Part shown: piece after piece, positions 1-61,644 of the stretch
How positions within the stretch are numbered: the stretch's first letter is position 1
Layout of the letters: every line of letters starts with the position of its first letter
Source: Acidobacteriota bacterium
Lineage (GTDB): Bacteria; Acidobacteriota; Thermoanaerobaculia; UBA5066
NCBI GenBank assembly: GCA_029567505.1
Contig: JAKPXO010000216.1
Coordinates: forward strand, 1-61,644
Direction: 5' to 3'
Length of the DNA: 61,644 nt
Notes under the pieces: model-generated
What the model was told of the DNA's origin: nothing
What the model saw: only the letters and a program-made list of their open reading frames with translations
Database searches by the model: none
Program-made: the position numbers and the translations under genes

Positions 1-1
1 G

Positions 2-451
2 GTCGAGAAGGTGGCTGCCTGCTACGACGTCGGGAAGGTCGTGAACCCGGCGCTCATCCGGGGCCAGACGTACGGCGGCATCGTCCAGGGGCTCGGCACC
101 GGGACGATGGAGGAGCTTCTCGTCGACACGAAGACGGGCCGCGCGACGAACGCCTCGCTCATGGACTACAAGATCCCGTCGACGGAGGACGTCCCGGCCG
201 AGATGGTCGTCGACTTCGTCGAGACGGCGCAGAAGGACGGTCCGATGGGCGCGCGGGGCATCGGCGAGCACACGATGATCCCGACGCCGGCGGCCATCGC
301 CAATGCTCTCTGGGACGCCTGCGGCGTGAGGATCTCCGAGATGCCGGTCACGGCGGAGAAGGTCTGGCGGGCGCTGAAGGCGAAGGAGCGGGCCGAGCGC
401 GGCGAGGGCGTCGCGGGCGAGGCTCCGGTCCCGGCGGGGACGATCGCGTGA
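2..451 (+). CDS. Xanthine dehydrogenase family protein, molybdopterin-binding subunit (C-terminal end only)
   Basis: This is the last 149 codons of a gene that begins before the window; the frame is open from base 2. The family uses a molybdenum cofactor to hydroxylate N-heterocycles or aldehydes, normally with FAD and 2Fe-2S partners in the cytoplasm. The fragment holds the C-terminal GARGIGE motif (around residue 88), whose Glu is the active-site base in this family, and the conserved VVNP-x-GQ-GG-GIxQGLG-type region at the front. The terminal TGA overlaps the GTG start of the DUF2877 gene, so the two are probably co-translated. The substrate cannot be told from this end; xanthine, uracil, nicotinate or hydantoin-like rings are all possible in this family. 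Confidence 0.85.
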   Translation, partial: VEKVAACYDVGKVVNPALIRGQTYGGIVQGLGTGTMEELLVDTKTGRATNASLMDYKIPSTEDVPAEMVVDFVETAQKDGPMGARGIGEHTMIPTPAAIANALWDACGVRISEMPVTAEKVWRALKAKERAERGEGVAGEAPVPAGTIA

Positions 452-1125
452 GGATCGAGGACCGCGGGTCGCTCCAGTCTCCCGCGACGGCGACGCCGCG
501 GCTTCCGCTCACCTGCCGCGACCTCGACCCGGTGCCGGGGCCGATCTCCCGGGCGACGCTCGTCCTCGACCTCTCCTCCGTCGGCGTCCCGGCCCGCACG
601 CGAGCGCTCCTCTCGGGCGAAGGGGGCGCTCCCGACTCCGTCGAGAGCCGCGTCTTTCGCTGGGCGCATGCCCGGATCGGGTCGCTCGTCGAGAAGCTCC
701 TCTCGGGCGAGCTCCGCGTCGCCGCCTACCGTCCCGACGCGGCCGGCCTGACCGGCCTCGGCCCCGGCCTGACCCCCACCGGCGACGACGTCCTCGTGGG
801 CCTCTCCGCGATGGCGCGCCGCCTCGCGGGAGGAGGCCTCGTCGAGATCCGTGCCGCCGTCGCCCTCTCCACGGTCCTCGCCGGGCTGCCGGCGGAGGAG
901 ACGACACCCGCGGCGCACCTCCTCCTCCGCGAGGCCTCCGAGGGACGCTTCCCGGCGGTCCTCGCGACGGTCGTCGAGCTGATCGGGAACCCTCACGCCG
1001 ACGCGGAGTCGCTCCGCACGGCCGGCGCGCGCCTCGCCGAGACGGGCGCGCACTCGGGGGCGGACCTCCTCGCCGGAGCGCTCGCCCTCGTCCAGGGCGT
1101 CGTCGACGCCAGGGAGAGCTCATGA
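448..1125 (+). CDS. DUF2877 protein, AllH/YlbF-like subunit of a putative carbamoyltransferase
   Basis: A 225-residue protein that starts at a GTG overlapping the upstream stop codon. The clearest signature is GLGPGLTPTGDD followed by a small hydrophobic helix (around residues 107-118), the hallmark of DUF2877. In E. coli the DUF2877 protein YlbF works with FdrA and YlbE as oxamate carbamoyltransferase (AllFGH) in allantoin degradation; the same two partners follow here in order, each overlapping by four bases. That supports a subunit role in a carbamoyl-transfer complex. The actual substrate is inferred, not shown. It is a little shorter than its E. coli relative. Confidence is high for the family and moderate for the function. 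Confidence 0.8.
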   Translation: MRIEDRGSLQSPATATPRLPLTCRDLDPVPGPISRATLVLDLSSVGVPARTRALLSGEGGAPDSVESRVFRWAHARIGSLVEKLLSGELRVAAYRPDAAGLTGLGPGLTPTGDDVLVGLSAMARRLAGGGLVEIRAAVALSTVLAGLPAEETTPAAHLLLREASEGRFPAVLATVVELIGNPHADAESLRTAGARLAETGAHSGADLLAGALALVQGVVDARESS

Positions 1126-2657
1126 CGACACGCATCCTCGTTCGACCGGGCTGCTACCACGACTCCGCGCGGCTCATGCAGGTGAGCCGCGAGCTCTCCG
1201 CGCTCCCCGGCATCCAGGAGGCGGTCGCGATGATGGGGACGGAGACGAACCGCCGTCTCCTCGCCGAGGCCGGCTTCCTCGGGACGGACGTCGACGCCGC
1301 GACGCCGATCGACATGATCGTCGGCCTGCGCGGCGGTCCTGACACCGCCGTCACGGCGGCCACGGCGGCGCTCGACCGGCTCCTTTCGGGGAGCGCGACG
1401 AGCGCCGGCGGGCCGGCGGCTCCGGAGCGGCCCGGGACGGTCTCCGAGGCGCTCGAGGCGCGCCCGGCGGCGAACCTCGTCTCCGTGGCCGTTCCCGGCC
1501 CGTACGCGGCCTTCGTCGCGCACCGCGCCCTCGACGCGGCTCGGAGCGTCTTCCTCTTCTCCGACAACGTCCCTCTCGCCGACGAGGTGGCGCTCAAGCG
1601 GCGTGCCGCCGCCCTCGGCCTCCTCGTCATGGGGCCCGACTGCGGCACGGCGATCCTCGCCGGGGTCGGGCTCGGCTTCGCGAACCGGGTGGAGCGCGGA
1701 CCGGTCGGGATCGTCGGCGCCTCGGGTACGGGAATCCAGGAGCTCTGCTCCCTCCTCGACCGGAGCGGCGTCGGCGTCTCGCACGCCATCGGCACCGGCA
1801 GCCGAGACCTCTCCGCCGGGGTCGGCGGCTTGATGACGGAGGCCGGGCTCGGTCTCCTCGCGAACGACCCGGCCACCCGCGCCCTCCTCCTGGTCGCCAA
1901 GCACCCGGACGCGGGCGTCGCGGAGCGCCTCCACGGTCTCCTCGCGACGCTCGGCAAGCCGGTCGCCGTCCGCTACCTCGGAGAGGGGCGGCGCGGCGAG
2001 GTGGACGGCGTCCTCTACGCGGGCTCGCTCGACGAGGCGGCCGAGGCAGCGGCCTCGCGCGTCGCGTCGACGCCGGCCGCCCGGGGCGACCTCGCGTTCG
2101 CCGCGCGCGAGGCGGTCGCGCCGGTAGGAGCGGGCGGGAGCCGGCTCGTCGGCCTCTTCGGCGGCGGCTCCCTCGCGGCCGAGGCGCGGTGCGTCCTCGA
2201 GGCGCGGGGGATCGCGACGCGCGTGCCGGAGGAGAAGCTCGCGGCGAACGCGCCGCTCCCGCCCGGGAACCTCGTCGTCGACACGGGGGACGACGCCTAC
2301 ACGGTCGGCCGGCCGCACCCGATGGTGGACCAGACCGTTCGCTGCGAGCTGATCCGCGCCGCGGGGTCGGACCCCTCCGTCGGCGTCCTGCTCCTCGACC
2401 TCGTCCTCGGCGACGGCGCGCACCCCGACCCGGCGCCCGAGATCGTCGAAGCCGTCGCCGCGGCGCGCGCCGCGCGGGGCTCCCGGCCTCTCTCCGTCGT
2501 CGCCTCCGTCTGCGGCACGCGCCGCGACCCGCAGGGGACGGCGCGGCAGGAGGAGACGCTCCGGCGGGCGGGAGTCGAGGTCGAGCCTTCCGCCGCCCGG
2601 GCGGCGGCGACGGCGGCGGACCTCGTCCTCTCCGTCCGGCAGGAGGTGGCCCGATGA
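1122..2657 (+). CDS. fdrA: FdrA family protein (AllF-like, acyl-CoA-synthetase-like carbamoyltransferase subunit)
   Basis: A 511-residue cytoplasmic protein starting at ATGA, overlapping DUF2877. The N-terminus has the FdrA pattern (Y-x-DS-x-LM-x-S-x-LS-x-LPG, then MGTETNRRLL around residues 38-47). A succinyl-CoA-ligase-like CoA/phosphate-binding fold follows, with GIVGASGTGIQE (around residues 196-207) and a GTGSRDLS segment. FdrA is reported as one subunit of the E. coli oxamate carbamoyltransferase, where the fold fits phosphate-ester or carbamoyl-phosphate chemistry. The gene overlaps the downstream YlbE-like gene by four bases, so 1:1 translation of subunits is likely. No carbamate kinase is in view, although the pathway would be expected to use one to make ATP from carbamoyl phosphate. 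Confidence 0.88.
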   Translation: MTTRILVRPGCYHDSARLMQVSRELSALPGIQEAVAMMGTETNRRLLAEAGFLGTDVDAATPIDMIVGLRGGPDTAVTAATAALDRLLSGSATSAGGPAAPERPGTVSEALEARPAANLVSVAVPGPYAAFVAHRALDAARSVFLFSDNVPLADEVALKRRAAALGLLVMGPDCGTAILAGVGLGFANRVERGPVGIVGASGTGIQELCSLLDRSGVGVSHAIGTGSRDLSAGVGGLMTEAGLGLLANDPATRALLLVAKHPDAGVAERLHGLLATLGKPVAVRYLGEGRRGEVDGVLYAGSLDEAAEAAASRVASTPAARGDLAFAAREAVAPVGAGGSRLVGLFGGGSLAAEARCVLEARGIATRVPEEKLAANAPLPPGNLVVDTGDDAYTVGRPHPMVDQTVRCELIRAAGSDPSVGVLLLDLVLGDGAHPDPAPEIVEAVAAARAARGSRPLSVVASVCGTRRDPQGTARQEETLRRAGVEVEPSAARAAATAADLVLSVRQEVAR

Positions 2658-4093
2658 GCGCGACGTCCCTTCTCGGCGGCCCGATCGAGGTCGTCCACGC
2701 CGGCATCGATGCCGTCGCCGAGGCGCCCCGCGCCGCCGGCGCGCCCGTCACGGTCGTCGACTTCCGGCCTCCCGCGGGGGGCGACACGCGCCGGATGGCG
2801 CTCCTGTCGGAGCTCCTCTCCGGCCCCGCCGCGCGCGAGATCGACGCCGCGAACGCCCGCGCCCTCGCCCGGCTCCTCGCGAGTCGCCCGCACCTCGTCG
2901 CGATCGGCGTCGCGCGCGACGTCGTCCCGGGGATGGCGGACGACCTCTTCCTCCACGCCGGCCCTCCCGTGACATGGGAGCGGATGTGCGGCCCGATGCG
3001 CGGCGCCGTGATCGGCGGCCTCCTCTACGAAGGGCGCGCGAAGGACGCGGACGAGGCGGAGCGTCTCGCGGCGAGCGGCGTCGTCCGCTTCGACCCGTGC
3101 CACCACCACGACGCCGTCGGCCCGATGGCCGGCCTCGTGACGCCGTCGATGCCCGTCTTCGTCATCGAGGACCGCGGTGGCGAGCGGCCCGGGACACGGA
3201 CCTTCTGCACGCTCAACGAGGGGCTCGGGAAGGTCCTCCGCTACGGCGCCTTCTCGGAGGAGGTCGTCGCGCGGCTCGTCTTCATGCGCGACGAGCTCGG
3301 GCCGGTCCTCGCCGAGGCGCTCGCGCTCCGCGGACCGATCGACCTGAAGCACCTGATGGCCCAGGCGCTCCAGATGGGGGACGAGGGGCACAACCGGAAC
3401 CGGGCGGGGACGTCGCTCCTCTTCCGCGAGCTCGCGCCGGCCGTCGTCCGCGCCACGGCGGATCGCGAGCGGGCCGCGCGGGTCCTCGACTTCGTGAACG
3501 GGAACGACCACTTCTTCTTGAACCTCTCGATGCCGATGGGGAAGTGCCTGCTGAAGGCGGCGGAAGGGGAGCCGCTCTCCTCGCTCGTCTCCGTCATGGC
3601 GCGGAACGGGACCGACTTCGGCATCCAGCTCGCCTCGATGCCGGGGCGGTGGTTCACCGGGCCGGCGCTGAACGTGCGCGGCCTCTACTTCCCCGGCCGG
3701 ACGGAAGCCGACGCGAACCCCGACATCGGCGACAGCGCGATCACCGAGACGGCCGGCTTCGGTGGCTTCGCGATGGCCGCGGCCCCCGCGATCGTCCAGT
3801 TCGTCGGCGGGAGCGCCGAGGACGCCCTGGCGGCGACCCGCGCGATGCGGCGGATCACGCTCGGGCCGAACCCCGGCTTCGCGATCCCCTCGCTCGGCTT
3901 CTCCGGCTCGCCGACCGGCATCGACCTTCGGCTCGCCCTGGAACGGAACCTCCTCCCGCAGATCAACACCGGCATCGCCCACAGGGAGCCCGGCGTCGGG
4001 CAGGTGGGGGCCGGCCTCGTCACCCCCCCGTGGGAGGCGTTCCACGCCGCCCTCGAGGCGTTCGCCGAACACGTCCGCGCCTCCCGCGCATAG
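2654..4093 (+). CDS. ylbE: DUF1116/YlbE family protein (AllG-like carbamoyltransferase subunit)
   Basis: 479 residues from the ATG in the ATGA overlap with fdrA; the frame stays open upstream, but this start matches the family N-terminus (LLGGPIEVVHAGI) and the coupling pattern. Recognisable DUF1116 blocks are the region around FDPCHHHDAVGPMAG (near residue 152), the segment MGDEGHNRNRAGTSLLFREL (near 240), and a C-terminal AFGGF-like glycine-rich stretch. E. coli YlbE pairs with FdrA and YlbF in oxamate carbamoyl transfer. The conserved His-rich and Asn/Arg-rich blocks probably form the catalytic site, but no mechanism can be read from sequence. It is somewhat longer than the E. coli protein. 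It is followed after 15 bases by the cyclase-family gene. Confidence 0.85.
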   Translation: MSATSLLGGPIEVVHAGIDAVAEAPRAAGAPVTVVDFRPPAGGDTRRMALLSELLSGPAAREIDAANARALARLLASRPHLVAIGVARDVVPGMADDLFLHAGPPVTWERMCGPMRGAVIGGLLYEGRAKDADEAERLAASGVVRFDPCHHHDAVGPMAGLVTPSMPVFVIEDRGGERPGTRTFCTLNEGLGKVLRYGAFSEEVVARLVFMRDELGPVLAEALALRGPIDLKHLMAQALQMGDEGHNRNRAGTSLLFRELAPAVVRATADRERAARVLDFVNGNDHFFLNLSMPMGKCLLKAAEGEPLSSLVSVMARNGTDFGIQLASMPGRWFTGPALNVRGLYFPGRTEADANPDIGDSAITETAGFGGFAMAAAPAIVQFVGGSAEDALAATRAMRRITLGPNPGFAIPSLGFSGSPTGIDLRLALERNLLPQINTGIAHREPGVGQVGAGLVTPPWEAFHAALEAFAEHVRASRA

Positions 4094-4108
4094 ACGAAGG
4101 AGCCCACC

Positions 4109-4984
4109 ATGCGTCCGATCGAGCTCTCGATCCCCCTCGGCATCGGCACCCCGGCCTGGCCCACGTACGAGCCGCTCCAGATGAAGTACTTCAAGCGGCT
4201 CGCCCCGAACGGCGCGAACGGCCAGCTCCTGACGCACTCGAATCACCTCGGGACGCACATGGACGGCGAGATCCACTTCTACTCGCCCGGCAAGGACATG
4301 GCGGCCCTCGAGCTCGACTTCCTGATGCACGAGGGGGCGATCGTCGACCTCTCCGACGCCGTGGGCGACTACGACGTCTACACGTCGAAGATGGTCGAGG
4401 AGCGGGTCGAGGTGAAGGACGGCGACATCCTGATCATCCACACCGGCTACCACCACTACGGCTGGGACCAGCCCGAGGCGGACGAGATCCGCTACATGGT
4501 CAAGCACCCCGGGCCCGACCGCGAGTTCGCGGAGTGGGCGCGGCGGAAGAAGCTCCGCTGGATCGGCGTCGACTGCGGGAGCGCGGACCACCCGATGAAC
4601 ACGATCATCCGGACCTGGATGCCGCGGCAGGCGAAGGAGGCGGACGCCCACTTCCGCGCGAAGTACGGGATGCCGCTCGACCAGTTCTACGACGACGGCA
4701 AGTACCAGCTCATGCACCTCGAGCTCTTCAACCACGGGATCATCCACGCCGAGTGCATGGGGGGCGACATCGACCTCCTCCTGAACCAGCGCGCCGTCAT
4801 CGGCGCCTTCCCGTGGCGCCTCGTCGACGGCGAGTCGTGCATCTGCCGTATCCTCGCCTTCGTCGACGACGACCGCCACGCGGCGCTCATGGCGAAGAAG
4901 GAGAAGGCCGCGAAGACGAAGTGGAACGACGTCGCCGGCGCTCCGAACGCCTGGCTCCACGAGGAGGCGCGGAAGAAGGCCTGA
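4109..4984 (+). CDS. Cyclase-family metal-dependent hydrolase (kynurenine formamidase/isatin hydrolase-like)
   Basis: A 291-residue cytoplasmic enzyme behind a GAAGGAG ribosome site. It has the cyclase-family metal motif H-L-G-T-H-M-D (around residues 46-52) and a downstream His in the same loop (E-I-H-F), which bind Mn or Zn in kynurenine formamidase and isatin hydrolase. These enzymes open amide bonds, often in rings. A second His/Asp-rich block (near residues 110-118, HTGYHHYGWD) and a late His-Glu pair (HAECMGGD) are typical of the family. Between a molybdenum hydroxylase and an amidase, ring opening of an oxidised N-heterocycle is the most likely role; this is inferred from context. Kynurenine formamidase itself is less likely, since no tryptophan-pathway gene is near. 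Confidence 0.82.
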   Translation: MRPIELSIPLGIGTPAWPTYEPLQMKYFKRLAPNGANGQLLTHSNHLGTHMDGEIHFYSPGKDMAALELDFLMHEGAIVDLSDAVGDYDVYTSKMVEERVEVKDGDILIIHTGYHHYGWDQPEADEIRYMVKHPGPDREFAEWARRKKLRWIGVDCGSADHPMNTIIRTWMPRQAKEADAHFRAKYGMPLDQFYDDGKYQLMHLELFNHGIIHAECMGGDIDLLLNQRAVIGAFPWRLVDGESCICRILAFVDDDRHAALMAKKEKAAKTKWNDVAGAPNAWLHEEARKKA

Positions 4985-5009
4985 GGCCGACGCCCGCGAC
5001 GCCACGGAG

Positions 5010-6473
5010 ATGACGGACCTCGCGTTCCGCCCCGCCACGGCCCTCCTCGGTGCGCTGGAGAGGAAGGAGACGTCGAGCGAGGAGCTCCTCCGCCTCTACC
5101 TGACTCGAATCGAGCGCCTCGGCTCGTTCCATGCCGTCGTCACCCTCGACACCGACCGGGCGCTCGCCGAGGCCCGGGCGTGCGACGCGGAGCGCGCGCG
5201 AGGCGAGCGGCGCGGACCGCTCCACGGCCTCCCGGTCACGGTGAAGGACTCTTTCGAGACGGCGGACCTCCGGACGACGTCCGGCGGGACGCCCGAGCTG
5301 ATGGCGCACGTGCCCGCGCGCGACGCGACGGTCGTGGCTCGGCTGAAGGCCGCCGGGGCGATCGTCTTCGGGAAGACGAACCTCTCGACCCAGGCGATGG
5401 ACATCCAGACGTACAACGCCGCGTTCGGGACGACGCCGAACCCGTGGGATGCCTCTCGGACGGCGGGCGGCTCCTCGGGCGGCTCGGCGGTGGCGATGTC
5501 CACGGGCCTCTCCGCGCTCGAGGTCGGGAGCGACCTCGGCGGCTCGATCCGGATCCCCTCGGCGTTCTGCGGCGTCTTTGGCCACCGGCCGAGCTACGGG
5601 ATCGTCCCGACGCGCGGGCACATCCCGGGACCTCCCGGCACGCTCGCCGCGCCCGACCTCGAGACCGCCGGCCCGATCGCGCGCTCGGCGGACGACCTCG
5701 ACCTCGCGCTCCGCCTCCTCGCCGGCCCGGACGAAGGCCACGCCGTCGCCTGGCGCCTCGAGCTCCCGCCGCCGCGGCGGCGCGGCCTCTCGGAGTACCG
5801 GCTCGCCGCCTGGCTGGACGACCCGGCGGCGCCCGTCGACACGGCGCTCCGGGAGCGGCTCGAGGCCGTCATCGGGGAGTTGCGCGCGGCGGGAGCGGAG
5901 GTCGACACGGAGGCGCGTCCCGGCTTCGCCCTCGCCGACAACGCGCGCCTCTTCATGCAGGTCCTCTACGGGAGCATGTCGGCCGGCTTGCCGGAGGGGC
6001 AGTTCGAGAAGATCCGCGCCCGCGCCGCCGCGCTCGCCCCGGAAGACGACTCCTTCCGCGCGCGCCTCGCGCGCGACACGGCGCAGACCCACCGCGAGTT
6101 CGACCTCGCGCGCGAGGAGCGCGAGCGGCGGCGCGCCCGCTGGGCGGAGCTCTTCGAACGGTACGACGCGCTCCTCTGCCCGGTCTTCCCGACGCCCGCC
6201 TTCCCGCACGACCAGAGCCCCGACTTCGCCCGCCGGACGCTCGCCGTCAACGGCGCGCACGTGCCCTACCTCGGGACGCTCCTCGGCTGGCCGGCGCTCT
6301 CCGGCCTCGCCTCGCTCCCGGGGACGTCGGCCCCCGTCGGTTTCACGCGCGAGGGCCTGCCGGCCGGGATCCAGGTCGTCGGGCCGTACCTCGAGGACCG
6401 GACCGCGATCCACGTCGCGAAGCTCGTCGCGGAGGTGGCGGGGGGCTGCGTCGTCCCGCCGGGCGTGGAGTAG
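5010..6473 (+). CDS. Amidase signature family hydrolase
   Basis: A 487-residue amidase-signature enzyme. It shows the full Ser-cisSer-Lys layout: Lys in PVTVKDSF (around residue 76), the glycine/serine-rich GGSSGGSAVAMSTG (around 151-164), and the nucleophile region GSDLGGSIRIPS (around 172-183). Length and overall pattern match stand-alone amidases rather than GatA, and no gatB/gatC is nearby. It ends the plus-strand operon (25 bases after the cyclase gene) and converges on the methyltransferase remnant. It probably hydrolyses a linear amide or ureide made by the upstream enzymes. The substrate is unknown; amidase-family enzymes act on ureido acids, allophanate and many aryl or alkyl amides. 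Confidence 0.88.
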   Translation: MTDLAFRPATALLGALERKETSSEELLRLYLTRIERLGSFHAVVTLDTDRALAEARACDAERARGERRGPLHGLPVTVKDSFETADLRTTSGGTPELMAHVPARDATVVARLKAAGAIVFGKTNLSTQAMDIQTYNAAFGTTPNPWDASRTAGGSSGGSAVAMSTGLSALEVGSDLGGSIRIPSAFCGVFGHRPSYGIVPTRGHIPGPPGTLAAPDLETAGPIARSADDLDLALRLLAGPDEGHAVAWRLELPPPRRRGLSEYRLAAWLDDPAAPVDTALRERLEAVIGELRAAGAEVDTEARPGFALADNARLFMQVLYGSMSAGLPEGQFEKIRARAAALAPEDDSFRARLARDTAQTHREFDLAREERERRRARWAELFERYDALLCPVFPTPAFPHDQSPDFARRTLAVNGAHVPYLGTLLGWPALSGLASLPGTSAPVGFTREGLPAGIQVVGPYLEDRTAIHVAKLVAEVAGGCVVPPGVE

Positions 6474-6503
6474 GCGCGACGCCGGGAGACGCCGCGTCCG
6501 GGG

Positions 6504-7481
6504 TCACGGCGCAGCGACGTACTCGACGAAGAACTGCTCCGTCAGGAAGTCGTGGACCTTCCTCGGGACGAGGCCGGCCTCGGCCATCGAAGCGTCGACC
6601 TCCTCCCGCGACATCCACTGCGACGGGGGCGGTCCCCAGGGTCGCTCCTCCACGCTCTTCGGGACGAAGTCGACGACGACGACCCGCCCGCCGGGCGCGA
6701 GGCCGGCACGGACCTTTCGGAGCCACGCGGCGCGGTCCTTCACGTAGTGGAGCGTGTCGACGATGAGGACCGTGTCGAGGCCCCCGGCCGGCAGCTACGG
6801 GTCGTCCTTCGGCACGAGGAGCGTCCGTGCGTTCGTCAGGCCCGCCTGCTTCAGCCGTCCGTCGAGGTAGGCGAGGAGGTCGGCGTTCGCGTCGACGGCG
6901 AGGACGCTCCCCGACGGGCCGACGGCGCGCGCGAGCCGAAGCGTGAAGCAGCCCGATCCGGCCCCGACGTCGGCGATCCGTTCGCCGGGCTTCAGGGCGA
7001 GAGCGCGCATCACCTCGTCGGGCTTCTGGTCGGCGTCCCGCTCCTTCCGCTCGAGGAGCCAGAGGTAGCCCTTCAGCCTGACCGCCTTCGCGAGCGCCTG
7101 GAAGCGGGCGTCGTCCACGAGCGCGGCGAACGCCCCGTCCTTCCGGAGGGCGGAGGCGTCGAAGAGGCCTGCTCCGTGGGCCCGCTCGAGGGCGTCGAGA
7201 GCCTCCGTCCGCTGCCCGAGGAAGGCGCGGACCCGGGCGACCCGGTAGAGGGCTTCGGCAAAGGCCTGGCCGGCGCCCTCGGCGGCCTCCTCGGCGAGCG
7301 GGAGGGCGCGGCTCCACTCCTTTGCGGCGAGAGCGGATTCGAGGGGCGTCGGCGGGGCGGGCGCCGCGGGCGAGGTCCCGTCGGCGCGGGCCGCGGCAGA
7401 CGAGGCGAGGAGCGCGAGGACGAGCGCCGCAACAGGGCGTGACGGTCGGGACGGACGGAGACGTACCTCCTTCGCCGCCAT
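6504..7481 (-). pseudogene. Secreted TPR-methyltransferase gene interrupted by an in-frame TAG stop
   Basis: A reading frame of 326 codons with one internal stop (TAG on the minus strand, bases 6797-6795). Before the stop, residues 1-33 look like a signal peptide, followed by TPR-like helices and a class I SAM methyltransferase core (motif I near IADVGAGSGCFTLRLA). After the stop, the same frame continues without any shift through LPAGGLDTVLIVDTLHYV and the rest of the methyltransferase fold to 6504. One base change (for example from CAG or AAG) would restore the gene. It may be a recent nonsense mutation or a sequence error; the conserved downstream half argues against long decay. An exported SAM methyltransferase is itself odd, since SAM is cytoplasmic. 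A TTG- or GTG-started second half (for example GTG at 6743) could be made separately. Confidence 0.8.
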
Positions 7482-7582
7482 CGCCCGACGATACGGGCCT
7501 CCACGGCCCGGGTCTCGGGGAATCCAGACCCGCCGACCGAGCTCGGGGAGCGGCTCCGCTCCGGCGCCGTCCCCCCCCGGCG

Positions 7583-9148
7583 CTACGGCGCGAGCCGCAG
7601 TCCCGCCCCCGGCCCGACCGGAAGGTCGAGCGCGATCCAGCCCATCAGGATGAGGCTCCAGGAGACGAGGAAGACGAGCGTGTAGGGAAGCATCGTCGCG
7701 ATGAGCGTCCCGAGGCCCGCCTTCGCGTCGTAGCGCTGGACCGTCGCGAGGATGAGGGCGAAGTAGGACATCGTCGGCGAGATGACGTTCGTGACGCTGT
7801 CGCCGACGCGGTAAGCCGCCTGCGTCAGCTCGGGCGTGTAGCCGAGGAGCATCAGCATCGGGACGAAGACGGGCGCCATGACGGCCCACTTCGCCGAGGC
7901 GCTCCCCATCAGGAGGTTCACGCCCGCCGAGAGGACGACGAACCCGAGCATCAGCGGGATGCCGCCGAGGCCGGTCGCCTGGAGGAGCTCGGCCCCCTTC
8001 ACGGCGCCGATGAGGCCGAGGTGCGACCAGTTGAACCAGGCGACGAACTGCGCGGCGAAGAAGACGAGGACCATGTAGGAGCCGAGCGTTTCCATCGACT
8101 TCGACATCGCCCTCACGACGGCGGCGTCGTTCTTCATCGTGCCGGCGCCGGCTCCGTAGGCGATGCCCGAGAGCGCCCCGCCGAGGAAGATGAACGGGAC
8201 GATCGCCGTCAGGAGCGGCGAGTGGAGGACGCCGCCGGTCTTCAGGTCGCGCAGGAACCCGCCTTCGGGAACGACGCCCCAGAGGACGACGGCGGCGAAG
8301 AGCGCGAGGACGACGATCGCGTTGCGGAGCCCCTTCTTCTCGGCGGCGTCGAGGGGACGGAGCTCCCCGTCGGCCTTCTCGGTTCCGGCGTAGGCGCCGA
8401 GGCGCGGGACGACGAGCTTCTCGGTGACCCACGTCCCGGCGGCGGCGATGAGGAACGTGGAGACGGCGAGGAAGTAGTAGTTCGCGGCGGGGCTGACGAC
8501 GTAGGAGGGGTCGACGATGTGCGCCGCCTCCTGCGTGAGGCCGGCGAGGAGCGGGTCGATCGTCCCGAGGACGAGGTTCGCGCTGTAGCCGCCGGAGACG
8601 CCGGCGAACGCGGCGGCGAGGCCGGCGAGCGGGTGCCGCCCGGCCGCGAGGAAGATCACGGCCGCGAGCGGGATCAGGAGGACGTATCCGACCTCGCTCG
8701 CGGCGTTCGAGAGGATCCCGGCGAAGACGACGACGAACGTCAGGAGCTTCCGGGGCGCGGAAAGGACGAGGAGGCGGAGGAGCGTTCCGATGAGGCCGCT
8801 CCCCTCCGCGACGCCGATCCCGAGGAGCGCGACGAGGACGGTGCCGAGCGGCGCGAAGCTCGTGAAGTTCGAGACGGCCTTCTCGAGGACGAGGTGGAGG
8901 CCCTCGACCGACAGGAGGTTGACGACCGTGATCGCCTTGCCCGTTCCCGGGTGGACGGCGCTGAGCCCCGCCCAGGAGCCGATCGCCGAGGCGCCGAGGA
9001 CGGCGAGCGCGAGGAGGAGGAAGATCGTCGCGGGGTGGGGGAGCGCGTTCCCGGCTCTCTCCACGATCCCGAGCATCCGGGAGAAGAGGTCCCCCCGGAC
9101 GGCGTCCGGCTTCGCCGCGGCGCGGCCCCGCTCGTTCTTCGGCCCCAC
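7583..9148 (-). CDS. AbgT family transporter
   Basis: A 521-residue polytopic membrane protein of the AbgT family (p-aminobenzoyl-glutamate importers and, in some members, sulfonamide exporters). The N-terminus [21 protein letters not shown] is diagnostic. The family cores [20 protein letters not shown] (around residues 148-167) and a second inverted-repeat half, ending in [12 protein letters not shown] near residue 455, are present. About a dozen hydrophobic segments span the protein. It starts at GTG after GGAGAGGTGAC. The minus-strand neighbours are an M28 protease upstream and the broken methyltransferase downstream; a peptidase beside an AbgT transporter fits uptake of an acyl- or aryl-amino acid or dipeptide, but the cargo is not known. 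Confidence 0.9.
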
Positions 9149-9272
9149 TCGTCACCTCTCCGCCCGGCGTGCCGCCTGACGCGATGGGATCTCAACGCCC
9201 CCGGGGGGGCGGGTATTCCCGGGGCCGTGAGAAATCGTCGGGGGGCGAGGTGCGACGGGGCCGGCCGGCCTC

Positions 9273-11492
9273 TCAGAGAGAGACCTTCCGGAAGAGGAGC
9301 GTCGCGTCGCCGCCGTTCGAAGGAGCGACCGTCGCGGGGCGGGAGCGGCCGATCGTCGTCGCGGACGGCGGAAGCCCCGGCGTCTCGTCGAGGACGAACG
9401 CTTCGCGTGGCGTGGCCGGGAGCGTCAGCTCCAGGACGAAGCCCTCCGGCGGCGCGCCACGGACGGAGAGCCGGAGCGGCCTTCCGCTCGTGGGCGTCCT
9501 CCGCAGGTAGGGAGGCGGCAGAGGATGCCCCTCCACCCGGATCTCCTCGACGCCGGCGGCGTCGGGGAAGACGAGCCCGAGGCGCGGCGCCCTGCGCGCG
9601 GAAGCGAGGCGGAGGCGGACGCGCCGCCGCCCGTCCGGGAGAGGCGCGGAATCGACGATCGAGAGCTCGGGAAACGCGAGCGACGTGGACGGGAGGGGCG
9701 CCGCGAACGGAGAGGCCTTGCTCGCCCAAGGGTAGAGGCCGGGCGCCTTCTCGAAGCGGCCGGCGGCCGCGACGGCAGGGTGGAGGCGCCCGGAGGCGGG
9801 GCTGTAGGCGAGGCGCGCTTCCGGGCGCCCCTCCTCCTCGACGGCGATCATCGTGCCGTGCTCGGGTTCGTCGGGCGTCGGTTTCGAGAGAGCGAGGGCC
9901 GCGGCGGAAGCGGCGACGAAGAGGGCGGCGAGGACGCCGACCGGCCGGCGCCAGGCGCCACGCGTGCTGTCCACCGGCAGCGTCGCGAGGACGATCCCGA
10001 ACGCCGCGGCGACGACCGGCAGGGCGGCCGGTCCGAGCGCGTCGGGGAGGAAGAGCGCGAGCGGGAGGAGGACGAGGCCGGAGGCCGCGAACGGCAACCA
10101 GGGGGACACCGGCTCCGGAAGCGCGAGCCGCGCGCCGCCGGCGACGAGAGCGGGGGCGACGAGGAGGTAGGAGGTCTCGGGCCACGCGAGCGTGAGGACG
10201 AGCCCGAGGAGCGCGGTCGAGGTCCAGGCCCGCTCCCATGACGCGGCGGCATCGCCCGCGCGGCGCGCCTCGGCGGAGAGGACGGGAAGAGCCGCGAGGA
10301 GCCCCGCCGCGACGGCGGCCGCGAGGGAGGCCCACGGCCTCGGGACGAACGTGACGGGGAAGGCGCCGAGCGCCCGGAGGAGCTGCCAGGCGAGGACGCC
10401 GGAGAGGGCCGCGGCGAAAGGAGCGAGGAACGGGACGAGAGCGCGGATACGCGGCAGGAAGCGTCCGCCGCGGCGGAGGCACGCGAGGCGGACGAGGAGG
10501 AGCGCGAGGAGCGCGAAGGCCGGGGCCGCGGGCAACGGCCAGGCGAGGACGAACGCCCCCGCCACGGAGAAGAAGACGGCGCGGCCGGAGGGCGGTTCGC
10601 GCAGGTCGGTCTCCGCCAGCGCGCGAGCGAGCGCGAGAACGTTCTCCCCCTGGTGCTGGAGGGAGGCCCGCGAGAGGTTCGCGAGGGAGTCCTCGCGCGT
10701 GTGGTAGCGCGCCGCGGAGCCGATGAACGCGAGGTTCAGGCCGGCGAGCCCCTCCCGCTTGTAGACCGTCAGGTCGGTGTCGTTCGGGAGCCGGTCGTAG
10801 ACGAACGCGAAGAGCGAGCTCGTGACGGGGCGCGGGAGGCGGGAGACGGCGCGCCGGACGAGCCACGCGTTGTCGGCGCTCGTCTCGAACAGGAGGCTCG
10901 GGCCGGTCGTCCCGCGCGCTTCGAGGTTCACGACGGCGCCGACGGAGCGCGCGCGGGGGGAGCGTGCGAACAGCTCGGCGCCGAGGAGCCCGTCTTCCTC
11001 GCCGTCGTCGAAGAGGAGGAGGACGGGATTCCGCCGCGGGGCGGCGAGGAGGGCCCGGGCCGCCTCGAGGAGGACGGCGACGCCCGAGCCGTCGTCGCTC
11101 GCTCCCGGGCCCGCGCCGACGGAGTCGGTGTGCGCCGTGAGGAGGACCGCGGGGCCTCCCGTCGTTCCGGGCAGCTCGGCCAGGACGTTCACGAGCCGCG
11201 CACAGGAGCCGTGGGGTGCGCAGGCGAGGCCCTCGTCGACGTCCGGCGTCAGCCCGAGCCGCCGGACCTCGTCGAGAAGGCGTTCCCGGAACGCCGCGTG
11301 CGCCGGGCTGCCGGGCGTCCGCGGCGCCCCGTCTCCGAGGAGGCGCCCGAGGACCTCCGCCGCCCTCGCCGCGGAGAACTCCGTCGCCGCGGCGTCCGCC
11401 CCGCGCGGGGAGGGGGGCGAGGAGCGCCAGGCGCAGACCGCCGCGAGGGCGAGAAGGGCGAGGAGGGCCGTGGGGAGGCGGACGGCACGCAT
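9273..11492 (-). CDS. M28 family zinc aminopeptidase with polytopic membrane C-terminus
   Basis: 739 residues from an ATG whose first 20 residues form a signal anchor. The peptidase domain (about residues 35-310) has all five M28 metal ligands in order: His in TAHTDSV, bridging Asp in GASDDGSG, Glu pair in FDDGEEDG, Asp in LPNDTD and His in ARYHTRED. From about residue 325 to 600 there are eight or nine hydrophobic segments rich in Leu/Ala, then a soluble C-terminal domain. This resembles the ERMP1/Fxna layout rather than the usual secreted bacterial M28 enzyme. The catalytic domain probably lies on the outer face of the inner membrane. It is followed by the AbgT gene after 124 bases and preceded by the C1 protease gene after 26 bases. 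Confidence 0.88.
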   Translation of the reverse strand: MRAVRLPTALLALLALAAVCAWRSSPPSPRGADAAATEFSAARAAEVLGRLLGDGAPRTPGSPAHAAFRERLLDEVRRLGLTPDVDEGLACAPHGSCARLVNVLAELPGTTGGPAVLLTAHTDSVGAGPGASDDGSGVAVLLEAARALLAAPRRNPVLLLFDDGEEDGLLGAELFARSPRARSVGAVVNLEARGTTGPSLLFETSADNAWLVRRAVSRLPRPVTSSLFAFVYDRLPNDTDLTVYKREGLAGLNLAFIGSAARYHTREDSLANLSRASLQHQGENVLALARALAETDLREPPSGRAVFFSVAGAFVLAWPLPAAPAFALLALLLVRLACLRRGGRFLPRIRALVPFLAPFAAALSGVLAWQLLRALGAFPVTFVPRPWASLAAAVAAGLLAALPVLSAEARRAGDAAASWERAWTSTALLGLVLTLAWPETSYLLVAPALVAGGARLALPEPVSPWLPFAASGLVLLPLALFLPDALGPAALPVVAAAFGIVLATLPVDSTRGAWRRPVGVLAALFVAASAAALALSKPTPDEPEHGTMIAVEEEGRPEARLAYSPASGRLHPAVAAAGRFEKAPGLYPWASKASPFAAPLPSTSLAFPELSIVDSAPLPDGRRRVRLRLASARRAPRLGLVFPDAAGVEEIRVEGHPLPPPYLRRTPTSGRPLRLSVRGAPPEGFVLELTLPATPREAFVLDETPGLPPSATTIGRSRPATVAPSNGGDATLLFRKVSL

Positions 11493-11518
11493 CGAACGCT
11501 GCGGCGAGGCGTGAAGGC

Positions 11519-12748
11519 TCAGCTCCGCTTCACGCGAGCGAGGAGCTCCTTCACGGCGTCCTTGTGGACGAGGAACGCGAGCATCTTCAGCTTCACGTAG
11601 TCCTCGTGGAAGAAGTAGTAGCCGGGGTGGGCGTTGTTCCAGGAGCTCGACCAGGAGTCCTTCACGAGGAACCAGTCCTTCCCCTTCCGCGCCGTGATGC
11701 CGACGACGTGGAGCCCGTGGTCGTCCGTCGTGCTCCCGTTCGCGAAGCGGAACGCGCGGGCCGCCTCGTCGATGAAGGGGGAGGGGACGTCCCACGACGG
11801 GACGACGGCGATTCCCGGAGGGCCGATGGAGTAGCCGGGCTCGGACATGTCGCCGGCGACGACGAGCGAATACCCGCCCCTCACGGCGCCCTTGATCGCC
11901 GCGAGGAACGCGTCGAGCGGGACGTTGACGTACTCCTTCCCGTGCCACCAGTTGTCGGGGACGGCGTACTCGGCCTTCTCCCAGTACGGCTGCTCCATCG
12001 TGGAGAGGAACGCGACGTAGTCGTCGGGATCGAGCCTCACGACCTTCGCGAGGTACTCCTTCGGTGTCATCGCCGCCCCGTCGACGACGACGGTCTCGGG
12101 CGGGGCGCCGAGGTGGTGGTCGAGGATCGCCCGGACGGTCGAGACGACGGCGGCCTCGTTCCACGCGCCCGCGCTCTTCACTCCCTCCAGGTACGCCTTG
12201 ATCTCCGCGTAGAGCGTCGCCTGGTGGTCGTGCTCCCTTTTCCCGTCCCTCAGACCCGTGTAGGACTCCGCGGGAAGGGCGCCGTGGTTCCTCAGCGCGC
12301 GCAGGACGGCCGCCGGCTGCGAGCCCTCCCCGTAGACCGACGTCCCGCGCGAGCGGACCCACCCCTTCGCCTTCTCGACGTGCTCCCAGTAGACCGTGTG
12401 GAGGATCGAGAGCCGAAGCTCTCTCTTCGTGAGCCGGTGGACCTCCGACTCGAGGAACGAGGTCGTCGAGAAGCACCAGCACATCCCCGAGAGGCCCTGG
12501 CAGACCGGCGGCTGGTGCCAGACGCTCGTGAACTCCGAGACGGCCTTCGGCGCGTCGACGGCGGAGAAATCGACCCACATCCGCTTCCTCGGCGCCGGGG
12601 TCTCCTTCGCCCTCACCTCGGCGCGGATCGCGTCGAGCTTCGCGTCGACCTTCTCGGCGAAGACGACGCCGTCCCGCCGCTCCTCGGCGGCGGCCGGGGA
12701 CGCGAGGAAGACGGGCAGGGCGGCGAGAGCGAGGGCGGTGCGTCTCAT
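11519..12748 (-). CDS. Secreted C1-family (bleomycin-hydrolase-like) cysteine protease
   Basis: A 409-residue protein. The chosen ATG has a GGAGGTCCTCG ribosome site directly upstream and opens a clean signal peptide (residues 1-21, cut near SPAAA). The papain-fold active site is recognisable: oxyanion Gln and nucleophile in QPPVCQGLSGMCWCFST (around residues 77-93), His in DDHGLHVVGI (around 337-346) and Asn in KDSWSSSWN (around 354-362). This spacing and wording match the C1B/bleomycin hydrolase branch, which is normally cytoplasmic; here the protein is apparently exported. An extra Cys two residues after the nucleophile is unusual. It lies 26 bases upstream of the M28 gene, so the two peptidases may share a transcript for extracytoplasmic peptide breakdown. 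Confidence 0.85.
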   Translation of the reverse strand: MRRTALALAALPVFLASPAAAEERRDGVVFAEKVDAKLDAIRAEVRAKETPAPRKRMWVDFSAVDAPKAVSEFTSVWHQPPVCQGLSGMCWCFSTTSFLESEVHRLTKRELRLSILHTVYWEHVEKAKGWVRSRGTSVYGEGSQPAAVLRALRNHGALPAESYTGLRDGKREHDHQATLYAEIKAYLEGVKSAGAWNEAAVVSTVRAILDHHLGAPPETVVVDGAAMTPKEYLAKVVRLDPDDYVAFLSTMEQPYWEKAEYAVPDNWWHGKEYVNVPLDAFLAAIKGAVRGGYSLVVAGDMSEPGYSIGPPGIAVVPSWDVPSPFIDEAARAFRFANGSTTDDHGLHVVGITARKGKDWFLVKDSWSSSWNNAHPGYYFFHEDYVKLKMLAFLVHKDAVKELLARVKRS

Positions 12749-12944
12749 CGAGGACCTCCGAACGGCGCAGTCTGGCGCGATCGACCTCCGGCGGCAACCA
12801 CCGATCGATACCGGTGCCAGGCGTGAAATCGTGTATTGATTTCCGGAAGCCGAAGGCCGCCGCCGCGACGGCAGGCGGTGGACATCCGCGTGACGGATCG
12901 GGGATGCTCCCGAGAAGCCCGAGATTTCGCTGCAGGAGGCCCCG

Positions 12945-13505
12945 ATGGTTCCTCTGACGTCGTTGTGGATTCCGATCCTCGTCTCCGCGGTCCTCGTCTT
13001 CGTCGTCAGCTCCGTCATCCACATGCTCCTCCCGGTCCACAAGAACGACTTCCGGAAGCTCCCGCGGGAGGACGACGCGCTCGACGCGATGGCAAAGCTC
13101 GGGCTCGAGCCCGGGGACTACATGTTCCCGCTCTGCTCGAGCATGGCCGAGATGAAGGACCCGAGGTTCCTCTCGAAGATGGAGAAGGGGCCGGTCGGCG
13201 TGCTGACGGTCATGCCGAGCGGCCCCCCCGCGATGGGTCCGAGCCTCGCGCTCTGGTTCGTCTACTGCGCCGTCGTCGGTCTCTTCGCGGCCTACGTCGC
13301 CGGGAGGGCACTCCCCGTCGGGGCGCACTACCTCGCGGTCTTCCGTTTCGCGGGCGTCACGGCGTTCGTCGGCTACTCGCTCGCGCTCTGGCAGAACACG
13401 ATCTGGTACAAGCGCTCGGCGGTCTCCACCCTCAAGTCGACGATCGACGGCCTCGTCTACGCGCTCTGCACGGCCGGTGTCTTCGGCTGGCTCTGGCCAA
13501 AGTAG
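12945..13505 (+). CDS. Conserved hypothetical inner-membrane protein
   Basis: A 186-residue protein with an AGGAGG site nine bases before its ATG. It has an N-terminal membrane helix (about residues 7-30), a soluble loop containing [12 protein letters not shown] (near 33-44) and a Met-rich stretch, then three more hydrophobic segments (about 100-122, 128-150, 160-184) ending in WLWPK. I do not recognise a named domain, although similar short membrane proteins are common in soil bacteria. It is transcribed away from the C1 protease gene across a 196-base gap and converges on a TPR gene. No function is proposed. Confidence 0.7.
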
Positions 13506-13559
13506 CCCTCGGGGTCGACGTCTGCGCCGGCCGCCGGATCCGCGGGCGGGAACCCGGCG

Positions 13560-14096
13560 TCAGCGGCCGGACCGGGGCGCCGGGGAGGTCTTCTTCGCGG
13601 CCAGCCGCTTCCGCACCTTTCCGAGCGAGACGTTGAGCGGGTTGTCCCGGTGCAGGAAGGAGATCACCGGCGGCCGCCGGCTCCCGAACTCCGTCCGGAG
13701 ACGCACGAGGCCGGGATGCCGCGGATCGAGGGCGAGACCCTTCTCGAGCGCCTCGACGGCCTTGCGCCGGCTCCGGCCCGCCATCCAGACGCGCGCCATG
13801 TTGTAGTAGGCGTCCGGGTTGAAGTGGTCTTTCTCGACGCCGAGCCAGCAGAACTCGGCGGCCTCCTTGATGCGTCCCTTGTGGAGCGCGAGGCAGAGGC
13901 CGTAGCTGGAGAGGAGCGGACCCGACAGGCGGTGCTTCTCGCGGCTCAGGTGGCGGTAGGCCTCGGCGAGGAAGATGAGGCCTCTCTCGTATTCCCCGGC
14001 CCGGGCGGCAGCGACCCCGAGCTCGACGAGATCCTCGAGGTTCCCCGAGCGCCACTCGGCGAGGACGATTTCGGGTGTGAGCGTGTCTGTCGGCAT
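13560..14096 (-). CDS. TPR-repeat protein
   Basis: A 178-residue, probably cytoplasmic protein. Residues 15-130 form three to four TPR-like helix pairs (for example AGEYERGLIFLAEAYRHL and NPDAYYNMARVWMAGRS, with ALEKGLALDPRHPG at the end). The C-terminus carries a basic patch (KVRKRLAAKK) after SFLHRDNPLNVSLGK. TPR domains bind protein partners; none can be named here. It lies 35 bases downstream of the chemoreceptor-like gene start region but on the same strand order, so the two may be transcribed together, with the coiled-coil gene first... the coiled-coil gene ends 35 bases upstream of this ATG. Confidence 0.75.
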   Translation of the reverse strand: MPTDTLTPEIVLAEWRSGNLEDLVELGVAAARAGEYERGLIFLAEAYRHLSREKHRLSGPLLSSYGLCLALHKGRIKEAAEFCWLGVEKDHFNPDAYYNMARVWMAGRSRRKAVEALEKGLALDPRHPGLVRLRTEFGSRRPPVISFLHRDNPLNVSLGKVRKRLAAKKTSPAPRSGR

Positions 14097-14131
14097 GAGC
14101 CTCGGCAGTCTGGGAACAGGCGTCGGGCGTG

Positions 14132-15280
14132 TCAAGCGCCGGTCGTGACGCGTTGGACGGCGGCGCGCAGGGCCCCGCCGTCGAGGCGGAGCGCCTCCAC
14201 CCGCTCGGCTGCGGCCCGGAGGGTCTCCCGGGCGGCATCGGCCTCCGCGCGGAGCCGGGTCGCCTCGGCGGCCCGCGCCTCGGCGGCAGCCCGGACGGTG
14301 TCGAGCCTCTCGCGAACGAGGCGGGCGGACTCGGCGGCGTCCCGCGTCGACCGCACTCCCTCCTCGAGCGTGCGACCGAGCTGGGAGCAGAGGCCTTCCA
14401 GGCCACCCAGACGCTCCGAGGCCCGGGCGCCGCGCTCCTGTCCCGCCGTGGCGGCACCGACGGACTCCTCCACGAGCGCGGAGACCCGTCGGGTGCCCCC
14501 TTCGTTCCGGCGCGCGGCCTCGATCAGCTCGCGCGAGAGTCGCCGGGCCTCCTCGAAGAGGCTCCGCAGCTCCGCGGCCGCCTCCTCGAACGGAGCGCCG
14601 GCTTCGCCGGCCCGCGCCGAGAGGAGGGAGACGTTCAGGCCGAGGAGATTCGCCCGGTCGGCGAGGCCGGAGACCGAGGACGCGAGCGGCATCAGGGCCT
14701 CCGAGGTCCGGGCGAGCTCGGAGAGGCCGCGGGAAAGGCCGGTGTCGAGCTCGGCGACGCGGTCGAGAGCCGACCGGAGGCTGCGAACGTCGTCTGCCAG
14801 GCGGGACCTCTCGTCCGAGATCCGCTCCGCGGTGGCGAGAGCTCGCCCGAGTCCGTCGACGTCCACCCGAGGCGGGGCGGGATCGTCGCCGGCGAGGACC
14901 GGCGAGGAGGGCGGGAGCGGCGACCGGAGACGCGCGGCGGTGTCGGCGAGGACCGGGTCGGCGGCGCGCATCGAGTCGCCGAGGCGCTCCGCGGGGCCGA
15001 GCAGTGTGGCGGCGAAGCTCTCGAAGGACGGGGCCCTCTCGTACGGGGCGGGCTCCGGAGGCGCAGGCAAGCGCGGGGCCGCGGCGGGCGGAGCCGGCGG
15101 CGTCGCCGCGGGAGGTGGCTCTGGGAGCGGCGTCGAAGACGGGGCGGTGGCGTCGGGCCGGGCAACGGCGAGCCGGTCTTCGAGGCGGTGGACGCGTCCC
15201 CGCTCGGTCTTCAGCGCGCTCCAGGCGGAGGCCAGCGCGACGACCGAGGCGGCGAGGAGGAGGGCGAGAAGAAGCTCCAT
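14132..15280 (-). CDS. Membrane-anchored chemoreceptor-like coiled-coil protein with altered hairpin tip
   Basis: 382 residues: a single N-terminal membrane helix (about 3-22), a Pro/Ala-rich linker (about 43-85), then long alpha-helical coiled coil to the end. Residues 203-240 resemble the methyl-accepting chemotaxis protein hairpin tip: LADRANLLGLNVSLLSARAGEAG stands where receptors have [21 protein letters not shown], and PFEEAAAELRSL replaces GFAVVADEVRKL. Several residues that contact CheA/CheW differ (for example Ser-Leu-Leu-Ser for Ala-Ile-Glu-Ala). There is no sensor domain, HAMP domain or neighbouring che gene. It may be a diverged receptor with a structural or non-chemotaxis role. 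It is divergent from the RNA methyltransferase gene and followed by a TPR gene. Confidence 0.7.
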   Translation of the reverse strand: MELLLALLLAASVVALASAWSALKTERGRVHRLEDRLAVARPDATAPSSTPLPEPPPAATPPAPPAAAPRLPAPPEPAPYERAPSFESFAATLLGPAERLGDSMRAADPVLADTAARLRSPLPPSSPVLAGDDPAPPRVDVDGLGRALATAERISDERSRLADDVRSLRSALDRVAELDTGLSRGLSELARTSEALMPLASSVSGLADRANLLGLNVSLLSARAGEAGAPFEEAAAELRSLFEEARRLSRELIEAARRNEGGTRRVSALVEESVGAATAGQERGARASERLGGLEGLCSQLGRTLEEGVRSTRDAAESARLVRERLDTVRAAAEARAAEATRLRAEADAARETLRAAAERVEALRLDGGALRAAVQRVTTGA

Positions 15281-15334
15281 CCGGAGGGAAAGCGTACACC
15301 GGCCCGGCGCTCCCGCCTAAACTCCGGGTCCGGT

Positions 15335-16504
15335 TTGACGACGACCCTTCTCCTCCGCGCGGGCCGCGACGACGCCGCCCGCCGCCGGCACCCGTGGATC
15401 TTCTCGCGGGCGATCGCGGGCAGCCCGCCCGCGGGCGAGGTCGAGGTGCGGTCGGCGTCCCGGCAGCTGCTCGGACGCGGGTTCGCGTCCCCCCGCTCCT
15501 CCATTGCCGCCCGGCTCTGGAGGTGCGGCGAGGGGCCGCTCGACGCGTCGTACGTCCGAGGCCTGGTCGTCGACGCGGCCCGCCTGCGGGAGCGGTTCGT
15601 GCCGGCCGGAACCGACGGCTACCGGGTCGTCCACGCCGAAGGGGACGGCCTCCCGGGCCTCGTCGTCGACCGGTACGCGGACGTCCTCGTCGTCCAGGCG
15701 ACGACCGAAGGGACGGATTCCGCGCGGCCCCTCTGGCTCCCTCCGCTCCGCGATCTCTTCCCGAAGGCTTCGATTCTCCAGCGGAACGACCTCGCGAGCC
15801 GCCACGGTGAGGGGCTCCCTCTCGAGGACGAGCTCCTCGCCGGGGAGCGGCCTCCCGGGAGCGTCCCGTTCCGCGAGCACGGCCTCACGTTCCGCGCCGA
15901 CCTCGCGGGCGGACAGAAGACCGGCTTCTTCCTCGACCAGCGGGAGAACCGGAACCTCGTCCGCGGGCTTTCGGCGGGCCGGAGCGTCCTCAACCTCTTC
16001 TCCTACTCGGGCGCGTTCGGTGTGGCGGCGCTCGCCGGAGGCGCCGCGCGCGTGACCCACGTCGACGTCTCCGAGCCGGCCCTCGCCCTCGCGCGGGAGA
16101 ACCACGAGGCGAACGGCCAGGAGCCCGACCGGGTCGAGACCGTCGCAGCCGACGTCTTCGAGGACCTCCGCCGGCGCGTCGGGCGCGGCGAGACGTGGGA
16201 CGTCGTCGTGACGGACCCTCCCGCCTTCGCGAAGAAGACGGCGGACGTCGACCGGGCCTGCCGCGGCTACAAGGACGTGAACCGCCTCGCGCTGAAGCTC
16301 CTCGCGCCCGGCGGTCTCCTCCTCGCGTGCTCCTGCTCGGGACCCGTCTCCGCCGACCTCTTCCAGAAGGTCCTGTTCGCCGCTTCGCTCGACGCGGGCC
16401 TCCCCGCGCGAATCGTGGAGCGGCGCGGCGCCGGCCCGGACCACCCGGTCTCGATCGACTGCCCCGAGACCGAGTACCTCAAGGCGTTCCTCCTCTCCCG
16501 ATGA
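15335..16504 (+). CDS. Class I SAM-dependent RNA methyltransferase, RlmI-like
   Basis: 389 residues if started at TTG 15335; the frame is open upstream, but that stretch crosses the divergent gene and its promoter, and the family N-terminus (LLRAGRDDAARRRHPWIFSRAI) begins right after this codon. A PUA-like domain (about 1-70) precedes an EEHEE-type linker and a Rossmann fold with GQKTGFFLDQRENR (about 193-206), motif I VLNLFSYSGAFGVAAL (about 215-230), and motif IV DPPAF (near 294). This arrangement is that of RlmI, which makes m5C in 23S rRNA; the CSCSGPV block near the end matches the catalytic-loop region. It overlaps the downstream glycosyltransferase by four bases. The exact target base is inferred from the family. 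Confidence 0.85.
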   Translation: MTTTLLLRAGRDDAARRRHPWIFSRAIAGSPPAGEVEVRSASRQLLGRGFASPRSSIAARLWRCGEGPLDASYVRGLVVDAARLRERFVPAGTDGYRVVHAEGDGLPGLVVDRYADVLVVQATTEGTDSARPLWLPPLRDLFPKASILQRNDLASRHGEGLPLEDELLAGERPPGSVPFREHGLTFRADLAGGQKTGFFLDQRENRNLVRGLSAGRSVLNLFSYSGAFGVAALAGGAARVTHVDVSEPALALARENHEANGQEPDRVETVAADVFEDLRRRVGRGETWDVVVTDPPAFAKKTADVDRACRGYKDVNRLALKLLAPGGLLLACSCSGPVSADLFQKVLFAASLDAGLPARIVERRGAGPDHPVSIDCPETEYLKAFLLSR

Positions 16505-17652
16505 ACGGTCCGGCCGCGGGCGTCGTCCTTCTCGGTCCGATCCCGCCCTGGCGGAGCGGCATCGCCGACCAGACGGTGAGGCTGGCGCGTGCGATGACGC
16601 GGCTCGGCGCGCCCCCTCTCGTGATCACGTTCTCGCGGATGTACCCGCGCGCCCTCTATCCCGGCGCGGCGGACCGCGGAGAAGGGGCGTTCCCCACGGA
16701 CGTCGAGGTCGTCCCTCTCCTCGACGGCTTCGACCCGCTCTCGTTCCGCCGGGCGGCCGAGCTCGCGGCCTCGCGCGGAGCCCGGCTCGTGGCGGCGGCG
16801 TTCTGGACCTCGGTCTTCGCGCCGCACCTCGCCCTCTTCCTCTCCTCTCATCGCGCCGAGGCGCCCGACGCCGTCCGCCTCCTCCTCTGCCACAACCTGG
16901 CCGACCACGAGGCCGGACCGCTTCGCCGGGCCCTCGCGCGGACGGCGCTCCGGAGGTCCGACGTCCTCGCGGTGCAGAACGCCGGCGACCTCGCGACGGC
17001 GCGGCGCGAGGTGCCCGAGGCGCGGGCCGTCCTCGTGCCTCACCCCGCGGAGCCCGCCCCGCGCGTCCCTCGCGCCGAGGCGCGGCGGCTCCTCGGCCTC
17101 CCGGCGGAATCCCCGCTCTTCCTCTTCAGCGGCCTCCTGCGCCTCTACAAGGGCTGGGACGTCCTCCTGGAGGCGTTCTCCGCGGTCCGTCGGGAGATCC
17201 CCGACGCGCTCCTCGTCCTCGCGGGAGAGCCGTGGGGAGAGGCGAAGGCTCTCGCGGAGCGGCCCGCGCCGGACGGCGTCCTCCTGCGTCTCCGCTTCCT
17301 CCCGCCGGACGAGCGCGGCCTCCTCTTCGACGCGTGCGACGCGGTCGTCTGCCCCTACCGGCACGCGACCGGCTCCGGGATCGCCGCCGACGCGCTTTCT
17401 CACGGCCGACCGGTGATCGGCTCGGACGTTCCCGGCCTCTCGGTCGTCGTCCGGGACGGGACCTCGGGCCTGCTCGTCTCTCCCGGCGACCCGGGCCTTC
17501 TCGCCGGGGCGATGCTCCGCTTCGTCCGCGAGGGCCTCGGAGTGCGCCTCTCGTCCGGGGCGGAGGAGGTCGGTGCGCTCTTCTCACCCGAGGGGCACGC
17601 CCGGACGATCCTCGCGCTGGGAGGAATCGGGTCCGGGCCGGCTGGTTGCTAG
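16501..17652 (+). CDS. GT4-type glycosyltransferase
   Basis: A 383-residue GT-B-fold glycosyltransferase starting in an ATGA overlap with the methyltransferase gene. The N-terminal domain opens with a Rossmann-like strand (GVVLLGPIPPWRSGIADQ). The C-terminal domain has the GT4 pattern: FLFSGLLRLYKGWDVLLEAF (about 203-222), LVLAGEPWG, and the nucleotide-sugar site with the E/H-replaced loop YRHATGSGIAADALSHGRPVIGS (about 286-306) followed by DVPGL and GLLVSPGD. It probably transfers a hexose or similar sugar to a lipid or polysaccharide acceptor at the inner membrane's cytoplasmic face. No other polysaccharide genes are adjacent, so the product is unknown. Confidence 0.85.
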   Translation: MNGPAAGVVLLGPIPPWRSGIADQTVRLARAMTRLGAPPLVITFSRMYPRALYPGAADRGEGAFPTDVEVVPLLDGFDPLSFRRAAELAASRGARLVAAAFWTSVFAPHLALFLSSHRAEAPDAVRLLLCHNLADHEAGPLRRALARTALRRSDVLAVQNAGDLATARREVPEARAVLVPHPAEPAPRVPRAEARRLLGLPAESPLFLFSGLLRLYKGWDVLLEAFSAVRREIPDALLVLAGEPWGEAKALAERPAPDGVLLRLRFLPPDERGLLFDACDAVVCPYRHATGSGIAADALSHGRPVIGSDVPGLSVVVRDGTSGLLVSPGDPGLLAGAMLRFVREGLGVRLSSGAEEVGALFSPEGHARTILALGGIGSGPAGC

Positions 17653-17698
17653 ACTCGGCGCGATCCCGCGCGCACCGCGCGGACGAGGACCACCGCGA

Positions 17699-18703
17699 AT
17701 GGCGATTACGAAGATGTTCCGGGACCGGGTCGTCTCGATGGAGCAGACCTGGGACCTCGGAGAGAAGTACCTCTCGCTCCTCTCGGAGCTCGTCCACGAG
17801 GCGCTGCCCCGCTTCCGGACCGTCGGCAACGACTTCGACCACGACCGCGACTTCTACTTCCTCCTCGAGGAGGCCGACGAGCCGGCCGAGGAGAGGAAGG
17901 TCTGTTTCACCCGGATGCTCCTCGCGGACCGGGACTGCATCCCCCTGATCGCGGACGAGCCGCACGCCCCCGTTCGGGAGCGGATCGTCGCGGCGATCCA
18001 GGCGCAGGCCGAGAACGCCGAGATCGTCGTCGCGTACCGCGCCGTCCTCTCGGAGGAGGAGAAGGCGGAGGCCGAGGAGATCGACGCGGCCTGGCGGATC
18101 GAGGAGGCGGCGCGCGAAGCCGCGCGCAAGTCCGAGGAGGAACGCCGCCGCGCGGAGAAGAAGCGACAGCGGGAGGCGGAGGACGCCCGGCGCCGGGCCC
18201 ACCGCGAGAAGCAGCGCGACCGGGGCGGCGAGGCCGCCGCTGCAACGCCGCAGCGGGGCGGCGAGGGGGGCGAAGGGCGGTCGAGGAAACGCCGCCGCGG
18301 CCGGGGCAGCAGCGGCCGCGCGGAGGGCGCGTCGCAGGCCGGAGGGACGGCCGCGGCGGGCGCAGCGGCCGATGCCGGCGCCGCTCGTCCGTCCGGCGAG
18401 CGGCCGGGCGGGGACCGGCGCGGCGAACGGCCGCGCGGGGAGAGGCCTCGCGGGGAACGCCCGCGCGGCGAGCGTCCGCGGCCCCAGAAGGGAGCCGGAG
18501 CGCCGTCGCGGCCGGCGGAGCCGCAGGCTCCCGGATCGGCCCCGCAGGCTCCGCGCCCGGTCCCCGCGGGCGGAGCGCCGAACGGCGGCGCACCGCGCGA
18601 AGGCGGCGGGAACCGCAGGAGGCGCCGGCGCGGACGCGGCGGCAGCCGGCCGCAGGGCGGCGGGCCGGAGAGCGGGGCGCCGCAGGGCGGCGGCGGCGAG
18701 TAG
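17699..18703 (+). CDS. Hypothetical protein with charged coiled coil and Arg/Gly-rich disordered tail
   Basis: 334 residues from an ATG placed 46 bases after the glycosyltransferase; I do not recognise the N-terminal domain. Residues 1-125 are ordinary globular sequence (for example RFRTVGNDFDHDRDFYFLL). Residues 120-180 form a strongly charged helix of Glu, Arg and Lys. From about 180 to the end the protein is low-complexity, rich in Gly, Arg, Pro and Ala, with basic clusters (RKRRRGRGSS, NRRRRRRGRGG) and four GERPR repeats. Tails of this kind in bacteria often bind RNA or phosphate-rich partners; that is inference from composition only. It converges on the aldo-keto reductase gene 17 bases away. 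Confidence 0.7.
   Translation: MAITKMFRDRVVSMEQTWDLGEKYLSLLSELVHEALPRFRTVGNDFDHDRDFYFLLEEADEPAEERKVCFTRMLLADRDCIPLIADEPHAPVRERIVAAIQAQAENAEIVVAYRAVLSEEEKAEAEEIDAAWRIEEAAREAARKSEEERRRAEKKRQREAEDARRRAHREKQRDRGGEAAAATPQRGGEGGEGRSRKRRRGRGSSGRAEGASQAGGTAAAGAAADAGAARPSGERPGGDRRGERPRGERPRGERPRGERPRPQKGAGAPSRPAEPQAPGSAPQAPRPVPAGGAPNGGAPREGGGNRRRRRRGRGGSRPQGGGPESGAPQGGGGE
18422..18481 (+). repeat. Four tandem 15-base repeats encoding GERPR
   Basis: Four in-frame 15-base units lie head to tail inside the gene at 17699-18703. They differ mostly at synonymous positions (for example GAA/GAG, CGG/AGG/CGC/CGT, CCG/CCT/CCC) but all encode Gly-Glu-Arg-Pro-Arg. This points to the peptide, not the DNA, being maintained. 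Confidence 0.85.
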
Positions 18704-18720
18704 GGACCGCCCGCGGCCCG

Positions 18721-19725
18721 CTAGAGCGCGCTCGTCCCGGGGGCGACGAGCGCGTCGACGCGGGCGGCGTCCTCGTCCGTCACCGTCACGTCGAGGGCGG
18801 CGATCGCGTCGTCCAGCTGGGCGAGGGTGCGCGGCCCGAGGATCGTGGACGTCACGTCCGGGTTTCGCAGCGTCCAGGCGAGCGCGAATCGGGCGAGGCT
18901 CGTCCCCTTCTCCTCCGCGAGCGCGAGGAGCTTTTCGACGACCTCGATCCGCCGCGCGAACTTCGGATTGCCGACGTCCCCGATCCATCTCGCGGCGCGC
19001 GGCGAATCGAGCGGGTTCGGCGCACCCTTCCGGTACTTGCCCGTGAGCCAGCCCCCCTCGAGCGGGCTCCAGACGAGGTTCCCGAGGCCGAAGCGCCGTG
19101 TCACGGGGAAGTGGTCGACCTCCATCGTCCGCCGGAGGATCGAGTAGGGCGGCTGGAGCGAGATCCAGCGCTCGAAGCCGTTCCGCTCGGAGATCCAAAG
19201 CGTCTCGACGAGCTCCCAGGCCTCGAGGCGGACGCTCCACGGGCTCGCGCCGGGGTCCGCGGCGTGGCTCGTCGAGCAGCCGACGTAGCGGACCTTCCCC
19301 TGGCGGACGAGGTCCGTGAGCGTCGAGAGCGTCTCCTCCCACGGCGTCGAGCGGTCGGGGCGGTGGATCTGGTAGAGGTCGAGGACGTCGGTCCCCAGGC
19401 GCCGCAAGCTCCCCTCGACCTGCTCCTGGATCGCCTTCCGCGAGAGCCCCTGCTCGTTCGGTCCGGGACCCATGCGGGACCAGACCTTCGTCGCGAGGAC
19501 GGCCTCGTTCCGCCGTCCGGCGAGAGCCTTCCCGAGGATCTCCTCCGAAGTCCCCTCTCCGTAGTTGTTCGAGGTGTCGATGAAGTTGATTCCCGCGTCG
19601 AGCGCGCGGTGGACGATCTTCACGCACTCGCCCTCGTCGGCGTTTCCCCAGCTCCCGAGCATCATCGTTCCGAGGCAGAGGGGCGAGACCCTGAGCCCCG
19701 AGCGTCCGAGCGTCCGGTATTCCAT
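18721..19725 (-). CDS. Aldo/keto reductase
   Basis: A 334-residue NADPH-dependent oxidoreductase with a TIM-barrel fold. The start is set by the family N-terminus (MEYRTLGRSGLRVSPLCLGTM) and a GGAGGTCCCG site before the ATG. The catalytic tetrad is visible: Asp and Tyr in FIDTSNNYGEGTSEE (about residues 49-63; Tyr56), Lys in ATKVW (near 81) and His in QIHRPD (near 122). The cofactor-binding end has the TSTILGPRTLAQLDDAI segment near 295-311. These enzymes reduce aldehydes or sugars; substrate cannot be predicted. It appears monocistronic and is divergent from the downstream membrane protein gene. Confidence 0.9.
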   Translation of the reverse strand: MEYRTLGRSGLRVSPLCLGTMMLGSWGNADEGECVKIVHRALDAGINFIDTSNNYGEGTSEEILGKALAGRRNEAVLATKVWSRMGPGPNEQGLSRKAIQEQVEGSLRRLGTDVLDLYQIHRPDRSTPWEETLSTLTDLVRQGKVRYVGCSTSHAADPGASPWSVRLEAWELVETLWISERNGFERWISLQPPYSILRRTMEVDHFPVTRRFGLGNLVWSPLEGGWLTGKYRKGAPNPLDSPRAARWIGDVGNPKFARRIEVVEKLLALAEEKGTSLARFALAWTLRNPDVTSTILGPRTLAQLDDAIAALDVTVTDEDAARVDALVAPGTSAL

Positions 19726-19841
19726 CGGGACCTCCCGCGGCGGCGGCCGCGTGCGGACGTTACGCCCGGCCGGTAGACTCGGCGAGACCGTTCGAATGCC
19801 GTTCACCGGGGGGGCGCCGGGGCCCCCTGCGAGGAGGAGCC

Positions 19842-20744
19842 GTGATCAAGAAGGGCTGCGCGATTGCCGCCGTCGTCCTGCTCGGGGTCTTCGGAGCCTA
19901 CCTCTATCTCCTCTGGGGAAAGGTCGAGGCGGTCCCCGCGATCGTCCTCGCGGGCTTCGGCTCGCTCGGGCTCCTCATGGTCGTCGGCCAGCTGAAGGCC
20001 GTCCTCTTCGGCTCCGGCGACGTGGGCGCTCTGAAGCGGGCGGAGCAGGGCCTCCCGCTTGAGGACGGGACGGAGGAGGCGGTGTGGGGCCGGATCGAGC
20101 CGCTCGGTGCCGCGCTGTCGGCGCCGTTCAGCGGGAGGCCCTGCGTCGCCTACGAGTACGACGCGAAGAAGCCCTCCTCCGCCGACGACGAGAACGCGAC
20201 GCCCTCGACGCTCGCCGGCTTCGCGCTGGCCCCGTCCGTCATCCGCTCGAGCCGCGGCGACGTCCGCCTGCTCGGCTTCAGCCTGCTCACCGAGTTCCCC
20301 GAGACGGTCGTCGACGACCCGGAGGCGCCGCACCGCGCCGTCCGGCACGTCGCCTCATCGCAGATGGAGGAGATGGGGCTCGCGAAGCTCGGCGCGCTGA
20401 TCTCGGCGATGGACGACGCCATGGCCGACGACGACGGCTCGGTCCGGAAGGACATGAAGACGAAGGACGCGACCGTCGCCGACCTGGAGGCGTGCGTCCT
20501 CACGGAGAAGATCGTCGCGCCGGGCGAGACGGTGACCGCGATCGGGATCTGGGACGCCTCGCGCGGCGGCCTCGTCCCGAAGCACCGCGGGAAGTCCGCC
20601 GTCGTCCGCCTCCTTCCGGGCGGCGGCGCCGCGATGGTCGCCCACGGGCAGAAGCGGCCCTGGGGGCTCCTCTTCTTCTCCCTCCTCTGGGCCGGCTTCG
20701 CGCACGTCTTCATCTGGCTCGCCTGGAAGGGCGGGTTCGAGTGA
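19842..20744 (+). CDS. Two-helix membrane protein, possibly GIDE/MULAN-domain-like
   Basis: A 300-residue protein from a GTG with a strong GAGGAGGAG site. Two hydrophobic segments near the N-terminus (about 5-24 and 31-54) and one at the C-terminus (about 275-296) frame a soluble domain. The soluble domain begins with WGRIEPLGAALSAPFSGRPCVAYEYD (around residues 82-107; only the first part is distinctive), a pattern reminiscent of the GIDE domain of mitochondrial MULAN and its bacterial relatives, which lack the RING finger. No ubiquitin-like function is implied. The stop is one base from the Fpg start, so the two genes are likely co-transcribed. Confidence 0.65.
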   Translation: MIKKGCAIAAVVLLGVFGAYLYLLWGKVEAVPAIVLAGFGSLGLLMVVGQLKAVLFGSGDVGALKRAEQGLPLEDGTEEAVWGRIEPLGAALSAPFSGRPCVAYEYDAKKPSSADDENATPSTLAGFALAPSVIRSSRGDVRLLGFSLLTEFPETVVDDPEAPHRAVRHVASSQMEEMGLAKLGALISAMDDAMADDDGSVRKDMKTKDATVADLEACVLTEKIVAPGETVTAIGIWDASRGGLVPKHRGKSAVVRLLPGGGAAMVAHGQKRPWGLLFFSLLWAGFAHVFIWLAWKGGFE

Positions 20745-20745
20745 C

Positions 20746-21660
20746 GTGCCCGAGCTCCCCGACGTCGAGCTCTACGTCGAGCACCTGACGCGTCGGCTCG
20801 CCGGCCGGACGCTCGAGCGGGTCCGCGTCGCCTCGCCGTTCCTCCTCCGAACAGTCGCGCCGCCTCTTTCCGCCGCCGAGGGGAGGACGATCCGGGGCTT
20901 CCGAAGGCTCGGAAAGCGGGTCGTCTTCGAGCTCGAGGAGGGGCCCTTCCTCGTCGTCCACCTGATGGTCGCCGGGCGATTCCATTGGAAGGACGTCTCC
21001 CGCGCGCCCGTCCCGAAGAAGGTCGGCCTCGCCGCGTTCGACGTGCCGGGCGCCACGCTCCTCCTCACGGAGGCGAGCCCGAAGAAGAGGGCGGCGCTCC
21101 ACGTCGTGGCGACCCAGGAGGAGCTCGCGGCGCTCTCGCGGGGCGGCCTCGAGCCGCTCGGCTCGAGGCTTCCGGATTTCGCGGCGGCCCTCCGCTCCGA
21201 AGGCCACACGGTGAAGCGGGCGCTGACCGACCCGCGCCTCTTCAGCGGCATCGGCAACGCCTACTCCGACGAGATCCTCCACGCGGCGCGGATGTCGCCG
21301 TTCGCCCTCGCGCGGACGATGGGCGACGAGGAGGTCGCGCGCCTGCACGCCGCGACGACGGCGACGCTCTCGTCGTGGCTCGCGCGGCTCCGCGAGGAGG
21401 CGGGGGAGCGCTTCCCGGAGAAGGTGACCGCCTTCCGACCCGACTTCGCCGTCCACGGCCGATACGGAAAGCCGTGCCCCGCCTGCGGGGACCCGGTCCA
21501 GCGGCTCGTCTACGCCGACAACGAGGCGAACTACTGCGCGACCTGTCAGACGGGGGGCCGTCTTCTCGCGGACCGCGCCCTCTCCCGCCTCCTGAAGGAC
21601 GACTGGCCGCGGAGCCTCGAGGAGCTCGAGGAGGCGACGGCGGCGCGTCGGAACCTCTGA
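20746..21660 (+). CDS. mutM: Formamidopyrimidine-DNA glycosylase (Fpg/MutM-like, Fpg/Nei family)
   Basis: A 304-residue base-excision repair enzyme beginning at GTG; the mature N-terminus PELPDVE supplies the catalytic Pro1 and Glu2. Also visible are the conserved Lys in RRLGKRVVF (near residue 57), the H2TH helix motif LFSGIGNAYSDEIL (about 165-178) and a C-terminal zinc finger of type CxxC...CxxC (CPACG near 245 and CATCQTGGRLLADR near 265). The enzyme removes oxidised bases such as 8-oxoguanine and cuts the strand by beta,delta elimination. It is slightly longer than E. coli MutM. Fpg fits better than Nei because of the zinc-finger wording, but the lesion range is not certain. A strong hairpin terminator follows. 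Confidence 0.87.
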   Translation: MPELPDVELYVEHLTRRLAGRTLERVRVASPFLLRTVAPPLSAAEGRTIRGFRRLGKRVVFELEEGPFLVVHLMVAGRFHWKDVSRAPVPKKVGLAAFDVPGATLLLTEASPKKRAALHVVATQEELAALSRGGLEPLGSRLPDFAAALRSEGHTVKRALTDPRLFSGIGNAYSDEILHAARMSPFALARTMGDEEVARLHAATTATLSSWLARLREEAGERFPEKVTAFRPDFAVHGRYGKPCPACGDPVQRLVYADNEANYCATCQTGGRLLADRALSRLLKDDWPRSLEELEEATAARRNL

Positions 21661-21666
21661 AGGCGA

Positions 21667-21694
21667 ACGCCCCGGCCGCGAGCGGCCGGGGCGT
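21667..21694. terminator. Bidirectional hairpin terminator between convergent genes
   Basis: A perfect 13-base inverted repeat (arms 21667-21679 and 21682-21694) with a 2-base centre, all G/C apart from the outer A-T pair. It sits between the Fpg stop and the convergent stop of the choice-of-anchor gene, where a two-way terminator is expected. There is no T-run on either side, as is common in very GC-rich genomes. Confidence 0.75.
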
Positions 21695-21718
21695 CCGCGA
21701 AGCGAAGAGAGCGGCCGA

Positions 21719-22918
21719 TTACCGGGCGACGTCGAGCGTCGCGCGGCCAGCGACGCCGGGGCGTGAGAGGCCGAGGAGGCGGACGTCGAGGCTCACGGGG
21801 CCGTCGCCGAGAAGGGCGGCCGGGAGGTCGACGACGAGCTCCTCGTGTCCGGCGCGGAGGTCGCCGGTGCGCTCCGCCCAGGCGAGGCCGGGGCGGGAGC
21901 CGTCGGCGAGCGGTGCTCCGGCGGCGAGGACGTCGAGGCGGAAGTCGCCCCCCTCGCGAACGGCGGCGGTCGCCGTGACGCGGAGAACGCGGAGATCTCC
22001 TTCGCCGAGCCACTCGGAGCGGACGGAGCCGGGAAGGAGGCGCGCGCTCCCGCGCTCGCTCACGAAACCGGCGGCGCCGGTACGCGCGAAGGCGCTTCCG
22101 TGCCCGTCGCGCCCCTCGGCCTCGACGCGGATCTCGACGGGGCCCGCCGGCAGGTCGAGGCCCTCGAGCGTCACCGCGAAGTGCCCGTCGCCCGCGTCGC
22201 CATCGCCGTGGAGACCGTCGTCGAAGAGCGTCACGACTTCGCCAGCCGATCCGCCCTGCGGCGCGATCCGGGCCGAGATGACGCCCGAGACGGGGTTTCC
22301 GCCGTCGAGGAGGCGGGCGTACAGGGTGACCGGCTCGCCCGGCTGCCGGGAAAGCGGGGCAGCCCACGTCGTCAGGACGATCGGGCTGTCGAGCTCGGCC
22401 ACGGCCACCGTGACGGCCGCGGCGCCGGGGGCGGAGAGCTCGAGCCGGTGGAGGCCGGGCTCCGGCGCGAGGACGCGGAGCGCCTCCTGCCGCGCGCCGA
22501 CGGCGAGGCCGAGCTCCTCGGCGCCGAACTCCTCGATCCGGAACCGGCGGACGGCGTCGGCCCGGCCGCCGTCGGCGTCGGGCCCGAGGACGCGCCCGGC
22601 CGGAGTCGTCAGGCGGGTCTCGAGCTCCCTCCCGGCGGCGCCGTCGCCGGCGCGCAGCGCGGCGTCCGGCTCCCCCGCGGGGAGGACCCAGACGAGGAGC
22701 GTGCCGGTGCCGGTCGCGGGAAGGTCGACGACGGCGCGGCCCCCGTCGAGGAGGGCCGTCTTCACGAACGTACGCGAGTCGGCTTCGGGCGAGGCGGCGG
22801 CGAACGGCGCGACCGTCTCGCCCGGCGCGAAGCGGCCGACGGCGACTTCGCCGCCGGCGAGCGGCGCGGCGGCGACGAGTGTGGCGAGGAGCGTGGAGAT
22901 GAAGGTCCGGGTCTTCAC
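21719..22918 (-). CDS. Secreted choice-of-anchor-X-type beta-sandwich protein
   Basis: 399 residues from a GTG with an AGGAGG site that overlaps the end of the lipase gene region. Residues 1-23 are a signal peptide. The rest is beta-rich; the most distinctive part is LFDDGLHGDGDAGDGHFAVTL (about residues 226-246, shown only in part as a Ca-binding-like Asp/Gly loop), which is typical of choice-of-anchor X domains in exported proteins. No catalytic motif is visible. The gene follows the lipase by ten bases, suggesting one transcript, so it may be an accessory or cell-surface partner of that enzyme. Function otherwise unknown. Confidence 0.75.
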   Translation of the reverse strand: MKTRTFISTLLATLVAAAPLAGGEVAVGRFAPGETVAPFAAASPEADSRTFVKTALLDGGRAVVDLPATGTGTLLVWVLPAGEPDAALRAGDGAAGRELETRLTTPAGRVLGPDADGGRADAVRRFRIEEFGAEELGLAVGARQEALRVLAPEPGLHRLELSAPGAAAVTVAVAELDSPIVLTTWAAPLSRQPGEPVTLYARLLDGGNPVSGVISARIAPQGGSAGEVVTLFDDGLHGDGDAGDGHFAVTLEGLDLPAGPVEIRVEAEGRDGHGSAFARTGAAGFVSERGSARLLPGSVRSEWLGEGDLRVLRVTATAAVREGGDFRLDVLAAGAPLADGSRPGLAWAERTGDLRAGHEELVVDLPAALLGDGPVSLDVRLLGLSRPGVAGRATLDVAR

Positions 22919-22928
22919 GTCGGCCTCC

Positions 22929-23756
22929 TCAGTACGTCCCGGCGAGCGAGGTGCCGAGCTTCCGGTAGTCGTTCCGGCGGTTGTGGTGGTGGTTCGCGAG
23001 CGTCAGGAACCAGTTCGTCCCGGCTCCCTGCGCGCTGTACTGCGAGACCATCCCGTCGTCCTCGCCCGGCATCCCGGCGACGCCGGAGAGCGTCGCGAGG
23101 CCGTAGTCCTCGCCGTGCGCGAAGTCGTTCCAGAGTCCAGTCCCGGCGACGTTGTAGTAGGGCTTCGGAAGGGCCGGACGACCGGCGCTCCCCTTCAGGT
23201 AGTACTGGTTGTAGTAGGCCATCGAGGTCGTCGTGCAGTTCTTCGTGGAGTCGTTGTTCTGCCCGACGAGGCTGACGAGCCACCCGGTGAGCCACGAGCC
23301 GGAGAGGGTCCCGGCGAGGTTCGCGGCCTCCGAGCCGCGGTTCGGTGGGGCGAGCGCGTTGACGCGCTGGATCCGGCTGAGGATCGCCGGGTAGCGCGAG
23401 TCGTACGTCGGGTTCGAGAGGATCCACCGGAGGACGACGCCGCCGAACGAGTGCGTCACGACCTGGATCTCGTCGACCGCGTTCGCGTTCATCCAGGTCG
23501 TGATCTGGCCGGCGACCTGTCCCGCGGCGACCCACATGTATTGAGTGCCGTCGTAGTGGCAGACGAGGTAAGGCACCGCGTACCCCTTCGTCGTCGCCCG
23601 GATCATGTCCGAGCCCCAGTAGGCGTTCGCGACGCTCTGGTTCGCGAGGTCGCTCCCCCCCTTGCCGTGGACGAAGACGACTCCCTTCTTCGCGAGGGCG
23701 GGAGACGGGACCAGGAGCAGGGCCGCCAGAGCGAGCCCGAGGACGGACGTTCGCAT
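22929..23756 (-). CDS. Secreted alpha/beta-hydrolase (lipase-like)
   Basis: 275 residues from the second of two nearby ATGs; the AGGAGG site lies between them and a clean signal peptide (1-22, cut after PALA) follows, which decides the start. The fold begins VVFVHGKGGSD (oxyanion loop, about 25-35), and the nucleophile elbow is THSFGGV (Ser near 100). An Asp (in GEDDGMVSQYS, near 240) and a His (ANHHHNRRND, near 258) can complete the triad. The wording is close to triacylglycerol lipases and PGAP1-like hydrolases. It probably cuts esters outside the cytoplasm. It is the first gene of a pair with the choice-of-anchor protein. Confidence 0.83.
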   Translation of the reverse strand: MRTSVLGLALAALLLVPSPALAKKGVVFVHGKGGSDLANQSVANAYWGSDMIRATTKGYAVPYLVCHYDGTQYMWVAAGQVAGQITTWMNANAVDEIQVVTHSFGGVVLRWILSNPTYDSRYPAILSRIQRVNALAPPNRGSEAANLAGTLSGSWLTGWLVSLVGQNNDSTKNCTTTSMAYYNQYYLKGSAGRPALPKPYYNVAGTGLWNDFAHGEDYGLATLSGVAGMPGEDDGMVSQYSAQGAGTNWFLTLANHHHNRRNDYRKLGTSLAGTY

Positions 23757-23920
23757 TCGATACCTCCTCATGCCGGTCGGTTCCCGAGCCGAGCGCAAGG
23801 TCGGTGCCGCACAGCCTCGCGCGCGTTCGGCGGGCCGGAGGCGGCCTGGAGGCGCGTTTACGCGGGCGTTCGGGGGTAGGCCGGTGACCCACGCGTCATC
23901 GGCTGACCCTCCGCCGCAAT

Positions 23921-23949
23921 CCGGACGGGTCCGGTCCTGATCCGTCCGG
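23921..23949. terminator. Possible hairpin terminator downstream of the SpoIIE phosphatase
   Basis: An 8-base inverted repeat (CCGGACGG at 23921-23928 and CCGTCCGG at 23942-23949) with a 13-base loop, 27 bases past the stop of the minus-strand phosphatase gene and before the lipase promoter. No T-run; moderate stem only. Confidence 0.35.
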
Positions 23950-23975
23950 GCGTCCGTGCGATCCGGAACGGAGCC

Positions 23976-26405
23976 TCAGGCGGCGGCCTCGCTCCCGGCG
24001 GGCGTCGGGCCGACGGAGAGGACGACGAGGGTCTGGTCGTCCTCGGGCGGGCGGTTCCGGGTGAACCTCCGGACGGCGGAGAGGAGCGCCTGCCGCATTC
24101 CGTCGGCTCCTTCTCGCGCCGCGCCCGCGAGGACCTCTTCGAATCGGCCGAAGCCGAACGGCTCGCCGTCGTCGTCGAGCGCCTCGATGAGCCCGTCGCT
24201 GTAGAGCACGAGGCGGTCTCCCGGGCCCAGGTGGGTCGTGTGCTCGACGAAGGGGGTCCGCCGTTTCACGCCGAGCGGGAAGCCCCACGCGGAGAGCGGT
24301 TCGGGCGCGCCTCCACCCGCGCGGACGACGTAGGGATCGAGATGCCCGGCCGAGGCGTAGCGAAGGTCTCCCGTCGCGGGGTCGAGGACGCCGAAGAAGA
24401 ACGTCATCAACATCCGCTTCGGGGCCGTCTTCCTCACCGTCTCGTTCAGCGCCTCCATCACGCGGACCGGCGACGGGTCGTGCCCCGCCTGGACGAGGAG
24501 CGCCGACTTCGCCATCGCCATCACGATGCCGCTCGTCAGGCCGTGGCCGGCGACGTCGCCGAACGCGAGGCCGATCCGTCCTCCGGGGAGAGGGAGGAAG
24601 TCGAAGTAGTCGCCTCCGATCTCCGTGGCGGCGCGGTAGTGCGAGGCGACGACGACGCCCGGGAGCTTCGGGTCGCTCGACGGGAGGAGGGCCGCCTGGA
24701 TCCGGTTCGCGGCGTCGATCTCGGCCTTCACGCGCTCCCGCTCGACGATCCTCTTCACGTGCGGGGCGAGGTCCTCGTACCGGTACTCCACCGTCCGGCG
24801 GGTCGCGAGGCCCGCGATCGCAAGGGCGAGGAGGAGGAGGAGCGGGACGAGAAGCGCCGCGGCCGCGCCCTGGAGCGCCGGCCCCTCGAGCGAGCGGGTG
24901 AGGGGGAGGAGCCCCAGGAGGAGCGTGGCGCCGAAGAGCGACACGGCCGAGGCGAGGAGGTCCTTCGCGAGGAAGACGCCGGCGGCGGCCAGGGGTGCGC
25001 CGAAGCCGAGGAGGAAACGTGTCGTCTCGGGCCCGACCGGCGCGAGGCCCGGGACGAGGACCGAGCCGACAGCGGCGGCGGCGAGGAGGCCGACCCAGAG
25101 GAGCCTCCGCCGGTGGAAGGCGGAGAGGGTGAAGAGGAGTCCGACGACGGCGGTCGGGATCGCGAACGCGAGCCCGGCCAGGGTCATCGTCGCGGGACCG
25201 GCCTCGGATTCGAGGACGAGGTTCGACAGCTCGCCGAGGACGGGGCGAGCCCCGCCGAGGACGAGGGCCGGAAGGCAGGGGAGGAGGGTGGCTGCGGCCA
25301 CGACCGGCGCGAGGAGGAGTCCCGTGAGGAGGGCGCCTCCGACGCTCGCGTTGACGGCGTCACGGCGGAGGAGCGCGTCGAACGAGGCGAGCCTCTCTCC
25401 CCAGCGCTCGCGGGCGTAGCTCTCGCCGACCGACCAGGAGAGGAAGACGAGCGTCGCGAGGGGAAGGTCGAGGAAGAGGAACGCGATGGCGGCCTGGGCG
25501 AGCGCCGTCTGGAACGCGTCGGTCCCGCCGAAGCCGACGTTGAACGACTGCGCGCGGGCCACGAGGACCTCGAGCGCCAGAAGCAGCAGGAGCTGCGCGC
25601 CGAAGAGCCAGGCTCCCGTGCCGACGCCCACCTCCCCGGCGTGGTACTTCCGGAGGAAGATCCCGAGGAGGACGAAGAGGAGGCCGAAGACGACGACGAA
25701 ACGGCCGAGCGTCGTGACGATGCTGCCGCCCAGCTCGTAGCGGAACGCCCGGCCGTCGCGGGACTCCTCGTCGAGCTCCCACCCCGAGAGGCGGTCGCCG
25801 ACGAAATGGACGTTCAGGAAGAACGACACCGTCTCGGGCGGTCCGGCGTGAGGGACGCGATAGCGGACGACGTGATCGACCCGGTCCCTGAGGACGTTCG
25901 GGCGGGCGCCGTCGAAATCGAAGGAGGGGGCACCCGGGAAGGAGCGCGACGCCACGAAGCGGTCGGCGGCGGCGCGCACCTCGTCCTCGGTCGGCCGGCC
26001 TCCGACCTCTTCCGACCGGGCGCGGACCCGTGCGCCGAGGACGGTCCCGTCCTTCCCGACGAGGACGTAGCCGAACTCGGGGTACTTCTCGAGCCCGGTC
26101 CGGAAGTAGGTGACGCGGTAAGCCCCGAGGCGCGGCCCGACGACCGGGTCCCGCTCCAGGGCGAGGCGCGTGGCCGGGTCCCCCGCGATCTCCTGTTCGA
26201 CGAGGAGGCTCTGTTCCCAGGTCTCCACCCGGAAGGACGCTCCGACGGGGATGCCGAGGCGGGTCGCCTCGGCATCGGCGATCCGGACCGCGGCGGGGCG
26301 GGTGATCGCGAGACCGCGGGGCTGTGCCGTCTCGAACCGCGGAAGCAGCGCGGCGAGGCCGACGGCTCCGAGGACGCCAAGGGCGAGGGCGAGCTTCGCC
26401 TTCAT
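23976..26405 (-). CDS. Polytopic membrane PP2C/SpoIIE-type serine phosphatase
   Basis: 809 residues. A short N-terminal helix (about 5-22) precedes an extracytoplasmic domain of about 200 residues; about ten membrane helices follow (roughly 235-560). The cytoplasmic C-terminus (about 590-800) is a SpoIIE/RsbU PP2C phosphatase with the metal-binding Asp residues in IGGDYFDF, FGDVAGHG, YSDGL and DDQTLVVL. Such enzymes dephosphorylate anti-sigma-factor antagonists in partner-switching cascades. The linker helix around KRIVERERVKAEIDAANRIQAALLP is the standard SpoIIE lead-in. No RsbV/RsbW-type partner is in this window. The input is unknown. It is transcribed alone and is divergent from the hydroxyacid dehydrogenase. 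Confidence 0.88.
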   Translation of the reverse strand: MKAKLALALGVLGAVGLAALLPRFETAQPRGLAITRPAAVRIADAEATRLGIPVGASFRVETWEQSLLVEQEIAGDPATRLALERDPVVGPRLGAYRVTYFRTGLEKYPEFGYVLVGKDGTVLGARVRARSEEVGGRPTEDEVRAAADRFVASRSFPGAPSFDFDGARPNVLRDRVDHVVRYRVPHAGPPETVSFFLNVHFVGDRLSGWELDEESRDGRAFRYELGGSIVTTLGRFVVVFGLLFVLLGIFLRKYHAGEVGVGTGAWLFGAQLLLLLALEVLVARAQSFNVGFGGTDAFQTALAQAAIAFLFLDLPLATLVFLSWSVGESYARERWGERLASFDALLRRDAVNASVGGALLTGLLLAPVVAAATLLPCLPALVLGGARPVLGELSNLVLESEAGPATMTLAGLAFAIPTAVVGLLFTLSAFHRRRLLWVGLLAAAAVGSVLVPGLAPVGPETTRFLLGFGAPLAAAGVFLAKDLLASAVSLFGATLLLGLLPLTRSLEGPALQGAAAALLVPLLLLLALAIAGLATRRTVEYRYEDLAPHVKRIVERERVKAEIDAANRIQAALLPSSDPKLPGVVVASHYRAATEIGGDYFDFLPLPGGRIGLAFGDVAGHGLTSGIVMAMAKSALLVQAGHDPSPVRVMEALNETVRKTAPKRMLMTFFFGVLDPATGDLRYASAGHLDPYVVRAGGGAPEPLSAWGFPLGVKRRTPFVEHTTHLGPGDRLVLYSDGLIEALDDDGEPFGFGRFEEVLAGAAREGADGMRQALLSAVRRFTRNRPPEDDQTLVVLSVGPTPAGSEAAA

Positions 26406-26498
26406 GCTTCGTCAGGTACGGACGGGGGGCTCCCGAGGTTCGCCGGGGGGCGCGGCATGCGGGCGGATCGTACCTTCGGGGGCGTTAACCTCGAGGTC

Positions 26499-27413
26499 AT
26501 GAAGGTCTTCGTCACGCAGCCCGTTCCCGAGCCTTCGACGTCGGACCTCCTTTCCGGTTTCGAGGTCGTCGTCGGCCGGCCGGACGCCTGGCCGGAGGAG
26601 GGGCGCCGGCACCTCCCGGACTCCGACGCGCTCGTCCCGACGCCCCGCGAGAGGGTGACGGAGGAGCTCCTCGAGCTCGCCCCGCGCCTCAAGGTCGTCG
26701 CGAACTGCGCCGTCGGCACCGACAACGTCGACCTCGAGGCCTGCCGCCGCCGCGGGATCGTCGTGACGAACACGCCGGGCGTCCTCACGGAGGCGACGGC
26801 GGACCTGACCTGGCTCCTGATCCTCGCCGTGGCACGACGGTTCCGCGAGGGCGACGCGCTGATCCGGTCGGGGACGTGGGACGGCTGGAAGCCGATGGAG
26901 CTGATGGGCGCCTCGCTCGGCGGCAAGACCCTCGGCGTCTTCGGCCCCGGCCGGATCGGGACGGCCGTCGCTCGCCGGGCGGAGGCGTTCGGGATGCGTG
27001 TCGTCGTCTGCGACGCCGCCGACGGCCTGGGGGCCTTCGAGCGGCTCCTCGCCGAGTCGGACGTCCTGACGATCCACGCGCCGCTGACGCCGGAGACGCG
27101 CGGCCGCTTCGGCGCGGCGGAGCTCGGCCGGATGAGGCGCGGAGCGATCCTCGTCAACACCGCCCGCGGCCCGATCGTCGACGAGGAGGCCCTCGCCGCC
27201 GCGCTGGCGTCCGGCCACCTCGGGGGCGCCGGGCTCGACGTCTACGAGGAGGAGCCGGCCGTCCATCCGGGCCTCCTTCCTCTCCCGAACGTCGTTCTCC
27301 TCCCGCACCTCGGGTCGGCGACGCGCGAGACGCGCCTCGCGATGGCGCGGACGGCCTGCGCCGAGGCGGCGCGCGTCCTGTGCGGCGAGGAGCCGCGGCA
27401 CCGGGTCGCCTGA
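26499..27413 (+). CDS. D-isomer-specific 2-hydroxyacid dehydrogenase
   Basis: A 304-residue NAD(P)-dependent dehydrogenase starting at the ATG of MKVFVTQPVPE. The nucleotide-binding fold has GVFGPGRIGTAVARRA (about residues 149-164), and the active-site trio is Arg in NTARGPIVD (about 222-230), Glu in DVYEEEPA (about 250-257) and His in LPHLGSATRE (about 274-283). The pattern is closest to glyoxylate/hydroxypyruvate reductases and GyaR-like enzymes. It probably interconverts glyoxylate or hydroxypyruvate and D-glycerate or glycolate; D-lactate or phosphoglycerate dehydrogenase activity is less likely given the short length. It converges tail to tail on the ABC permease with a one-base gap. 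Confidence 0.88.
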   Translation: MKVFVTQPVPEPSTSDLLSGFEVVVGRPDAWPEEGRRHLPDSDALVPTPRERVTEELLELAPRLKVVANCAVGTDNVDLEACRRRGIVVTNTPGVLTEATADLTWLLILAVARRFREGDALIRSGTWDGWKPMELMGASLGGKTLGVFGPGRIGTAVARRAEAFGMRVVVCDAADGLGAFERLLAESDVLTIHAPLTPETRGRFGAAELGRMRRGAILVNTARGPIVDEEALAAALASGHLGGAGLDVYEEEPAVHPGLLPLPNVVLLPHLGSATRETRLAMARTACAEAARVLCGEEPRHRVA

Positions 27414-27414
27414 C

Positions 27415-29061
27415 TCAGGACGAGGAGACGTCCACCCGCGGGAGGCGCCGCGCGGCCGCGAGCATCGCCGCGGCCGCGAGCGCGGCCGAGGTCGCGCCCC
27501 ACGCGGCGAGGAGGAGCCGGCCGTCGAGGCGTGCGCCGAGGAGCGTCTCGGCGAGGCCGCGGAGCTCCTCGCTTACGACGAGGACCGGGGCGAGGGAGAG
27601 GAGCGTCGAGAGCCCCATCGCGACGAGGCCGCCCGGCCCGAGGGCGACGGAAACGGGGTTCGGCGCGTCGTAGCGGGGGAAGAGCGCGCCGAGCCCGAGC
27701 TGGAGCGCCGGGATCGCGAGCCCGCCGACTGCGGCGACGGCGAGCGCGGCGCCGAGAGGGAAGCCGCGAGCCTCGAGGGCCCATGCGGAGGCTCCCGCGA
27801 GGAGGAGAGCCGCCGCCAGGGACGGTGCGGCCCGGACCGTCCACCTCACGACGAGGTGGCGCGCGGCGGAGACGGGGAGCGATTTCAAGAGGAGCGCCGC
27901 ACGGCCGTCGGTCGACACGGCGGGGAAGGCGAAGCGAAGGGCGAGCGCCGAGACGAGGAAGAGGCCGAGGCCCGATTGAAGGCCGTGGACGAGGTCGCGC
28001 GAGGCGGCGTCGCCCGAGGGAAGGAGCTTCAGGTTCAGGAGGTCGAGGACGAAGACGGCCGCGAGCGTCCCGAGCTGGGCCGGAGTCGCCGCGTCGCGCA
28101 GGAGCGTCCGGACCTCCGCGCGGAACAGCTCGCGCTCCGCGGAGGCCGCCTTTCTCCCGACCCGCCGGCGCGGCGTGGCGTCCGCCTCCTCGCGGCTCCG
28201 CCGGAGGAGCCGGAGGTGAAGCGGAGCGAGGAGCTGAGCGAGGAGGACGGTGAGAAGCGCCGCGCCGCCGAGGAGGAGGAGGGCGTGGAGAAGGCCGGCA
28301 GCGTCTCCCGCGAGGGCGCGCGCGGCGGCCCGGGCGGCGATCGCCACGGGGTTCCCGCCCGGCTCGGCGAGGGGCGTGGTCCCGGCGCGAAGGAGGAGGT
28401 CGAGCGCTGCGGAGGGGTCGAGGAAGCGCTCGGGGCGTACCCCGCGTGCCCCGACGATCGCCACGGCGAGGCCCGTCGCCGAGAGGAACGCCGCGAGGAG
28501 GCGGGCCCGTCGCGGAGGGAAGACGGCCACGACGGCGAGCGCGAGCGCGGAGCCGGCCGCGCCCGCGAGGACGGCGACGGCGAGGAACGCGGCGCCAAGA
28601 GCCGCGGCCCCCTCCGCGCCGGAGCGCGCCGCGAGGACGACGGCCGGAAGGGCGAGGAGCGCCGCCGGCCCCGAGGCGAGCGCGATCGTCGCCGCGACCT
28701 GCCGGAGGAGGAGCCGCGCGTGCGGGATCGGGAGCGCCATCCGGAGGAGGAGCTCCTCGGAGAGGAAGAGCGTCGAGACCGCCGTCGTCAGGGCGCCGAG
28801 GAGGAGGAGGACTCCCGCGCCCGCGAACGCGCCGAGGAGGAGCCGTTCGAGGAGGATCTCCGGGACGAGCGCGGGGAGCTGCGTCGCCGCGCTCCGGCCG
28901 AGTCGAAGGAGGTGCGCGAGCCCCGCGTACTCACCGGCGACGAACGCCCCCGAGAAGAGGCCCACCGCGAGGACTCCCGCGGCCTCCGCCGTCGAGCGCG
29001 GCGAGAGCGAGCGGCCGGCCGCGCGGAGGGCGTTCGCGAAGGAGACCGCCCCGGCGCTCAC
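27415..29061 (-). CDS. ABC-2-type exporter permease
   Basis: A 548-residue integral membrane protein with about twelve hydrophobic segments in two halves (roughly residues 25-260 and 320-540) joined by a charged linker (near RRSREEADATPRRRVGRKAAS). It overlaps the upstream ATPase gene by four bases, which pairs it with that subunit. The double-length layout resembles large bacterial ABC-2 permeases used for export of lipids, polysaccharides or drugs. No specific motif fixes the cargo. It could be a fused pair of six-helix permeases. Confidence 0.82.
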   Translation of the reverse strand: MSAGAVSFANALRAAGRSLSPRSTAEAAGVLAVGLFSGAFVAGEYAGLAHLLRLGRSAATQLPALVPEILLERLLLGAFAGAGVLLLLGALTTAVSTLFLSEELLLRMALPIPHARLLLRQVAATIALASGPAALLALPAVVLAARSGAEGAAALGAAFLAVAVLAGAAGSALALAVVAVFPPRRARLLAAFLSATGLAVAIVGARGVRPERFLDPSAALDLLLRAGTTPLAEPGGNPVAIAARAAARALAGDAAGLLHALLLLGGAALLTVLLAQLLAPLHLRLLRRSREEADATPRRRVGRKAASAERELFRAEVRTLLRDAATPAQLGTLAAVFVLDLLNLKLLPSGDAASRDLVHGLQSGLGLFLVSALALRFAFPAVSTDGRAALLLKSLPVSAARHLVVRWTVRAAPSLAAALLLAGASAWALEARGFPLGAALAVAAVGGLAIPALQLGLGALFPRYDAPNPVSVALGPGGLVAMGLSTLLSLAPVLVVSEELRGLAETLLGARLDGRLLLAAWGATSAALAAAAMLAAARRLPRVDVSSS

Positions 29062-29813
29062 GGCTCCCCGCCGTCCGCGGCGAGGTCGAAGAAGAGCTCC
29101 GAGAGCCGCCCCGTCGCCCCGCGCGCGCTCACCGCGAGCGGCGTGCCGCGCGCGACGAGCCGCCCCTTCACAAGGACGCCCGCCTCGTCGGCGACCTCCT
29201 CGGCGAGGGCGAGGTGGTGCGTCGTCAGGAGGACGGCGGCGCCGGCCGCGGTCCGCTCCTTCAGACGCTCGGCGAGGCCTTTCTGCGCGAGCGGGTCGAG
29301 GCCGACCATCGGCTCGTCGAGGACGAGGAGCGACGGGTCGTGGAGGAAGGCCTGCGCGAGGGCGACCTTCTGCCGCGTCCCATGGGAGAGCGTCTCGTTC
29401 GTCCGGTCCGCCGCGGCGCCGAGGCCGAAGGCCTCGAGCTCCGCCTCGATCCGCTCTTCGAGCGCGGCCCCCTTCGCCCCGAAGACCGCTCCGACGAACC
29501 GGAGCGTCTCGCGCGGCGTCCAGCGGGGCCAGAGGTACGGGCGGTCGGGGACGAACCCGAGCCGCCGCTTCGCCCGAACCGGGTCCTCCTCCACGTCGAT
29601 TCCGAAGACGGTCGCCCGCCCGGCCGTCGGCGCGAGGAGTCCCGTCAGGAGGCCGATCGCGGTCGTCTTACCGGCCCCGTTCGGCCCGACGAGCGCGAAG
29701 ACGACCCCCGGCGGCACTTCGAGCGTCAGCTCCGAGAGGGCGAGCAGGTCGCCATAGAGCTTCGTCGCGCGCTCGAAGGCGAAGGCAGGGGGGGCGGGGG
29801 CCACTGGCCCCAT
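29058..29813 (-). CDS. ABC transporter ATP-binding protein
   Basis: 251 residues, cytoplasmic. Walker A is GPNGAGKTT (about residues 43-51), the signature is LSHGTRQKV (about 142-150) in place of LSGGQ, and Walker B is LLVLDEPMVGLDP (about 162-174), followed by the switch His in TTHHL (about 199-203). The His-Gly-Thr signature is found in ABC-2 (CcmA-like) exporters and suggests export rather than import. Start at ATG is supported by the family N-terminus shortly after a hydrophobic-poor leader. It precedes its permease in one operon and is divergent from the M13 protease gene. Confidence 0.9.
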   Translation of the reverse strand: MGPVAPAPPAFAFERATKLYGDLLALSELTLEVPPGVVFALVGPNGAGKTTAIGLLTGLLAPTAGRATVFGIDVEEDPVRAKRRLGFVPDRPYLWPRWTPRETLRFVGAVFGAKGAALEERIEAELEAFGLGAAADRTNETLSHGTRQKVALAQAFLHDPSLLVLDEPMVGLDPLAQKGLAERLKERTAAGAAVLLTTHHLALAEEVADEAGVLVKGRLVARGTPLAVSARGATGRLSELFFDLAADGGEP

Positions 29814-29902
29814 CGTACGGGAGGTCGAGGGCGCTAGCCGTTCGACCGATCGGAAACCCCGGCCCCGCGCCCGTCGTAGAGTCGGCCCGACAAGGAGGAG
29901 CG

Positions 29903-31957
29903 ATGCGCTCGATGTCCGCCCTGGCGATTCCCGTCCTGACCCTCTCGTTCACGGCCGTCGCGGCCGGTCCGGCCGTCTCGCCGGCCCCGGCGGGCCCGAG
30001 ACCGGTCGACCCGGCCTCGTTCGACCCGTCCGTGAAGCCGTGCGAGGACTTCTACCAGCACGCCGTCGGCGGCTGGCTGAAGGCGAACCCGGTTCCCGCC
30101 GACAAGTCGCGCTGGGGCTCCTTCGAGGAGCTCGCCGACCGCAACCGGGCGGTCCTGAAGGCGATCCTCGAGGAGACCTCGGCGAAGGCCGACTGGCCGA
30201 AAGGGAGCGTGCGGCAGAAGGTCGGCGATTTCTTCGCCTCCGGCATGGACGAGGCGGCCATCGAGAAGGCCGGGACGAAGCCGCTCGAGCCCTGGCTCGC
30301 GAAGGTCGACGCCCTGAAGTCGAGCGCCGACCTCCCGAAGCTCATGGCCGAGCTCCACGGCCGCCGGCTGATGGCGGGCTACGGGTTCTACGTCGGTCAG
30401 GACCAGAAGGAGACGACCCGCTACCTGGCCATGCTCTCCCAGGGCGGGCTCGGCCTCCCCGACCGCGACTACTACCTGAAGGACGACCCGAAGTCGAAGG
30501 AGCTCCGCGACAAGTACGCCGCGCACGTGGCGCGCATGCTCGAGCTCCTCGGCGACGCTCCGGAGGCGGCGAAGACGAAGGCCGCGTCCGTGATGGCGCT
30601 CGAGACGAAGCTCGCGACGGCCGCGCGGACCCGGGTCGAGCTGCGCGACCCGGAGAGGAACTACAACAAGCGGACCGTCGCCGAGCTCGTCGCCGCCGCT
30701 CCCGGCTACGACTGGGCGGCCTACTTCGGCGCGCTCGGGGCCGCGGGCCTGAAGGAGCTGAACGTCCGCCAGCCCGAGTTCGCGACGGCGTTCGCGGCGC
30801 TCGCCGCGTCCGAGCCGCTCGACGCGTGGAAGGCCTACTTCCGCTGGCACCTCGTCCGCGCGTCGGCCGACGTCCTGCCGAAGCGGTTCGAAGAGGAGGC
30901 GTTCGCGTTCTACGGCCGGACGCTGAACGGCGTCCCGCAGCAGGAGGAGCGCTGGAAGAGGGTCCAGGCCGCGACCGACCGCGCGCTCGGCGAGGCGCTC
31001 GGCCAGATCTACGTCGAGCGGGCGTTCTCCCCGAAGTCGAAGGAGCGGATGAAGGTCCTCGTCGAGAACCTCCGCGCCTCGCTGAAGGAACGGATCGCGG
31101 CCCTCCCCTGGATGGGAGACGAGACGAAGAAGGCGGCGCAGAAGAAGCTCGCGGCGTTCGGTGTGAAGATCGGCTACCCCGACGTGTGGCGCGACTACTC
31201 GGCCCTCGAGATCTCCCGCGCCTCTTACTTCGAGAACGTCGTCGCCGCGAACGCGTTCGAGGCGAAGCGGAACCTCGCGAAGCTCGGCAAGCCGATCGAC
31301 CGGACCGAGTGGGGGATGACCCCGCCGACGGTGAACGCCTACTACAGCCCGACGATGAACGAGATCGTATTTCCGGCCGGGATCCTCCAGCCTCCGTTCT
31401 TCTGGGCCGACGGGGACGACGCCGTGAACTACGGCGGCATCGGCGTCGTCATCGGGCACGAGATGACGCACGGCTTCGACGACTCCGGGAGCCGCTACGA
31501 CGCCGACGGGAACCTGAAGAACTGGTGGACGGAGGAGGATCGGAAGGCCTACGAGGCGAGGACGGCGCTCGTCGTGAAGCAGTTCGACGGGTATCGCCCC
31601 CTGGCGGACCTTGGCGTGAACGGGAAGCTGACGCTGGGCGAGAACGTCTCGGACCTCGGCGGCCTCAAGGTCGCCTACGAGGCGCTCCGCAAGGCGCTCG
31701 GGACGGACCCGAACGCGGCGGAGAAGGTCGACGGGTTCACGCCGGCGCAGCGCTTCTTCCTGAACTACGCATCGGTCTGGAGGAACAACATCCGCGACGA
31801 GGCGCTCCGGGTCCGGCTCAACACCGACTCGCACAGCCCGGGCCGCTTCCGCGTCCTCGGGCCGCTCTCGGCCCTCCCGGAGTTCCACGCGGCTTTCGGC
31901 TGCGCGGCCGGGAGCCCGATGGTGATGCCGGAAGCGGAGCGCCCGAGCATCTTCTAG
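29903..31957 (+). CDS. Secreted M13 (neprilysin/PepO) family zinc metalloprotease
   Basis: 684 residues from an ATG with an AAGGAGGAG site. A signal peptide (1-21) and short Pro-rich linker lead into the M13 fold starting with the SVKPCEDFYQHAVGGW block. The zinc site is HEMTH (His519, Glu520, His523) with the third ligand in GENVSDLGG (Glu580, Asp584). NAYYSP, the substrate-binding region, is at about residues 475-480. The family-typical late Arg/His block VRLNTDSHSPGRFRV is also present. The end PEAERPSIF replaces the usual C-x-x-W, so the C-terminal disulphide of eukaryotic members is absent. Peptidase of small peptides in the periplasm or outside. A strong terminator follows. Confidence 0.92.
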   Translation: MRSMSALAIPVLTLSFTAVAAGPAVSPAPAGPRPVDPASFDPSVKPCEDFYQHAVGGWLKANPVPADKSRWGSFEELADRNRAVLKAILEETSAKADWPKGSVRQKVGDFFASGMDEAAIEKAGTKPLEPWLAKVDALKSSADLPKLMAELHGRRLMAGYGFYVGQDQKETTRYLAMLSQGGLGLPDRDYYLKDDPKSKELRDKYAAHVARMLELLGDAPEAAKTKAASVMALETKLATAARTRVELRDPERNYNKRTVAELVAAAPGYDWAAYFGALGAAGLKELNVRQPEFATAFAALAASEPLDAWKAYFRWHLVRASADVLPKRFEEEAFAFYGRTLNGVPQQEERWKRVQAATDRALGEALGQIYVERAFSPKSKERMKVLVENLRASLKERIAALPWMGDETKKAAQKKLAAFGVKIGYPDVWRDYSALEISRASYFENVVAANAFEAKRNLAKLGKPIDRTEWGMTPPTVNAYYSPTMNEIVFPAGILQPPFFWADGDDAVNYGGIGVVIGHEMTHGFDDSGSRYDADGNLKNWWTEEDRKAYEARTALVVKQFDGYRPLADLGVNGKLTLGENVSDLGGLKVAYEALRKALGTDPNAAEKVDGFTPAQRFFLNYASVWRNNIRDEALRVRLNTDSHSPGRFRVLGPLSALPEFHAAFGCAAGSPMVMPEAERPSIF

Positions 31958-31982
31958 GCCTCGCCCCGTCCCGAAGAGAGAA

Positions 31983-32009
31983 GCGGGGGCCGGCGATGCC
32001 GGCCCCCGC
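31983..32009. terminator. Bidirectional hairpin terminator
   Basis: A perfect 12-base G/C stem (arms 31983-31994 and 31998-32009) with a GAT loop, placed 25 bases after the M13 stop and 40 bases past the convergent stop of the secreted protein gene on the other strand. Lacks a clear T-run; both genes likely end here. Confidence 0.75.
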
Positions 32010-32049
32010 GGGGGTGGGAGACGCGGCGGGTGCGCCGCGGGAGGGACGG

Positions 32050-33183
32050 TCAGCGGTCGAGCTTCGCGGGGAAGATCTCGTACGGGAGGACCCCGGGGAG
32101 CGTCTCCGGACGGACGGTCGAGAGGTAGGCGAGGAACGGCTGGTCGCCGGTGATCCGGAACCAGGCTCCCCCCGCGGAGCAGACCGGAAGGTCCTCGAGC
32201 GAGAGGTCGTTGAACTGGACGATCGACGCGGCGGGCACGGCGTACTCCTTCTCGGCGGGCAGGAGGCCGGGGCCCGGAGTCGCCGACACGGCGGAGACGC
32301 GGAACGTGGCCGGCGCATCCCCCGCGTTGAAGAGCGCCAGGTTCACGCGGCGGCGGCTCGTCGCGCCCTCGGCGCACTCGGAGGCGGAGAGGGAGACGTC
32401 GCCGGCGACGGCGGTCATCCCGGCCGGGAAGAGCTCGCCGAAGACCGGGAGCTCGAGGCGGCCGAGCGACTCGGGGACCTTCGCGAGACCCTCGGGCACG
32501 GTCTCGAGGCGCTCGAGCGTGGCGCGGAGCGCCACGCGCCTTGGCGCCGTGATCGCGAGCATCTGGACGTGCTGTCCCGCGCGGAGCGTGTGCGAGTCGA
32601 GGACGGTGGCGCCGTTCGGGCCGACGGTGGCGTCGGCCGGAGGCTCCGCGGCGCCGAGCCCGTCCCAGGCGCCCGCGAACGCGATCGTGACGTCCTTGTC
32701 GGTGTTGTTGTACGCGGCGAGGGTGCTCGCCATCGAGACGCTCGCGCCGGGAGCGAAGAAGCCCGGGACGTAGACGGTGGCGGCGGCGAGCGGGACGACG
32801 GAAATCGAGCCGCTGCCGATCGGCTCGGGGGCGGTGAACGTCCGGGTCCGGGTGACCTCGACGGCCCAGGTCCCGGCGGCGAGGGGGCCGACCGGGACGT
32901 CGAGCGCCCAGGGCGTGACGGCCGCGGTGCACGGTCCGGGGATGCCGGAGTAGTTGAAGTTGACGTGCAGCTTCGTCCCGGACGTCGTCAGCTTCGTCCG
33001 CCCCGTCTCCGGGACGCAGCCGTCGGGCCACTCGCCCGAGAGCTTCAGGACGATCTCGTCGCCGGGCGCGGGAGCGGCCGGGAACGTCGCGATCGACACG
33101 CTCGGGAGCGTCTGGGCGGCGGCCGGGGACGCGACAGCGGTGAGGGCGAGGAGGAGGATCGGGAGCGTCGTGTGGTGTCTCAT
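32050..33183 (-). CDS. Secreted hypothetical protein
   Basis: 377 residues from an ATG with GAAGGTGA upstream and a clear signal peptide (1-23, cut near ASPAAAQ). The rest is beta-rich with many Thr, Val, Pro and Ala residues, and contains four Cys that could pair (near GCVPETG, GPCTAAV, SECAEGA and LPVCSAGG). No named domain was recognised; the layout fits an extracellular or periplasmic Ig-like/beta-sandwich protein. It converges on the M13 gene across a terminator and is divergent from the ECF sigma factor gene. No function can be offered. Confidence 0.75.
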   Translation of the reverse strand: MRHHTTLPILLLALTAVASPAAAQTLPSVSIATFPAAPAPGDEIVLKLSGEWPDGCVPETGRTKLTTSGTKLHVNFNYSGIPGPCTAAVTPWALDVPVGPLAAGTWAVEVTRTRTFTAPEPIGSGSISVVPLAAATVYVPGFFAPGASVSMASTLAAYNNTDKDVTIAFAGAWDGLGAAEPPADATVGPNGATVLDSHTLRAGQHVQMLAITAPRRVALRATLERLETVPEGLAKVPESLGRLELPVFGELFPAGMTAVAGDVSLSASECAEGATSRRRVNLALFNAGDAPATFRVSAVSATPGPGLLPAEKEYAVPAASIVQFNDLSLEDLPVCSAGGAWFRITGDQPFLAYLSTVRPETLPGVLPYEIFPAKLDR

Positions 33184-33302
33184 GCATTCACCTTCCGGTC
33201 CGGAGTGCCGCGACGCGCGGCCGTCCCACGCGCGGAGGCGCGGTGTGGGATTCACGCGCGTCGCGTCATTTCCCTCGTTCGGGCCTGTGGCACGATCGCG
33301 GG

Positions 33303-33884
33303 GTGGACGCCCCGGACGCGCCGACCGACGCGGACCTCGTCGCCCGGATCCTCCGGGGGGAAGAGGAGCTCTTCACGCTCCTCGTCGACCGCTACAAGCT
33401 GCGCCTCTTCCGCTTCGTGTCGCGTTACCTCGGCGACCCCGAGGACGCCCGCGACGTGACGCAGGAGGTCTTCCTCAAGCTCTATTCCGCGCTCGACTCC
33501 TTCGACCCGCGGTATCGCTTCTCGACGTGGGCGTTCCGGATCGCCGGGAACGCCGCGATCGACCACCTGCGTCGAAGGAGGATCCGCGCGATCCCGCTGG
33601 AGCTTCCCGCCGACGACGAGTCGGACCGCCGGTCGATCGATCCGGTCGACGGCAAGCCCGACCCGCTCGAGGAGCTCTCCCGGACGCGCCTCCGAGAGGC
33701 CCTCGACCTCGCGATCGAGAGGCTCCCGGACGACTACCGGGAGCTGATCAGCCTTCGCCACCACGGGGAGCTGGCCTACGAGGAGATCGCCGAGCTGAAG
33801 GGAATGCCCCTCGGCACGGTCAAGAACAAGCTCTTCCGGGCCCGCCAGGCCCTGCGAGATCTTTTGCCGAAAGGCACCGTATAG
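33303..33884 (+). CDS. ECF-subfamily RNA polymerase sigma factor
   Basis: About 193 residues from GTG 33303; an earlier GTG at 33243 is possible but adds 20 unlikely residues. Region 2 is clear: LFTLLVDRYKLRLFRFVSRYL, then EDARDVTQEVFLKLY and FSTWAFRIAGNAAID (about residues 23-90). Region 4 follows (LPDDYRELISLRHHGELAYEEIAELKGMPLGTVKNKLFRARQALR, about 140-185, described here in parts) with the helix-turn-helix. The gene is 13 bases from a membrane protein that could be its anti-sigma factor and 536 bases from a bactofilin-like protein; together they form a short operon. The stimulus is unknown. Confidence 0.9.
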   Translation: MDAPDAPTDADLVARILRGEEELFTLLVDRYKLRLFRFVSRYLGDPEDARDVTQEVFLKLYSALDSFDPRYRFSTWAFRIAGNAAIDHLRRRRIRAIPLELPADDESDRRSIDPVDGKPDPLEELSRTRLREALDLAIERLPDDYRELISLRHHGELAYEEIAELKGMPLGTVKNKLFRARQALRDLLPKGTV

Positions 33885-33897
33885 AGAGATCGGGACG

Positions 33898-34407
33898 ATG
33901 ACGATGCACGCGAGGACCACCGACGGGAACCCGACGCCAGCCGAGCTCGACCTCGATCGGCGAATGGAAGTGTTTCTGGACGAGATGGTTAGCTCTTCCG
34001 ATCGAGAGACGCTGCCGGCCGACTTCGTCTCTCGGGTCGCGGCGGCGCGGCCGTTTGCACCGTGGGAGGTCGCCCGGGGCGCCTTTTGGCGTCTTCCGGT
34101 CGCCGTCGGCCTCGGGCTCCTCGCCGGGAGCCTCGGTCTCGCCCTGACCCCCCTCTGGAGCCTCGGCCCCGCGACGGCGGTGACGGTCTGGGCGGAGCTT
34201 CTCGCGGTCGCCTTCGGAAGCCCGGTCGCGACCCTCGTCGCCGCCCTCCCGCTCCTCGCGGAGGGGACCGAGCGGGCGGCGGGAGCCGTTTCGCCCGGCG
34301 CCGTGGCGCTCCTCGGCGGCGCGGCGGCCCTCGTGGCCGGCTCCCTCCTCGGGGCGCTCGCCCGATTCCGCCGGCCGGAGCTCCCGGCCGCCCGCTCCCG
34401 GAGCTGA
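33898..34407 (+). CDS. Probable membrane anti-sigma factor
   Basis: A 169-residue protein directly downstream of the ECF sigma gene. The N-terminal 60 residues are hydrophilic and acidic (AELDLDRRMEVFLDEMVSS), suited to holding a sigma factor; two or three membrane helices follow (about 66-85, 94-117, 135-158) and a short basic tail. No Cys/His anti-sigma zinc motif is present, so the call rests on position, size and layout. It could instead be an unrelated membrane protein. Confidence 0.6.
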   Translation: MTMHARTTDGNPTPAELDLDRRMEVFLDEMVSSSDRETLPADFVSRVAAARPFAPWEVARGAFWRLPVAVGLGLLAGSLGLALTPLWSLGPATAVTVWAELLAVAFGSPVATLVAALPLLAEGTERAAGAVSPGAVALLGGAAALVAGSLLGALARFRRPELPAARSRS

Positions 34408-34420
34408 GCCGGGGCCAGCG

Positions 34421-35314
34421 ATGGCCCGGCGCCTCGTCCTTCTCCTGCTTCCGGTCCTCCTCTCGAGCGCCACGGGCGATGCGGCTGAGCCCGTCGACGT
34501 CCCCAACGGCGAGTTCCGCTCCGGCGACGTCGTCGCGCTCGGACGGGAGGCACGGGTCGAGGGGGTCCTCCGGGGAACGCTCGTGACGATCCTGGGGGAC
34601 GTCCGGATCTCCGGACGGGTCGAGGAGGACGTCGTCGCGCTCGGAGGAAACGTGCACCTCGAGCCGGGAGCCACGGTCGGAGGGGACCTCCTCGCCCTCG
34701 GGGGAGAGGTCCACGCAGGCGGCCCGGGTCCGGCGCCTGTCGGGGGACGGCTCCTGACGGTCGGAGCGCTCGAAGCCGCCTTCGCCGCGGAGCTGAAGAC
34801 CTCCCCGCTCGCCCTTCGGCCGGTCCGGGGCCTCTTCCTCGCGTTCCGGCTCGCCCTCCTCCTCGGCTGGCTGATCGTCGGCCTCGTCCTGCTCCGCCTC
34901 GTTCCCCGGCCGCTGACCGGCGCGGCCGGGCTCGTTCCGGGTCGGCTCACCGCCGTGGCGGCGATCGGCGCCGCAGCCGTCCTTGCCGCCCTCCTCGTCT
35001 CCGCGCTCCTCCTCGTCGTCCTTCCGGCGACCGCCGGCCTGTTCGCGGCGGGCCTGCTCGTCGTGGCGCTCGCCCTCGCCAAGGCGTTCGGGATCGCCGC
35101 CGTTTTCGTCGCCCTCGGGAGGCGCCTGACGCGGACGGCCGCGAGGGGGAGCCTGCTCTTCGGCGACCCCGCGGCTCTCGCGGTCGGGCTCGCCCTCCTC
35201 GGAAGCGTTTCGCTCGTCCCCGTCGTTGGCCCGCTGGCCTGGTCGATCGCCTCGCTCCTCGGGATCGGGACGGCCCTCGCGGCGGCGGCACGCCCCCGGG
35301 CCGCGGCCTTCTGA
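34421..35314 (+). CDS. Polymer-forming (bactofilin-like) membrane protein
   Basis: 297 residues: a signal peptide (1-22), then short repeats of the GDVVALGR/GRVEEDVVALGGNVHLEPGATVGGDLLALGG kind (about residues 35-100) that build a right-handed beta-helix in bactofilins and related polymer-forming proteins, then five to six membrane helices to the end (about 142-295). Signal plus beta-helix plus membrane bundle places the helix outside the cytoplasm. It follows the probable anti-sigma gene by 13 bases, so an envelope-stress operon is likely. Its role is otherwise unknown. Confidence 0.7.
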   Translation: MARRLVLLLLPVLLSSATGDAAEPVDVPNGEFRSGDVVALGREARVEGVLRGTLVTILGDVRISGRVEEDVVALGGNVHLEPGATVGGDLLALGGEVHAGGPGPAPVGGRLLTVGALEAAFAAELKTSPLALRPVRGLFLAFRLALLLGWLIVGLVLLRLVPRPLTGAAGLVPGRLTAVAAIGAAAVLAALLVSALLLVVLPATAGLFAAGLLVVALALAKAFGIAAVFVALGRRLTRTAARGSLLFGDPAALAVGLALLGSVSLVPVVGPLAWSIASLLGIGTALAAAARPRAAAF

Positions 35315-35383
35315 AGGAAATTTCCGCCTGATACGCTCCGCCGGCCGAGCCCGCGCGGGACGCGGACCGGCGGAGGAGCGGTG

Positions 35384-36262
35384 ATGGCGATCGAGCGCGT
35401 CGGGGTGATCGGGGCGGGTCAGATGGGGGCGGGGATCGCCCACGTGGCGGCGCTGGCGGGGAAGGCCGTCGTCCTCGTCGACGTCGACGCGGCGCTGGCG
35501 GAAAAGGGGCTCGCGGTCGTCCGGAAGAACCTGGGACGCCAGGTCGAGAAGGGAAAGGTCACGGCGGAAGCGGCCGAGGCCGCCCTCGCGCGGATCGCCG
35601 TCTCGGGCGACCTCGCCGCGCTCGCGGACGCCGACCTCGTCGTGGAGGCGATCGTCGAGAACGAGGAGGTCAAACGCGGCCTCTTCTCGCGGCTCGACGC
35701 GCTCCTCCAGCCGGGGGCGATCCTCGCCTCGAACACCTCCTCGATCTCGATCACGCGGCTCGCCGCCGCGACGAAGCGGCCCGAGAGCGTCATCGGGATG
35801 CATTTCATGAACCCGGTCCCGGTCATGCAGCTCGTCGAGGTCATCCGCGGCATCGCGACCTCGGACGGGACGACGGAAGCGGTCGTCGCGGCCGCGAAGG
35901 AGATGGGGAAGGTCCCGGTCGAGTGTCGCGACTTCCCGGGCTTCGTCTCGAACCGGGTCCTGATGCCGATGATCAACGAGGCGGTCTTCGCCGTCTTCGA
36001 GGGGGTCGCCACGCCCGAGGCGGTCGACACCATCATGAAGCTCGGCATGAACCACCCGATGGGGCCGCTCACCCTCGCCGACTTCATCGGCCTCGACACC
36101 TGCCTCGCGATCCTGAACGTCCTTCACCGCGGGCTCGGGGACGACAAGTACCGTCCCTGTCCGCTCCTCGTCCAGATGGTCGATGCCGGCTGGGTCGGCA
36201 GGAAGGCCGGGCGCGGTTTCTACCGCTATTCGGGGCCCGGCGGGGAGAAGGTCGCGGGTTGA
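35384..36262 (+). CDS. 3-hydroxyacyl-CoA dehydrogenase (3-hydroxybutyryl-CoA dehydrogenase type)
   Basis: 292 residues from ATG 35384, spaced well from GGAGGAG; the preceding GTG is only three bases from that site. The NAD fold starts [20 protein letters not shown] (about 6-25). The dehydrogenase signature [17 protein letters not shown] (about 139-155) carries the catalytic His, and the paired Glu/Asn lie in the [22 protein letters not shown] stretch (about 181-202; given in parts). It oxidises L-3-hydroxyacyl-CoA in beta-oxidation or butanoate metabolism. It lies 2 kb upstream of the CoA-ligase/thiolase cluster but is separated from it by a TPR gene and a promoter, so a shared role is only suggested. 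Confidence 0.9.
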
Positions 36263-38121
36263 TCTGCCAGGTCTGCGGCGCGTCGAACGACCTCGACGCC
36301 GAGCTCTGCCGGAAGTGCCAGAACAAGCTCCTCGTCGTGTCCGGCTCGAGCGAGTCGTACGACGAGGGGCCGTCGGGCGAGGGGATCTCCCTCGACGAGC
36401 ACCTGCTCGAGAGGGTCTCGGTCCTGGAGGAGATCGTCAAGCGGAGCGCGGAGACGCTGAAGGCGCTCCTCGAGGGCTTTCACCGCCAGGAGAAGAACGG
36501 CTTCGTCGTCCAGACGGGCCTCCTCGCGCTGAAAGACCTCCTCGAGAGGAAGGGGCTCCTCGTCGAGCAGGAGTTCGTCGACCTCTGGGAGGAGCGCGTC
36601 GACCAGCACATGACCGTTCTCGAGAAGCGCGAGCGCTTCCTCGAGCGCAAGGAGCGGATCCTCGCGGAGCACAAGGGGCTCGGGCGGGAACGCCTCGTCG
36701 ACCTGCTCGGGGAGGCGGAGCTCGCCTTCTTTGCGCTCGACCCCGACAAGGCGATGGCCCTCCTCGAGGAGGCCTGGAAGCTCGACCGCCGCAACGCCGA
36801 GCTCGCGTTCTTCCTGGGCGAGACCTGGTTCAACGACGGGGACTCCGGAAAGGCGGCCTCCGCCCTCCGGCACGTCCTCGAGCAGCGTCCCCAGCACTTC
36901 GATGCGCTCGTCTACTCCGGGGTCCTCGAGAACGACCTCGGCCGCCCGGAGAAGGCGGTGGACGCCCTGAAGCGGGCGCTCGCCCTCCGGCCCGACGCGT
37001 TCCTTCCCGCGTTCGCGCTCGGCGCGATCCACGCCGGGGCGGGCCAGCTCGCGAAGGCCGAGGCGCTCCTGAAGAGGGCGGTCGCGATCGAGGAGAACCC
37101 CCAGGCGCTCTCGCTCCTCGGCACGATCGCCTACCAGCGGGGCCGTCTCGCCGACGCCATTGACGCGCTCCAGCGCGCCGTGCAGCTCGACCCCGACGAC
37201 GAAGAGGGGCTCTTCCAGCTCGGACTCTGCTATCTCGACCGGGGGTGGACCCAGAAGGCCACGGAGCGATTCCGCGCGGCGCTCGAGCTCAGCCCGAACC
37301 GGATCGAGCTGCAGGAGGCGAAGAAGCTCCTCGGGCCGGCCGGCGCGGGGGCACTGCCCGGTCTCGCCGGGACGGTCGGCGAGCGGGGCGGGCGCACGGC
37401 CGCGGCGGCCGCGCGGGACCCGCGGAAGGCGCTCGGCCTCTATCGCCGGGCGATCAAGGCGGACCCGGAGAACCCGGCGGTCCAGATCGCCTACGCCCTC
37501 GTCTGCTCCTCCGTCGGCCGGACGGCGGAGGCGGAGGCGACGACGCGCCGTGTTCTCTCCCAGAAGCCCGATGAGGAGATCGCCGCCGCGGCCTGGTCGA
37601 CGCTCCTCGAGACGCTCCGCTCCGAGGGGAAGTTCCGGGAAGGGACGCAGGTCGCGGGCGAGATGCTCCAGTCCGTCACCTCGAGCTCGGCCCGTTCGAT
37701 CGCCTACTTCCAGCGGGCCGCCGCCCTGGCCGACATGGGGGAGAGGCTCGACGAGGCGCTCGAGGACGCGGAGAAGGCCCTGCGGCTCTCTCCCCGGGAG
37801 CTCCGCCACTTCCCGCTCGCGACGAAGGGGTGGGTCCACTACAAGCGGAAGGAGTTCCGCCGGGCCGTGGAGTGCCTCTCGCGTGCCGCCGAGCTCGGGG
37901 AGACGCCGACGGCGCTCGCGCATCTCGGCCTCGCGTACCTCGCCGTCGGCGACGCGAAGGCCGCCCGCAGCGCCTTCGAGCGCGCCAAGCGGCGGGGCGG
38001 ACGACCCTCCGAGCGCCACGGGGGGCTCGAGGCGCGGATGCTGGAGCAGATCCGGCGGAACCTCCAGCTGGCGGAGCGGGTCGCCAGCCGGCCGGGCCGC
38101 CGAAAGCCCGGGCCGGGCTGA
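36259..38121 (+). CDS. Zinc-ribbon TPR protein
   Basis: 620 residues from a TTG start that overlaps the dehydrogenase stop as TTGA; the N-terminus then reads [18 protein letters not shown], a CxxC...CxxC zinc ribbon (residues 3-20). A coiled-coil stretch (about 55-135) leads into many TPR units (about 150-560; examples are [40 protein letters not shown] and [20 protein letters not shown]). Likely a cytoplasmic scaffold. The TTG start looks weak, but no other in-frame start gives the zinc ribbon. No partner is known. Confidence 0.75.
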
Positions 38122-38149
38122 ATCGCGTCGGCTTTCCGTTCGATTTCTC

Positions 38150-38155
38150 TTGACA
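38150..38155 (+). promoter_or_regulatory. Candidate -35 element upstream of the TonB-dependent receptor gene
   Basis: TTGACA, a perfect consensus -35 hexamer, lies 185 bases before the receptor ATG and 39 bases before the palindromic operator. A matching -10 is not obvious at the usual spacing. The surrounding bases are markedly AT-richer than the genome. Confidence 0.35.
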
Positions 38156-38193
38156 GGCTTCCTCGAAGGTCCCGAAAATCGTGCCAGGAAAAC

Positions 38194-38211
38194 ATACCGA
38201 GTGTTCGGTAT
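38194..38211. promoter_or_regulatory. Palindromic operator (TetR-type) before the TonB-dependent receptor gene
   Basis: An 18-base perfect palindrome with 7-base arms ATACCGA/TCGGTAT and a 4-base centre GTGT. Short, dyad-symmetric sites of this size and composition are typical for TetR-family repressors. A TetR gene lies at 51192-51821, at the other end of the same cluster. It is 128 bases upstream of the receptor start, within a 218-base gap of lower GC content. Binding is inferred. Confidence 0.6.
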
Positions 38212-38339
38212 TTTGTTAGAGGCGACGCGATCGAAGCGCGAGCGGGGCCCGGGAACGGGTCCTACGCTTCGCCCGCTCCCCGCGAGCTGCGGCTGGCCAC
38301 TGGGTTGACGAGGGCGCGACGGCGCCTGGGAGGATCGAG

Positions 38340-41132
38340 ATGACGAGGCTGACCCGAAACCCCTTCCTTCGCGCCGCGGCTCTCCTCGGGGCCGTTCTCC
38401 TGCCCGCCCTGACCTGGGCCGGCCCCGCACGGGCGCAGACGGCCGACGCGACCGTCGAGGTCGACGTCGTGGACGAGACGGGCGTCGCGCTCCCCGGCGT
38501 TTCGGTCGAGCTGAAGCGCGCCGAGACCGGCTTCGCCCGGACGTCCGTCACGTCCGCCGCGGGCGCCGCCCGCTTCCCGGCGATCCCGCCGGCCGCCGGC
38601 TACGTCGCTCGCGTCGCACTCCAGGGCTTCGAAGCCGTGGAGCAGCCGCTCACGCTCCGAATCGGACAAACGGCGCGGCTGCGCGTCGTCCTCAGGGCGC
38701 AGGCGGTCACCGAGGCGGTGACGGTCGTCGGCGAGGCTCCGCTCGTCGACGTCTACAAGATCGACTCCTCGACGAACATCGTCCCCGAGCAGATCAAGGA
38801 GCTCCCCGTCGCGAACCGCGAGTTCGAAAAGCTCGCGTTCATCGCCCCGGGCGTCCAGCGTGAGCGGGGCGAGTTCCGGTTCGTGACGGGCGGGCCGGTC
38901 ATCGGCTCGGGCGGGAACGCCTCGCAGTCGACGATCCTCGTCGACGGCGTCGACTACACCGACCCGGCCCTCGGCCTCGCGAAGACGCGGGTCTCGCAGG
39001 ACGCGATCTCCGAGTTCCGCGTCGTCAACTCCCGGTTCGACGCCGAGGTGGGCGGCTCCGCCGGCGGCGCCCTCACGGTCCTGACGAAGACCGGGACGAA
39101 CGAGCTGAAGGGCTCGCTCTTCGCCTTCTACCGGGCCGAAGGGCTCCGGGCGCAGGGGGCCCTCGAGCAGGACTCCTCGGTCGACTTCCGGCGTGGCCAG
39201 TACGGGGTCACGCTCGGCGGCCCGATCGTGAGGGACCGGACCCACTTCTTCCTCTCAGGCGAGTACGTCGACGAGGTCCGGCCGACGCTCTACCGGCCGC
39301 AGGGGGCCTTCACGGCCCAGGCCGCCGACCTCGAGGTCCCGATGGACCAGCTCCTCGCGTTCGGCTCGATCACGCACTCCCTGTCCGACTCCCAGACGCT
39401 CCTCGTCAAGGCCGACCTCGAGCGGTACCGCCAGGACAACTTCCGCGTCGGGGGCGTGCAGGACGCCTCCTACGGCCAGGAGCTCCAGCGCGACAACTAC
39501 AACTTCACGGGAGGCCACACCTGGGTCGTCGGCGCCGCGACGACGAACGAGCTCCGGGCCCAGATCGGACACCGGAAGTACTTCGAGCCGACGAACTCCG
39601 ACGCCGTCGCGGACTGGTTCACGAACGGCGTCACCCTCAAGACGGGCGGGAACATCCTCGGCGACCTCCTCGGCGAGGGGGACCAGCTCGAGATCCGCGA
39701 CACCCTCTACCTCCACCTGACCGGGAAGAGCGGGACCCACGACGTGAAGGTCGGCGCCGGCTGGCAGCACGTGAACGACCGCTCGATCATCGACACCTAC
39801 GCGAGCGGCCTCTTCCTCTGGGCGGGAGACACGAAGGCCTTCCCGATCGCCTACGGCTACGGCGTCGGCTCGAGCGACGTCGAGATCACGACGAACCGGC
39901 TCGCCGCGTTCGTCCAGGACGACTGGCGGCCCCTCTCGAACCTGACCGTCAGCGTCGGTCTCCGCTACGACCTCGACACGAACGGGAACAACGAGGGCTT
40001 CACGCACCCGCTCGTCCCCGAGCCGCGCGAGAGGGACACGAACAACGTCCAGCCGCGCCTGGGCCTCTCCTGGGACGTGAAGAAGGACGGCCGCTTCGTC
40101 GCGCGCGCCGGCTGGGGCCTCTTCGTCGGGCGCAACCTGCTCGTCCCCGCGTTCACCGAGCTCCAGCAGAACGGGGTCACGGGCCGCAAGCTCTACACCC
40201 GCGCCAACGGCCTCCTCTACGGCCTCCCGGCCTTCGCCCTCGACCCGAGCAACCCGATGACGACGGGGCTTCCGCTCCCGATCGACATCACGCTCCTCGA
40301 CCAGGAGCTCGTCGCGCCCGAGGCGAGCCAGTTCAGCGCGGGCCTCACCTCGCGGCTCTGGAAGACCGGCCTCTACCTCGACGTCGAAGGGATCTGGGTG
40401 AAGGGGAGGAAGGAGCTGATCGTCCACGACGTCAACTGGAACGGGAACGCGAACCCGACCCGTCCGAACAAGGCCTACAACCAGGTCAACGTCTACTCGA
40501 ACGACGGCGAGTCCGAGTACAAGGCGCTCACGTTCGCGCTGAACGGCAGCCTCAAGGGCGGCCACCTCGTCACGGGCTCGGTCACGTTCTCGAGCAAGCA
40601 CAACCGCTCCGACGACTTCAGCCCCGAGTTCCCGACGGGCTACCCGAGCGACCCCGCGGACCTCCCGAACGAGTGGGGCCGCGGGCGCTCCGCGGAGAGG
40701 ATGCGGTTCGTCCTCTCCGGCGTCTTCCGCCTTCCCTGGCAGCTCACGGTGGCGCCGATCTTCAACTACGGCTCGGGCCAGCCGTGGACCCGCCGCTACG
40801 GCTACGACTTCAACGGCGACGGCAAGACGGGCGACCGGATGCCCGGGGTCGACCGCTTCGGCATGGACGGCCCGGTCTACCGCAGCTTCGACCTGCGGCT
40901 CACGAAGGCGTTCGAGCTCGGCTCGGCCGGCACCCTCGAGCTCGTGGCCGAGGCGTTCAACCTCTTCGACTCCACGAACTACGACGTCGCCTCGATCGAC
41001 GGCGCCGAGTTCCTGAGCGGGCCGACCCTCGCCAACCCGGCGGCGGCGGCGGTCGCGAACCCGAACTACGGAAAGCCGAGCGCGACGCTCCCGTCGCGGG
41101 AGTTCCAGCTCGGCCTCCGCTTCGCCTTCTAG
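38340..41132 (+). CDS. TonB-dependent outer-membrane receptor (Oar-like)
   Basis: 930 residues with a signal peptide (1-32). Residues 38-115 form a carboxypeptidase-regulatory-like domain (VEVDVVDETGVALPGVSVEL). The plug follows (ILVDGVDYTDP near 199-209, then AEVGGSAGGALTVLTKTGTN), with beta-barrel sequence to the end. The protein ends in a Phe (RFAF), the outer-membrane insertion signal. It probably imports a large or scarce ligand across the outer membrane; the Oar-like N-terminus is common in Acidobacteriota and Bacteroidota. No TonB box is easily seen at the N-terminus. The gene has its own promoter and operator and a strong terminator, so it forms a unit beside the CoA-ligase operon. 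Confidence 0.9.
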   Translation: MTRLTRNPFLRAAALLGAVLLPALTWAGPARAQTADATVEVDVVDETGVALPGVSVELKRAETGFARTSVTSAAGAARFPAIPPAAGYVARVALQGFEAVEQPLTLRIGQTARLRVVLRAQAVTEAVTVVGEAPLVDVYKIDSSTNIVPEQIKELPVANREFEKLAFIAPGVQRERGEFRFVTGGPVIGSGGNASQSTILVDGVDYTDPALGLAKTRVSQDAISEFRVVNSRFDAEVGGSAGGALTVLTKTGTNELKGSLFAFYRAEGLRAQGALEQDSSVDFRRGQYGVTLGGPIVRDRTHFFLSGEYVDEVRPTLYRPQGAFTAQAADLEVPMDQLLAFGSITHSLSDSQTLLVKADLERYRQDNFRVGGVQDASYGQELQRDNYNFTGGHTWVVGAATTNELRAQIGHRKYFEPTNSDAVADWFTNGVTLKTGGNILGDLLGEGDQLEIRDTLYLHLTGKSGTHDVKVGAGWQHVNDRSIIDTYASGLFLWAGDTKAFPIAYGYGVGSSDVEITTNRLAAFVQDDWRPLSNLTVSVGLRYDLDTNGNNEGFTHPLVPEPRERDTNNVQPRLGLSWDVKKDGRFVARAGWGLFVGRNLLVPAFTELQQNGVTGRKLYTRANGLLYGLPAFALDPSNPMTTGLPLPIDITLLDQELVAPEASQFSAGLTSRLWKTGLYLDVEGIWVKGRKELIVHDVNWNGNANPTRPNKAYNQVNVYSNDGESEYKALTFALNGSLKGGHLVTGSVTFSSKHNRSDDFSPEFPTGYPSDPADLPNEWGRGRSAERMRFVLSGVFRLPWQLTVAPIFNYGSGQPWTRRYGYDFNGDGKTGDRMPGVDRFGMDGPVYRSFDLRLTKAFELGSAGTLELVAEAFNLFDSTNYDVASIDGAEFLSGPTLANPAAAAVANPNYGKPSATLPSREFQLGLRFAF

Positions 41133-41152
41133 GAGCCCTCTCGTCCTCAGCC

Positions 41153-41181
41153 GTCCGGCGGGCGCGCCGCGCCCGCCGGAC
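41153..41181. terminator. Strong hairpin terminator after the TonB-dependent receptor
   Basis: A 14-base perfect inverted repeat (41153-41166 and 41168-41181) centred on one base, so the real loop is larger (three to five bases). It lies 20 bases past the receptor stop and 70 bases before the SDR start. It would stop or attenuate read-through into the downstream operon. Confidence 0.7.
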
Positions 41182-41250
41182 TTCCCGCCCCGCCTCCGGG
41201 CCGGGCGACGCCGGGGGCCCGAGGGGGCCCGCGCAGTGGGAGGTTCTGCC

Positions 41251-42033
41251 ATGAGCATCGAAACGGGACTCGCCGGACGGTCCGTCGTCGTCACAGGGGC
41301 GGCCGCCGGGATCGGAAAGGCGACGGCCCTGCGATTCGCGAAAGAGGGGGCGAAGGTCGCGGCGTGGGACGTCGCGGACGCCGCCGCGCTCGCCGACGAG
41401 CTGAAGGCCGCGGGCGCCGCCGACGCGTTCACGGCGAAGGTGAACGTCGCCGACGCCGCCTCGGTGGAGGCGGCGGTCGCGGACGTCGTCGCGAGGTGGG
41501 GGCGGATCGACGTCCTCGTCAACAACGCCGGGATCGTCCGGGACGCCCAGCTCGTCAAGTACAAGGACGGGGCCGTGCTGGCGACGATGACGGACGAGCA
41601 GTGGGACGCGGTCATCGGCGTGAACCTGAAGGGTGTCTTCCTCTGCACCCGCGCGGTGACGCCGCACATGATCGCGGCCGGGGGCGGCGTCGTCCTGAAC
41701 GCCTCCTCCGTCGTCGGCCTCTACGGCAACTTCGGCCAGACGAACTACGTCGCCACGAAGGCCGGCGTCGTCGGGATGACGAAGACCTGGGCACGCGAGC
41801 TCGGGAGGTTCCGGATCCGCGTCAACACCGTCTGCCCCGGGTTCGTCGCCACCGAGATCCTGAAGGCGATGCCGCAGAAGGTGCTCGACGGAATGGTCGC
41901 CCACACGCCGATCGGCCGGATGGGGGAGCCCGACGACATCGCGAACGCCTACGTCTGGCTCGCCTCCGACCAGGCGACCTTCGTCCACGGCGCCGTCCTC
42001 TCGGTCGACGGCGGCCTCGTGACGGGGACGTAG
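41251..42033 (+). CDS. Short-chain dehydrogenase/reductase (FabG-like)
   Basis: 260 residues from ATG 41251 with a GGGAGGT site eight bases upstream. The cofactor site is TGAAAGIGKAT (about 16-26), NNAG is near residue 91, catalytic Ser in NASSVVG (near 151) and the YxxxK pair in TNYVATK (near 168). The wording is that of 3-oxoacyl-ACP/CoA reductases or 3-hydroxyacyl-CoA dehydrogenases. It is the first gene of the plus-strand cluster; two bases separate it from the KAS III-like gene. Probably reduces or oxidises a hydroxy/keto group on the cluster's substrate. Confidence 0.88.
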   Translation: MSIETGLAGRSVVVTGAAAGIGKATALRFAKEGAKVAAWDVADAAALADELKAAGAADAFTAKVNVADAASVEAAVADVVARWGRIDVLVNNAGIVRDAQLVKYKDGAVLATMTDEQWDAVIGVNLKGVFLCTRAVTPHMIAAGGGVVLNASSVVGLYGNFGQTNYVATKAGVVGMTKTWARELGRFRIRVNTVCPGFVATEILKAMPQKVLDGMVAHTPIGRMGEPDDIANAYVWLASDQATFVHGAVLSVDGGLVTGT

Positions 42034-42035
42034 CG

Positions 42036-43025
42036 ATGCCCCGCGTCGCGCGCATCGTCTCGACGGCCCGGTACCTCCCGCCGATCGAGGTCCCGAACGA
42101 GGTCCTGAAGCCGCGCTGGCCCCAGTTCCCCGACTTCGTCGACAAGATGGAGGCCTCGAGCGGAATCCGGACCCGCTTCTACGCCCCCGAGGACCAGGCG
42201 ACGTCCGACGTCGCCCTCCCGGCCGCGAAGCTCGCCCTCGAGCGGGCCGGCCTGACGCCGCTCGACCTCGACCTCATCATTCTCGGCACCGACTCGCCCG
42301 ACTACGTCACCCCCGCGACCTCGGTCGTCCTCCAGGGGAAGCTCGGCGCGAAGAACGCCGGGACCTTCGACGTCGGCTGCGCTTGCGCGTCGTTCCCGAC
42401 CGGGATCGCCGTCGGCTCGGGCCTCATCGCCGCGAACCCGGCGCTGAAGAACGTCCTCGTCCTGGGCGTCTACCTCATGCACAAGCTCGCCGACCCGAAC
42501 GACCCCATGGTCTTCTTCTACGGTGACGGCGCCGGCGCCGCGGTCCTGCAAGGGGGCGACGAGCCCGGCTTCCTGAACTCCGCGATGCAGGCGGGCGGGG
42601 AGTACGCGCAGTGCTGGGGCATCTTCGCGGGCGGCACCGCCGAGCCGGCGACCGTCGAGGCCGTGCAGGCCGGCCGGACGACGGTGAAAATGGTCGAGAA
42701 GTATCCCGCCGAGATCAACCACGAGGGGTGGCCGCGCCTCGTGAGGCGCCTGTCCGCGGAGGGAGGGTTCGCCCTCTCCGAGATCGACCAGCTCATCTTC
42801 ACGCAGGTGCGAAAGCCTTCCATCGAGCTCGTCATGAACGACCTCGGGCTTCCGGTCGAGAAGGCCCACACGATCATGGAGAAGTGGGGCTACACCGGAT
42901 CGGCCTGCATCCCGATGGCGCTCGACGACGCGATCGAGCAGGGGAAGGTGAAGAAGGGGGACCTCGTCGTCATGATCGGCTCCGGCGTGGGGTACAACCA
43001 GGCCGGCGTCGCGATCCGGATGTGA
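42036..43025 (+). CDS. KAS III (FabH)-like enzyme lacking the usual catalytic His and Asn
   Basis: 329 residues, thiolase fold. The nucleophile region reads DVGCACASFPTGI, so the Cys aligned with the FabH catalytic Cys is Cys117, with a second Cys at 115. Alignment by eye places Thr256 (in LIFTQVRK) where FabH has His in PHQAN, and Tyr286 (in KWGYTGSA) where FabH has Asn in GNTSAA. Both are essential for decarboxylating condensation, so ordinary KAS III chemistry is unlikely. A Cys-only acyl-transferase, thioesterase-like or C-C/C-O bond-forming role is possible. It sits between an SDR and an alpha/beta hydrolase. Family membership is clear; reaction is not. Confidence 0.8.
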   Translation: MPRVARIVSTARYLPPIEVPNEVLKPRWPQFPDFVDKMEASSGIRTRFYAPEDQATSDVALPAAKLALERAGLTPLDLDLIILGTDSPDYVTPATSVVLQGKLGAKNAGTFDVGCACASFPTGIAVGSGLIAANPALKNVLVLGVYLMHKLADPNDPMVFFYGDGAGAAVLQGGDEPGFLNSAMQAGGEYAQCWGIFAGGTAEPATVEAVQAGRTTVKMVEKYPAEINHEGWPRLVRRLSAEGGFALSEIDQLIFTQVRKPSIELVMNDLGLPVEKAHTIMEKWGYTGSACIPMALDDAIEQGKVKKGDLVVMIGSGVGYNQAGVAIRM

Positions 43026-43059
43026 CCCGGAGCCGCAGCCGCGGCGCGGAGGTGAGATC

Positions 43060-44004
43060 GTGAACCGACCCATGAAGCTCCTCCTCGCTGCGGCCGCTCT
43101 CCTCGTCCTCGCGGCGATCGTCTTCATCCTCTGGGCGCGGCTGCGGCCCCTCGCGGCGTACGCCGCGGCGGGGCGTCGCGCGCTCGCGAAGGCGGGTCTC
43201 GAGACGGCCCGCGTCCCGTCGCCCGCGGGCGAGCAGACGTACTTCCGCGGCGGGAGCGGCCCGGTCGTCGTCCTCCTCCACGGCGCGGGCGACCAGGCCT
43301 CCGCCTGGTCTCTCGTCGCCCCGAAGCTCCTTCCCGGACGGACGCTCGTCGTCCCCGACCTCGCGGGTCACGGCGCGAGCGCGCCGGAGAAGGGCGCGAT
43401 CTCGGTGCCGATGCTCCTCTCCGGCCTCTCGGCCGTCCTCGACGCGGCGGCTCCCGGCGGGAAGGTGACGATCGTCGGCAACTCCCTCGGCGCCTGGCTC
43501 GCCTGCCTCTGGGCGAAGGAGCACCCCGAGCGCGTCGAGCGCCTCGTCCTCGTCAACGGCGGCCCGCTGAAGCACGCGGCGGAGGGGATCACGCTCCTCC
43601 CGAAGGACCGGGCCGAGGCTCGGGCCGCCGTCGAGAAGCTCCGCGACCCGGGCTCGATCCGCGTCCCCGACTTCGTCCTCGACGACGTCGTGAGGCAGGC
43701 GGCGACGGGCCCCCTCGCGCGGCTCGCGGCGACGAGCGGCGCGATGGAGCCGCACGTCCTCGACGGGAAGCTGGGAGGACTCGACGTGCCGGTCGACCTC
43801 CTCTGGGGCGCTTCCGACCAGCTCCTGCCGCTCTCCTACGCGGAGAGGATGCGCGTCGAGCTGCCGCGCGCCCGCGTGACCGAGCTGCCGCGGTGCGGGC
43901 ACGTCCCGCAGCAGGAGTGCCCGGCCGCCTTCGCGGCCGCCCTCGGGAAGCTCCTCGACGGTCCGCCGCCGGAGAGGGCCGCGGCCACGCCGGAGGTCCC
44001 GTGA
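43060..44004 (+). CDS. Membrane-anchored alpha/beta hydrolase
   Basis: 314 residues from a GTG with a GGAGGTGAG site. One N-terminal membrane helix (about 6-27) anchors the enzyme, probably facing the periplasm. The catalytic domain has HGAGDQASAW (about 75-84), nucleophile elbow GNSLGAW (Ser near 144), Asp in WGASDQLLP (near 250) and His in RCGHVPQQE (near 280). It is probably an esterase or lactonase, perhaps acting on the ligand brought in by the receptor. The stop overlaps the GTG of the CoA ligase. Confidence 0.83.
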   Translation: MNRPMKLLLAAAALLVLAAIVFILWARLRPLAAYAAAGRRALAKAGLETARVPSPAGEQTYFRGGSGPVVVLLHGAGDQASAWSLVAPKLLPGRTLVVPDLAGHGASAPEKGAISVPMLLSGLSAVLDAAAPGGKVTIVGNSLGAWLACLWAKEHPERVERLVLVNGGPLKHAAEGITLLPKDRAEARAAVEKLRDPGSIRVPDFVLDDVVRQAATGPLARLAATSGAMEPHVLDGKLGGLDVPVDLLWGASDQLLPLSYAERMRVELPRARVTELPRCGHVPQQECPAAFAAALGKLLDGPPPERAAATPEVP

Positions 44005-45542
44005 TCCACGCCGACGTCCTCGGCGAGCGAGCGCGCCTCTCGCCGGAGAAGTGCGCCCTCGTCTTCGTCCCGACGGGGGAGCGGTTCACGTACCGCGAGC
44101 TGGACGCCCGCGCGACACGGGTCGCGGCGTTCCTCCGCGACGGGCTGGGCCTGATGAAGGGGGACCGAGTCGCCCTTCTCGCCCACAATCGGGTCGAGTA
44201 CGTCGACCTCTTCTTCGCCGCGGCGAAGGCGGGGCTCGTCCTCGTCCCGCTCGGGACGCGCATGACGCCGCACGAGCTCGCCTTCATCGTGCGGAACGCC
44301 GACGTCTCGGCGCTCGTCTACGGGGGCGAGTTCGCCGAGACCGTCGCAGCGCTCCGCGCCGAGGCGGCGGTGCCGCGGAGGATCGCCCTCGACGCGCCCT
44401 CCGCGGAGGGAGACCTGTCGCTCGCGGCGGAGCTCGCCGCGCTCCCCGAGGCGCCCTTCGTGCGGACGCGCTGCGGCGGCGAGGACCTCCACCTCCTCCT
44501 CTACACGAGCGGCACGACGGGCAAGCCCAAGGGGGTCATGGTCCCGCACCGGATGACGTCCTGGAACGCCTGGAACACGGCCCTCTGCTGGGGGCTGACG
44601 GAGCACGACGTCAGCCCGGTCTTCACGCCGCTCTACCACGCGGGCGGGCTCGGCGCGTTCCTCCTCCCGGTCCTCGCGGCGGGAGGGACCGTCGTCCTCC
44701 ACGCGGGCTTCGAAGCGGCGGAGGTCTGGGCCACCGTGACGAGGGAGCGCTGCACCGTCGTCCTCGGCGTCCCGACGATCTGGAAGCTGCTCCTCGAGCA
44801 CCCGTCGTTCGAGCGGGCCGACCTCTCCTCGATCCGCTGGCTCATCAGCGGCGGCGCGCCGCTCCCGCTCTACCTCATCGAGGCCTACCAGGCGCGCGGC
44901 ATCGTCTTCAAGCAGGGGTACGGCCTGACCGAGGTCGGCGTGAACTGCTTCGCGATGTCGGTCGAGGAGTCGGTCGCGAAGAAGGGGTCGATCGGGAGGC
45001 CGCTCATGATGACCGACGCGAAGCTCGTCGACGAGTCGGGCGCCGAGGTGACGGCCGGCGAGGTGGGGGAGCTCTGCCTCCGCGGGCCGCACGTCTCGAG
45101 GGGCTACTGGATGAACCCCGCGGCGACGGCCGCCGCCCTCGACGACGAGGGCTTCTTCCACACGGGCGACCTCGCCCGAAAGGACGCCGACGGCTTCTTC
45201 ACGATCGCGGGGCGCCGGAAGGACATGCTCATCTCCGGCGGCGTGAACGTCTACCCGGCCGAGATCGAGGGGGAGCTCCTCCTCCACCCGACCGTCATGG
45301 ACGCCGCGGTCGTCGGCGTTCCCGACCCGACGTGGGGCGAGGTCGGCGTCGCCTTCGTCGTCCTCCGCCCGTGCGAGAGTGCCACGAAGGCCGAGCTCCT
45401 CGCCTTCGCCGAGTCGCGCCTCGCCCGCTACAAGCTCCCGAAGGACGTCGTCTTCGTCGAGGCGCTCCCGCGGACGGCCTACGGGAAGGTCGTCAAAGGG
45501 GAGCTCCGCGACGCATACCTCGCGGGCCGGGGCGCCGCGTGA
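44001..45542 (+). CDS. Acyl-CoA synthetase (AMP-forming, fatty-acid/aryl CoA ligase type)
   Basis: 513 residues from GTG, overlapping the previous stop as GTGA. The AMP-binding motif is YTSGTTGKPKGVMV (about 171-184), the second GYGLTEVG (about 310-317), the A8 linker TGDLARKDADGF (about 393-404) and the C-terminal catalytic Lys in PRTAYGKVVKGEL (about 493-505). It activates a carboxylic acid to its CoA thioester using ATP. The pocket residues do not let me choose between medium/long-chain fatty acids, aryl or terpenoid acids. With a thiolase and an SDR alongside, breakdown through a CoA pathway is likely. Confidence 0.9.
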   Translation: MIHADVLGERARLSPEKCALVFVPTGERFTYRELDARATRVAAFLRDGLGLMKGDRVALLAHNRVEYVDLFFAAAKAGLVLVPLGTRMTPHELAFIVRNADVSALVYGGEFAETVAALRAEAAVPRRIALDAPSAEGDLSLAAELAALPEAPFVRTRCGGEDLHLLLYTSGTTGKPKGVMVPHRMTSWNAWNTALCWGLTEHDVSPVFTPLYHAGGLGAFLLPVLAAGGTVVLHAGFEAAEVWATVTRERCTVVLGVPTIWKLLLEHPSFERADLSSIRWLISGGAPLPLYLIEAYQARGIVFKQGYGLTEVGVNCFAMSVEESVAKKGSIGRPLMMTDAKLVDESGAEVTAGEVGELCLRGPHVSRGYWMNPAATAAALDDEGFFHTGDLARKDADGFFTIAGRRKDMLISGGVNVYPAEIEGELLLHPTVMDAAVVGVPDPTWGEVGVAFVVLRPCESATKAELLAFAESRLARYKLPKDVVFVEALPRTAYGKVVKGELRDAYLAGRGAA

Positions 45543-46384
45543 GCTCCACCGCTCTCCTCGCGCACCAGGTCGACGGGGAGGGCGAGCCGCTCCTCCTCCT
45601 GAACGGCGGGATGATGAGCTTCACGGCGTGGGACGCCTACGTCCCGCCTCTCGCGGCGAAGCACCGGGTCATCCGGTGCGACCTGCGCGGGATGCTCCGC
45701 TCGCCGGGCGCCCGTCCCGAAGGTTTCCCCGGCCACGCGGAAGACCTCCTCGCCCTTCTCGACCACCTCGGAGTCTCGAGCGCCCACGTCGCGGGGACGA
45801 GCTACGGCGCCTTCGCTGGCCTCCACCTCGCCGCCCTTGCCCCGGACCGAGTCGCCTCCCTCGTCGCGATGACCGTCGCCGACCGCGTGTCGGCCGAGAT
45901 GTGGGCCGAGGCGGAACGGATGGCCGTCGCCTGCCGGGAGGCGCTCGCGGGGGGCTCGCGAGAGAAGGTCTACGACCTCGTCTCGGCCTTCGCCTTCTCG
46001 GAGGAATGGGCCGAGGCGCACGCGGAGGAGATCGCGGCCCGCCGCGCCGCGGTTTCCTTCCTGCCCGACTCCTGGTTCTCCGGGCTGGCCTCGCTCCTCT
46101 CGGCGCTCGAGGGGCTCGACGCGAGGCCGCTCCTCCCGCGCGTGACCTGCCCCGTCCTCGTCCTCCTCGCGGTGGGAGACCGCGCGATGCCGCGCCCCTG
46201 GGGCGAGTCGCTCGTGGCGGCCCTGCCGCGCGGGGAGCTCGCCGTCGTCCCCGGCTGCGGTCACGGCCTCGTCGTCGAGAAGCCCCGCGAGACGCTCGCC
46301 CATCTCCTCGCCTTCCTCGCCCGGCACCCGCTCCCGGTCGAGGCCCCGACCCGCCAGCCCGAGCGGAACGGAGGAACGCCGTGA
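45539..46384 (+). CDS. Alpha/beta hydrolase
   Basis: 281 residues, starting at GTG in a GTGA overlap with the CoA ligase. The fold opens LLLLNGGMMSFTAWD (about 18-32); the nucleophile elbow is GTSYGAFAG (Ser near 92), with Asp in AVGDRAMP (near 219) and His in GCGHGLV (near 243). It resembles the third hydrolase in this cluster in order and in the NGG/NGL-x-AW opening, so the two may be duplicates with different targets. No signal peptide; cytoplasmic. Substrate unknown; a CoA-thioester, ester or C-C-bond hydrolase is possible. Confidence 0.82.
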   Translation: MSSTALLAHQVDGEGEPLLLLNGGMMSFTAWDAYVPPLAAKHRVIRCDLRGMLRSPGARPEGFPGHAEDLLALLDHLGVSSAHVAGTSYGAFAGLHLAALAPDRVASLVAMTVADRVSAEMWAEAERMAVACREALAGGSREKVYDLVSAFAFSEEWAEAHAEEIAARRAAVSFLPDSWFSGLASLLSALEGLDARPLLPRVTCPVLVLLAVGDRAMPRPWGESLVAALPRGELAVVPGCGHGLVVEKPRETLAHLLAFLARHPLPVEAPTRQPERNGGTP

Positions 46385-47586
46385 AGCCGATCTACATCGC
46401 CGCCTACCAGCAGTCGAAGTTCGGGAAGCTCCTCGGCGCGACCGTGCCCGAGATCATCCGGACGGCCGCCGAGGAGACGTGCCGCTCCGTGAAGGCCGAA
46501 GCGTCCGCCGTGGACGTCGCCACGATCGGCGCCGTCTGCAACCTGACGCTCAACGAGCAGGGGCTCCTCTCCGGGCTCCTCGCGATGACGCCCGGCCTCG
46601 ACGGCAAGCCGATCGAAAGCGTCGAGAACGCCTGCGCCACGGGCGGGCAGGCGATCCTCGCTGTCGCGCAGAAGCTGATGCTCGGCGACGGCGACGTCGG
46701 CCTCGCCGTCGGCTTCGAGAAGATGCGCGACGCCGACGGGAAGATGGACGGCAAGCTCGTCGGGAAGGTCCTCGGCCTCTACTCGCACCCCGACGAGCGC
46801 CCCGGAAAGACGTTCGTCTTCCCGCACCTCTTCGCCGAGGTGATGAAGGCCTACATGGACGAGTGGGGCGCGACCGAGGAGGACCTCGCCACGATCGCCG
46901 TCACGGAGTACGAGAACGCCCGGAAGAACCCGTTCGCGCAGATGCAGAAGAACGAGGTGACCCTCGAGACGGCGATGAAGATCGAGGGGATCAACCGCTA
47001 CGTCGTCGAGGGGCTCCCACTCAAGACCTACGACGCCTCGCAGATCTCCGACGGCTGGGCCGGGATGCTCCTCGCGACGGAGGACGGGCTCGCGAGGCTC
47101 GGCGTCGCGAAGGCCGACTGCGTCCGCCTTGCGGGCTGGGGCCAGGCGACCGACCCGCTGAAGAAGGAGGGGCGCGACGTCCTCCGTCCGAAGGCGGCGA
47201 ACGCCGCGATGGCCGCGGCCTACCGGCGCGCCGGGCTGACGCCGTCGGACGTGAACGTCGCCGAGGTCCACGACTGCTTCAGCGTCATGGGCGCGATCGG
47301 CGCCGAGGTGATCGGCAAGGCCGAGCCGGGCAAGGGCGCCCGCTACTGGAGCGAGGGGAAGGCGCGCGTCGCGGGGGAGTGCGGCATCAACACCTCCGGA
47401 GGCCTCATCGCCAAGGGGCACCCGATCGGCGCCACCGGCATCGCGATGGTCGGCTGGTGCGCCTGGCAGCTCCTCGGGAAGGTGCCGAAGGAGCTCCAGG
47501 TCGCGAACGCGCGCGCGGCGGCGACCTTCAACATCGGCGGGCCGGTCTGCGCGTCGGTCTGCACGGTACTCACCCCGGCCTCCTGA
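46381..47586 (+). CDS. SCPx-type thiolase
   Basis: 401 residues starting at GTG in a GTGA overlap with the hydrolase. The nucleophile is Cys in ESVENACATGGQA (near residue 86). A His in EVHDCFSVMGA (near 300) and another in AKGHPIGATGIAM (near 347) complete the visible site. The typical second Cys (CxGGG) of classical thiolases is replaced by FNIGG near residue 384, as in SCPx-like enzymes. Such thiolases often need a DUF35 OB-fold partner encoded next to them, and none is present here. It most likely cleaves or forms a 3-ketoacyl-CoA. Confidence 0.88.
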   Translation: MKPIYIAAYQQSKFGKLLGATVPEIIRTAAEETCRSVKAEASAVDVATIGAVCNLTLNEQGLLSGLLAMTPGLDGKPIESVENACATGGQAILAVAQKLMLGDGDVGLAVGFEKMRDADGKMDGKLVGKVLGLYSHPDERPGKTFVFPHLFAEVMKAYMDEWGATEEDLATIAVTEYENARKNPFAQMQKNEVTLETAMKIEGINRYVVEGLPLKTYDASQISDGWAGMLLATEDGLARLGVAKADCVRLAGWGQATDPLKKEGRDVLRPKAANAAMAAAYRRAGLTPSDVNVAEVHDCFSVMGAIGAEVIGKAEPGKGARYWSEGKARVAGECGINTSGGLIAKGHPIGATGIAMVGWCAWQLLGKVPKELQVANARAAATFNIGGPVCASVCTVLTPAS

Positions 47587-47644
47587 CGGAGCCGGGAGGG
47601 CTGACCCCGGCGGCCGGACGCGGCCGGGAGTGCGGGAGGACCCG

Positions 47645-48502
47645 ATGGGCGAGATCGTCCCCGACCGGGAGGGGTTCCTCGAGGTCGGCGGTCACCGGAT
47701 CCGGTGGGAGTTCGTCGGCAAGGGCGACAAGGAGACCGTCTGCCTCCTCAACGGCCTCGCGATGCACACCCGCGCCTGGTACGGGGTCCTCCCGCGCCTC
47801 CTCGACGCGTACGACGTCGTCCTCTACGACTACCTCGGCCAGGGGCAGTCCTCGGCTCCCGACGAACCGTACTCGATCCCGGAGTCCGCCGGGTACCTCC
47901 CGCGGGTGCTCGACGCCCTCGGGATCGAGAAGGCCCACGCGGTCGGCGTCTCGTACGGCGGCTTCGTCGCGGCCGAGGCCGCGCGCCTCTTCCCCGAGCG
48001 GCTCCACACGCTGACGCTCTCGGGGATCCTCCTCTCGCACGAGGAGCTCTTCTCGATGTACCAGGAGATCTCCCTCCGCTTCTACCGCGGCGGGCCGGAG
48101 GTCTTCGAGCTCTACACGCACTACATGTATGAGAAGATCTTCGGCGAGGCGTTCGTCGCCGCCATGAAGGAGAGCCTCCCGGCGCTCCGCGGCCGGTTCC
48201 ACGACCGGTACCGGGGCCAGACGCACGCGCTCATCCGCCTCACGCGCGCGCAGGACCCGTTCTTCGCGGCGCTCGACGGGAACCTCGCGGGCTACGCGGC
48301 GTTCCCGGAACCGGTCCTCGTCGTGCCGGGCGCCGAGGACCGGACGATCCCGCCGTGGGTCCAGCGGAAGCTCCTCTCCGTCTTCCGCGACGCGCGTTGG
48401 GAGCCGATCGAGGGCTCCGGCCACGTCGTCTACCTCGAGAAGCCCGACGCCTTCTTCGGCGTTCTCCGGCGGTTCCTCGCGGCGAAGTCGACGTCGTACT
48501 GA
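47645..48502 (+). CDS. Alpha/beta hydrolase
   Basis: 285 residues from ATG 47645, five bases after GGGAGGA; an upstream GTG would bury this site. The fold opens CLLNGLAMHTRAWY (about 33-46), nucleophile elbow GVSYGGFVAAE (Ser near 104), Asp in GAEDRTIPP (near 236) and His in GSGHVVYLEKP (near 263). It is related in layout to the hydrolase at 45539-46384. It is the last plus-strand gene of the cluster, 58 bases after the thiolase. Likely cytoplasmic; substrate unknown. Confidence 0.82.
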   Translation: MGEIVPDREGFLEVGGHRIRWEFVGKGDKETVCLLNGLAMHTRAWYGVLPRLLDAYDVVLYDYLGQGQSSAPDEPYSIPESAGYLPRVLDALGIEKAHAVGVSYGGFVAAEAARLFPERLHTLTLSGILLSHEELFSMYQEISLRFYRGGPEVFELYTHYMYEKIFGEAFVAAMKESLPALRGRFHDRYRGQTHALIRLTRAQDPFFAALDGNLAGYAAFPEPVLVVPGAEDRTIPPWVQRKLLSVFRDARWEPIEGSGHVVYLEKPDAFFGVLRRFLAAKSTSY

Positions 48503-48529
48503 CGCGCGAGGTCGACGGCTTTCCGAAGG

Positions 48530-50083
48530 TCAGAGGTCCCCGATCGCGGCGACGAGGCGCGTCCAGAGCGCGCCGCCGCCGAGGCCGTTCGTCAGGACGA
48601 CGATCCCGGTCCCACGCGACGGCGAGAGCTGGCCGTAGCACCGGAAGCCGGTCTGGTTCGCGCCGCTGTGGTAGATCACGTCGCCGCCGGGGGTCTCGTT
48701 GATCCCCCAGCCGAGCCCCCAGAAGACCGCTCCGCCGCGCGCTCGCCCGGGGCGCTCGATCGGGTCGCGCGCGTCGGCGCGGACGGCGCGGCGGAGCATC
48801 GCGTCGACCCCGGCGCGCGAGAGCGCCTTCGGCCCGAAGGCCTCCGGGTCGAGGAGAGCCGTCAGGACGCGGGCGTAGTCGGGGGCGGTCGTCACGAGGG
48901 TGTAGGCCGCGTTCGCGTGGCGGTAGCGCGCCCGCGCCTTCGGCTTCCCGTCTTCGTCGTGCCCGGTCGCGAGCGCGGCGTCGAGCTCGGGGGCCCAGGC
49001 GAACGACGCCCGCTCCATTCCGAGCGGGGCGAAGAGCGCGTCCTTCGCGTACGCCTCGAGCGGCGCGCCCGTTACCTTCTCGACGGCGCGCTGGAGGAGG
49101 AAGAACGCCTCGCCCGAGTAGCCGAAGCGGGAGCCCGGCGGGAAGAGGACGGGGAGCGGACCGTCGCGCTCCTCGCCTCCCGGGCGCCAGTTCGGGAGGC
49201 CCGAGGTGTGGGAAAGGACCATCCGCGGCGTGATCCGCGTCAGCTCCGGCTGGCCGGGGACGGCCGGGAGGTCGACGACCTCGGCGAGCGGCCGGTCGAG
49301 GTCGAGCTTTCCGTCCTCGACGAGCTTCAGCGCGACGTACGCGAAGGCCGGCTTCGTCATCGAGGCGACCTCGAAGAGCGTCGTCGTCGTCGCGGGAGCG
49401 CCGGTCTTCGCGTCGGCGACGCCCCAGGCCTTCGAGAAGGCCACCGTCCGGTCCTTCACGAGCGCGACCGAAACCGCGGGAACGTGGTGCTCCCGCATCA
49501 GGATCGGAACGAGCCGCTCCACGACCGCGACCGTCGCCTCCCACGACGGGGCGCGGAGCCACGCAGCGGGGTCGATCCTCTCGAGCGCGAGGGTCGCACC
49601 GCGCCGGACGTCCTCGTCGCGGTCCCAGAGGGCGTCGCGGAGGGCGGGAAGCGCGGGGGAGGCGCCGCGGCCGGCGGCGCCGAGGGCGCTCGCGGCGGTC
49701 CAGCGGACGACCGCCTTCGGGTTGGAGAGCGCCTGCGCGAGCGCGGGGACGGCCTCGGTCGCCCTCGGCCCGAGCTTTCCGAGCGCGACGGCGGCTCCGA
49801 CGCAAACCTCCTCGCGGGCGTCGCCGAGCGCGCGGACGAGCGCCGGCACGCTCGCCGCGCCGATCCGCGCGAGGGCGTCGGCCGCCGCGCCCGCGACGAA
49901 GGGGTCGGCGTCGGCGAGGGCCGCGACGAGCGGCTCGACGGCCCCGGCGCCGCCCGCGGCGAGGGAGGCGGCGGCGCGCTCGCGCGCCCCGGGGTCGGGG
50001 TCGGCGAGCCCCGCCGGCGCCTGCGCGGCGACGGGACGGGCGAGGAGCGCGAGGAGGAGCGGGACGAGGAGGCGCCGGTTCAT
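48530..50083 (-). CDS. Secreted HEAT-repeat/beta-lactamase-fold serine hydrolase
   Basis: 517 residues: a signal peptide (1-21), HEAT-like repeats rich in Ala/Leu (about 25-165; for example AVEPLVAALADADPFVAGAA and SVPALVRALGDAREEV), then a class-C beta-lactamase/serine hydrolase domain (about 175-510). Its catalytic motifs are SMTK (S-x-x-K, near 227-230), YSG (Y-x-N position, near 310-312) and HSGAN (near 471-475). Y-S-G in place of Y-x-N is unusual but known in esterase-type members. It could cut D-amino-acid peptides or esters outside the cell. The ATG overlaps the stop of the D-cysteine desulfhydrase-like gene. Confidence 0.83.
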   Translation of the reverse strand: MNRRLLVPLLLALLARPVAAQAPAGLADPDPGARERAAASLAAGGAGAVEPLVAALADADPFVAGAAADALARIGAASVPALVRALGDAREEVCVGAAVALGKLGPRATEAVPALAQALSNPKAVVRWTAASALGAAGRGASPALPALRDALWDRDEDVRRGATLALERIDPAAWLRAPSWEATVAVVERLVPILMREHHVPAVSVALVKDRTVAFSKAWGVADAKTGAPATTTTLFEVASMTKPAFAYVALKLVEDGKLDLDRPLAEVVDLPAVPGQPELTRITPRMVLSHTSGLPNWRPGGEERDGPLPVLFPPGSRFGYSGEAFFLLQRAVEKVTGAPLEAYAKDALFAPLGMERASFAWAPELDAALATGHDEDGKPKARARYRHANAAYTLVTTAPDYARVLTALLDPEAFGPKALSRAGVDAMLRRAVRADARDPIERPGRARGGAVFWGLGWGINETPGGDVIYHSGANQTGFRCYGQLSPSRGTGIVVLTNGLGGGALWTRLVAAIGDL

Positions 50084-51114
50084 CGCGCGCCCCCGGGGAG
50101 GACCCGCGCGAAGGGCGCGGCGTCGTCGAATGCGTCGTCGAAGGAGAAGAGGATCGGGAGCCCTCCCGTGTGGAGGAAGACGACCGGGACCGCGGGGTCG
50201 AGGAGGCCCGCGCGGGCGAGGCCGAAGAGGCCCGCCATCGCCTTGCCGGTGTAGACGGGGTCGAGGAGGAGCCCTTCGAGCCGCGCGCTCTCGAGGATCG
50301 CCTCTCGCCCCGTCTCCGTCGCGACGCCGTACTCGCCGCGGAGCGCGTCGTGCGCCTCGACCTCGGAGGGGCCGAGAACGGGCTCGAGGCCGAGGAGGCG
50401 CGCGCTGCCGGCCGCGAGCTCGGCCGCCCGCGCGGCGATCGGGCCGGCCGCGCGCGAGACGCTGATCCCGATGACACGCGCGGCCGGGAGGAAGAGCCTC
50501 GCGCCGAGCGCGAGGCCGGCGAGCGTCCCGCACGACCCGACGGCCGCGACGAGCTGGACCTTCCCCGGGCCGAGCTGCGCGGCGAGCTCGCGCATCGCCG
50601 CGACGTAGCCGAGCGCGCCGTGCGGCGTGCTTCCCCCGAGCGGGACCTGGAACGGCTGCCGCCCCGCGGCGCGCAGCTCCGCGGCCCACGACTCCATCGC
50701 TGCCGCGAGGGAGTCGTTCGCGTCGTCGTCGACGAGGTAGCGCGTCTCGGCGCCGTAGAGCGCGCCGAGGAGGAGGTTCCCCTTCCGCCGGGACACGTCG
50801 GGGCCGCCGAGGACGAGCTTCGCGTCGAGGCCGAGGCGCCGCGCAGCGGCGGCCGTCAGGACGGCGTGGTTCGACTGGGTGCCGCCGACGGTGAGGACGG
50901 TGTCGTATTCCCCGGTCGTCGCGGGCGCGAGGTCGTATTCCAGCTTGCGGGCCTTGTTCCCGCCCATCGCGAGTCCGGTCAGGTCGTCGCGCTTGACGAG
51001 GAGGCGTGCGAGGCCGAGGTGCGCCGCGAGGCGCGGGGCGTCCTGCACGGGGGTCGGAAGCGCCGCGAGCGGCACCCGGCGGACGGCATCGAGACGATCT
51101 CCCACGAGGCTCAT
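50080..51114 (-). CDS. D-cysteine desulfhydrase/ACC deaminase-like PLP enzyme
   Basis: 344 residues. The PLP-binding Lys lies in GGNKARKLEY (near residue 51-60), and the phosphate/substrate loop GGTQSNHA (about 76-83) is diagnostic for the D-cysteine desulfhydrase and ACC deaminase group. GSCGTLAGLALG is the phosphate-binding cup (about 189-200). It probably makes pyruvate, ammonia and sulphide from D-cysteine or deaminates a D-amino acid or ACC. Its stop overlaps the hydrolase start by four bases; a D-amino-acid-releasing hydrolase followed by this enzyme would make sense. The exact substrate is not shown. Confidence 0.85.
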   Translation of the reverse strand: MSLVGDRLDAVRRVPLAALPTPVQDAPRLAAHLGLARLLVKRDDLTGLAMGGNKARKLEYDLAPATTGEYDTVLTVGGTQSNHAVLTAAAARRLGLDAKLVLGGPDVSRRKGNLLLGALYGAETRYLVDDDANDSLAAAMESWAAELRAAGRQPFQVPLGGSTPHGALGYVAAMRELAAQLGPGKVQLVAAVGSCGTLAGLALGARLFLPAARVIGISVSRAAGPIAARAAELAAGSARLLGLEPVLGPSEVEAHDALRGEYGVATETGREAILESARLEGLLLDPVYTGKAMAGLFGLARAGLLDPAVPVVFLHTGGLPILFSFDDAFDDAAPFARVLPGGAR

Positions 51115-51191
51115 TCCGGACCCTCCCGGGAGGCCCTCCGGCCGCCCGAACGAGGAGTATCGGCGATGGCCGCGCGGCCGGCGCGGAGCTC

Positions 51192-51821
51192 CTACCGGGC
51201 GCCGCGGCGCTCGTGGAGCATTCCCCGGCGAAGGATCTCCGAGATGTCCCGGATCGCTTCCCGCGAAGGCTTGCCGAACTGGTCTGGGACGCGGAAGAGC
51301 CTCTCGACGGCGTAGTACTGGAGGAAGATCCGGCTCGCGAGCATGACGGCGGAGAGGGGCGAGACGCCGGGAGCGAGGCGGGTCTCGAAGTCGTCCTGGG
51401 CGCGGTAGCGCCGGAGGAACGCCTCGAACCGGTCCGCCATGCCCGCGTAAAAGCGCTGGATGTGCGTCCCCTGCATCTCCACGACGTCGACGTAGATGAG
51501 CGCGACGTGGCGCTCCCAGCTCTGCACGCTCTCTTCGGCGGCCTCGGCGAGCTCCTCGAGGCGGTCCGGGAAGGCCCCCGAAGCGAGCGCCCGGTTGAAC
51601 GGGAAATCGGGGCTCTCGATCGCGGTCCAGTACTGCAGGAGGAGCGTGTCGAACAGCTCTTCCTTGTCGTGGAAGTGGTGGTAGACGCTCCCCGTGGAGA
51701 CGCCGGCCGCCTTCGAGATGTCGCGGATGCTCGTCCCGCGGTAGCCCTGGCGCGAGAAGAGGTCGAGCGCCGCCTCCAGGATCTGCGCCCGGCTTCGCTC
51801 GGATTTCTCTTCCTGGTCCAT
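51192..51821 (-). CDS. TetR family transcriptional regulator
   Basis: 209 residues. The N-terminal DNA-binding domain has ILEAALDLFSRQGYRGTSIRDISKAAGVSTGSVYHHFHDKEELF (about residues 14-57; given as known TetR wording), with the recognition helix around VSTGSVYHHF. The C-terminal ligand domain is helical and has no family-specific motif. TetR proteins usually repress nearby transport or catabolic genes until a ligand binds. The perfect palindrome at 38194-38211 is the best candidate site in the window; I see no similar palindrome directly upstream of this gene. It may respond to a CoA ester or the free substrate. Confidence 0.9.
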   Translation of the reverse strand: MDQEEKSERSRAQILEAALDLFSRQGYRGTSIRDISKAAGVSTGSVYHHFHDKEELFDTLLLQYWTAIESPDFPFNRALASGAFPDRLEELAEAAEESVQSWERHVALIYVDVVEMQGTHIQRFYAGMADRFEAFLRRYRAQDDFETRLAPGVSPLSAVMLASRIFLQYYAVERLFRVPDQFGKPSREAIRDISEILRRGMLHERRGAR

Positions 51822-51954
51822 CCCTCGTCTCGCTTCGACCGGCTACCGTAGGGGGCGGGCGGCCTGCCGTCAAGGGTGCCTTCGCCCGGACACCGCGGCG
51901 GCCTGCGATGCCCGTGCCTTCCGGAGCCGTCACCCGGTAAAGTCGGGGCTTCGA

Positions 51955-53964
51955 ATGTCCCGCGTCCGCCGCGTTCTCCTTCTCGCGCTCGGCGCTCTCC
52001 TCGCGGGAGCGGCGGCGCGGGGCTTCCTCGCCGTCGTCGAGGCGGCGCTCGAGGGGAGGATCCGCGCGAGGATCGTCTCCGAGGCGGCGGAGCGCGGCTT
52101 CCGGGCCGACGTGGACGGCGTGACGGTCCGGCTTCCGTTCCGCGCGCGCCTCTCGGGGCTCGTGATCGCGGGGCACGGCGTGAGGGCCCGGCTCGAGCGG
52201 GTCGACGTGCGGGTCAGCCTCCTCGGGCGCGGCGCGGTCGGTCGTCTGCGACGCGTCGAGGTCGGCGCGCTCGCCGCCGACCTCCCGGAGGGGCTCTCGG
52301 TTCGGGTGGCGCCGAGCGCGTGGGACGTCTCCGTCGAGGCCGGACTTCTCGCGCTGAGAGGGCGTAACGGCGAGGGGGGAATCGCGTTCGAGCGGCCGGG
52401 CGGCGGCGCGTTTCGGCTCCGGCTCGACCGGCTCGCCCTGACCCGGCTCGTCCTCCTCCGGCGGGACGGCGCGTTCGTCGGGGACCTCGGCGAGGCGTCG
52501 GGAATCCTCGACTTGACGCCCGCGGCAGACGGGAGCCTCGCGGTCGAGACCAACCTGATCTCGAGAGGGGTCCGTCTCTCGATGCCGCCCGACGAGGAGG
52601 TGACGGAGGCCGTGCCGCTCGGCGAGCCGTTCGACGCCGAGGGCACGCTGACGGCGACGCTCTTCCGCGAGGCGGCCTTCCTCGAGGTGGCCTGCCTGTC
52701 GGGAGACGCCGCGGGACTTCGAGGCACGGCGCGGGGCGTCGCCGCGTTCGCTCCGCGGGACGCCTGGCTGGACGTCGGGCTCGAGGTCCCGCGTCTGGAG
52801 CTCGGGCCGCTCCTCGCGGCCTCGGGCCTCGAGCTTCCCGCGGAGGACGGCGACCTCGGAAGCGCCGAGCTCGTCGCCCGCATCGAGGGCCGCATGCTCG
52901 ACCCGAAGTCGTGGGTCGTCGAGGAGCGGCTCGACTTCCGGCCGCCGGCACGGCCGCTCCCCGAGGTCGCGAGGCTGCGAGGGCCGTTCCGGCGGGTCAT
53001 GACCGGAAGGGACGGACGGCGAACGCCGGTCACGGTCGATTCCGAGAGCCCCGACTTCGTCCCGCTCGAGGCGGTCCCCGCCCACTTCGTCCGTGGCCTC
53101 CTGACTTCGGAAGACGCCGACTTCTGGGGGCATCCTGGCCTCGACCTCGGCGAGGTCCCGGTCGCCGCTTCGATGAACTGGGTCCGCGGCCGAAGGGCGC
53201 GCGGCGCTTCGACGATCACGCAGCAGCTCGCGAAGAACCTCTTCCTGACGCGCGAGAGGAGCTACCGCCGGAAGCTCCAGGAGGCGGCGCTGGCCCTGCA
53301 CCTGGAGTCGACGCTCGGGAAGCGGCGGATCCTCGAGATCTACCTGAACGTCATCGAGTGGGGGCCGGGCCTCCACGGCCTCGGGCCGGCCGCGCGCCAC
53401 TACTTCGGGAAGAACCCGCAGGACCTGACGCCACGCGAAGGGGCTTTCCTCGTCGCGCTCATCCCGGGCCCGGTCAAGTACCAGTCGTCGTTCGCGGGCG
53501 GGGTCCTGTCGCGGGGCTTCACCCGGCTCGTGAACGGCGTCCTCCGCCGCCTCGCCTCGGTCGGGATGCTGACCGACGAGGAGCTGAAGGCCGAGCTCGA
53601 GACGCCGCTGCGGCTGCGGTGGACGCCGGCCGACGTGGCGGGCGAGGAGCTCGTGGCGGGGGGAGCTGGATCGGACGCGCTCGAGCCGGACGAGGAGGTC
53701 GAGGAAGAGGTCGGTGTCCCGATCCTCGCTCCCGTCGAGCCGGCGCCCGCGACCGACGAGTCGGCCTCGTCCGGCCTTCCCGCGTCTTCCGCCTTGCCGC
53801 CGGCCGCGGCCGGCCCCGTGCCGGCTGCAGGGACGGCACCGGGTCCCGCCGCGACGCCGACGCCGGCCGCGAGGCCGCCCGCGAGGGAGAGCCCCGGCCC
53901 GGTGCTTCCACCACCGGCGCCCACGCCGCGACCGACGCCGCGCGCGACGGCACCGGCGGGCTGA
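51955..53964 (+). CDS. AsmA-like/GT51 monofunctional peptidoglycan glycosyltransferase
   Basis: 669 residues. A single N-terminal membrane helix (about 5-26) leads to a long beta-rich region (about 40-330) like AsmA/TamB-type domains. The GT51 domain (about 375-530) has the catalytic Glu motif SEDADFWGHPG (near 384-394), TITQQLAKNLFLT (near 424-436), KLQEAALALHLE and RILEIYLNVIEWGPG (near 461-475). There is no transpeptidase domain, but a Pro/Ala/Thr-rich, disordered tail (about 570-669) follows. It builds glycan strands from lipid II outside the inner membrane. The combination with an AsmA-like region is unusual. Divergent from TetR; 12 bases from the convergent lut gene. Confidence 0.85.
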   Translation: MSRVRRVLLLALGALLAGAAARGFLAVVEAALEGRIRARIVSEAAERGFRADVDGVTVRLPFRARLSGLVIAGHGVRARLERVDVRVSLLGRGAVGRLRRVEVGALAADLPEGLSVRVAPSAWDVSVEAGLLALRGRNGEGGIAFERPGGGAFRLRLDRLALTRLVLLRRDGAFVGDLGEASGILDLTPAADGSLAVETNLISRGVRLSMPPDEEVTEAVPLGEPFDAEGTLTATLFREAAFLEVACLSGDAAGLRGTARGVAAFAPRDAWLDVGLEVPRLELGPLLAASGLELPAEDGDLGSAELVARIEGRMLDPKSWVVEERLDFRPPARPLPEVARLRGPFRRVMTGRDGRRTPVTVDSESPDFVPLEAVPAHFVRGLLTSEDADFWGHPGLDLGEVPVAASMNWVRGRRARGASTITQQLAKNLFLTRERSYRRKLQEAALALHLESTLGKRRILEIYLNVIEWGPGLHGLGPAARHYFGKNPQDLTPREGAFLVALIPGPVKYQSSFAGGVLSRGFTRLVNGVLRRLASVGMLTDEELKAELETPLRLRWTPADVAGEELVAGGAGSDALEPDEEVEEEVGVPILAPVEPAPATDESASSGLPASSALPPAAAGPVPAAGTAPGPAATPTPAARPPARESPGPVLPPPAPTPRPTPRATAPAG

Positions 53965-53976
53965 AGCGACCTTCCG

Positions 53977-56184
53977 TCAGGCCTCGGAGCCGTCTCCCGC
54001 GTGCTCGGCGACGGCCCGCGCGAGGAGCCGCGCGATGTGCTGCACCTCGACCGTGTCGTTCGACTTGTCGAGACCGCCGCGGATCTGCATGACGCAGCCC
54101 GGGCAGTCCATGACGGCGGCGGACGCCTTCGTGTCGCGGATGTTCGCGAGCTTCTTCTGGAGGATGGGCTTGCTGATCTCGGGGAACTTCAGGGAGTAGG
54201 AGCCCCCCATGCCGCAGCAGGTGTCCGACTCCTTCATCTCGACGACCTCGTGGCCGGCCCTCCGGAGGAGCGCACGCGGCTCCTCGGAGACGTGGAGCGT
54301 CCGCTTCAGGTGGCAGGAGTCGTGGTACGTCACCGCGGGGACCTTCCTCGGGTCGAGCTTCAGCGAGCCCTCGTCGACGAGCCGCGTCACGAGCGAGGAG
54401 AAGTCGATCACCTTCGCCGCGAGCGCCTCGGCCCTCGCGACCCACTCGGCCTTCCCCGTGCTCCGGAGCGACCGCGCGAACTCGTGGCGGAGCGCCGTCG
54501 TGCAGGTGGGGCAGGCCGAGACGACCCAGTCGACCTCCTCCGCGAGGAGCGCCTCGATGTTGTCGATCGCGTTCCGCGCGGCGACCTCGTACGCGCCGCT
54601 GTAGCGCGCCGGGGCGCCGCAGCAGGTCTGTGCCTCGGGGAACGTCACCTCGACGCCTCCCGCGTTCAGGACCTTCACGACGTCCTCGCCCATTCCCGGG
54701 TAGGCGAAGTCGATGAGGCAACCGGCGTAGAAGGCGGCCTTCCGCGTCCGTGGCGCGACCGGCGCCTCCGCGCCCTTCTCCGCGGGCTCCGTCGCACGGA
54801 AGACCTTCTGCTCGATCGCTCGGAACGCGTCGCGGAACGGCCTCTCGGCGATCGCCGGGAGGCTCCGGAAATCGGCGAGGCCGGAGAGGAAGAGCGGCAG
54901 GTGCCTCACGAAGCCGTCCTTCTCGAACGGCTTCTGGGCGAGCGAAGCGGACCGGAGGACCGAGTGGAAGAGGCGGCGGTTGTTGACGACCGAGAAGATC
55001 GCCTTCTGGACGAAGGGCTGCCCCTTCTCCTGCACCTGCCGGCGGCGGACCTCGACGATCAGCTCGGGGATGTCGATTTTCCCGGGGCAGACGCCGACGC
55101 AGTTGCCGCACTGGATGCAGAGCCCCTGGATCTCCTTCGAGCGCTCCATCGCGCCGGTCCAGGCGGTCAGGATCGTCCCGATGCCGCCCGTGTAGACGTC
55201 GCCGAAGACGTGCCCGCCGACGTGCCGGTAGACGGGGCAGACGTTCAGGCAGGAGGCGCAGCGGATGCACTGGAGCGCCTCCTTGAAGACCGGGTCCGCC
55301 GCCATCTCGGTCCGCCGGTGGTCCATCAGGACGACGTGGAGCTCCTTCGGCGTCCCGTCGGTGTTCGGCGCGGCGCCCGTGATCATCGAGACGTAGCTCG
55401 TCAGCAGCTGCCCCGTCGCGCTCCGCGGCAGGGCGGTCAGGATCGGGACGACGTCCTCGAACCGCTCGACGAGCTTCTCGAGGCCGACGATGGCGACGTG
55501 GATCCGCGGGAGCGACGTGACGAGGCGCGCGTTCCCCTCGTTCGTCACGAGGACGAGCGTCCCGGTCTCGGCGACCGCGATGTTGGCGCCGGAGATCCCC
55601 ATGTCGGCCTCGAGAAAGGCGCTCCGGAGCTCCTTGCGCGCCACCTTCACGAGCCGGGGGATGTCGGTCGAAAGCCGTTCGCCGACCTCATTGCTGAAGA
55701 TCTCCGCCACGTCCTCCTTCGACAGGTGGATCGCGGGCATCACCATGTGCGAGGGGCGCTGGCCGGCGAGCTGGATGATCCACTCGCCGAGGTCGGTCTC
55801 CTTCACGTCGATCCCGGCCTCGGTCAGCGCCCTGTTGAGGTGGACCTCCTCGGAGGCCATCGACTTCGACTTCGCGACCTTCCTCACGCCCTTCTCTCGG
55901 GCGAGGTCGACGATGTACCGCCGGACCTCCTCGGGGCTCTTCAGGAGGACGACCTTCGCGCCGCGCGCGCCGGCCTCCTTCGCGAAGCGTTCGGCGAGCT
56001 CGGGGAGCCGGCCCGTCGCGTCTCCCTTCACTTCGGCGATCCTCGTGCGGACGGCCTCGAAGTCGATCCCCTGGTAGGCCTTCGCGCGGCTGACGGGGTA
56101 GGCCTCGTAGAAGCGGCCGAGGGCGGAGGCGAGGTTCGGGTCGCCGAGCGCCCCGGCGATCTCCTTGCGGAACGTCATCGTCAC
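53977..56184 (-). CDS. lutB: Fused lactate utilisation protein LutB-LutA
   Basis: 735 residues from a GTG in a GTGA overlap with lutC, with a GGAGGT site; an ATG six bases in is spaced poorly. The N-terminal LutB part has the LUD fold (about 60-290), two 4Fe-4S motifs CIRCASCLNVCP (about 306-317) and CIQCGNCVGVCP (about 355-366). The C-terminal LutA-like part (about 480-735) carries two CCG domains, the first around AGCLIDFAYPG and AQTCCGAP, the second around DSCHLKRT and SDTCCGMGG (near 655). In most bacteria LutA and LutB are separate proteins. Together with LutC it forms the iron-sulphur L-lactate dehydrogenase that feeds electrons to the respiratory chain. Confidence 0.88.
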   Translation of the reverse strand: MTMTFRKEIAGALGDPNLASALGRFYEAYPVSRAKAYQGIDFEAVRTRIAEVKGDATGRLPELAERFAKEAGARGAKVVLLKSPEEVRRYIVDLAREKGVRKVAKSKSMASEEVHLNRALTEAGIDVKETDLGEWIIQLAGQRPSHMVMPAIHLSKEDVAEIFSNEVGERLSTDIPRLVKVARKELRSAFLEADMGISGANIAVAETGTLVLVTNEGNARLVTSLPRIHVAIVGLEKLVERFEDVVPILTALPRSATGQLLTSYVSMITGAAPNTDGTPKELHVVLMDHRRTEMAADPVFKEALQCIRCASCLNVCPVYRHVGGHVFGDVYTGGIGTILTAWTGAMERSKEIQGLCIQCGNCVGVCPGKIDIPELIVEVRRRQVQEKGQPFVQKAIFSVVNNRRLFHSVLRSASLAQKPFEKDGFVRHLPLFLSGLADFRSLPAIAERPFRDAFRAIEQKVFRATEPAEKGAEAPVAPRTRKAAFYAGCLIDFAYPGMGEDVVKVLNAGGVEVTFPEAQTCCGAPARYSGAYEVAARNAIDNIEALLAEEVDWVVSACPTCTTALRHEFARSLRSTGKAEWVARAEALAAKVIDFSSLVTRLVDEGSLKLDPRKVPAVTYHDSCHLKRTLHVSEEPRALLRRAGHEVVEMKESDTCCGMGGSYSLKFPEISKPILQKKLANIRDTKASAAVMDCPGCVMQIRGGLDKSNDTVEVQHIARLLARAVAEHAGDGSEA

Positions 56185-56744
56185 GGCGTCACCTCCGCCC
56201 GCGCGGCCTCGCCGTCGTGGACGACGACGACGAGGCGCGACGGACCGTGGGCCCCGATCGTCAGGACGCGCTCGATGTCGGCCGTCCGGCTCGGCCCGGT
56301 CACGAACGCGATGTATGGGGCGGATCGGGGGTCGAGGCGCGGAAGGACGTCTGCGAGGCCCGGGAGGATCCGGATCGACTGGAGGAGCGCCACGTGGATC
56401 TCCGGCAGCGTCGAGGCCAGCCGCAGCGCGGGGTCGGTCGCGTCCTGGACGACGGTGCCCGTGTCGGCGAGCCCCCACTCCATCTCGCTGACGCCGACGC
56501 GGCTCCCGGCCGCGGCCTCCCGCGTGACGTCGAACGTCAGCCCGGGGACGCGGGAAGCGAACGCCTCGCGGTCGATCCCCGCGACGAGGGGGCCTCTTGC
56601 CCAGACCGCCCGCGCGCCGGCCTGGTCCGCGACCCCTTCCTTCGCGAGGAGCTCCGCGACGAATGCGAGCGCCTCGGTGCTCCCGCCGACGCGGTGGACC
56701 TCGGCGCTGACGGCTTCGGCTCGTGCGCGAAATGCCTCGAACAT
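56181..56744 (-). CDS. lutC: LutC-like LUD-domain lactate utilisation subunit
   Basis: 187 residues from ATG 56744, eleven bases after GGGAGGCGAG; the GTG at 56783 is less well placed. The LUD fold reads through GVSEMEWGLADTGTVV (about 97-112), LPEIHVALLQ and FVTGPSRTADIE (about 147-158), close to LutC. It is the third subunit of the LutABC lactate dehydrogenase and lies first here. Its start is in the divergent region shared with the two-component system. Confidence 0.85.
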   Translation of the reverse strand: MFEAFRARAEAVSAEVHRVGGSTEALAFVAELLAKEGVADQAGARAVWARGPLVAGIDREAFASRVPGLTFDVTREAAAGSRVGVSEMEWGLADTGTVVQDATDPALRLASTLPEIHVALLQSIRILPGLADVLPRLDPRSAPYIAFVTGPSRTADIERVLTIGAHGPSRLVVVVHDGEAARAEVTP

Positions 56745-56800
56745 CGCTCGCCTCCCGGGCCCGGAGCGCTCTCCGGCGACCACGGATCAGCTTATCTGAA

Positions 56801-56826
56801 TCTACGTAAAAATATCTAGGGTATTC
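56801..56826. promoter_or_regulatory. Candidate response-regulator box between lutC and the sensor kinase
   Basis: An AT-rich sequence starting TCTACGTAAAAATATCTAGG and ending GTATTC sits in the 149-base gap between divergent lutC and kinase genes. A close match (TCTAG..GAAAT.TCTAGG.TA) lies before the lactate permease at 59899-59922. TCTAGG read on the other strand contains CCTAGA, close to the CCY-type half-sites of NarL-like regulators. A NarL-type regulator is encoded just downstream. Confidence 0.5.
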
Positions 56827-56893
56827 TTGGCCGGTGAGCTTCGGTCGACTGGAGCGTCCGGGGCGGCCTGTTAGCCTCCCTCCCGGGGTCGGA

Positions 56894-59215
56894 ATGAGGC
56901 TTCGCGCTCTCCTCGCCGTGCTCGCGCTCCTTCTCGGGCCGACCGCCGGCGCCGCGGGAGCTGCCACGTCCGGGGCCGACGCGGCGTCCGGCCACCGTGT
57001 CCTCGTCCTCCACTCGTACTACAAGGGCTACAAGTGGGCCGACGACGAGCATCGCGGAATCACCTCGGTCCTCGAGCCGGTCCTCGGCGTCGAGAACGTC
57101 TTCGTCGAGTACATGGACACGAAGCGCTTCTACGAGCCGAGGCACGTCGCCCAGCTCCCGGAGGTCTACAGGCGGAAGTACGCGGACCACCGGATCGACC
57201 TCGTCGTCGGCGTGGACGACCGCGCGGTCGACTTCCTCGTCGAGCACCGCGACGAGGTCTTCCCCGGGACGCCCGTCGTCTTCTGCGGCGTCAACTACTT
57301 CCGCCCCGAGAAGCTGAAGGGGCGGGGCCTCTTCACCGGCGTGAGCGAGGACGCGGACCTCGGGGCGAGCCTCGAGACCGCGCTCGACCTCCACCCCGGC
57401 ACGCGGCGCATCTACGTCGTCAACGACGACACGGAGACCGGCCTCGCCGTGAGGGCCCGGCTCGCCGAGCTGGGACCCGCCGTCCGGGGCGTCCCGATGG
57501 AGCCGCTCGACGGCCTCTCGATGGAGCGGCTCCTCGCGCGACTCCGGGCGCTCCCACCCGACAGCCTCGTCTTCTTCGCGTTCTTCTTCCGCGACGCCGA
57601 CGGCCGCGTCTTCGGCTACGACGAGAGCGCGCGCCTCGTGACGGGTGCCTCGAACGCCCCGGTCTACGGAGCCTGGGACTTCAATCTCGGCCTCGGGATC
57701 GTGGGCGGGAGGCTCACGAGCGGGTTCGACCAGGGGGAGGCCGCCGCACGGATCGCGCTCCGGGTCCTGCGCGGCGAGGCGCCGGAGTCGATCCCGGTCC
57801 TTCGCGGCCTGCCGGGCCGGTACCTCTTCGACCACCTCGTGCTCAGGCGCTGGGGGATCCCCGCTTCGCGGCTCCCGGAGGGGAGCACGGTCCTCAACCT
57901 CCCGGAGTCGGCCTTCGCACGCTACCGGAAGGTCTTTCTGGCCGGCGCCGGGGCCCTCGTCCTCCTCGGGGTCCTGAATGCGATCCTCGCGCTGAACATC
58001 AGCCGGCGGAAGCTCGCCGAGGAGGCGCTCCGCCGGCACCAGGAGACGCTCGAGGAGACGATCCGGCTGCGATCGGAGGAGCTCTCGCGGGCGAACGAGG
58101 AGCTGCGGAGGGACATCCTGGAGCGCGAGCGAACCGAGCGCGCTCTCCGGGTCGCCGAGGCGAACCTCCGGAGCATCTTCGAGAACGCGGCCGAGGGGAT
58201 CTACCAGTCGACCCCGTCCGGGCGGTTCCTGACGGTGAACCCCGCCCTCGCGGCGATGGCCGGCTACGCCTCTCCGGCCGAGATGACGGAGGCGATCTCG
58301 GACATCCGGCGCGACTTCTACGTCGACCCGTCGAGCCGGGAGCGCTTCGAGGAGGCCCTCGTCGAGGAGGAGGAGGTCCGCGGCTTCGAGTCGCTCGTGA
58401 GGAGGAGGGACGGCGCGCTCATCTGGGTCCTCGAGAACGCGCGGGCCGTCCGGGACGAGAAGGGGCGGCTCGACCACTACGAGGGGATCGTCCAGGACAT
58501 CTCCGAGCGTCGGCAGATGGCGGAGAAGCTCGACCGGTCGCGCCGGAAGCTGCGCGGGCTCGCCGCGGAGATCACGCGGGTCGAGGAGCGGGAGCGGCGG
58601 GCGATCGCCGCGCAGCTCCACGACCAGCTCGGGGCGACGCTCTCGATGGGGAAGGTGAAGCTCGGCTCCCTCCGGCAGGAGGCGCAGGGGACGCCGCTCG
58701 CCGCCGGGATCGAGGCGGTGCACACGCTCGTCGGCGAGGCGGTCCGGGAGACCCGGGAGCTGACGTGGGAGCTGAGCCCGCCCGTCCTCTACCAGCTCGG
58801 TCTGGAGGCGGCCCTGGAGTGGCTCGGGGAGAGCTTCGAGGAGAGGCACGGGATCGCGTTCCGGTTCGAGAGGGAGGGCGAGAGGAGGGACCTCGGCGAC
58901 GAACGCCGGTTCCTCGTCTTCGCCGCGGTCCGCGAGCTCCTCCTGAACGTCGTCAAGCACGCGGACGCCGATGGGGCCTCCGTCCGGCTTCGCTGGCTCG
59001 GCGGCGGCGTCGAGGTCGCGGTGAGCGACGACGGGAAGGGCTTCGAGGCGGCCGCGCCCGCGCCGGACGAGAGCCGGAGCTTCGGGCTCTTCAGCATCCA
59101 GGAGCGGTTCGACGACCTCGGCGGAAGCGTCGCGATCCGCTCCCGTCCGGGCAAGGGGACGACGGTCGCCCTCGTGCTACCTTACCGGGCGGAGGCGGGG
59201 GAGGAGAGCGAATGA
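56894..59215 (+). CDS. Sensor histidine kinase with ABC-substrate-binding input domain
   Basis: 773 residues from ATG 56894, which opens a signal peptide (1-26); an upstream GTG would add 20 residues with no such role. The extracytoplasmic domain (about 33-310, starting VLVLHSYYKGYKWADDEHRGI) resembles ABC-type substrate-binding sensors (ABC_sub_bind). A membrane helix (about 346-367) and coiled coil precede a PAS domain (about 423-545), a HisKA_3 module with His576 in QLHDQLG, and a HATPase domain (about 655-765). It overlaps the regulator gene by four bases. The neighbouring Lut genes and permease suggest it senses lactate or a related acid. Confidence 0.9.
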   Translation: MRLRALLAVLALLLGPTAGAAGAATSGADAASGHRVLVLHSYYKGYKWADDEHRGITSVLEPVLGVENVFVEYMDTKRFYEPRHVAQLPEVYRRKYADHRIDLVVGVDDRAVDFLVEHRDEVFPGTPVVFCGVNYFRPEKLKGRGLFTGVSEDADLGASLETALDLHPGTRRIYVVNDDTETGLAVRARLAELGPAVRGVPMEPLDGLSMERLLARLRALPPDSLVFFAFFFRDADGRVFGYDESARLVTGASNAPVYGAWDFNLGLGIVGGRLTSGFDQGEAAARIALRVLRGEAPESIPVLRGLPGRYLFDHLVLRRWGIPASRLPEGSTVLNLPESAFARYRKVFLAGAGALVLLGVLNAILALNISRRKLAEEALRRHQETLEETIRLRSEELSRANEELRRDILERERTERALRVAEANLRSIFENAAEGIYQSTPSGRFLTVNPALAAMAGYASPAEMTEAISDIRRDFYVDPSSRERFEEALVEEEEVRGFESLVRRRDGALIWVLENARAVRDEKGRLDHYEGIVQDISERRQMAEKLDRSRRKLRGLAAEITRVEERERRAIAAQLHDQLGATLSMGKVKLGSLRQEAQGTPLAAGIEAVHTLVGEAVRETRELTWELSPPVLYQLGLEAALEWLGESFEERHGIAFRFEREGERRDLGDERRFLVFAAVRELLLNVVKHADADGASVRLRWLGGGVEVAVSDDGKGFEAAAPAPDESRSFGLFSIQERFDDLGGSVAIRSRPGKGTTVALVLPYRAEAGEESE

Positions 59216-59859
59216 GCACGACGATCCTGCTCGCGGACGACCACCGGATCGTCCGCGAGGGCCTCCGAACCCTCCTTTCGCAGCAGCCGGAGATGGAGGT
59301 CGTCGGGGAGGCGGCGGACGGTCGCGAGGCGGTCTCGCAGGCGCTCCTCCTCCGGCCCGCCGTCGTCGTCATGGACATCGCGATGCCGGAGCTGAACGGA
59401 GTCGAGGCGACGCGGCTCATCCTCGCGGAGCTCCCGGCGACGCGCATCGTCGCGCTCTCGATGTACGCCGACCGGCGCTTCGTCGCGGAGGTCCTCCGCG
59501 CGGGGGCGCTCGGCTACGTCCTGAAGGACGGCGCGTTCGAGGAGCTCGCCCTCGCGATCCGGACGACGCTCGCGGGGAAGACCTACCTGAGCCCCTCGAT
59601 CGCCGGGCTCGTCGTCGAGGAGCTCGTCCGGAAGGCAGCCGCGCCCGGCTCTCCGTCGCTCGCCTCTCTCACCCCGAGAGAGCGGCAGGTCCTGAAGCTC
59701 CTCGCCGGCGGGAAGCGCCCCCGCGAGATCGCCCAGGAGCTCGCGATCAGCAGCAAGACGGTCGAGGTCCACAAGCAGAACCTCATGAACAAGCTCGAGA
59801 TCCACTCGGCCGCCGAGCTGACGCGCTTCGCCATTCGGGAGGGGCTCGCGACACCCTGA
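59212..59859 (+). CDS. NarL/FixJ-type response regulator
   Basis: 215 residues, ATG in an ATGA overlap with the kinase. The receiver domain has ILLADDHRIVREGL (about 5-18) and the phospho-acceptor Asp55 in VVMDIAMPELNG. Lys in VLKDGAFEEL (near 104) is the conserved receiver Lys. The C-terminal LuxR-type helix-turn-helix is LTPRERQVLKLLAGGKRPREIAQEL followed by SSKTVEVHKQNL (about 154-192). It binds DNA once phosphorylated by the upstream kinase. The boxes at 56801-56826 and 59899-59922 are candidate targets. Confidence 0.92.
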   Translation: MSTTILLADDHRIVREGLRTLLSQQPEMEVVGEAADGREAVSQALLLRPAVVVMDIAMPELNGVEATRLILAELPATRIVALSMYADRRFVAEVLRAGALGYVLKDGAFEELALAIRTTLAGKTYLSPSIAGLVVEELVRKAAAPGSPSLASLTPRERQVLKLLAGGKRPREIAQELAISSKTVEVHKQNLMNKLEIHSAAELTRFAIREGLATP

Positions 59860-59898
59860 CCGGGCTGCCCCGGGGGGGGGAGCAGGGCCACGCGCCCG

Positions 59899-59922
59899 TT
59901 CTAGTCGAAATTTCTAGGTATA
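59899..59922. promoter_or_regulatory. Candidate response-regulator box before the lactate permease
   Basis: TTCTAGTCGAAATTTCTAGGTATA, AT-rich against the genome background and resembling the box at 56801-56826. It ends 90 bases before the permease start codon, where an activator could act. Confidence 0.5.
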
Positions 59923-59955
59923 AACACCAATAAATTGATGTATCCTCATCATTGC

Positions 59956-59985
59956 ACCTAAGTATCATCACTCCCATCCTTAGGT
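59956..59985. promoter_or_regulatory. Inverted repeat upstream of the lactate permease
   Basis: Two 7-base arms, ACCTAAG (59956-59962) and CTTAGGT (59979-59985), with a 16-base spacer. The arm CTTAGGT resembles TCTAGGT in the box at 59913-59919. The repeat is 28 bases upstream of the permease ATG, so it could be an operator at the core promoter or a 5' leader hairpin. Confidence 0.45.
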
Positions 59986-60012
59986 CCATCTGGTCGGGAT
60001 GAGGAGGGGCTG

Positions 60013-61644
60013 ATGTTGACCTGGACCCAGATCTACACGCCGGTGGCAGGAAACCTCCTGCTGTCGGCCCTCGTGGCAGCGCTGCCGGTCGTCGTGCTGC
60101 TCGGGCTTCTCGCGTTCTTCCACGTGAAGGCGCACAAGGCGGCGCTCCTGGGCCTCGCGACCTCGCTCGGGGTCGCGATCTTCGTCTACGGGATGCCGAC
60201 GAAGCTCGCCCTGACGTCCGCCGCGAACGGCGCGCTCTACGGCCTCTTCCCGATCGGCTGGATCGTCCTCTGCGCGATCTTCGTCTACGACCTGACGGTG
60301 AAGTCCGGCGACTTCGAGGTCGTCAAGCACACCGTCGCGGGCCTCGCGGACGACCGTCGGATCCAGGCCCTCCTGATCGCCTTCTCGTTCGGGGCGTTCA
60401 TCGAGGGGGCCGCGGGCTTCGGCACGCCGGTCGCCATCTCGGCCGCGATGCTCATCGGCCTCGGCTTCCGGCCGCTCCTCGCGGCCGGCATCGCGCTCAT
60501 CGGCAACACGGCGCCCGTGGCCTACGGCGCGCTCGGGACGCCGATCGTCGTCCTCGCCTCCGTCACCGGGCTCGACGTCCAGGCCCTCTCGGCCATGGCC
60601 GGCCGGCAGCTCCCCTTCTTCTCGCTCATCGTCCCGTTCTGGCTCGTCTGGGCGATGTCGGGCCGCAAGGCGATGTGGGAGGTCTGGCCCGCCTGCCTCA
60701 CCTCCGGCCTCAGCTTCGCGATCACGCAGTTCCTCGTCTCGAACTACCACGGCCCCTGGGTCGTCGACATCGCGGGCGCGATCGTCTCGATGGGCGCCAC
60801 GGTCGTCCTCCTGAAGTTCTGGCAGCCGAAGAAGACCTGGACGTTCGACCACGAGAACCACGCCGACCGGGCGGCCGAGGCCGCGGCGCGGCCGGTCTAC
60901 ACCCCGAAGCGGGCTCTCATGGCCTGGATGCCCTGGATCCTCCTCTCGGTCTTCGTCTTCGCGTGGGGGCTCCCCCAGGTGAAGGACGTCCTGAACGGCG
61001 GGAAGAAGGACTCCCCGAACGTCCTGAAGGGCGTCTCGATGCTGAAGTGGGAGGTCCCCGGCCTCCACAAGGCGGTCATCAAGGCGCCGCCGGTCGTGAA
61101 GGAGGAGAAGCCCGAGGAGGCGGTCTTCACGTTCAACTGGCTCTCCGCCACCGGGACGAGCCTCCTCCTCTCGGGAATCCTGAGCGGCCTCCTCCTCGGC
61201 TTCTCTCTGAAGGAGATCGGATCGGTCTTCTGGGGGACGCTCATGCGGGTGCGGATCTCGCTCCTGACGATCGGGGCGATGCTCGCGCTCGGCTTCTCGA
61301 CGCGCTACGCGGGCCTCGACGCGACGATGGGCCTCGCGTTCGCCTCGACCGGCCTCCTCTTCCCGTTCTTCTCGCCGCTCCTCGGGTGGCTCGGCGTCGC
61401 GATCACGGGGAGCGACACCTCCTCGAACGTCCTCTTCGGCGGGCTGCAGATGATCAGCGCCGAGAAGCTCGGCATCAACCCGGTCCTCGCGGCCGCGGCG
61501 AACAGCAGCGGCGGCGTCATGGGAAAGATGATCGACGCGCAGAGCATCGTCGTGGCGAGCGTCGCGACGAACCAGCAGGGCCAGGAAGGCGTCATCCTTC
61601 GCTACGTCTTCTGGCATTCGATCGTCCTCGCCTGCCTCGTCGGC
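60013..61644 (+). CDS. lctP: L-lactate permease (LctP/LldP family), cut by the window end
   Basis: 544 codons are visible and the frame runs off the window end. ATG 60013 has a GAGGAGGGG site. About fourteen hydrophobic segments are seen; the family marks are [19 protein letters not shown] (about 129-147), [16 protein letters not shown] (about 161-176) and the C-terminal [14 protein letters not shown] plus [12 protein letters not shown] block (near 470-505). It imports lactate (and perhaps glycolate) with protons across the inner membrane. Placement after the two-component genes and a shared promoter element with lutC make it part of the lactate regulon. Confidence 0.92.

Follow-up and report, generated by a model that had tools for sequence, protein, structure and literature searches.

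The operon at the start of the Acidobacteriota contig analyzed here (the window, a stretch of 61,644 nucleotides) probably encodes an energy-conserving, oxidative breakdown of uracil by way of barbiturate, a reading to which we assign a probability of about 0.7 from sequence comparison. In the proposed pathway, a UraA-type permease would import uracil, and a three-subunit molybdenum hydroxylase, the proposed uracil dehydrogenase, would oxidize it at C6 to barbiturate. A PF04199 cyclase-family hydrolase would serve as the barbiturate ring opener and yield ureidomalonate, which an AllFGH-type complex would cleave phosphorolytically to malonamate and carbamoyl phosphate. Because ureidomalonate has one CH2 more than oxalurate, this step would copy the known oxalurate reaction. 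An amidase, the proposed malonamate amidase, would then convert malonamate to malonate and ammonia, and a carbamate kinase from another locus of the genome would use carbamoyl phosphate and ADP to form ATP, CO2, and ammonia. Firm observations are the genes present and their order and conservation, the metal ligands, the type of permease, and, in relatives, genes of the malonate- or malonyl-CoA-decarboxylase type. The reactions and substrates that we infer from them are well constrained.

Using Pfam and NCBIfam profile models with their cut-offs, we assigned the six open reading frames between positions 2 and 6473, all of which lie on the forward strand (Table 1). The initial annotation had described six genes in a row on one strand, the first four joined by four-base overlaps, and both points and the positions hold: each reading frame has a family match above the cut-off, and the overlaps read GTGA at 448 to 451, ATGA at 1122 to 1125, and ATGA at 2654 to 2657. 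AllF, AllG, and AllH are thereby three contiguous genes, each above its family-model cut-off. The amidase carries a GGSSGG motif at residue 153.

Table 1. Genes of the operon in the window and on contig C506 (L036) of the same assembly
Feature	Position	Strand	Profile match, bits (cut-off)
Mo-hydroxylase Mo-binding subunit, C-terminal 149 residues	Window 2..451	+	MoCoBD_2 78.7 (27)
AllH (DUF2877), 225 aa	Window 448..1125	+	PF11392 55.9 (25)
AllF (FdrA), 511 aa	Window 1122..2657	+	NF004760 446 (433); Ligase_CoA 81.9 (24.5)
AllG (YlbE, DUF1116), 479 aa	Window 2654..4093	+	PF06545 310 (27)
PF04199 cyclase-family metal hydrolase, 291 aa	Window 4109..4984	+	Cyclase 105 (23)
Amidase-signature hydrolase, 487 aa	Window 5010..6473	+	PF01425 319 (27); NF004816 558 (503)
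Rest of Mo-subunit gene	C506 1-1906	-	
FeS subunit	C506 1903-2430	-	
FAD subunit	C506 2442-3281	-	
Uracil permease, divergent	C506 3540-4835	+	

Contig C27 of a 532-contig assembly (G000) begins with the window, so the operon is cut at this contig edge, where the Mo-subunit reading frame (2 to 451) is open. A search of the same assembly with the Mo-subunit family returned a gene that runs off the end of contig C506. This gene covers residues 1 to 636 of a subunit that has 790 to 797 residues in relatives, the window part begins at residue 645, and about eight codons are absent between the two contigs. We looked for an exact sequence overlap between C506 and C27 and found none; the join rests on homology, in that one unbroken gene fragment in a genome of the same genus (L042) aligns with both pieces, at 92% and 88% identity. 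The arrangement is continuous in three further genomes of the family (L010, L040, and L041), with the Mo and AllH frames of L041 merged by the gene caller. The FAD and iron-sulfur subunits that the initial annotation had expected upstream are both on C506, and the hydroxylase set (FAD, FeS, and Mo subunits) is complete. The carbamate kinase that it had sought in the same place is not in the operon; the carbamate kinase genes of this genome are on C364 and C479.

To survey the cluster in other genomes, we scanned genome contigs with an AllG alignment and took the best 80 of 520 confirmed loci, mostly from metagenome-assembled genomes (MAGs). Because these loci were picked by likeness to the window AllG, the counts describe that AllG subfamily. 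Among the best 80 of 520, which bear some fifteen or more phylum-level names, the combination of AllFGH, cyclase, and Mo hydroxylase is repeated, and the closest AllG relatives with named records include Acidobacteria and Thermoanaerobaculia MAGs. In 64 of the 74 of these loci that could be judged, AllG is followed 3' by a cyclase at a distance of no more than three genes, and the order of the window, with FdrA, YlbE, and DUF2877 relatives next to a cyclase and an amidase, recurs in L010, L040, and L041; for both reasons, the gene order is not a product of chance. When at least 7 kb was available on both sides (36 of the best 80 of 520), the three hydroxylase subunits were on the AllG strand in 26 loci, and a UraA-type permease was present in 16. 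In a sample of 396 genomes of the phylum, cyclases at least 87% identical to that of the window occur only in its own genome, G176, and G349, all three of which carry the operon; other cyclases are at most 46% identical. In the gut bacterium Anaerotruncus massiliensis AT3, genes for the hydroxylase, permease, CoA-transferase, amidase, AllFGH, and cyclase lie together.

The end of the cluster varies, and the amidase is missing from it in some relatives (L011 and L043). Among the best 80 of 520 loci, which are not independent and many of which are cut, an amidase occurs in 16, a nitrilase-family hydrolase in 9, and a GNAT-like protein in 16, with no co-occurrence; these look like alternative endings of one pathway. 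We dropped a malonyl-decarboxylase role for the GNAT-like protein because its model has a GNAT fold and is nearest to N-acetyltransferases.

Two further observations concern the neighborhood of AllG. The GNAT-fold protein, of about 230 amino acids, adjoins a thiolase and a DUF35-type zinc-ribbon protein (L052, L060, L061, L068, L074, L083, L088, L091, L093, L095, L104, L117, and L121), and the one copy tested matched no Pfam or NCBIfam model. AllG also occurs in another kind of cluster (51 to 55% identity), with AllF or an amidase, in L012, L013, L014, L016 (G015), and L017 (G326); the L016 and L017 clusters add another Mo hydroxylase, a CoxG-like gene, and an acyl-CoA-ligase-like gene. This second type may represent a related pathway for another base.

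The N-heterocycle had been proposed to be a pyrimidine, hydantoin, or purine derivative. Of the three, a pyrimidine is favored, most likely uracil via barbiturate, on the basis of the uracil permease and of malonate-decarboxylating genes in relatives. The permease on C506 shares 65% identity with E. coli UraA and scores 650 bits with the curated uracil-permease model NF007995 (cut-off 477). UraA also serves plain uracil salvage. For this cluster type, each of the 21 linked permeases is closest to a pyrimidine carrier, either UraA (19) or RutG (2), and the A. massiliensis permease is nearest to RutG, which in E. coli is annotated as a general pyrimidine symporter. A 22nd permease, from the different cluster type of L016, is nearest to the urate carrier UacT.

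The carbon product was approached through the genes that accompany the cluster in relatives. In a Bacillota MAG (L087), a run encoding FAD, FeS, and Mo subunits, an NCS2 permease, PucR, an AllH-like protein, AllF, AllG, and the cyclase continues on the same strand with genes for an M42 peptidase, a Na+-pump subunit, a biotin carrier, and a complete malonate decarboxylase, with MdcA at 887 bits (cut-off 789), the acyl carrier at 94 (84), the beta subunit at 339 (228), and the gamma subunit at 271 (237). The operons of two other loci (L105 and L106) include genes for a Na+-pump subunit, a biotin carrier, and a carboxyltransferase of the mmdA-like type. As the mmdA-like sequences score below the cut-off of that family, the acid in those loci may instead be oxaloacetate, methylmalonyl, or another one. 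A family III CoA-transferase and an amidase occur together in 12 of the best 80 of 520 loci, and the single CoA-transferase compared is nearest to dicarboxylate CoA-transferases and also related to oxalate CoA-transferases. Malonamidase E2 in the PDB, which acts on malonyl amides, is a remote relative of the window amidase within the amidase family. The malonate-decarboxylase-type genes and the CoA-transferase and amidase fit malonate as the product and thus barbiturate as the substrate of ring opening. The alpha subunit of malonate decarboxylase (MdcA) was convincing in only 2 of 47 genomes searched and was absent from the window's own genome in that search, so the fate of malonate may differ elsewhere, this genome included.

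With thymine, or else a modified or substituted pyrimidine, as the starting compound, the same architecture could instead lead to methylmalonate-type products. The mmdA-like carboxyltransferases of L105, L106, and L109, which belong to the methylmalonyl-CoA decarboxylase family, and the RutG-like carriers at some loci would suit such a start, but the decarboxylase of L087 is malonate specific and the permease of this genome is closest to the uracil carrier. We therefore consider a thymine-type substrate unlikely.

For the opening of the barbiturate ring, we examined the cyclase. Its AlphaFold2 model (mean pLDDT of 92; 45 sequences) matched kynurenine formamidase and isatin hydrolase in the PDB, and isatin hydrolase, which opens a cyclic amide, provides a precedent for this fold. 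Residues H46, H50, D52, H56, H203, and E215 are invariant in all 45 sequences. H46, H50, D52, H203, and E215, together with H56, match, at nearly the same spacing, the KynB metal ligands His50, His54, Asp56, His161, and Glu173 and its catalytic His60 (PMC4243253), and by this comparison the predicted binuclear metal site of the cyclase is complete. The AtzD-type barbiturase (PF09663) was found in none of the 47 genomes by a search that finds the pADP-1 copy at 8.6e-149. Separately, three genomes contain two adjoining PF04199 matches that are 42 to 46% identical to the window cyclase and lie away from AllG (G015:C86, G368:C25, and G386:C12).

The carbamoyl transfer step was compared with that of E. 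coli, in which AllFGH interconverts oxalurate plus phosphate and oxamate plus carbamoyl phosphate (PMC11326118). In the aligned parts, the window proteins are 42% (AllF, over 507 aa), 45% (AllG, over 415 aa), and 31% (AllH, over 126 aa) identical to their E. coli counterparts. One histidine column of AllF is invariant over 70 sequences, and we considered for this subunit a phosphohistidine mechanism as in succinyl-CoA synthetase. Carbamate kinase is present in 46 of the 47 genomes and above the strict cut-off in 42, versus 2 of 14 control genomes, and only L068 and L081 have it within the cluster. AllD was over its cut-off in 0 of the 47 genomes, with none at all in the window's own genome, in a search whose E. 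coli positive control works. The earlier proposal that an AllFGH-type carbamoyltransferase is coupled here to oxidation and hydrolysis of an N-heterocycle is largely supported, with carbamoyl phosphate as the likely product; the AllD result agrees with its view that the classical allantoin pathway is not simply copied.

AllG also bears on the subunit boundaries. There is a weak match (E value of 0.016) between its residues 11 to 54 and residues 511 to 554 of E. coli AllF, at the C terminus of the latter, and the AllG start of about 60 residues (2654 to 2850) is a separate small open reading frame in L081, L090, L093, L099, and L109. This suggests that a small domain moves between the AllF and AllG subunits, being the end of AllF in E. 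coli and joined to AllG in the window.

Two other readings concern this step. In the first, the complex would be an ordinary oxamate carbamoyltransferase supplied with oxalurate that the hydroxylase and cyclase would make from a five-membered ring (e.g., parabanate) or that would come from allantoin, with the amidase and CoA-transferase handling oxamate and oxalate. That the characterized AllFGH uses oxalurate and oxamate (PMC11326118) and that the linked CoA-transferase has oxalate CoA-transferases among its relatives agree with this. However, AllD was over the cut-off in none of the 47 genomes, the linked permeases are of the pyrimidine rather than the allantoin type, L087 has a malonate decarboxylase, and E. 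coli AllG deviates at 25 of the 128 AllG columns that are nearly invariant, although the selection of the loci would also be expected to produce such differences; an oxalurate route is accordingly quite improbable. In the second, the chemistry would run as proposed to ureidomalonate, and the trio or the amidase would then act hydrolytically, releasing urea or ammonia without carbamoyl phosphate. The classical route does yield urea and malonate (PMC3758960), and carbamate kinase is usually outside the cluster, but the characterized homologue is phosphorolytic (PMC11326118) and carbamate kinase is encoded in nearly all genomes with the cluster. Hydrolytic release is, in our estimate, just as improbable.

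The Mo hydroxylase itself bears on whether the substrate is a purine. The catalytic glutamate is kept in all 40 readable linked Mo subunits. In xanthine dehydrogenase (bovine numbering), Glu802 binds the substrate; the Arg880 equivalent is kept in 41 of 41 linked Mo subunits, and the Glu802 equivalent is alanine in 41 of 41, a weak test of xanthine dehydrogenase identity because E. coli XdhA itself has glutamine there. A route in which the hydroxylase acts on hypoxanthine or xanthine and the remaining enzymes degrade a purine-derived ureide is very unlikely: PucR-type regulators in 12 loci and SsnA-like genes in two (best 80 of 520) and a ygeX/ssnA/carbamate kinase/XDH-like set on C479 of this genome would favor it, but the permeases linked to this type of cluster are not purine-type carriers, the Glu802 position argues, weakly, the other way, and the C479 set is a separate locus. 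That set (G000:C479; L037, 1 to 7736) comprises a contig-edge gene, an SsnA-like gene, carbamate kinase (346 to 403 bits), a YgeX-like gene, an XDH-like fused subunit, and an XdhC-like gene, and it resembles the E. coli reductive uric acid cluster.

Elsewhere in the window, an AbgT-family transporter (7583 to 9148, reverse strand; PF03806, 650 bits) is convergent with the operon and adjoins a methyltransferase-like gene (6504 to 7481, reverse strand) that is in two pieces (6795 to 7481 and 6504 to 6743), possibly through a frameshift or sequencing error. A forward-strand run at 41251 to 48502, judged by eye from first residues, has dehydrogenase, ketoacyl-synthase-like, AMP-ligase, hydrolase, and thiolase-like genes and is perhaps a lipid or hydrocarbon pathway.

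If oxidative uracil breakdown is the correct reading, the role of AllFGH extends beyond allantoin use, the cyclase linked to AllG represents a novel type of barbiturase, and many uncultured bacteria, as well as A. massiliensis AT3, could use uracil as an energy source, with the cell gaining ATP where the textbook oxidative route only yields urea. We give about even odds to the broader proposal of an anaerobic uracil fermentation across many phyla, in which a new-family barbiturase and a ureidomalonate-specific carbamoyltransferase would lead to ATP and, in some bacteria, malonate decarboxylation would add a Na+ gradient. A literature search that covered few subscription papers found no description of this cluster; a paper on a floodplain nitrifier places allFGHK beside biuret genes, a context different from that of the window.

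Several known systems share parts of the proposed pathway. Like E. coli oxamic transcarbamylase, AllFGH, which is accompanied by AllK (PMC11326118) and has three homologous subunits, the window trio would be expected to phosphorolyze an N-carbamoyl amide acid to carbamoyl phosphate; in contrast to the E. coli all operon, the window operon is without AllD or a kinase and is linked to the hydroxylase, cyclase, and amidase. In the reductive uric acid pathway (PMC12507026), the YgeW/YqeA step likewise serves ATP formation through carbamoyl phosphate, which is released by phosphorolysis of a ureido group, as proposed here, but the enzyme family is unrelated (PMC11326118), the substrate is a purine, and the pathway is reductive rather than oxidative. 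The Rut and reductive (Pyd) uracil pathways would share the starting compound, whereas the gene content of the operon bears no resemblance to theirs (the E. coli rut operon was compared). Kynurenine formamidase and isatin hydrolase, also of PF04199, have the fold and binuclear metal ligands of the window cyclase in common with it, yet the cyclase is only 13 to 21% identical to them in the fold comparison, is longer (291 aa), and has a fixed association with AllG. The oxidative pyrimidine pathway of Rhodococcus and others, which is reported to be rare, uses uracil dehydrogenase, barbiturase, and ureidomalonase, and in it the ureido group is lost in the form of urea (PMC3758960). Barbiturate, ureidomalonate, and malonate would be the same in both, but in the proposed pathway a PF04199 cyclase would replace barbiturase, phosphorolysis and an amidase would replace ureidomalonase, and carbamoyl phosphate would replace urea.

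Follow-up and report, generated by a model that had tools for sequence, protein, structure and literature searches.

The gene at positions 42036..43025 (plus strand) of the window, as we call the whole 61,644-nucleotide stretch of DNA that was analyzed, encodes a KAS III-like enzyme of 329 residues (P0001) in which the counterpart of the FabH catalytic triad is Cys117-Thr256-Tyr286 (with Cys291), and which belongs to a conserved family separate from FabH. KAS III enzymes, which are antibacterial targets, are a textbook case of Cys-His-Asn catalysis, and the His and Asn of FabH serve malonyl decarboxylation. The family of P0001 has kept the cysteine and exchanged both helper residues, and judged from these residues and its gene neighborhood it probably carries out a different chemistry. 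The Thr/Tyr exchange is a trait of a whole, so far unnamed, conserved family and not the oddity of one protein; a literature search with narrow terms and partial journal coverage found no description of a KAS III of this kind. If our reading is correct, the KAS III branch has been rebuilt for another reaction, as have the steroid aldolases in the SCP2-thiolase branch. What is new relative to the initial annotation of this gene is the conservation of the exchange throughout the family, the replacement of FabH Ser279 by a cysteine (C291) and the restriction of a further cysteine, C115, to a subfamily.

Fold and Family Assignment of P0001

The open reading frame begins with an ATG 2 bases past the stop codon of the preceding gene. 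The initial annotation had called its product KAS III-like, and both KAS III domains were indeed found in the 329-residue translation, PF08545 (ACP_syn_III) at 55.0 bits and PF08541 (ACP_syn_III_C) at 80.9 bits, each above its Pfam gathering threshold. An AlphaFold2 model of P0001, with a 31-row alignment as input, had a pLDDT of 91.0 and a pTM of 0.91; the structure nearest to it was the FabH chain 4dfe_A (Z 45.1, rmsd 1.7, 319 residues), and FabH-type, BioZ, PqsD and PqsBC chains stood at the top among the matches listed. Both Pfam domains and the fold match place P0001 in the KAS III fold (thiolase superfamily). The HMMER alignment of P0001 to solved FabHs was also best for 4dfe (3.3e-44). 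With FabH (4dfe, 1hn9, 6x7r) the protein shares the whole fold, the nucleophilic Cys, the GDGAGA motif, the Q of HQAN and the general length, but its family differs in having Thr for His, Tyr for Asn and Cys for Ser279, in the loss of the ACP-docking Arg from most of its core, and in its operon.

Sixteen NCBIfam models matched P0001, and none of the 16 reached its curated cut-off. The best was PRK09352, at 182.1 bits against a cut-off of 249, while the FabH model TIGR00747 gave 165.1 against 292.1 and PRK06840 148.3 against 315. The HMG-CoA synthase models also stayed below their cut-offs (PRK04262, 46.5 against 244; TIGR00748, 31.9 against 353; TIGR01835, 20.5 against 360), and none of three more distant family members that we scanned reached an NCBIfam cut-off either. 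The thiolase signatures (a second catalytic Cys in CxG, NEAF/HDCF, and GHP) are absent from P0001 and present in the thiolase of its operon.

Active-Site Residues

The catalytic triad of FabH is Cys-His-Asn, as given in PMC11801535. In the HMMER alignment to solved FabHs, C117 of P0001 (codon 42384..42386; this and all codons below are on the plus strand) falls on the catalytic Cys, while T256 (42801..42803) takes the place of the HQAN His and Y286 (42891..42893) that of the GNTSAA Asn, with no gaps in these segments. MAFFT alignments of the family concur, so that the three assignments made in the initial annotation, a retained Cys117 with Thr256 for His and Tyr286 for Asn, are confirmed by two methods.

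To place these residues in the family we compared 138 distinct KAS III sequences, namely 112 with Thr/Tyr, 22 with His/Asn (drawn from the same or related genomes) and four of the PRK06840 type; duplicates and fragments of 250 residues or fewer (e.g., L033) are omitted from these sets. The nucleophile C117 is present in 112/112 family members, and T256 and Y286 occur together in 112/112, against 0/22 of the His/Asn sequences, and are therefore not the product of chance or sequencing error. C291 (codon 42906..42908), five residues after Y286, is the counterpart of FabH Ser279 and is found in 111/112 members and 0/22 His/Asn sequences. Four further residues, D86, Y146, N228 and W232, are each present in 112/112 and 0/22, respectively, and H278 in 108/112 and 0/22. 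The second cysteine noted earlier, C115 (codon 42378..42380), is present, but it is a subfamily trait outside the core change: it occurs in all 98 members with at least 60% identity (the core group) and in 8 of the 14 below 60% (the deep members).

Two positions bear on the partner of the enzyme. Position 261, which we take to be the equivalent of the ACP-docking Arg249 of E. coli FabH, is Arg in 22/22 FabH-type sequences, while the four commonest residues in the core group (n = 98) are Pro (86), Gly (6), Ala (4) and Tyr (1); Arg persists in 4 of the 14 deep members. The loss of this residue from most of the core group argues against ACP as the partner. Position 41, presumably the equivalent of the CoA-contacting Arg36 of FabH, is Arg in 22/22 FabH-type sequences and S in 79, G in 9, A in 8 and R in 2 of the 98 core members. 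Its replacement in most members weakens the case for a simple FabH-like CoA site, and this contact thus lends no support to the use of CoA.

It had been foreseen that a better alignment might restore the His and Asn at other positions. The FabH columns do hold Thr and Tyr, but H278 and N228 are conserved in the family, absent from FabH and located off the catalytic columns. Together with D86 (like N228 in every member, and like both absent from the 22 FabH-type sequences) they could in principle take over the His/Asn role in an ordinary malonyl-dependent KAS III. We consider such an enzyme highly unlikely, as the FabH columns that hold Thr and Tyr are ungapped, the ACP-docking Arg is mostly gone from the core group, and hydrolase, ligase and thiolase genes accompany the family but were found at 0/17 FabH loci. 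In addition, a second KAS III match, less similar to P0001, is present in 6/6 genomes checked besides that of the window, which itself also has an ordinary FabH.

The gene appears to be maintained: dN/dS values against four close orthologs were 0.08, 0.22, 0.25 and 0.34, and this range together with the family-wide conservation rules out a decayed FabH, a pseudogene or chance. When the trait columns were left out of the alignment, the His/Asn sequences formed one side of a branch in the resulting tree (SH-aLRT 98), for which reason the Thr/Tyr change looks like a single old event. The deep rows of this tree require two changes, so that the choice of root decides whether the family forms a grade or a clade; L125 and L003 are long branches.

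Distribution of the Family

The 112 members are about 35–100% identical and come from Acidobacteriota, scattered Pseudomonadota, Myxococcota and one Chloroflexota plasmid. Among 60 genomes (including that of the window) 28 match at E < 1e-90; the match in one of these, G038, lies in pieces at contig ends, and all 27 full matches carry C115, C117, T256, Q257, H278, Y286, T287 and G288. A scan of genome contigs gave 208 relatives, 80 of which were kept, from Acidobacteriota, Burkholderiales, Ectothiorhodospiraceae and Myxococcota; one family member comes from a cultured organism, Geothrix fermentans DSM 14018 (L060). Within the phylum of the window 24 of 199 genomes, its own counted, match at E < 1e-60. 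The class of the Ectothiorhodospiraceae member gave 8 of 274 genomes (starting genome counted), and the order of one Burkholderiales member gave 1 of 300, that one being the starting genome itself. A plasmid search matched 159 records, of which only one exceeded 60% identity, the Chloroflexota plasmid at 65.4%. That record annotates its family member as "ketoacyl-ACP synthase III," and we believe that the annotation of family proteins to fatty acid synthesis is probably wrong. At one locus (L047) two family genes lie in tandem (8796–9788 and 10001–10990), each with C115, C117, T256 and Y286, and it is possible that the two copies form a heterodimer.

Gene Neighborhood

The genes around P0001, from the receptor to the third hydrolase, are on the plus strand and follow the order TonB-type receptor, SDR, KAS, hydrolase, acyl-CoA ligase, hydrolase, thiolase, hydrolase. 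The first is a TonB-dependent-receptor-like outer-membrane protein of 930 residues (38340..41132), recognized by sight from its translation, a homolog of which precedes the SDR gene in many loci. It is followed by a FabG-like short-chain dehydrogenase (SDR; 41251..42033), P0001, alpha/beta hydrolase 1 (43060..44004), an AMP-binding acyl-CoA ligase (44001..45542) whose GTG start, assigned from homologs, gives a 4-base overlap with the preceding stop codon, alpha/beta hydrolase 2 (45539..46384), an SCP2-type thiolase (46381..47586) whose Cys, HDCF and GHP motifs are all intact, and alpha/beta hydrolase 3 (47645..48502). Several genes of the operon overlap by 4 bases according to their coordinates. 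Upstream lies a 3-hydroxybutyryl-CoA dehydrogenase gene (35381..36262, plus strand), also found upstream of the KAS gene in L037, L089 and L107. The initial annotation had described this neighborhood as degradative, a view upheld by the thiolase, hydroxyacyl-CoA dehydrogenase, acyl-CoA ligase, alpha/beta hydrolases and TonB-type receptor of the window and, in other lineages, by a Liv-type ABC importer and a CoA-transferase. The three hydrolases (43060–48502) are distinct from each other and all nearest to PcaD/acetoin-type models, far below the cut-offs. Beyond them, on the minus strand (48530–50689), is an ORF whose translation, judged by sight, resembles a secreted protein in which HEAT-like repeats precede a domain like that of serine beta-lactamases.

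The gene order of the window was seen again in many of the 80 loci. Relatives of 40–48% identity have a constant trio of hydrolase, KAS and ligase, to which a receptor and a TetR regulator are often added. Holophagaceae loci, like L089 and L107, have a porin, an ABC importer of the Liv type and a butyryl/acetate-type CoA-transferase in place of the receptor and ligase, with varying completeness. As L089 and L107 share the upstream dehydrogenase and TPR genes of the window, the setting has changed around a constant enzyme. There are two settings with one logic, a TonB receptor with a ligase in the window and elsewhere a Liv-type ABC importer together with a butyryl/acetate-type CoA-transferase, thiolase and hydrolase, and the neighborhood suggests that acids or esters are taken up, activated and cleaved.

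Of the 112 distinct members, 58 had flanks of about 6 kb, and we counted partner genes within this distance of them and of 17 FabH-type loci, using profiles built from the same neighborhoods and loci that are related by descent; Fisher values for these counts take no account of that relatedness. An alpha/beta hydrolase was present at 46/58 family loci and 0/17 FabH loci, an acyl-CoA ligase at 41/58 and 0/17, a thiolase at 28/58 and 0/17, a TonB-type receptor at 35/58 and 1/17, and a TetR regulator at 36/58 and 0/17. The SDR (41/58 against 17/17 FabH loci, where it is FabG-like) was uninformative, and the low count for the CoA-transferase (3/58) arises at least partly because that gene is often more than 6 kb away. 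In their hydrolase, ligase and thiolase genes most family loci differ from the fab gene neighborhood of FabH, and one locus (L130) had none of the hydrolase, ligase, thiolase, receptor, TetR and SDR-type partners of the count. Two small proteins were also noticed: a conserved 210-residue protein encoded next to the KAS gene and an alpha/beta hydrolase gene (L062, 8150–8782, with no Pfam or NCBIfam match; L128, 7289–7921, with no Pfam match), and a protein of about 105 residues between the thiolase and SDR genes of two Holophagaceae-type loci (L066, 12318–12636; L149, 6348–6665).

The Chloroflexota plasmid carries a compact set of SDR, KAS, CoA-transferase, small protein, thiolase, DUF35 protein (a Zn-ribbon OB-fold), hydrolase and ABC importer genes. 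The union of KAS, thiolase and DUF35 protein in one operon calls to mind the thiolase-HMG-CoA synthase-DUF35 complexes described in PMC12329534, by analogy with which the KAS-like protein would have no catalytic role and serve the thiolase as a partner or scaffold. We judge this extremely unlikely, since the retained C117 and a pocket that is changed but invariant argue for catalysis, no DUF35 gene was seen beside the thiolase in the window or in L066, and many loci are without a nearby thiolase.

The trio of relatives at 40–48% identity invites comparison with biosynthetic systems. PqsE, PqsD and PqsA are of the same three classes (hydrolase, ketosynthase, ligase), and the trio likewise matches the enzyme classes of OleB, OleA and OleC, to which the window adds an SDR. 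P0001 resembles OleA in being a thiolase-fold enzyme beside an alpha/beta hydrolase, an AMP ligase and an SDR, and in that no malonyl decarboxylation is expected of it, and an OleA/PqsD-like condensing enzyme could work with the ligase and hydrolase to build a small lipid, beta-lactone or signal. PqsD, however, keeps Cys-His-Asn. We take the Glu117-Pro column of OleA to correspond, by way of FabH, to loop 84–93 of P0001; this loop reads GTDSPDYVTP, and the residue before the loop Pro is Thr or Ser in 112/112 members (97 T and 1 S in the core, 13 S and 1 T in the deep group). The family therefore has no Glu-Pro at the site where, according to PMC7064751, the Glu117 of OleA precedes a Pro and is the general base supplied by the other subunit. 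The window also differs from oleABCD in its ligase, nearest to general acyl-CoA ligases, in its FabG-like SDR and in the presence of import genes; among the matches listed for these two proteins there was no OleC- or OleD-named model, and with the base absent as well we rejected an oleABCD cluster in spite of its matching classes. Import and degradation are also what the TonB receptor, Liv importer, CoA-transferase and thiolase speak for, and we regard a condensing role as quite unlikely.

Possible Reactions of the Family

The initial annotation had proposed a non-decarboxylating acyl transfer, hydrolysis or condensation; we likewise expect no decarboxylation, but this list is too broad to single out one reaction. 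We tentatively favor an enzyme that would form an acyl-Cys117 intermediate and act without malonyl decarboxylation, in a thiolase-type Claisen cleavage of CoA esters with Tyr286 as acid/base, a reading to which we give somewhat less than an even chance. The ligase or CoA-transferase encoded next door would provide an acyl-CoA, from which an acyl-thioester would form on Cys117, to be resolved without the decarboxylation of malonyl-ACP. The favored reaction would be cleavage of a beta-keto (or beta-hydroxy) thioester, this direction and substrate class being suppositions of ours, with Tyr286 as the putative general acid/base, and its likely setting a pathway that imports, activates and cleaves an acid or ester. 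Decarboxylation of the FabH type is predicted to be unlikely in an enzyme with fixed Thr and Tyr; the retention of C117 argues for an acyl-enzyme; and the import genes, dehydrogenases and thiolase favor CoA-linked C-C chemistry in breakdown.

A precedent within the thiolase superfamily is provided by the steroid aldolases CtSal and TcLtp2, in which, according to PMC12329534, a Tyr and a Cys have replaced the thiolase catalytic residues and taken over for C-C cleavage in CoA esters. These Sal/Ltp2 enzymes differ from P0001 in belonging to the SCP2-thiolase branch and not to KAS III, and CtSal, in the same source, has Gly for the nucleophilic Cys. A profile comparison with the thiolases of the operon aligned the N-terminal half only (columns 57–153), and for this reason the correspondence of T256/Y286 to NEAF/GHP, with Y286 on the His of GHP, remains an assumption.

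Several observations stand against the favored cleavage. The canonical thiolase of the same operon could perform it alone, and thiolases are near fewer than half of the loci counted, the hydrolase and ligase being more general partners that would be just as compatible with acyl transfer or with biosynthesis. Three gammaproteobacterial members instead adjoin a pyruvate dehydrogenase operon (aceE, aceF, lpd; L105, 1463–10996; L126, 8826–16092; L129, 9191–18304).

The strongest rival, ahead of the weaker OleA-like condensation, is a non-decarboxylating acyl transfer in the manner of CerJ and ChlB3, in which Cys117 would move an acyl group from CoA to an alcohol, amine, thiol or water. In PMC9573744 CerJ and ChlB3 are described as KAS III-fold acyltransferases with Cys-His-Asp that do not decarboxylate, and the five-residue spacing of His296 and Asp301 of ChlB3 equals that of Y286 and C291. 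The fold, the Cys nucleophile and this spacing are shared, and a ligase that would make acyl-CoA is adjacent. P0001, however, does not have Cys-His-Asp, its family presenting Cys-Tyr-Cys in columns that we equate from the spacing, with Tyr and Cys in place of His and Asp. The sequence match to ChlB3 is weak (5e-08), and CerJ and ChlB3 belong to antibiotic clusters with carrier proteins, whereas the family is found in uptake/CoA operons with no acceptor, carrier protein or product cluster evident. Acyl transfer of this kind is in our view on the unlikely side, if by no means negligible.

A broader proposal would be that a Cys-Thr-Tyr(-Cys) center, possibly with a carboxylate from the partner subunit (D86), forms or cleaves C-C bonds of acyl-CoA substrates with no decarboxylation of malonyl groups, and that the family defines a widespread but uncharacterized route by which Acidobacteriota degrade an ester or a hydroxy/keto acid. 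This would be a new catalytic type in the KAS III branch; we consider it possible yet doubtful. The operon offers a direct and testable way into a catabolic pathway, as yet unknown, of the poorly cultured Acidobacteriota.

A second KAS III-like protein with an unusual active site accompanies the family in Holophagaceae. Genes of the PRK06840 type ("3-oxoacyl-ACP synthase") lie close to the family member, or immediately in front of it, in L060 (8917–9957), L148 (2331–3347), L094 and L108, and the L060 protein, whose gene directly precedes the Geothrix fermentans family gene, scores 415 bits against the PRK06840 cut-off of 315, far above P0001. These proteins resemble P0001 in being KAS III-like with a non-canonical active site, but have His at the Y286 column of P0001 (in a comparison that included one further row, a fragment), and thus represent another non-canonical arrangement.
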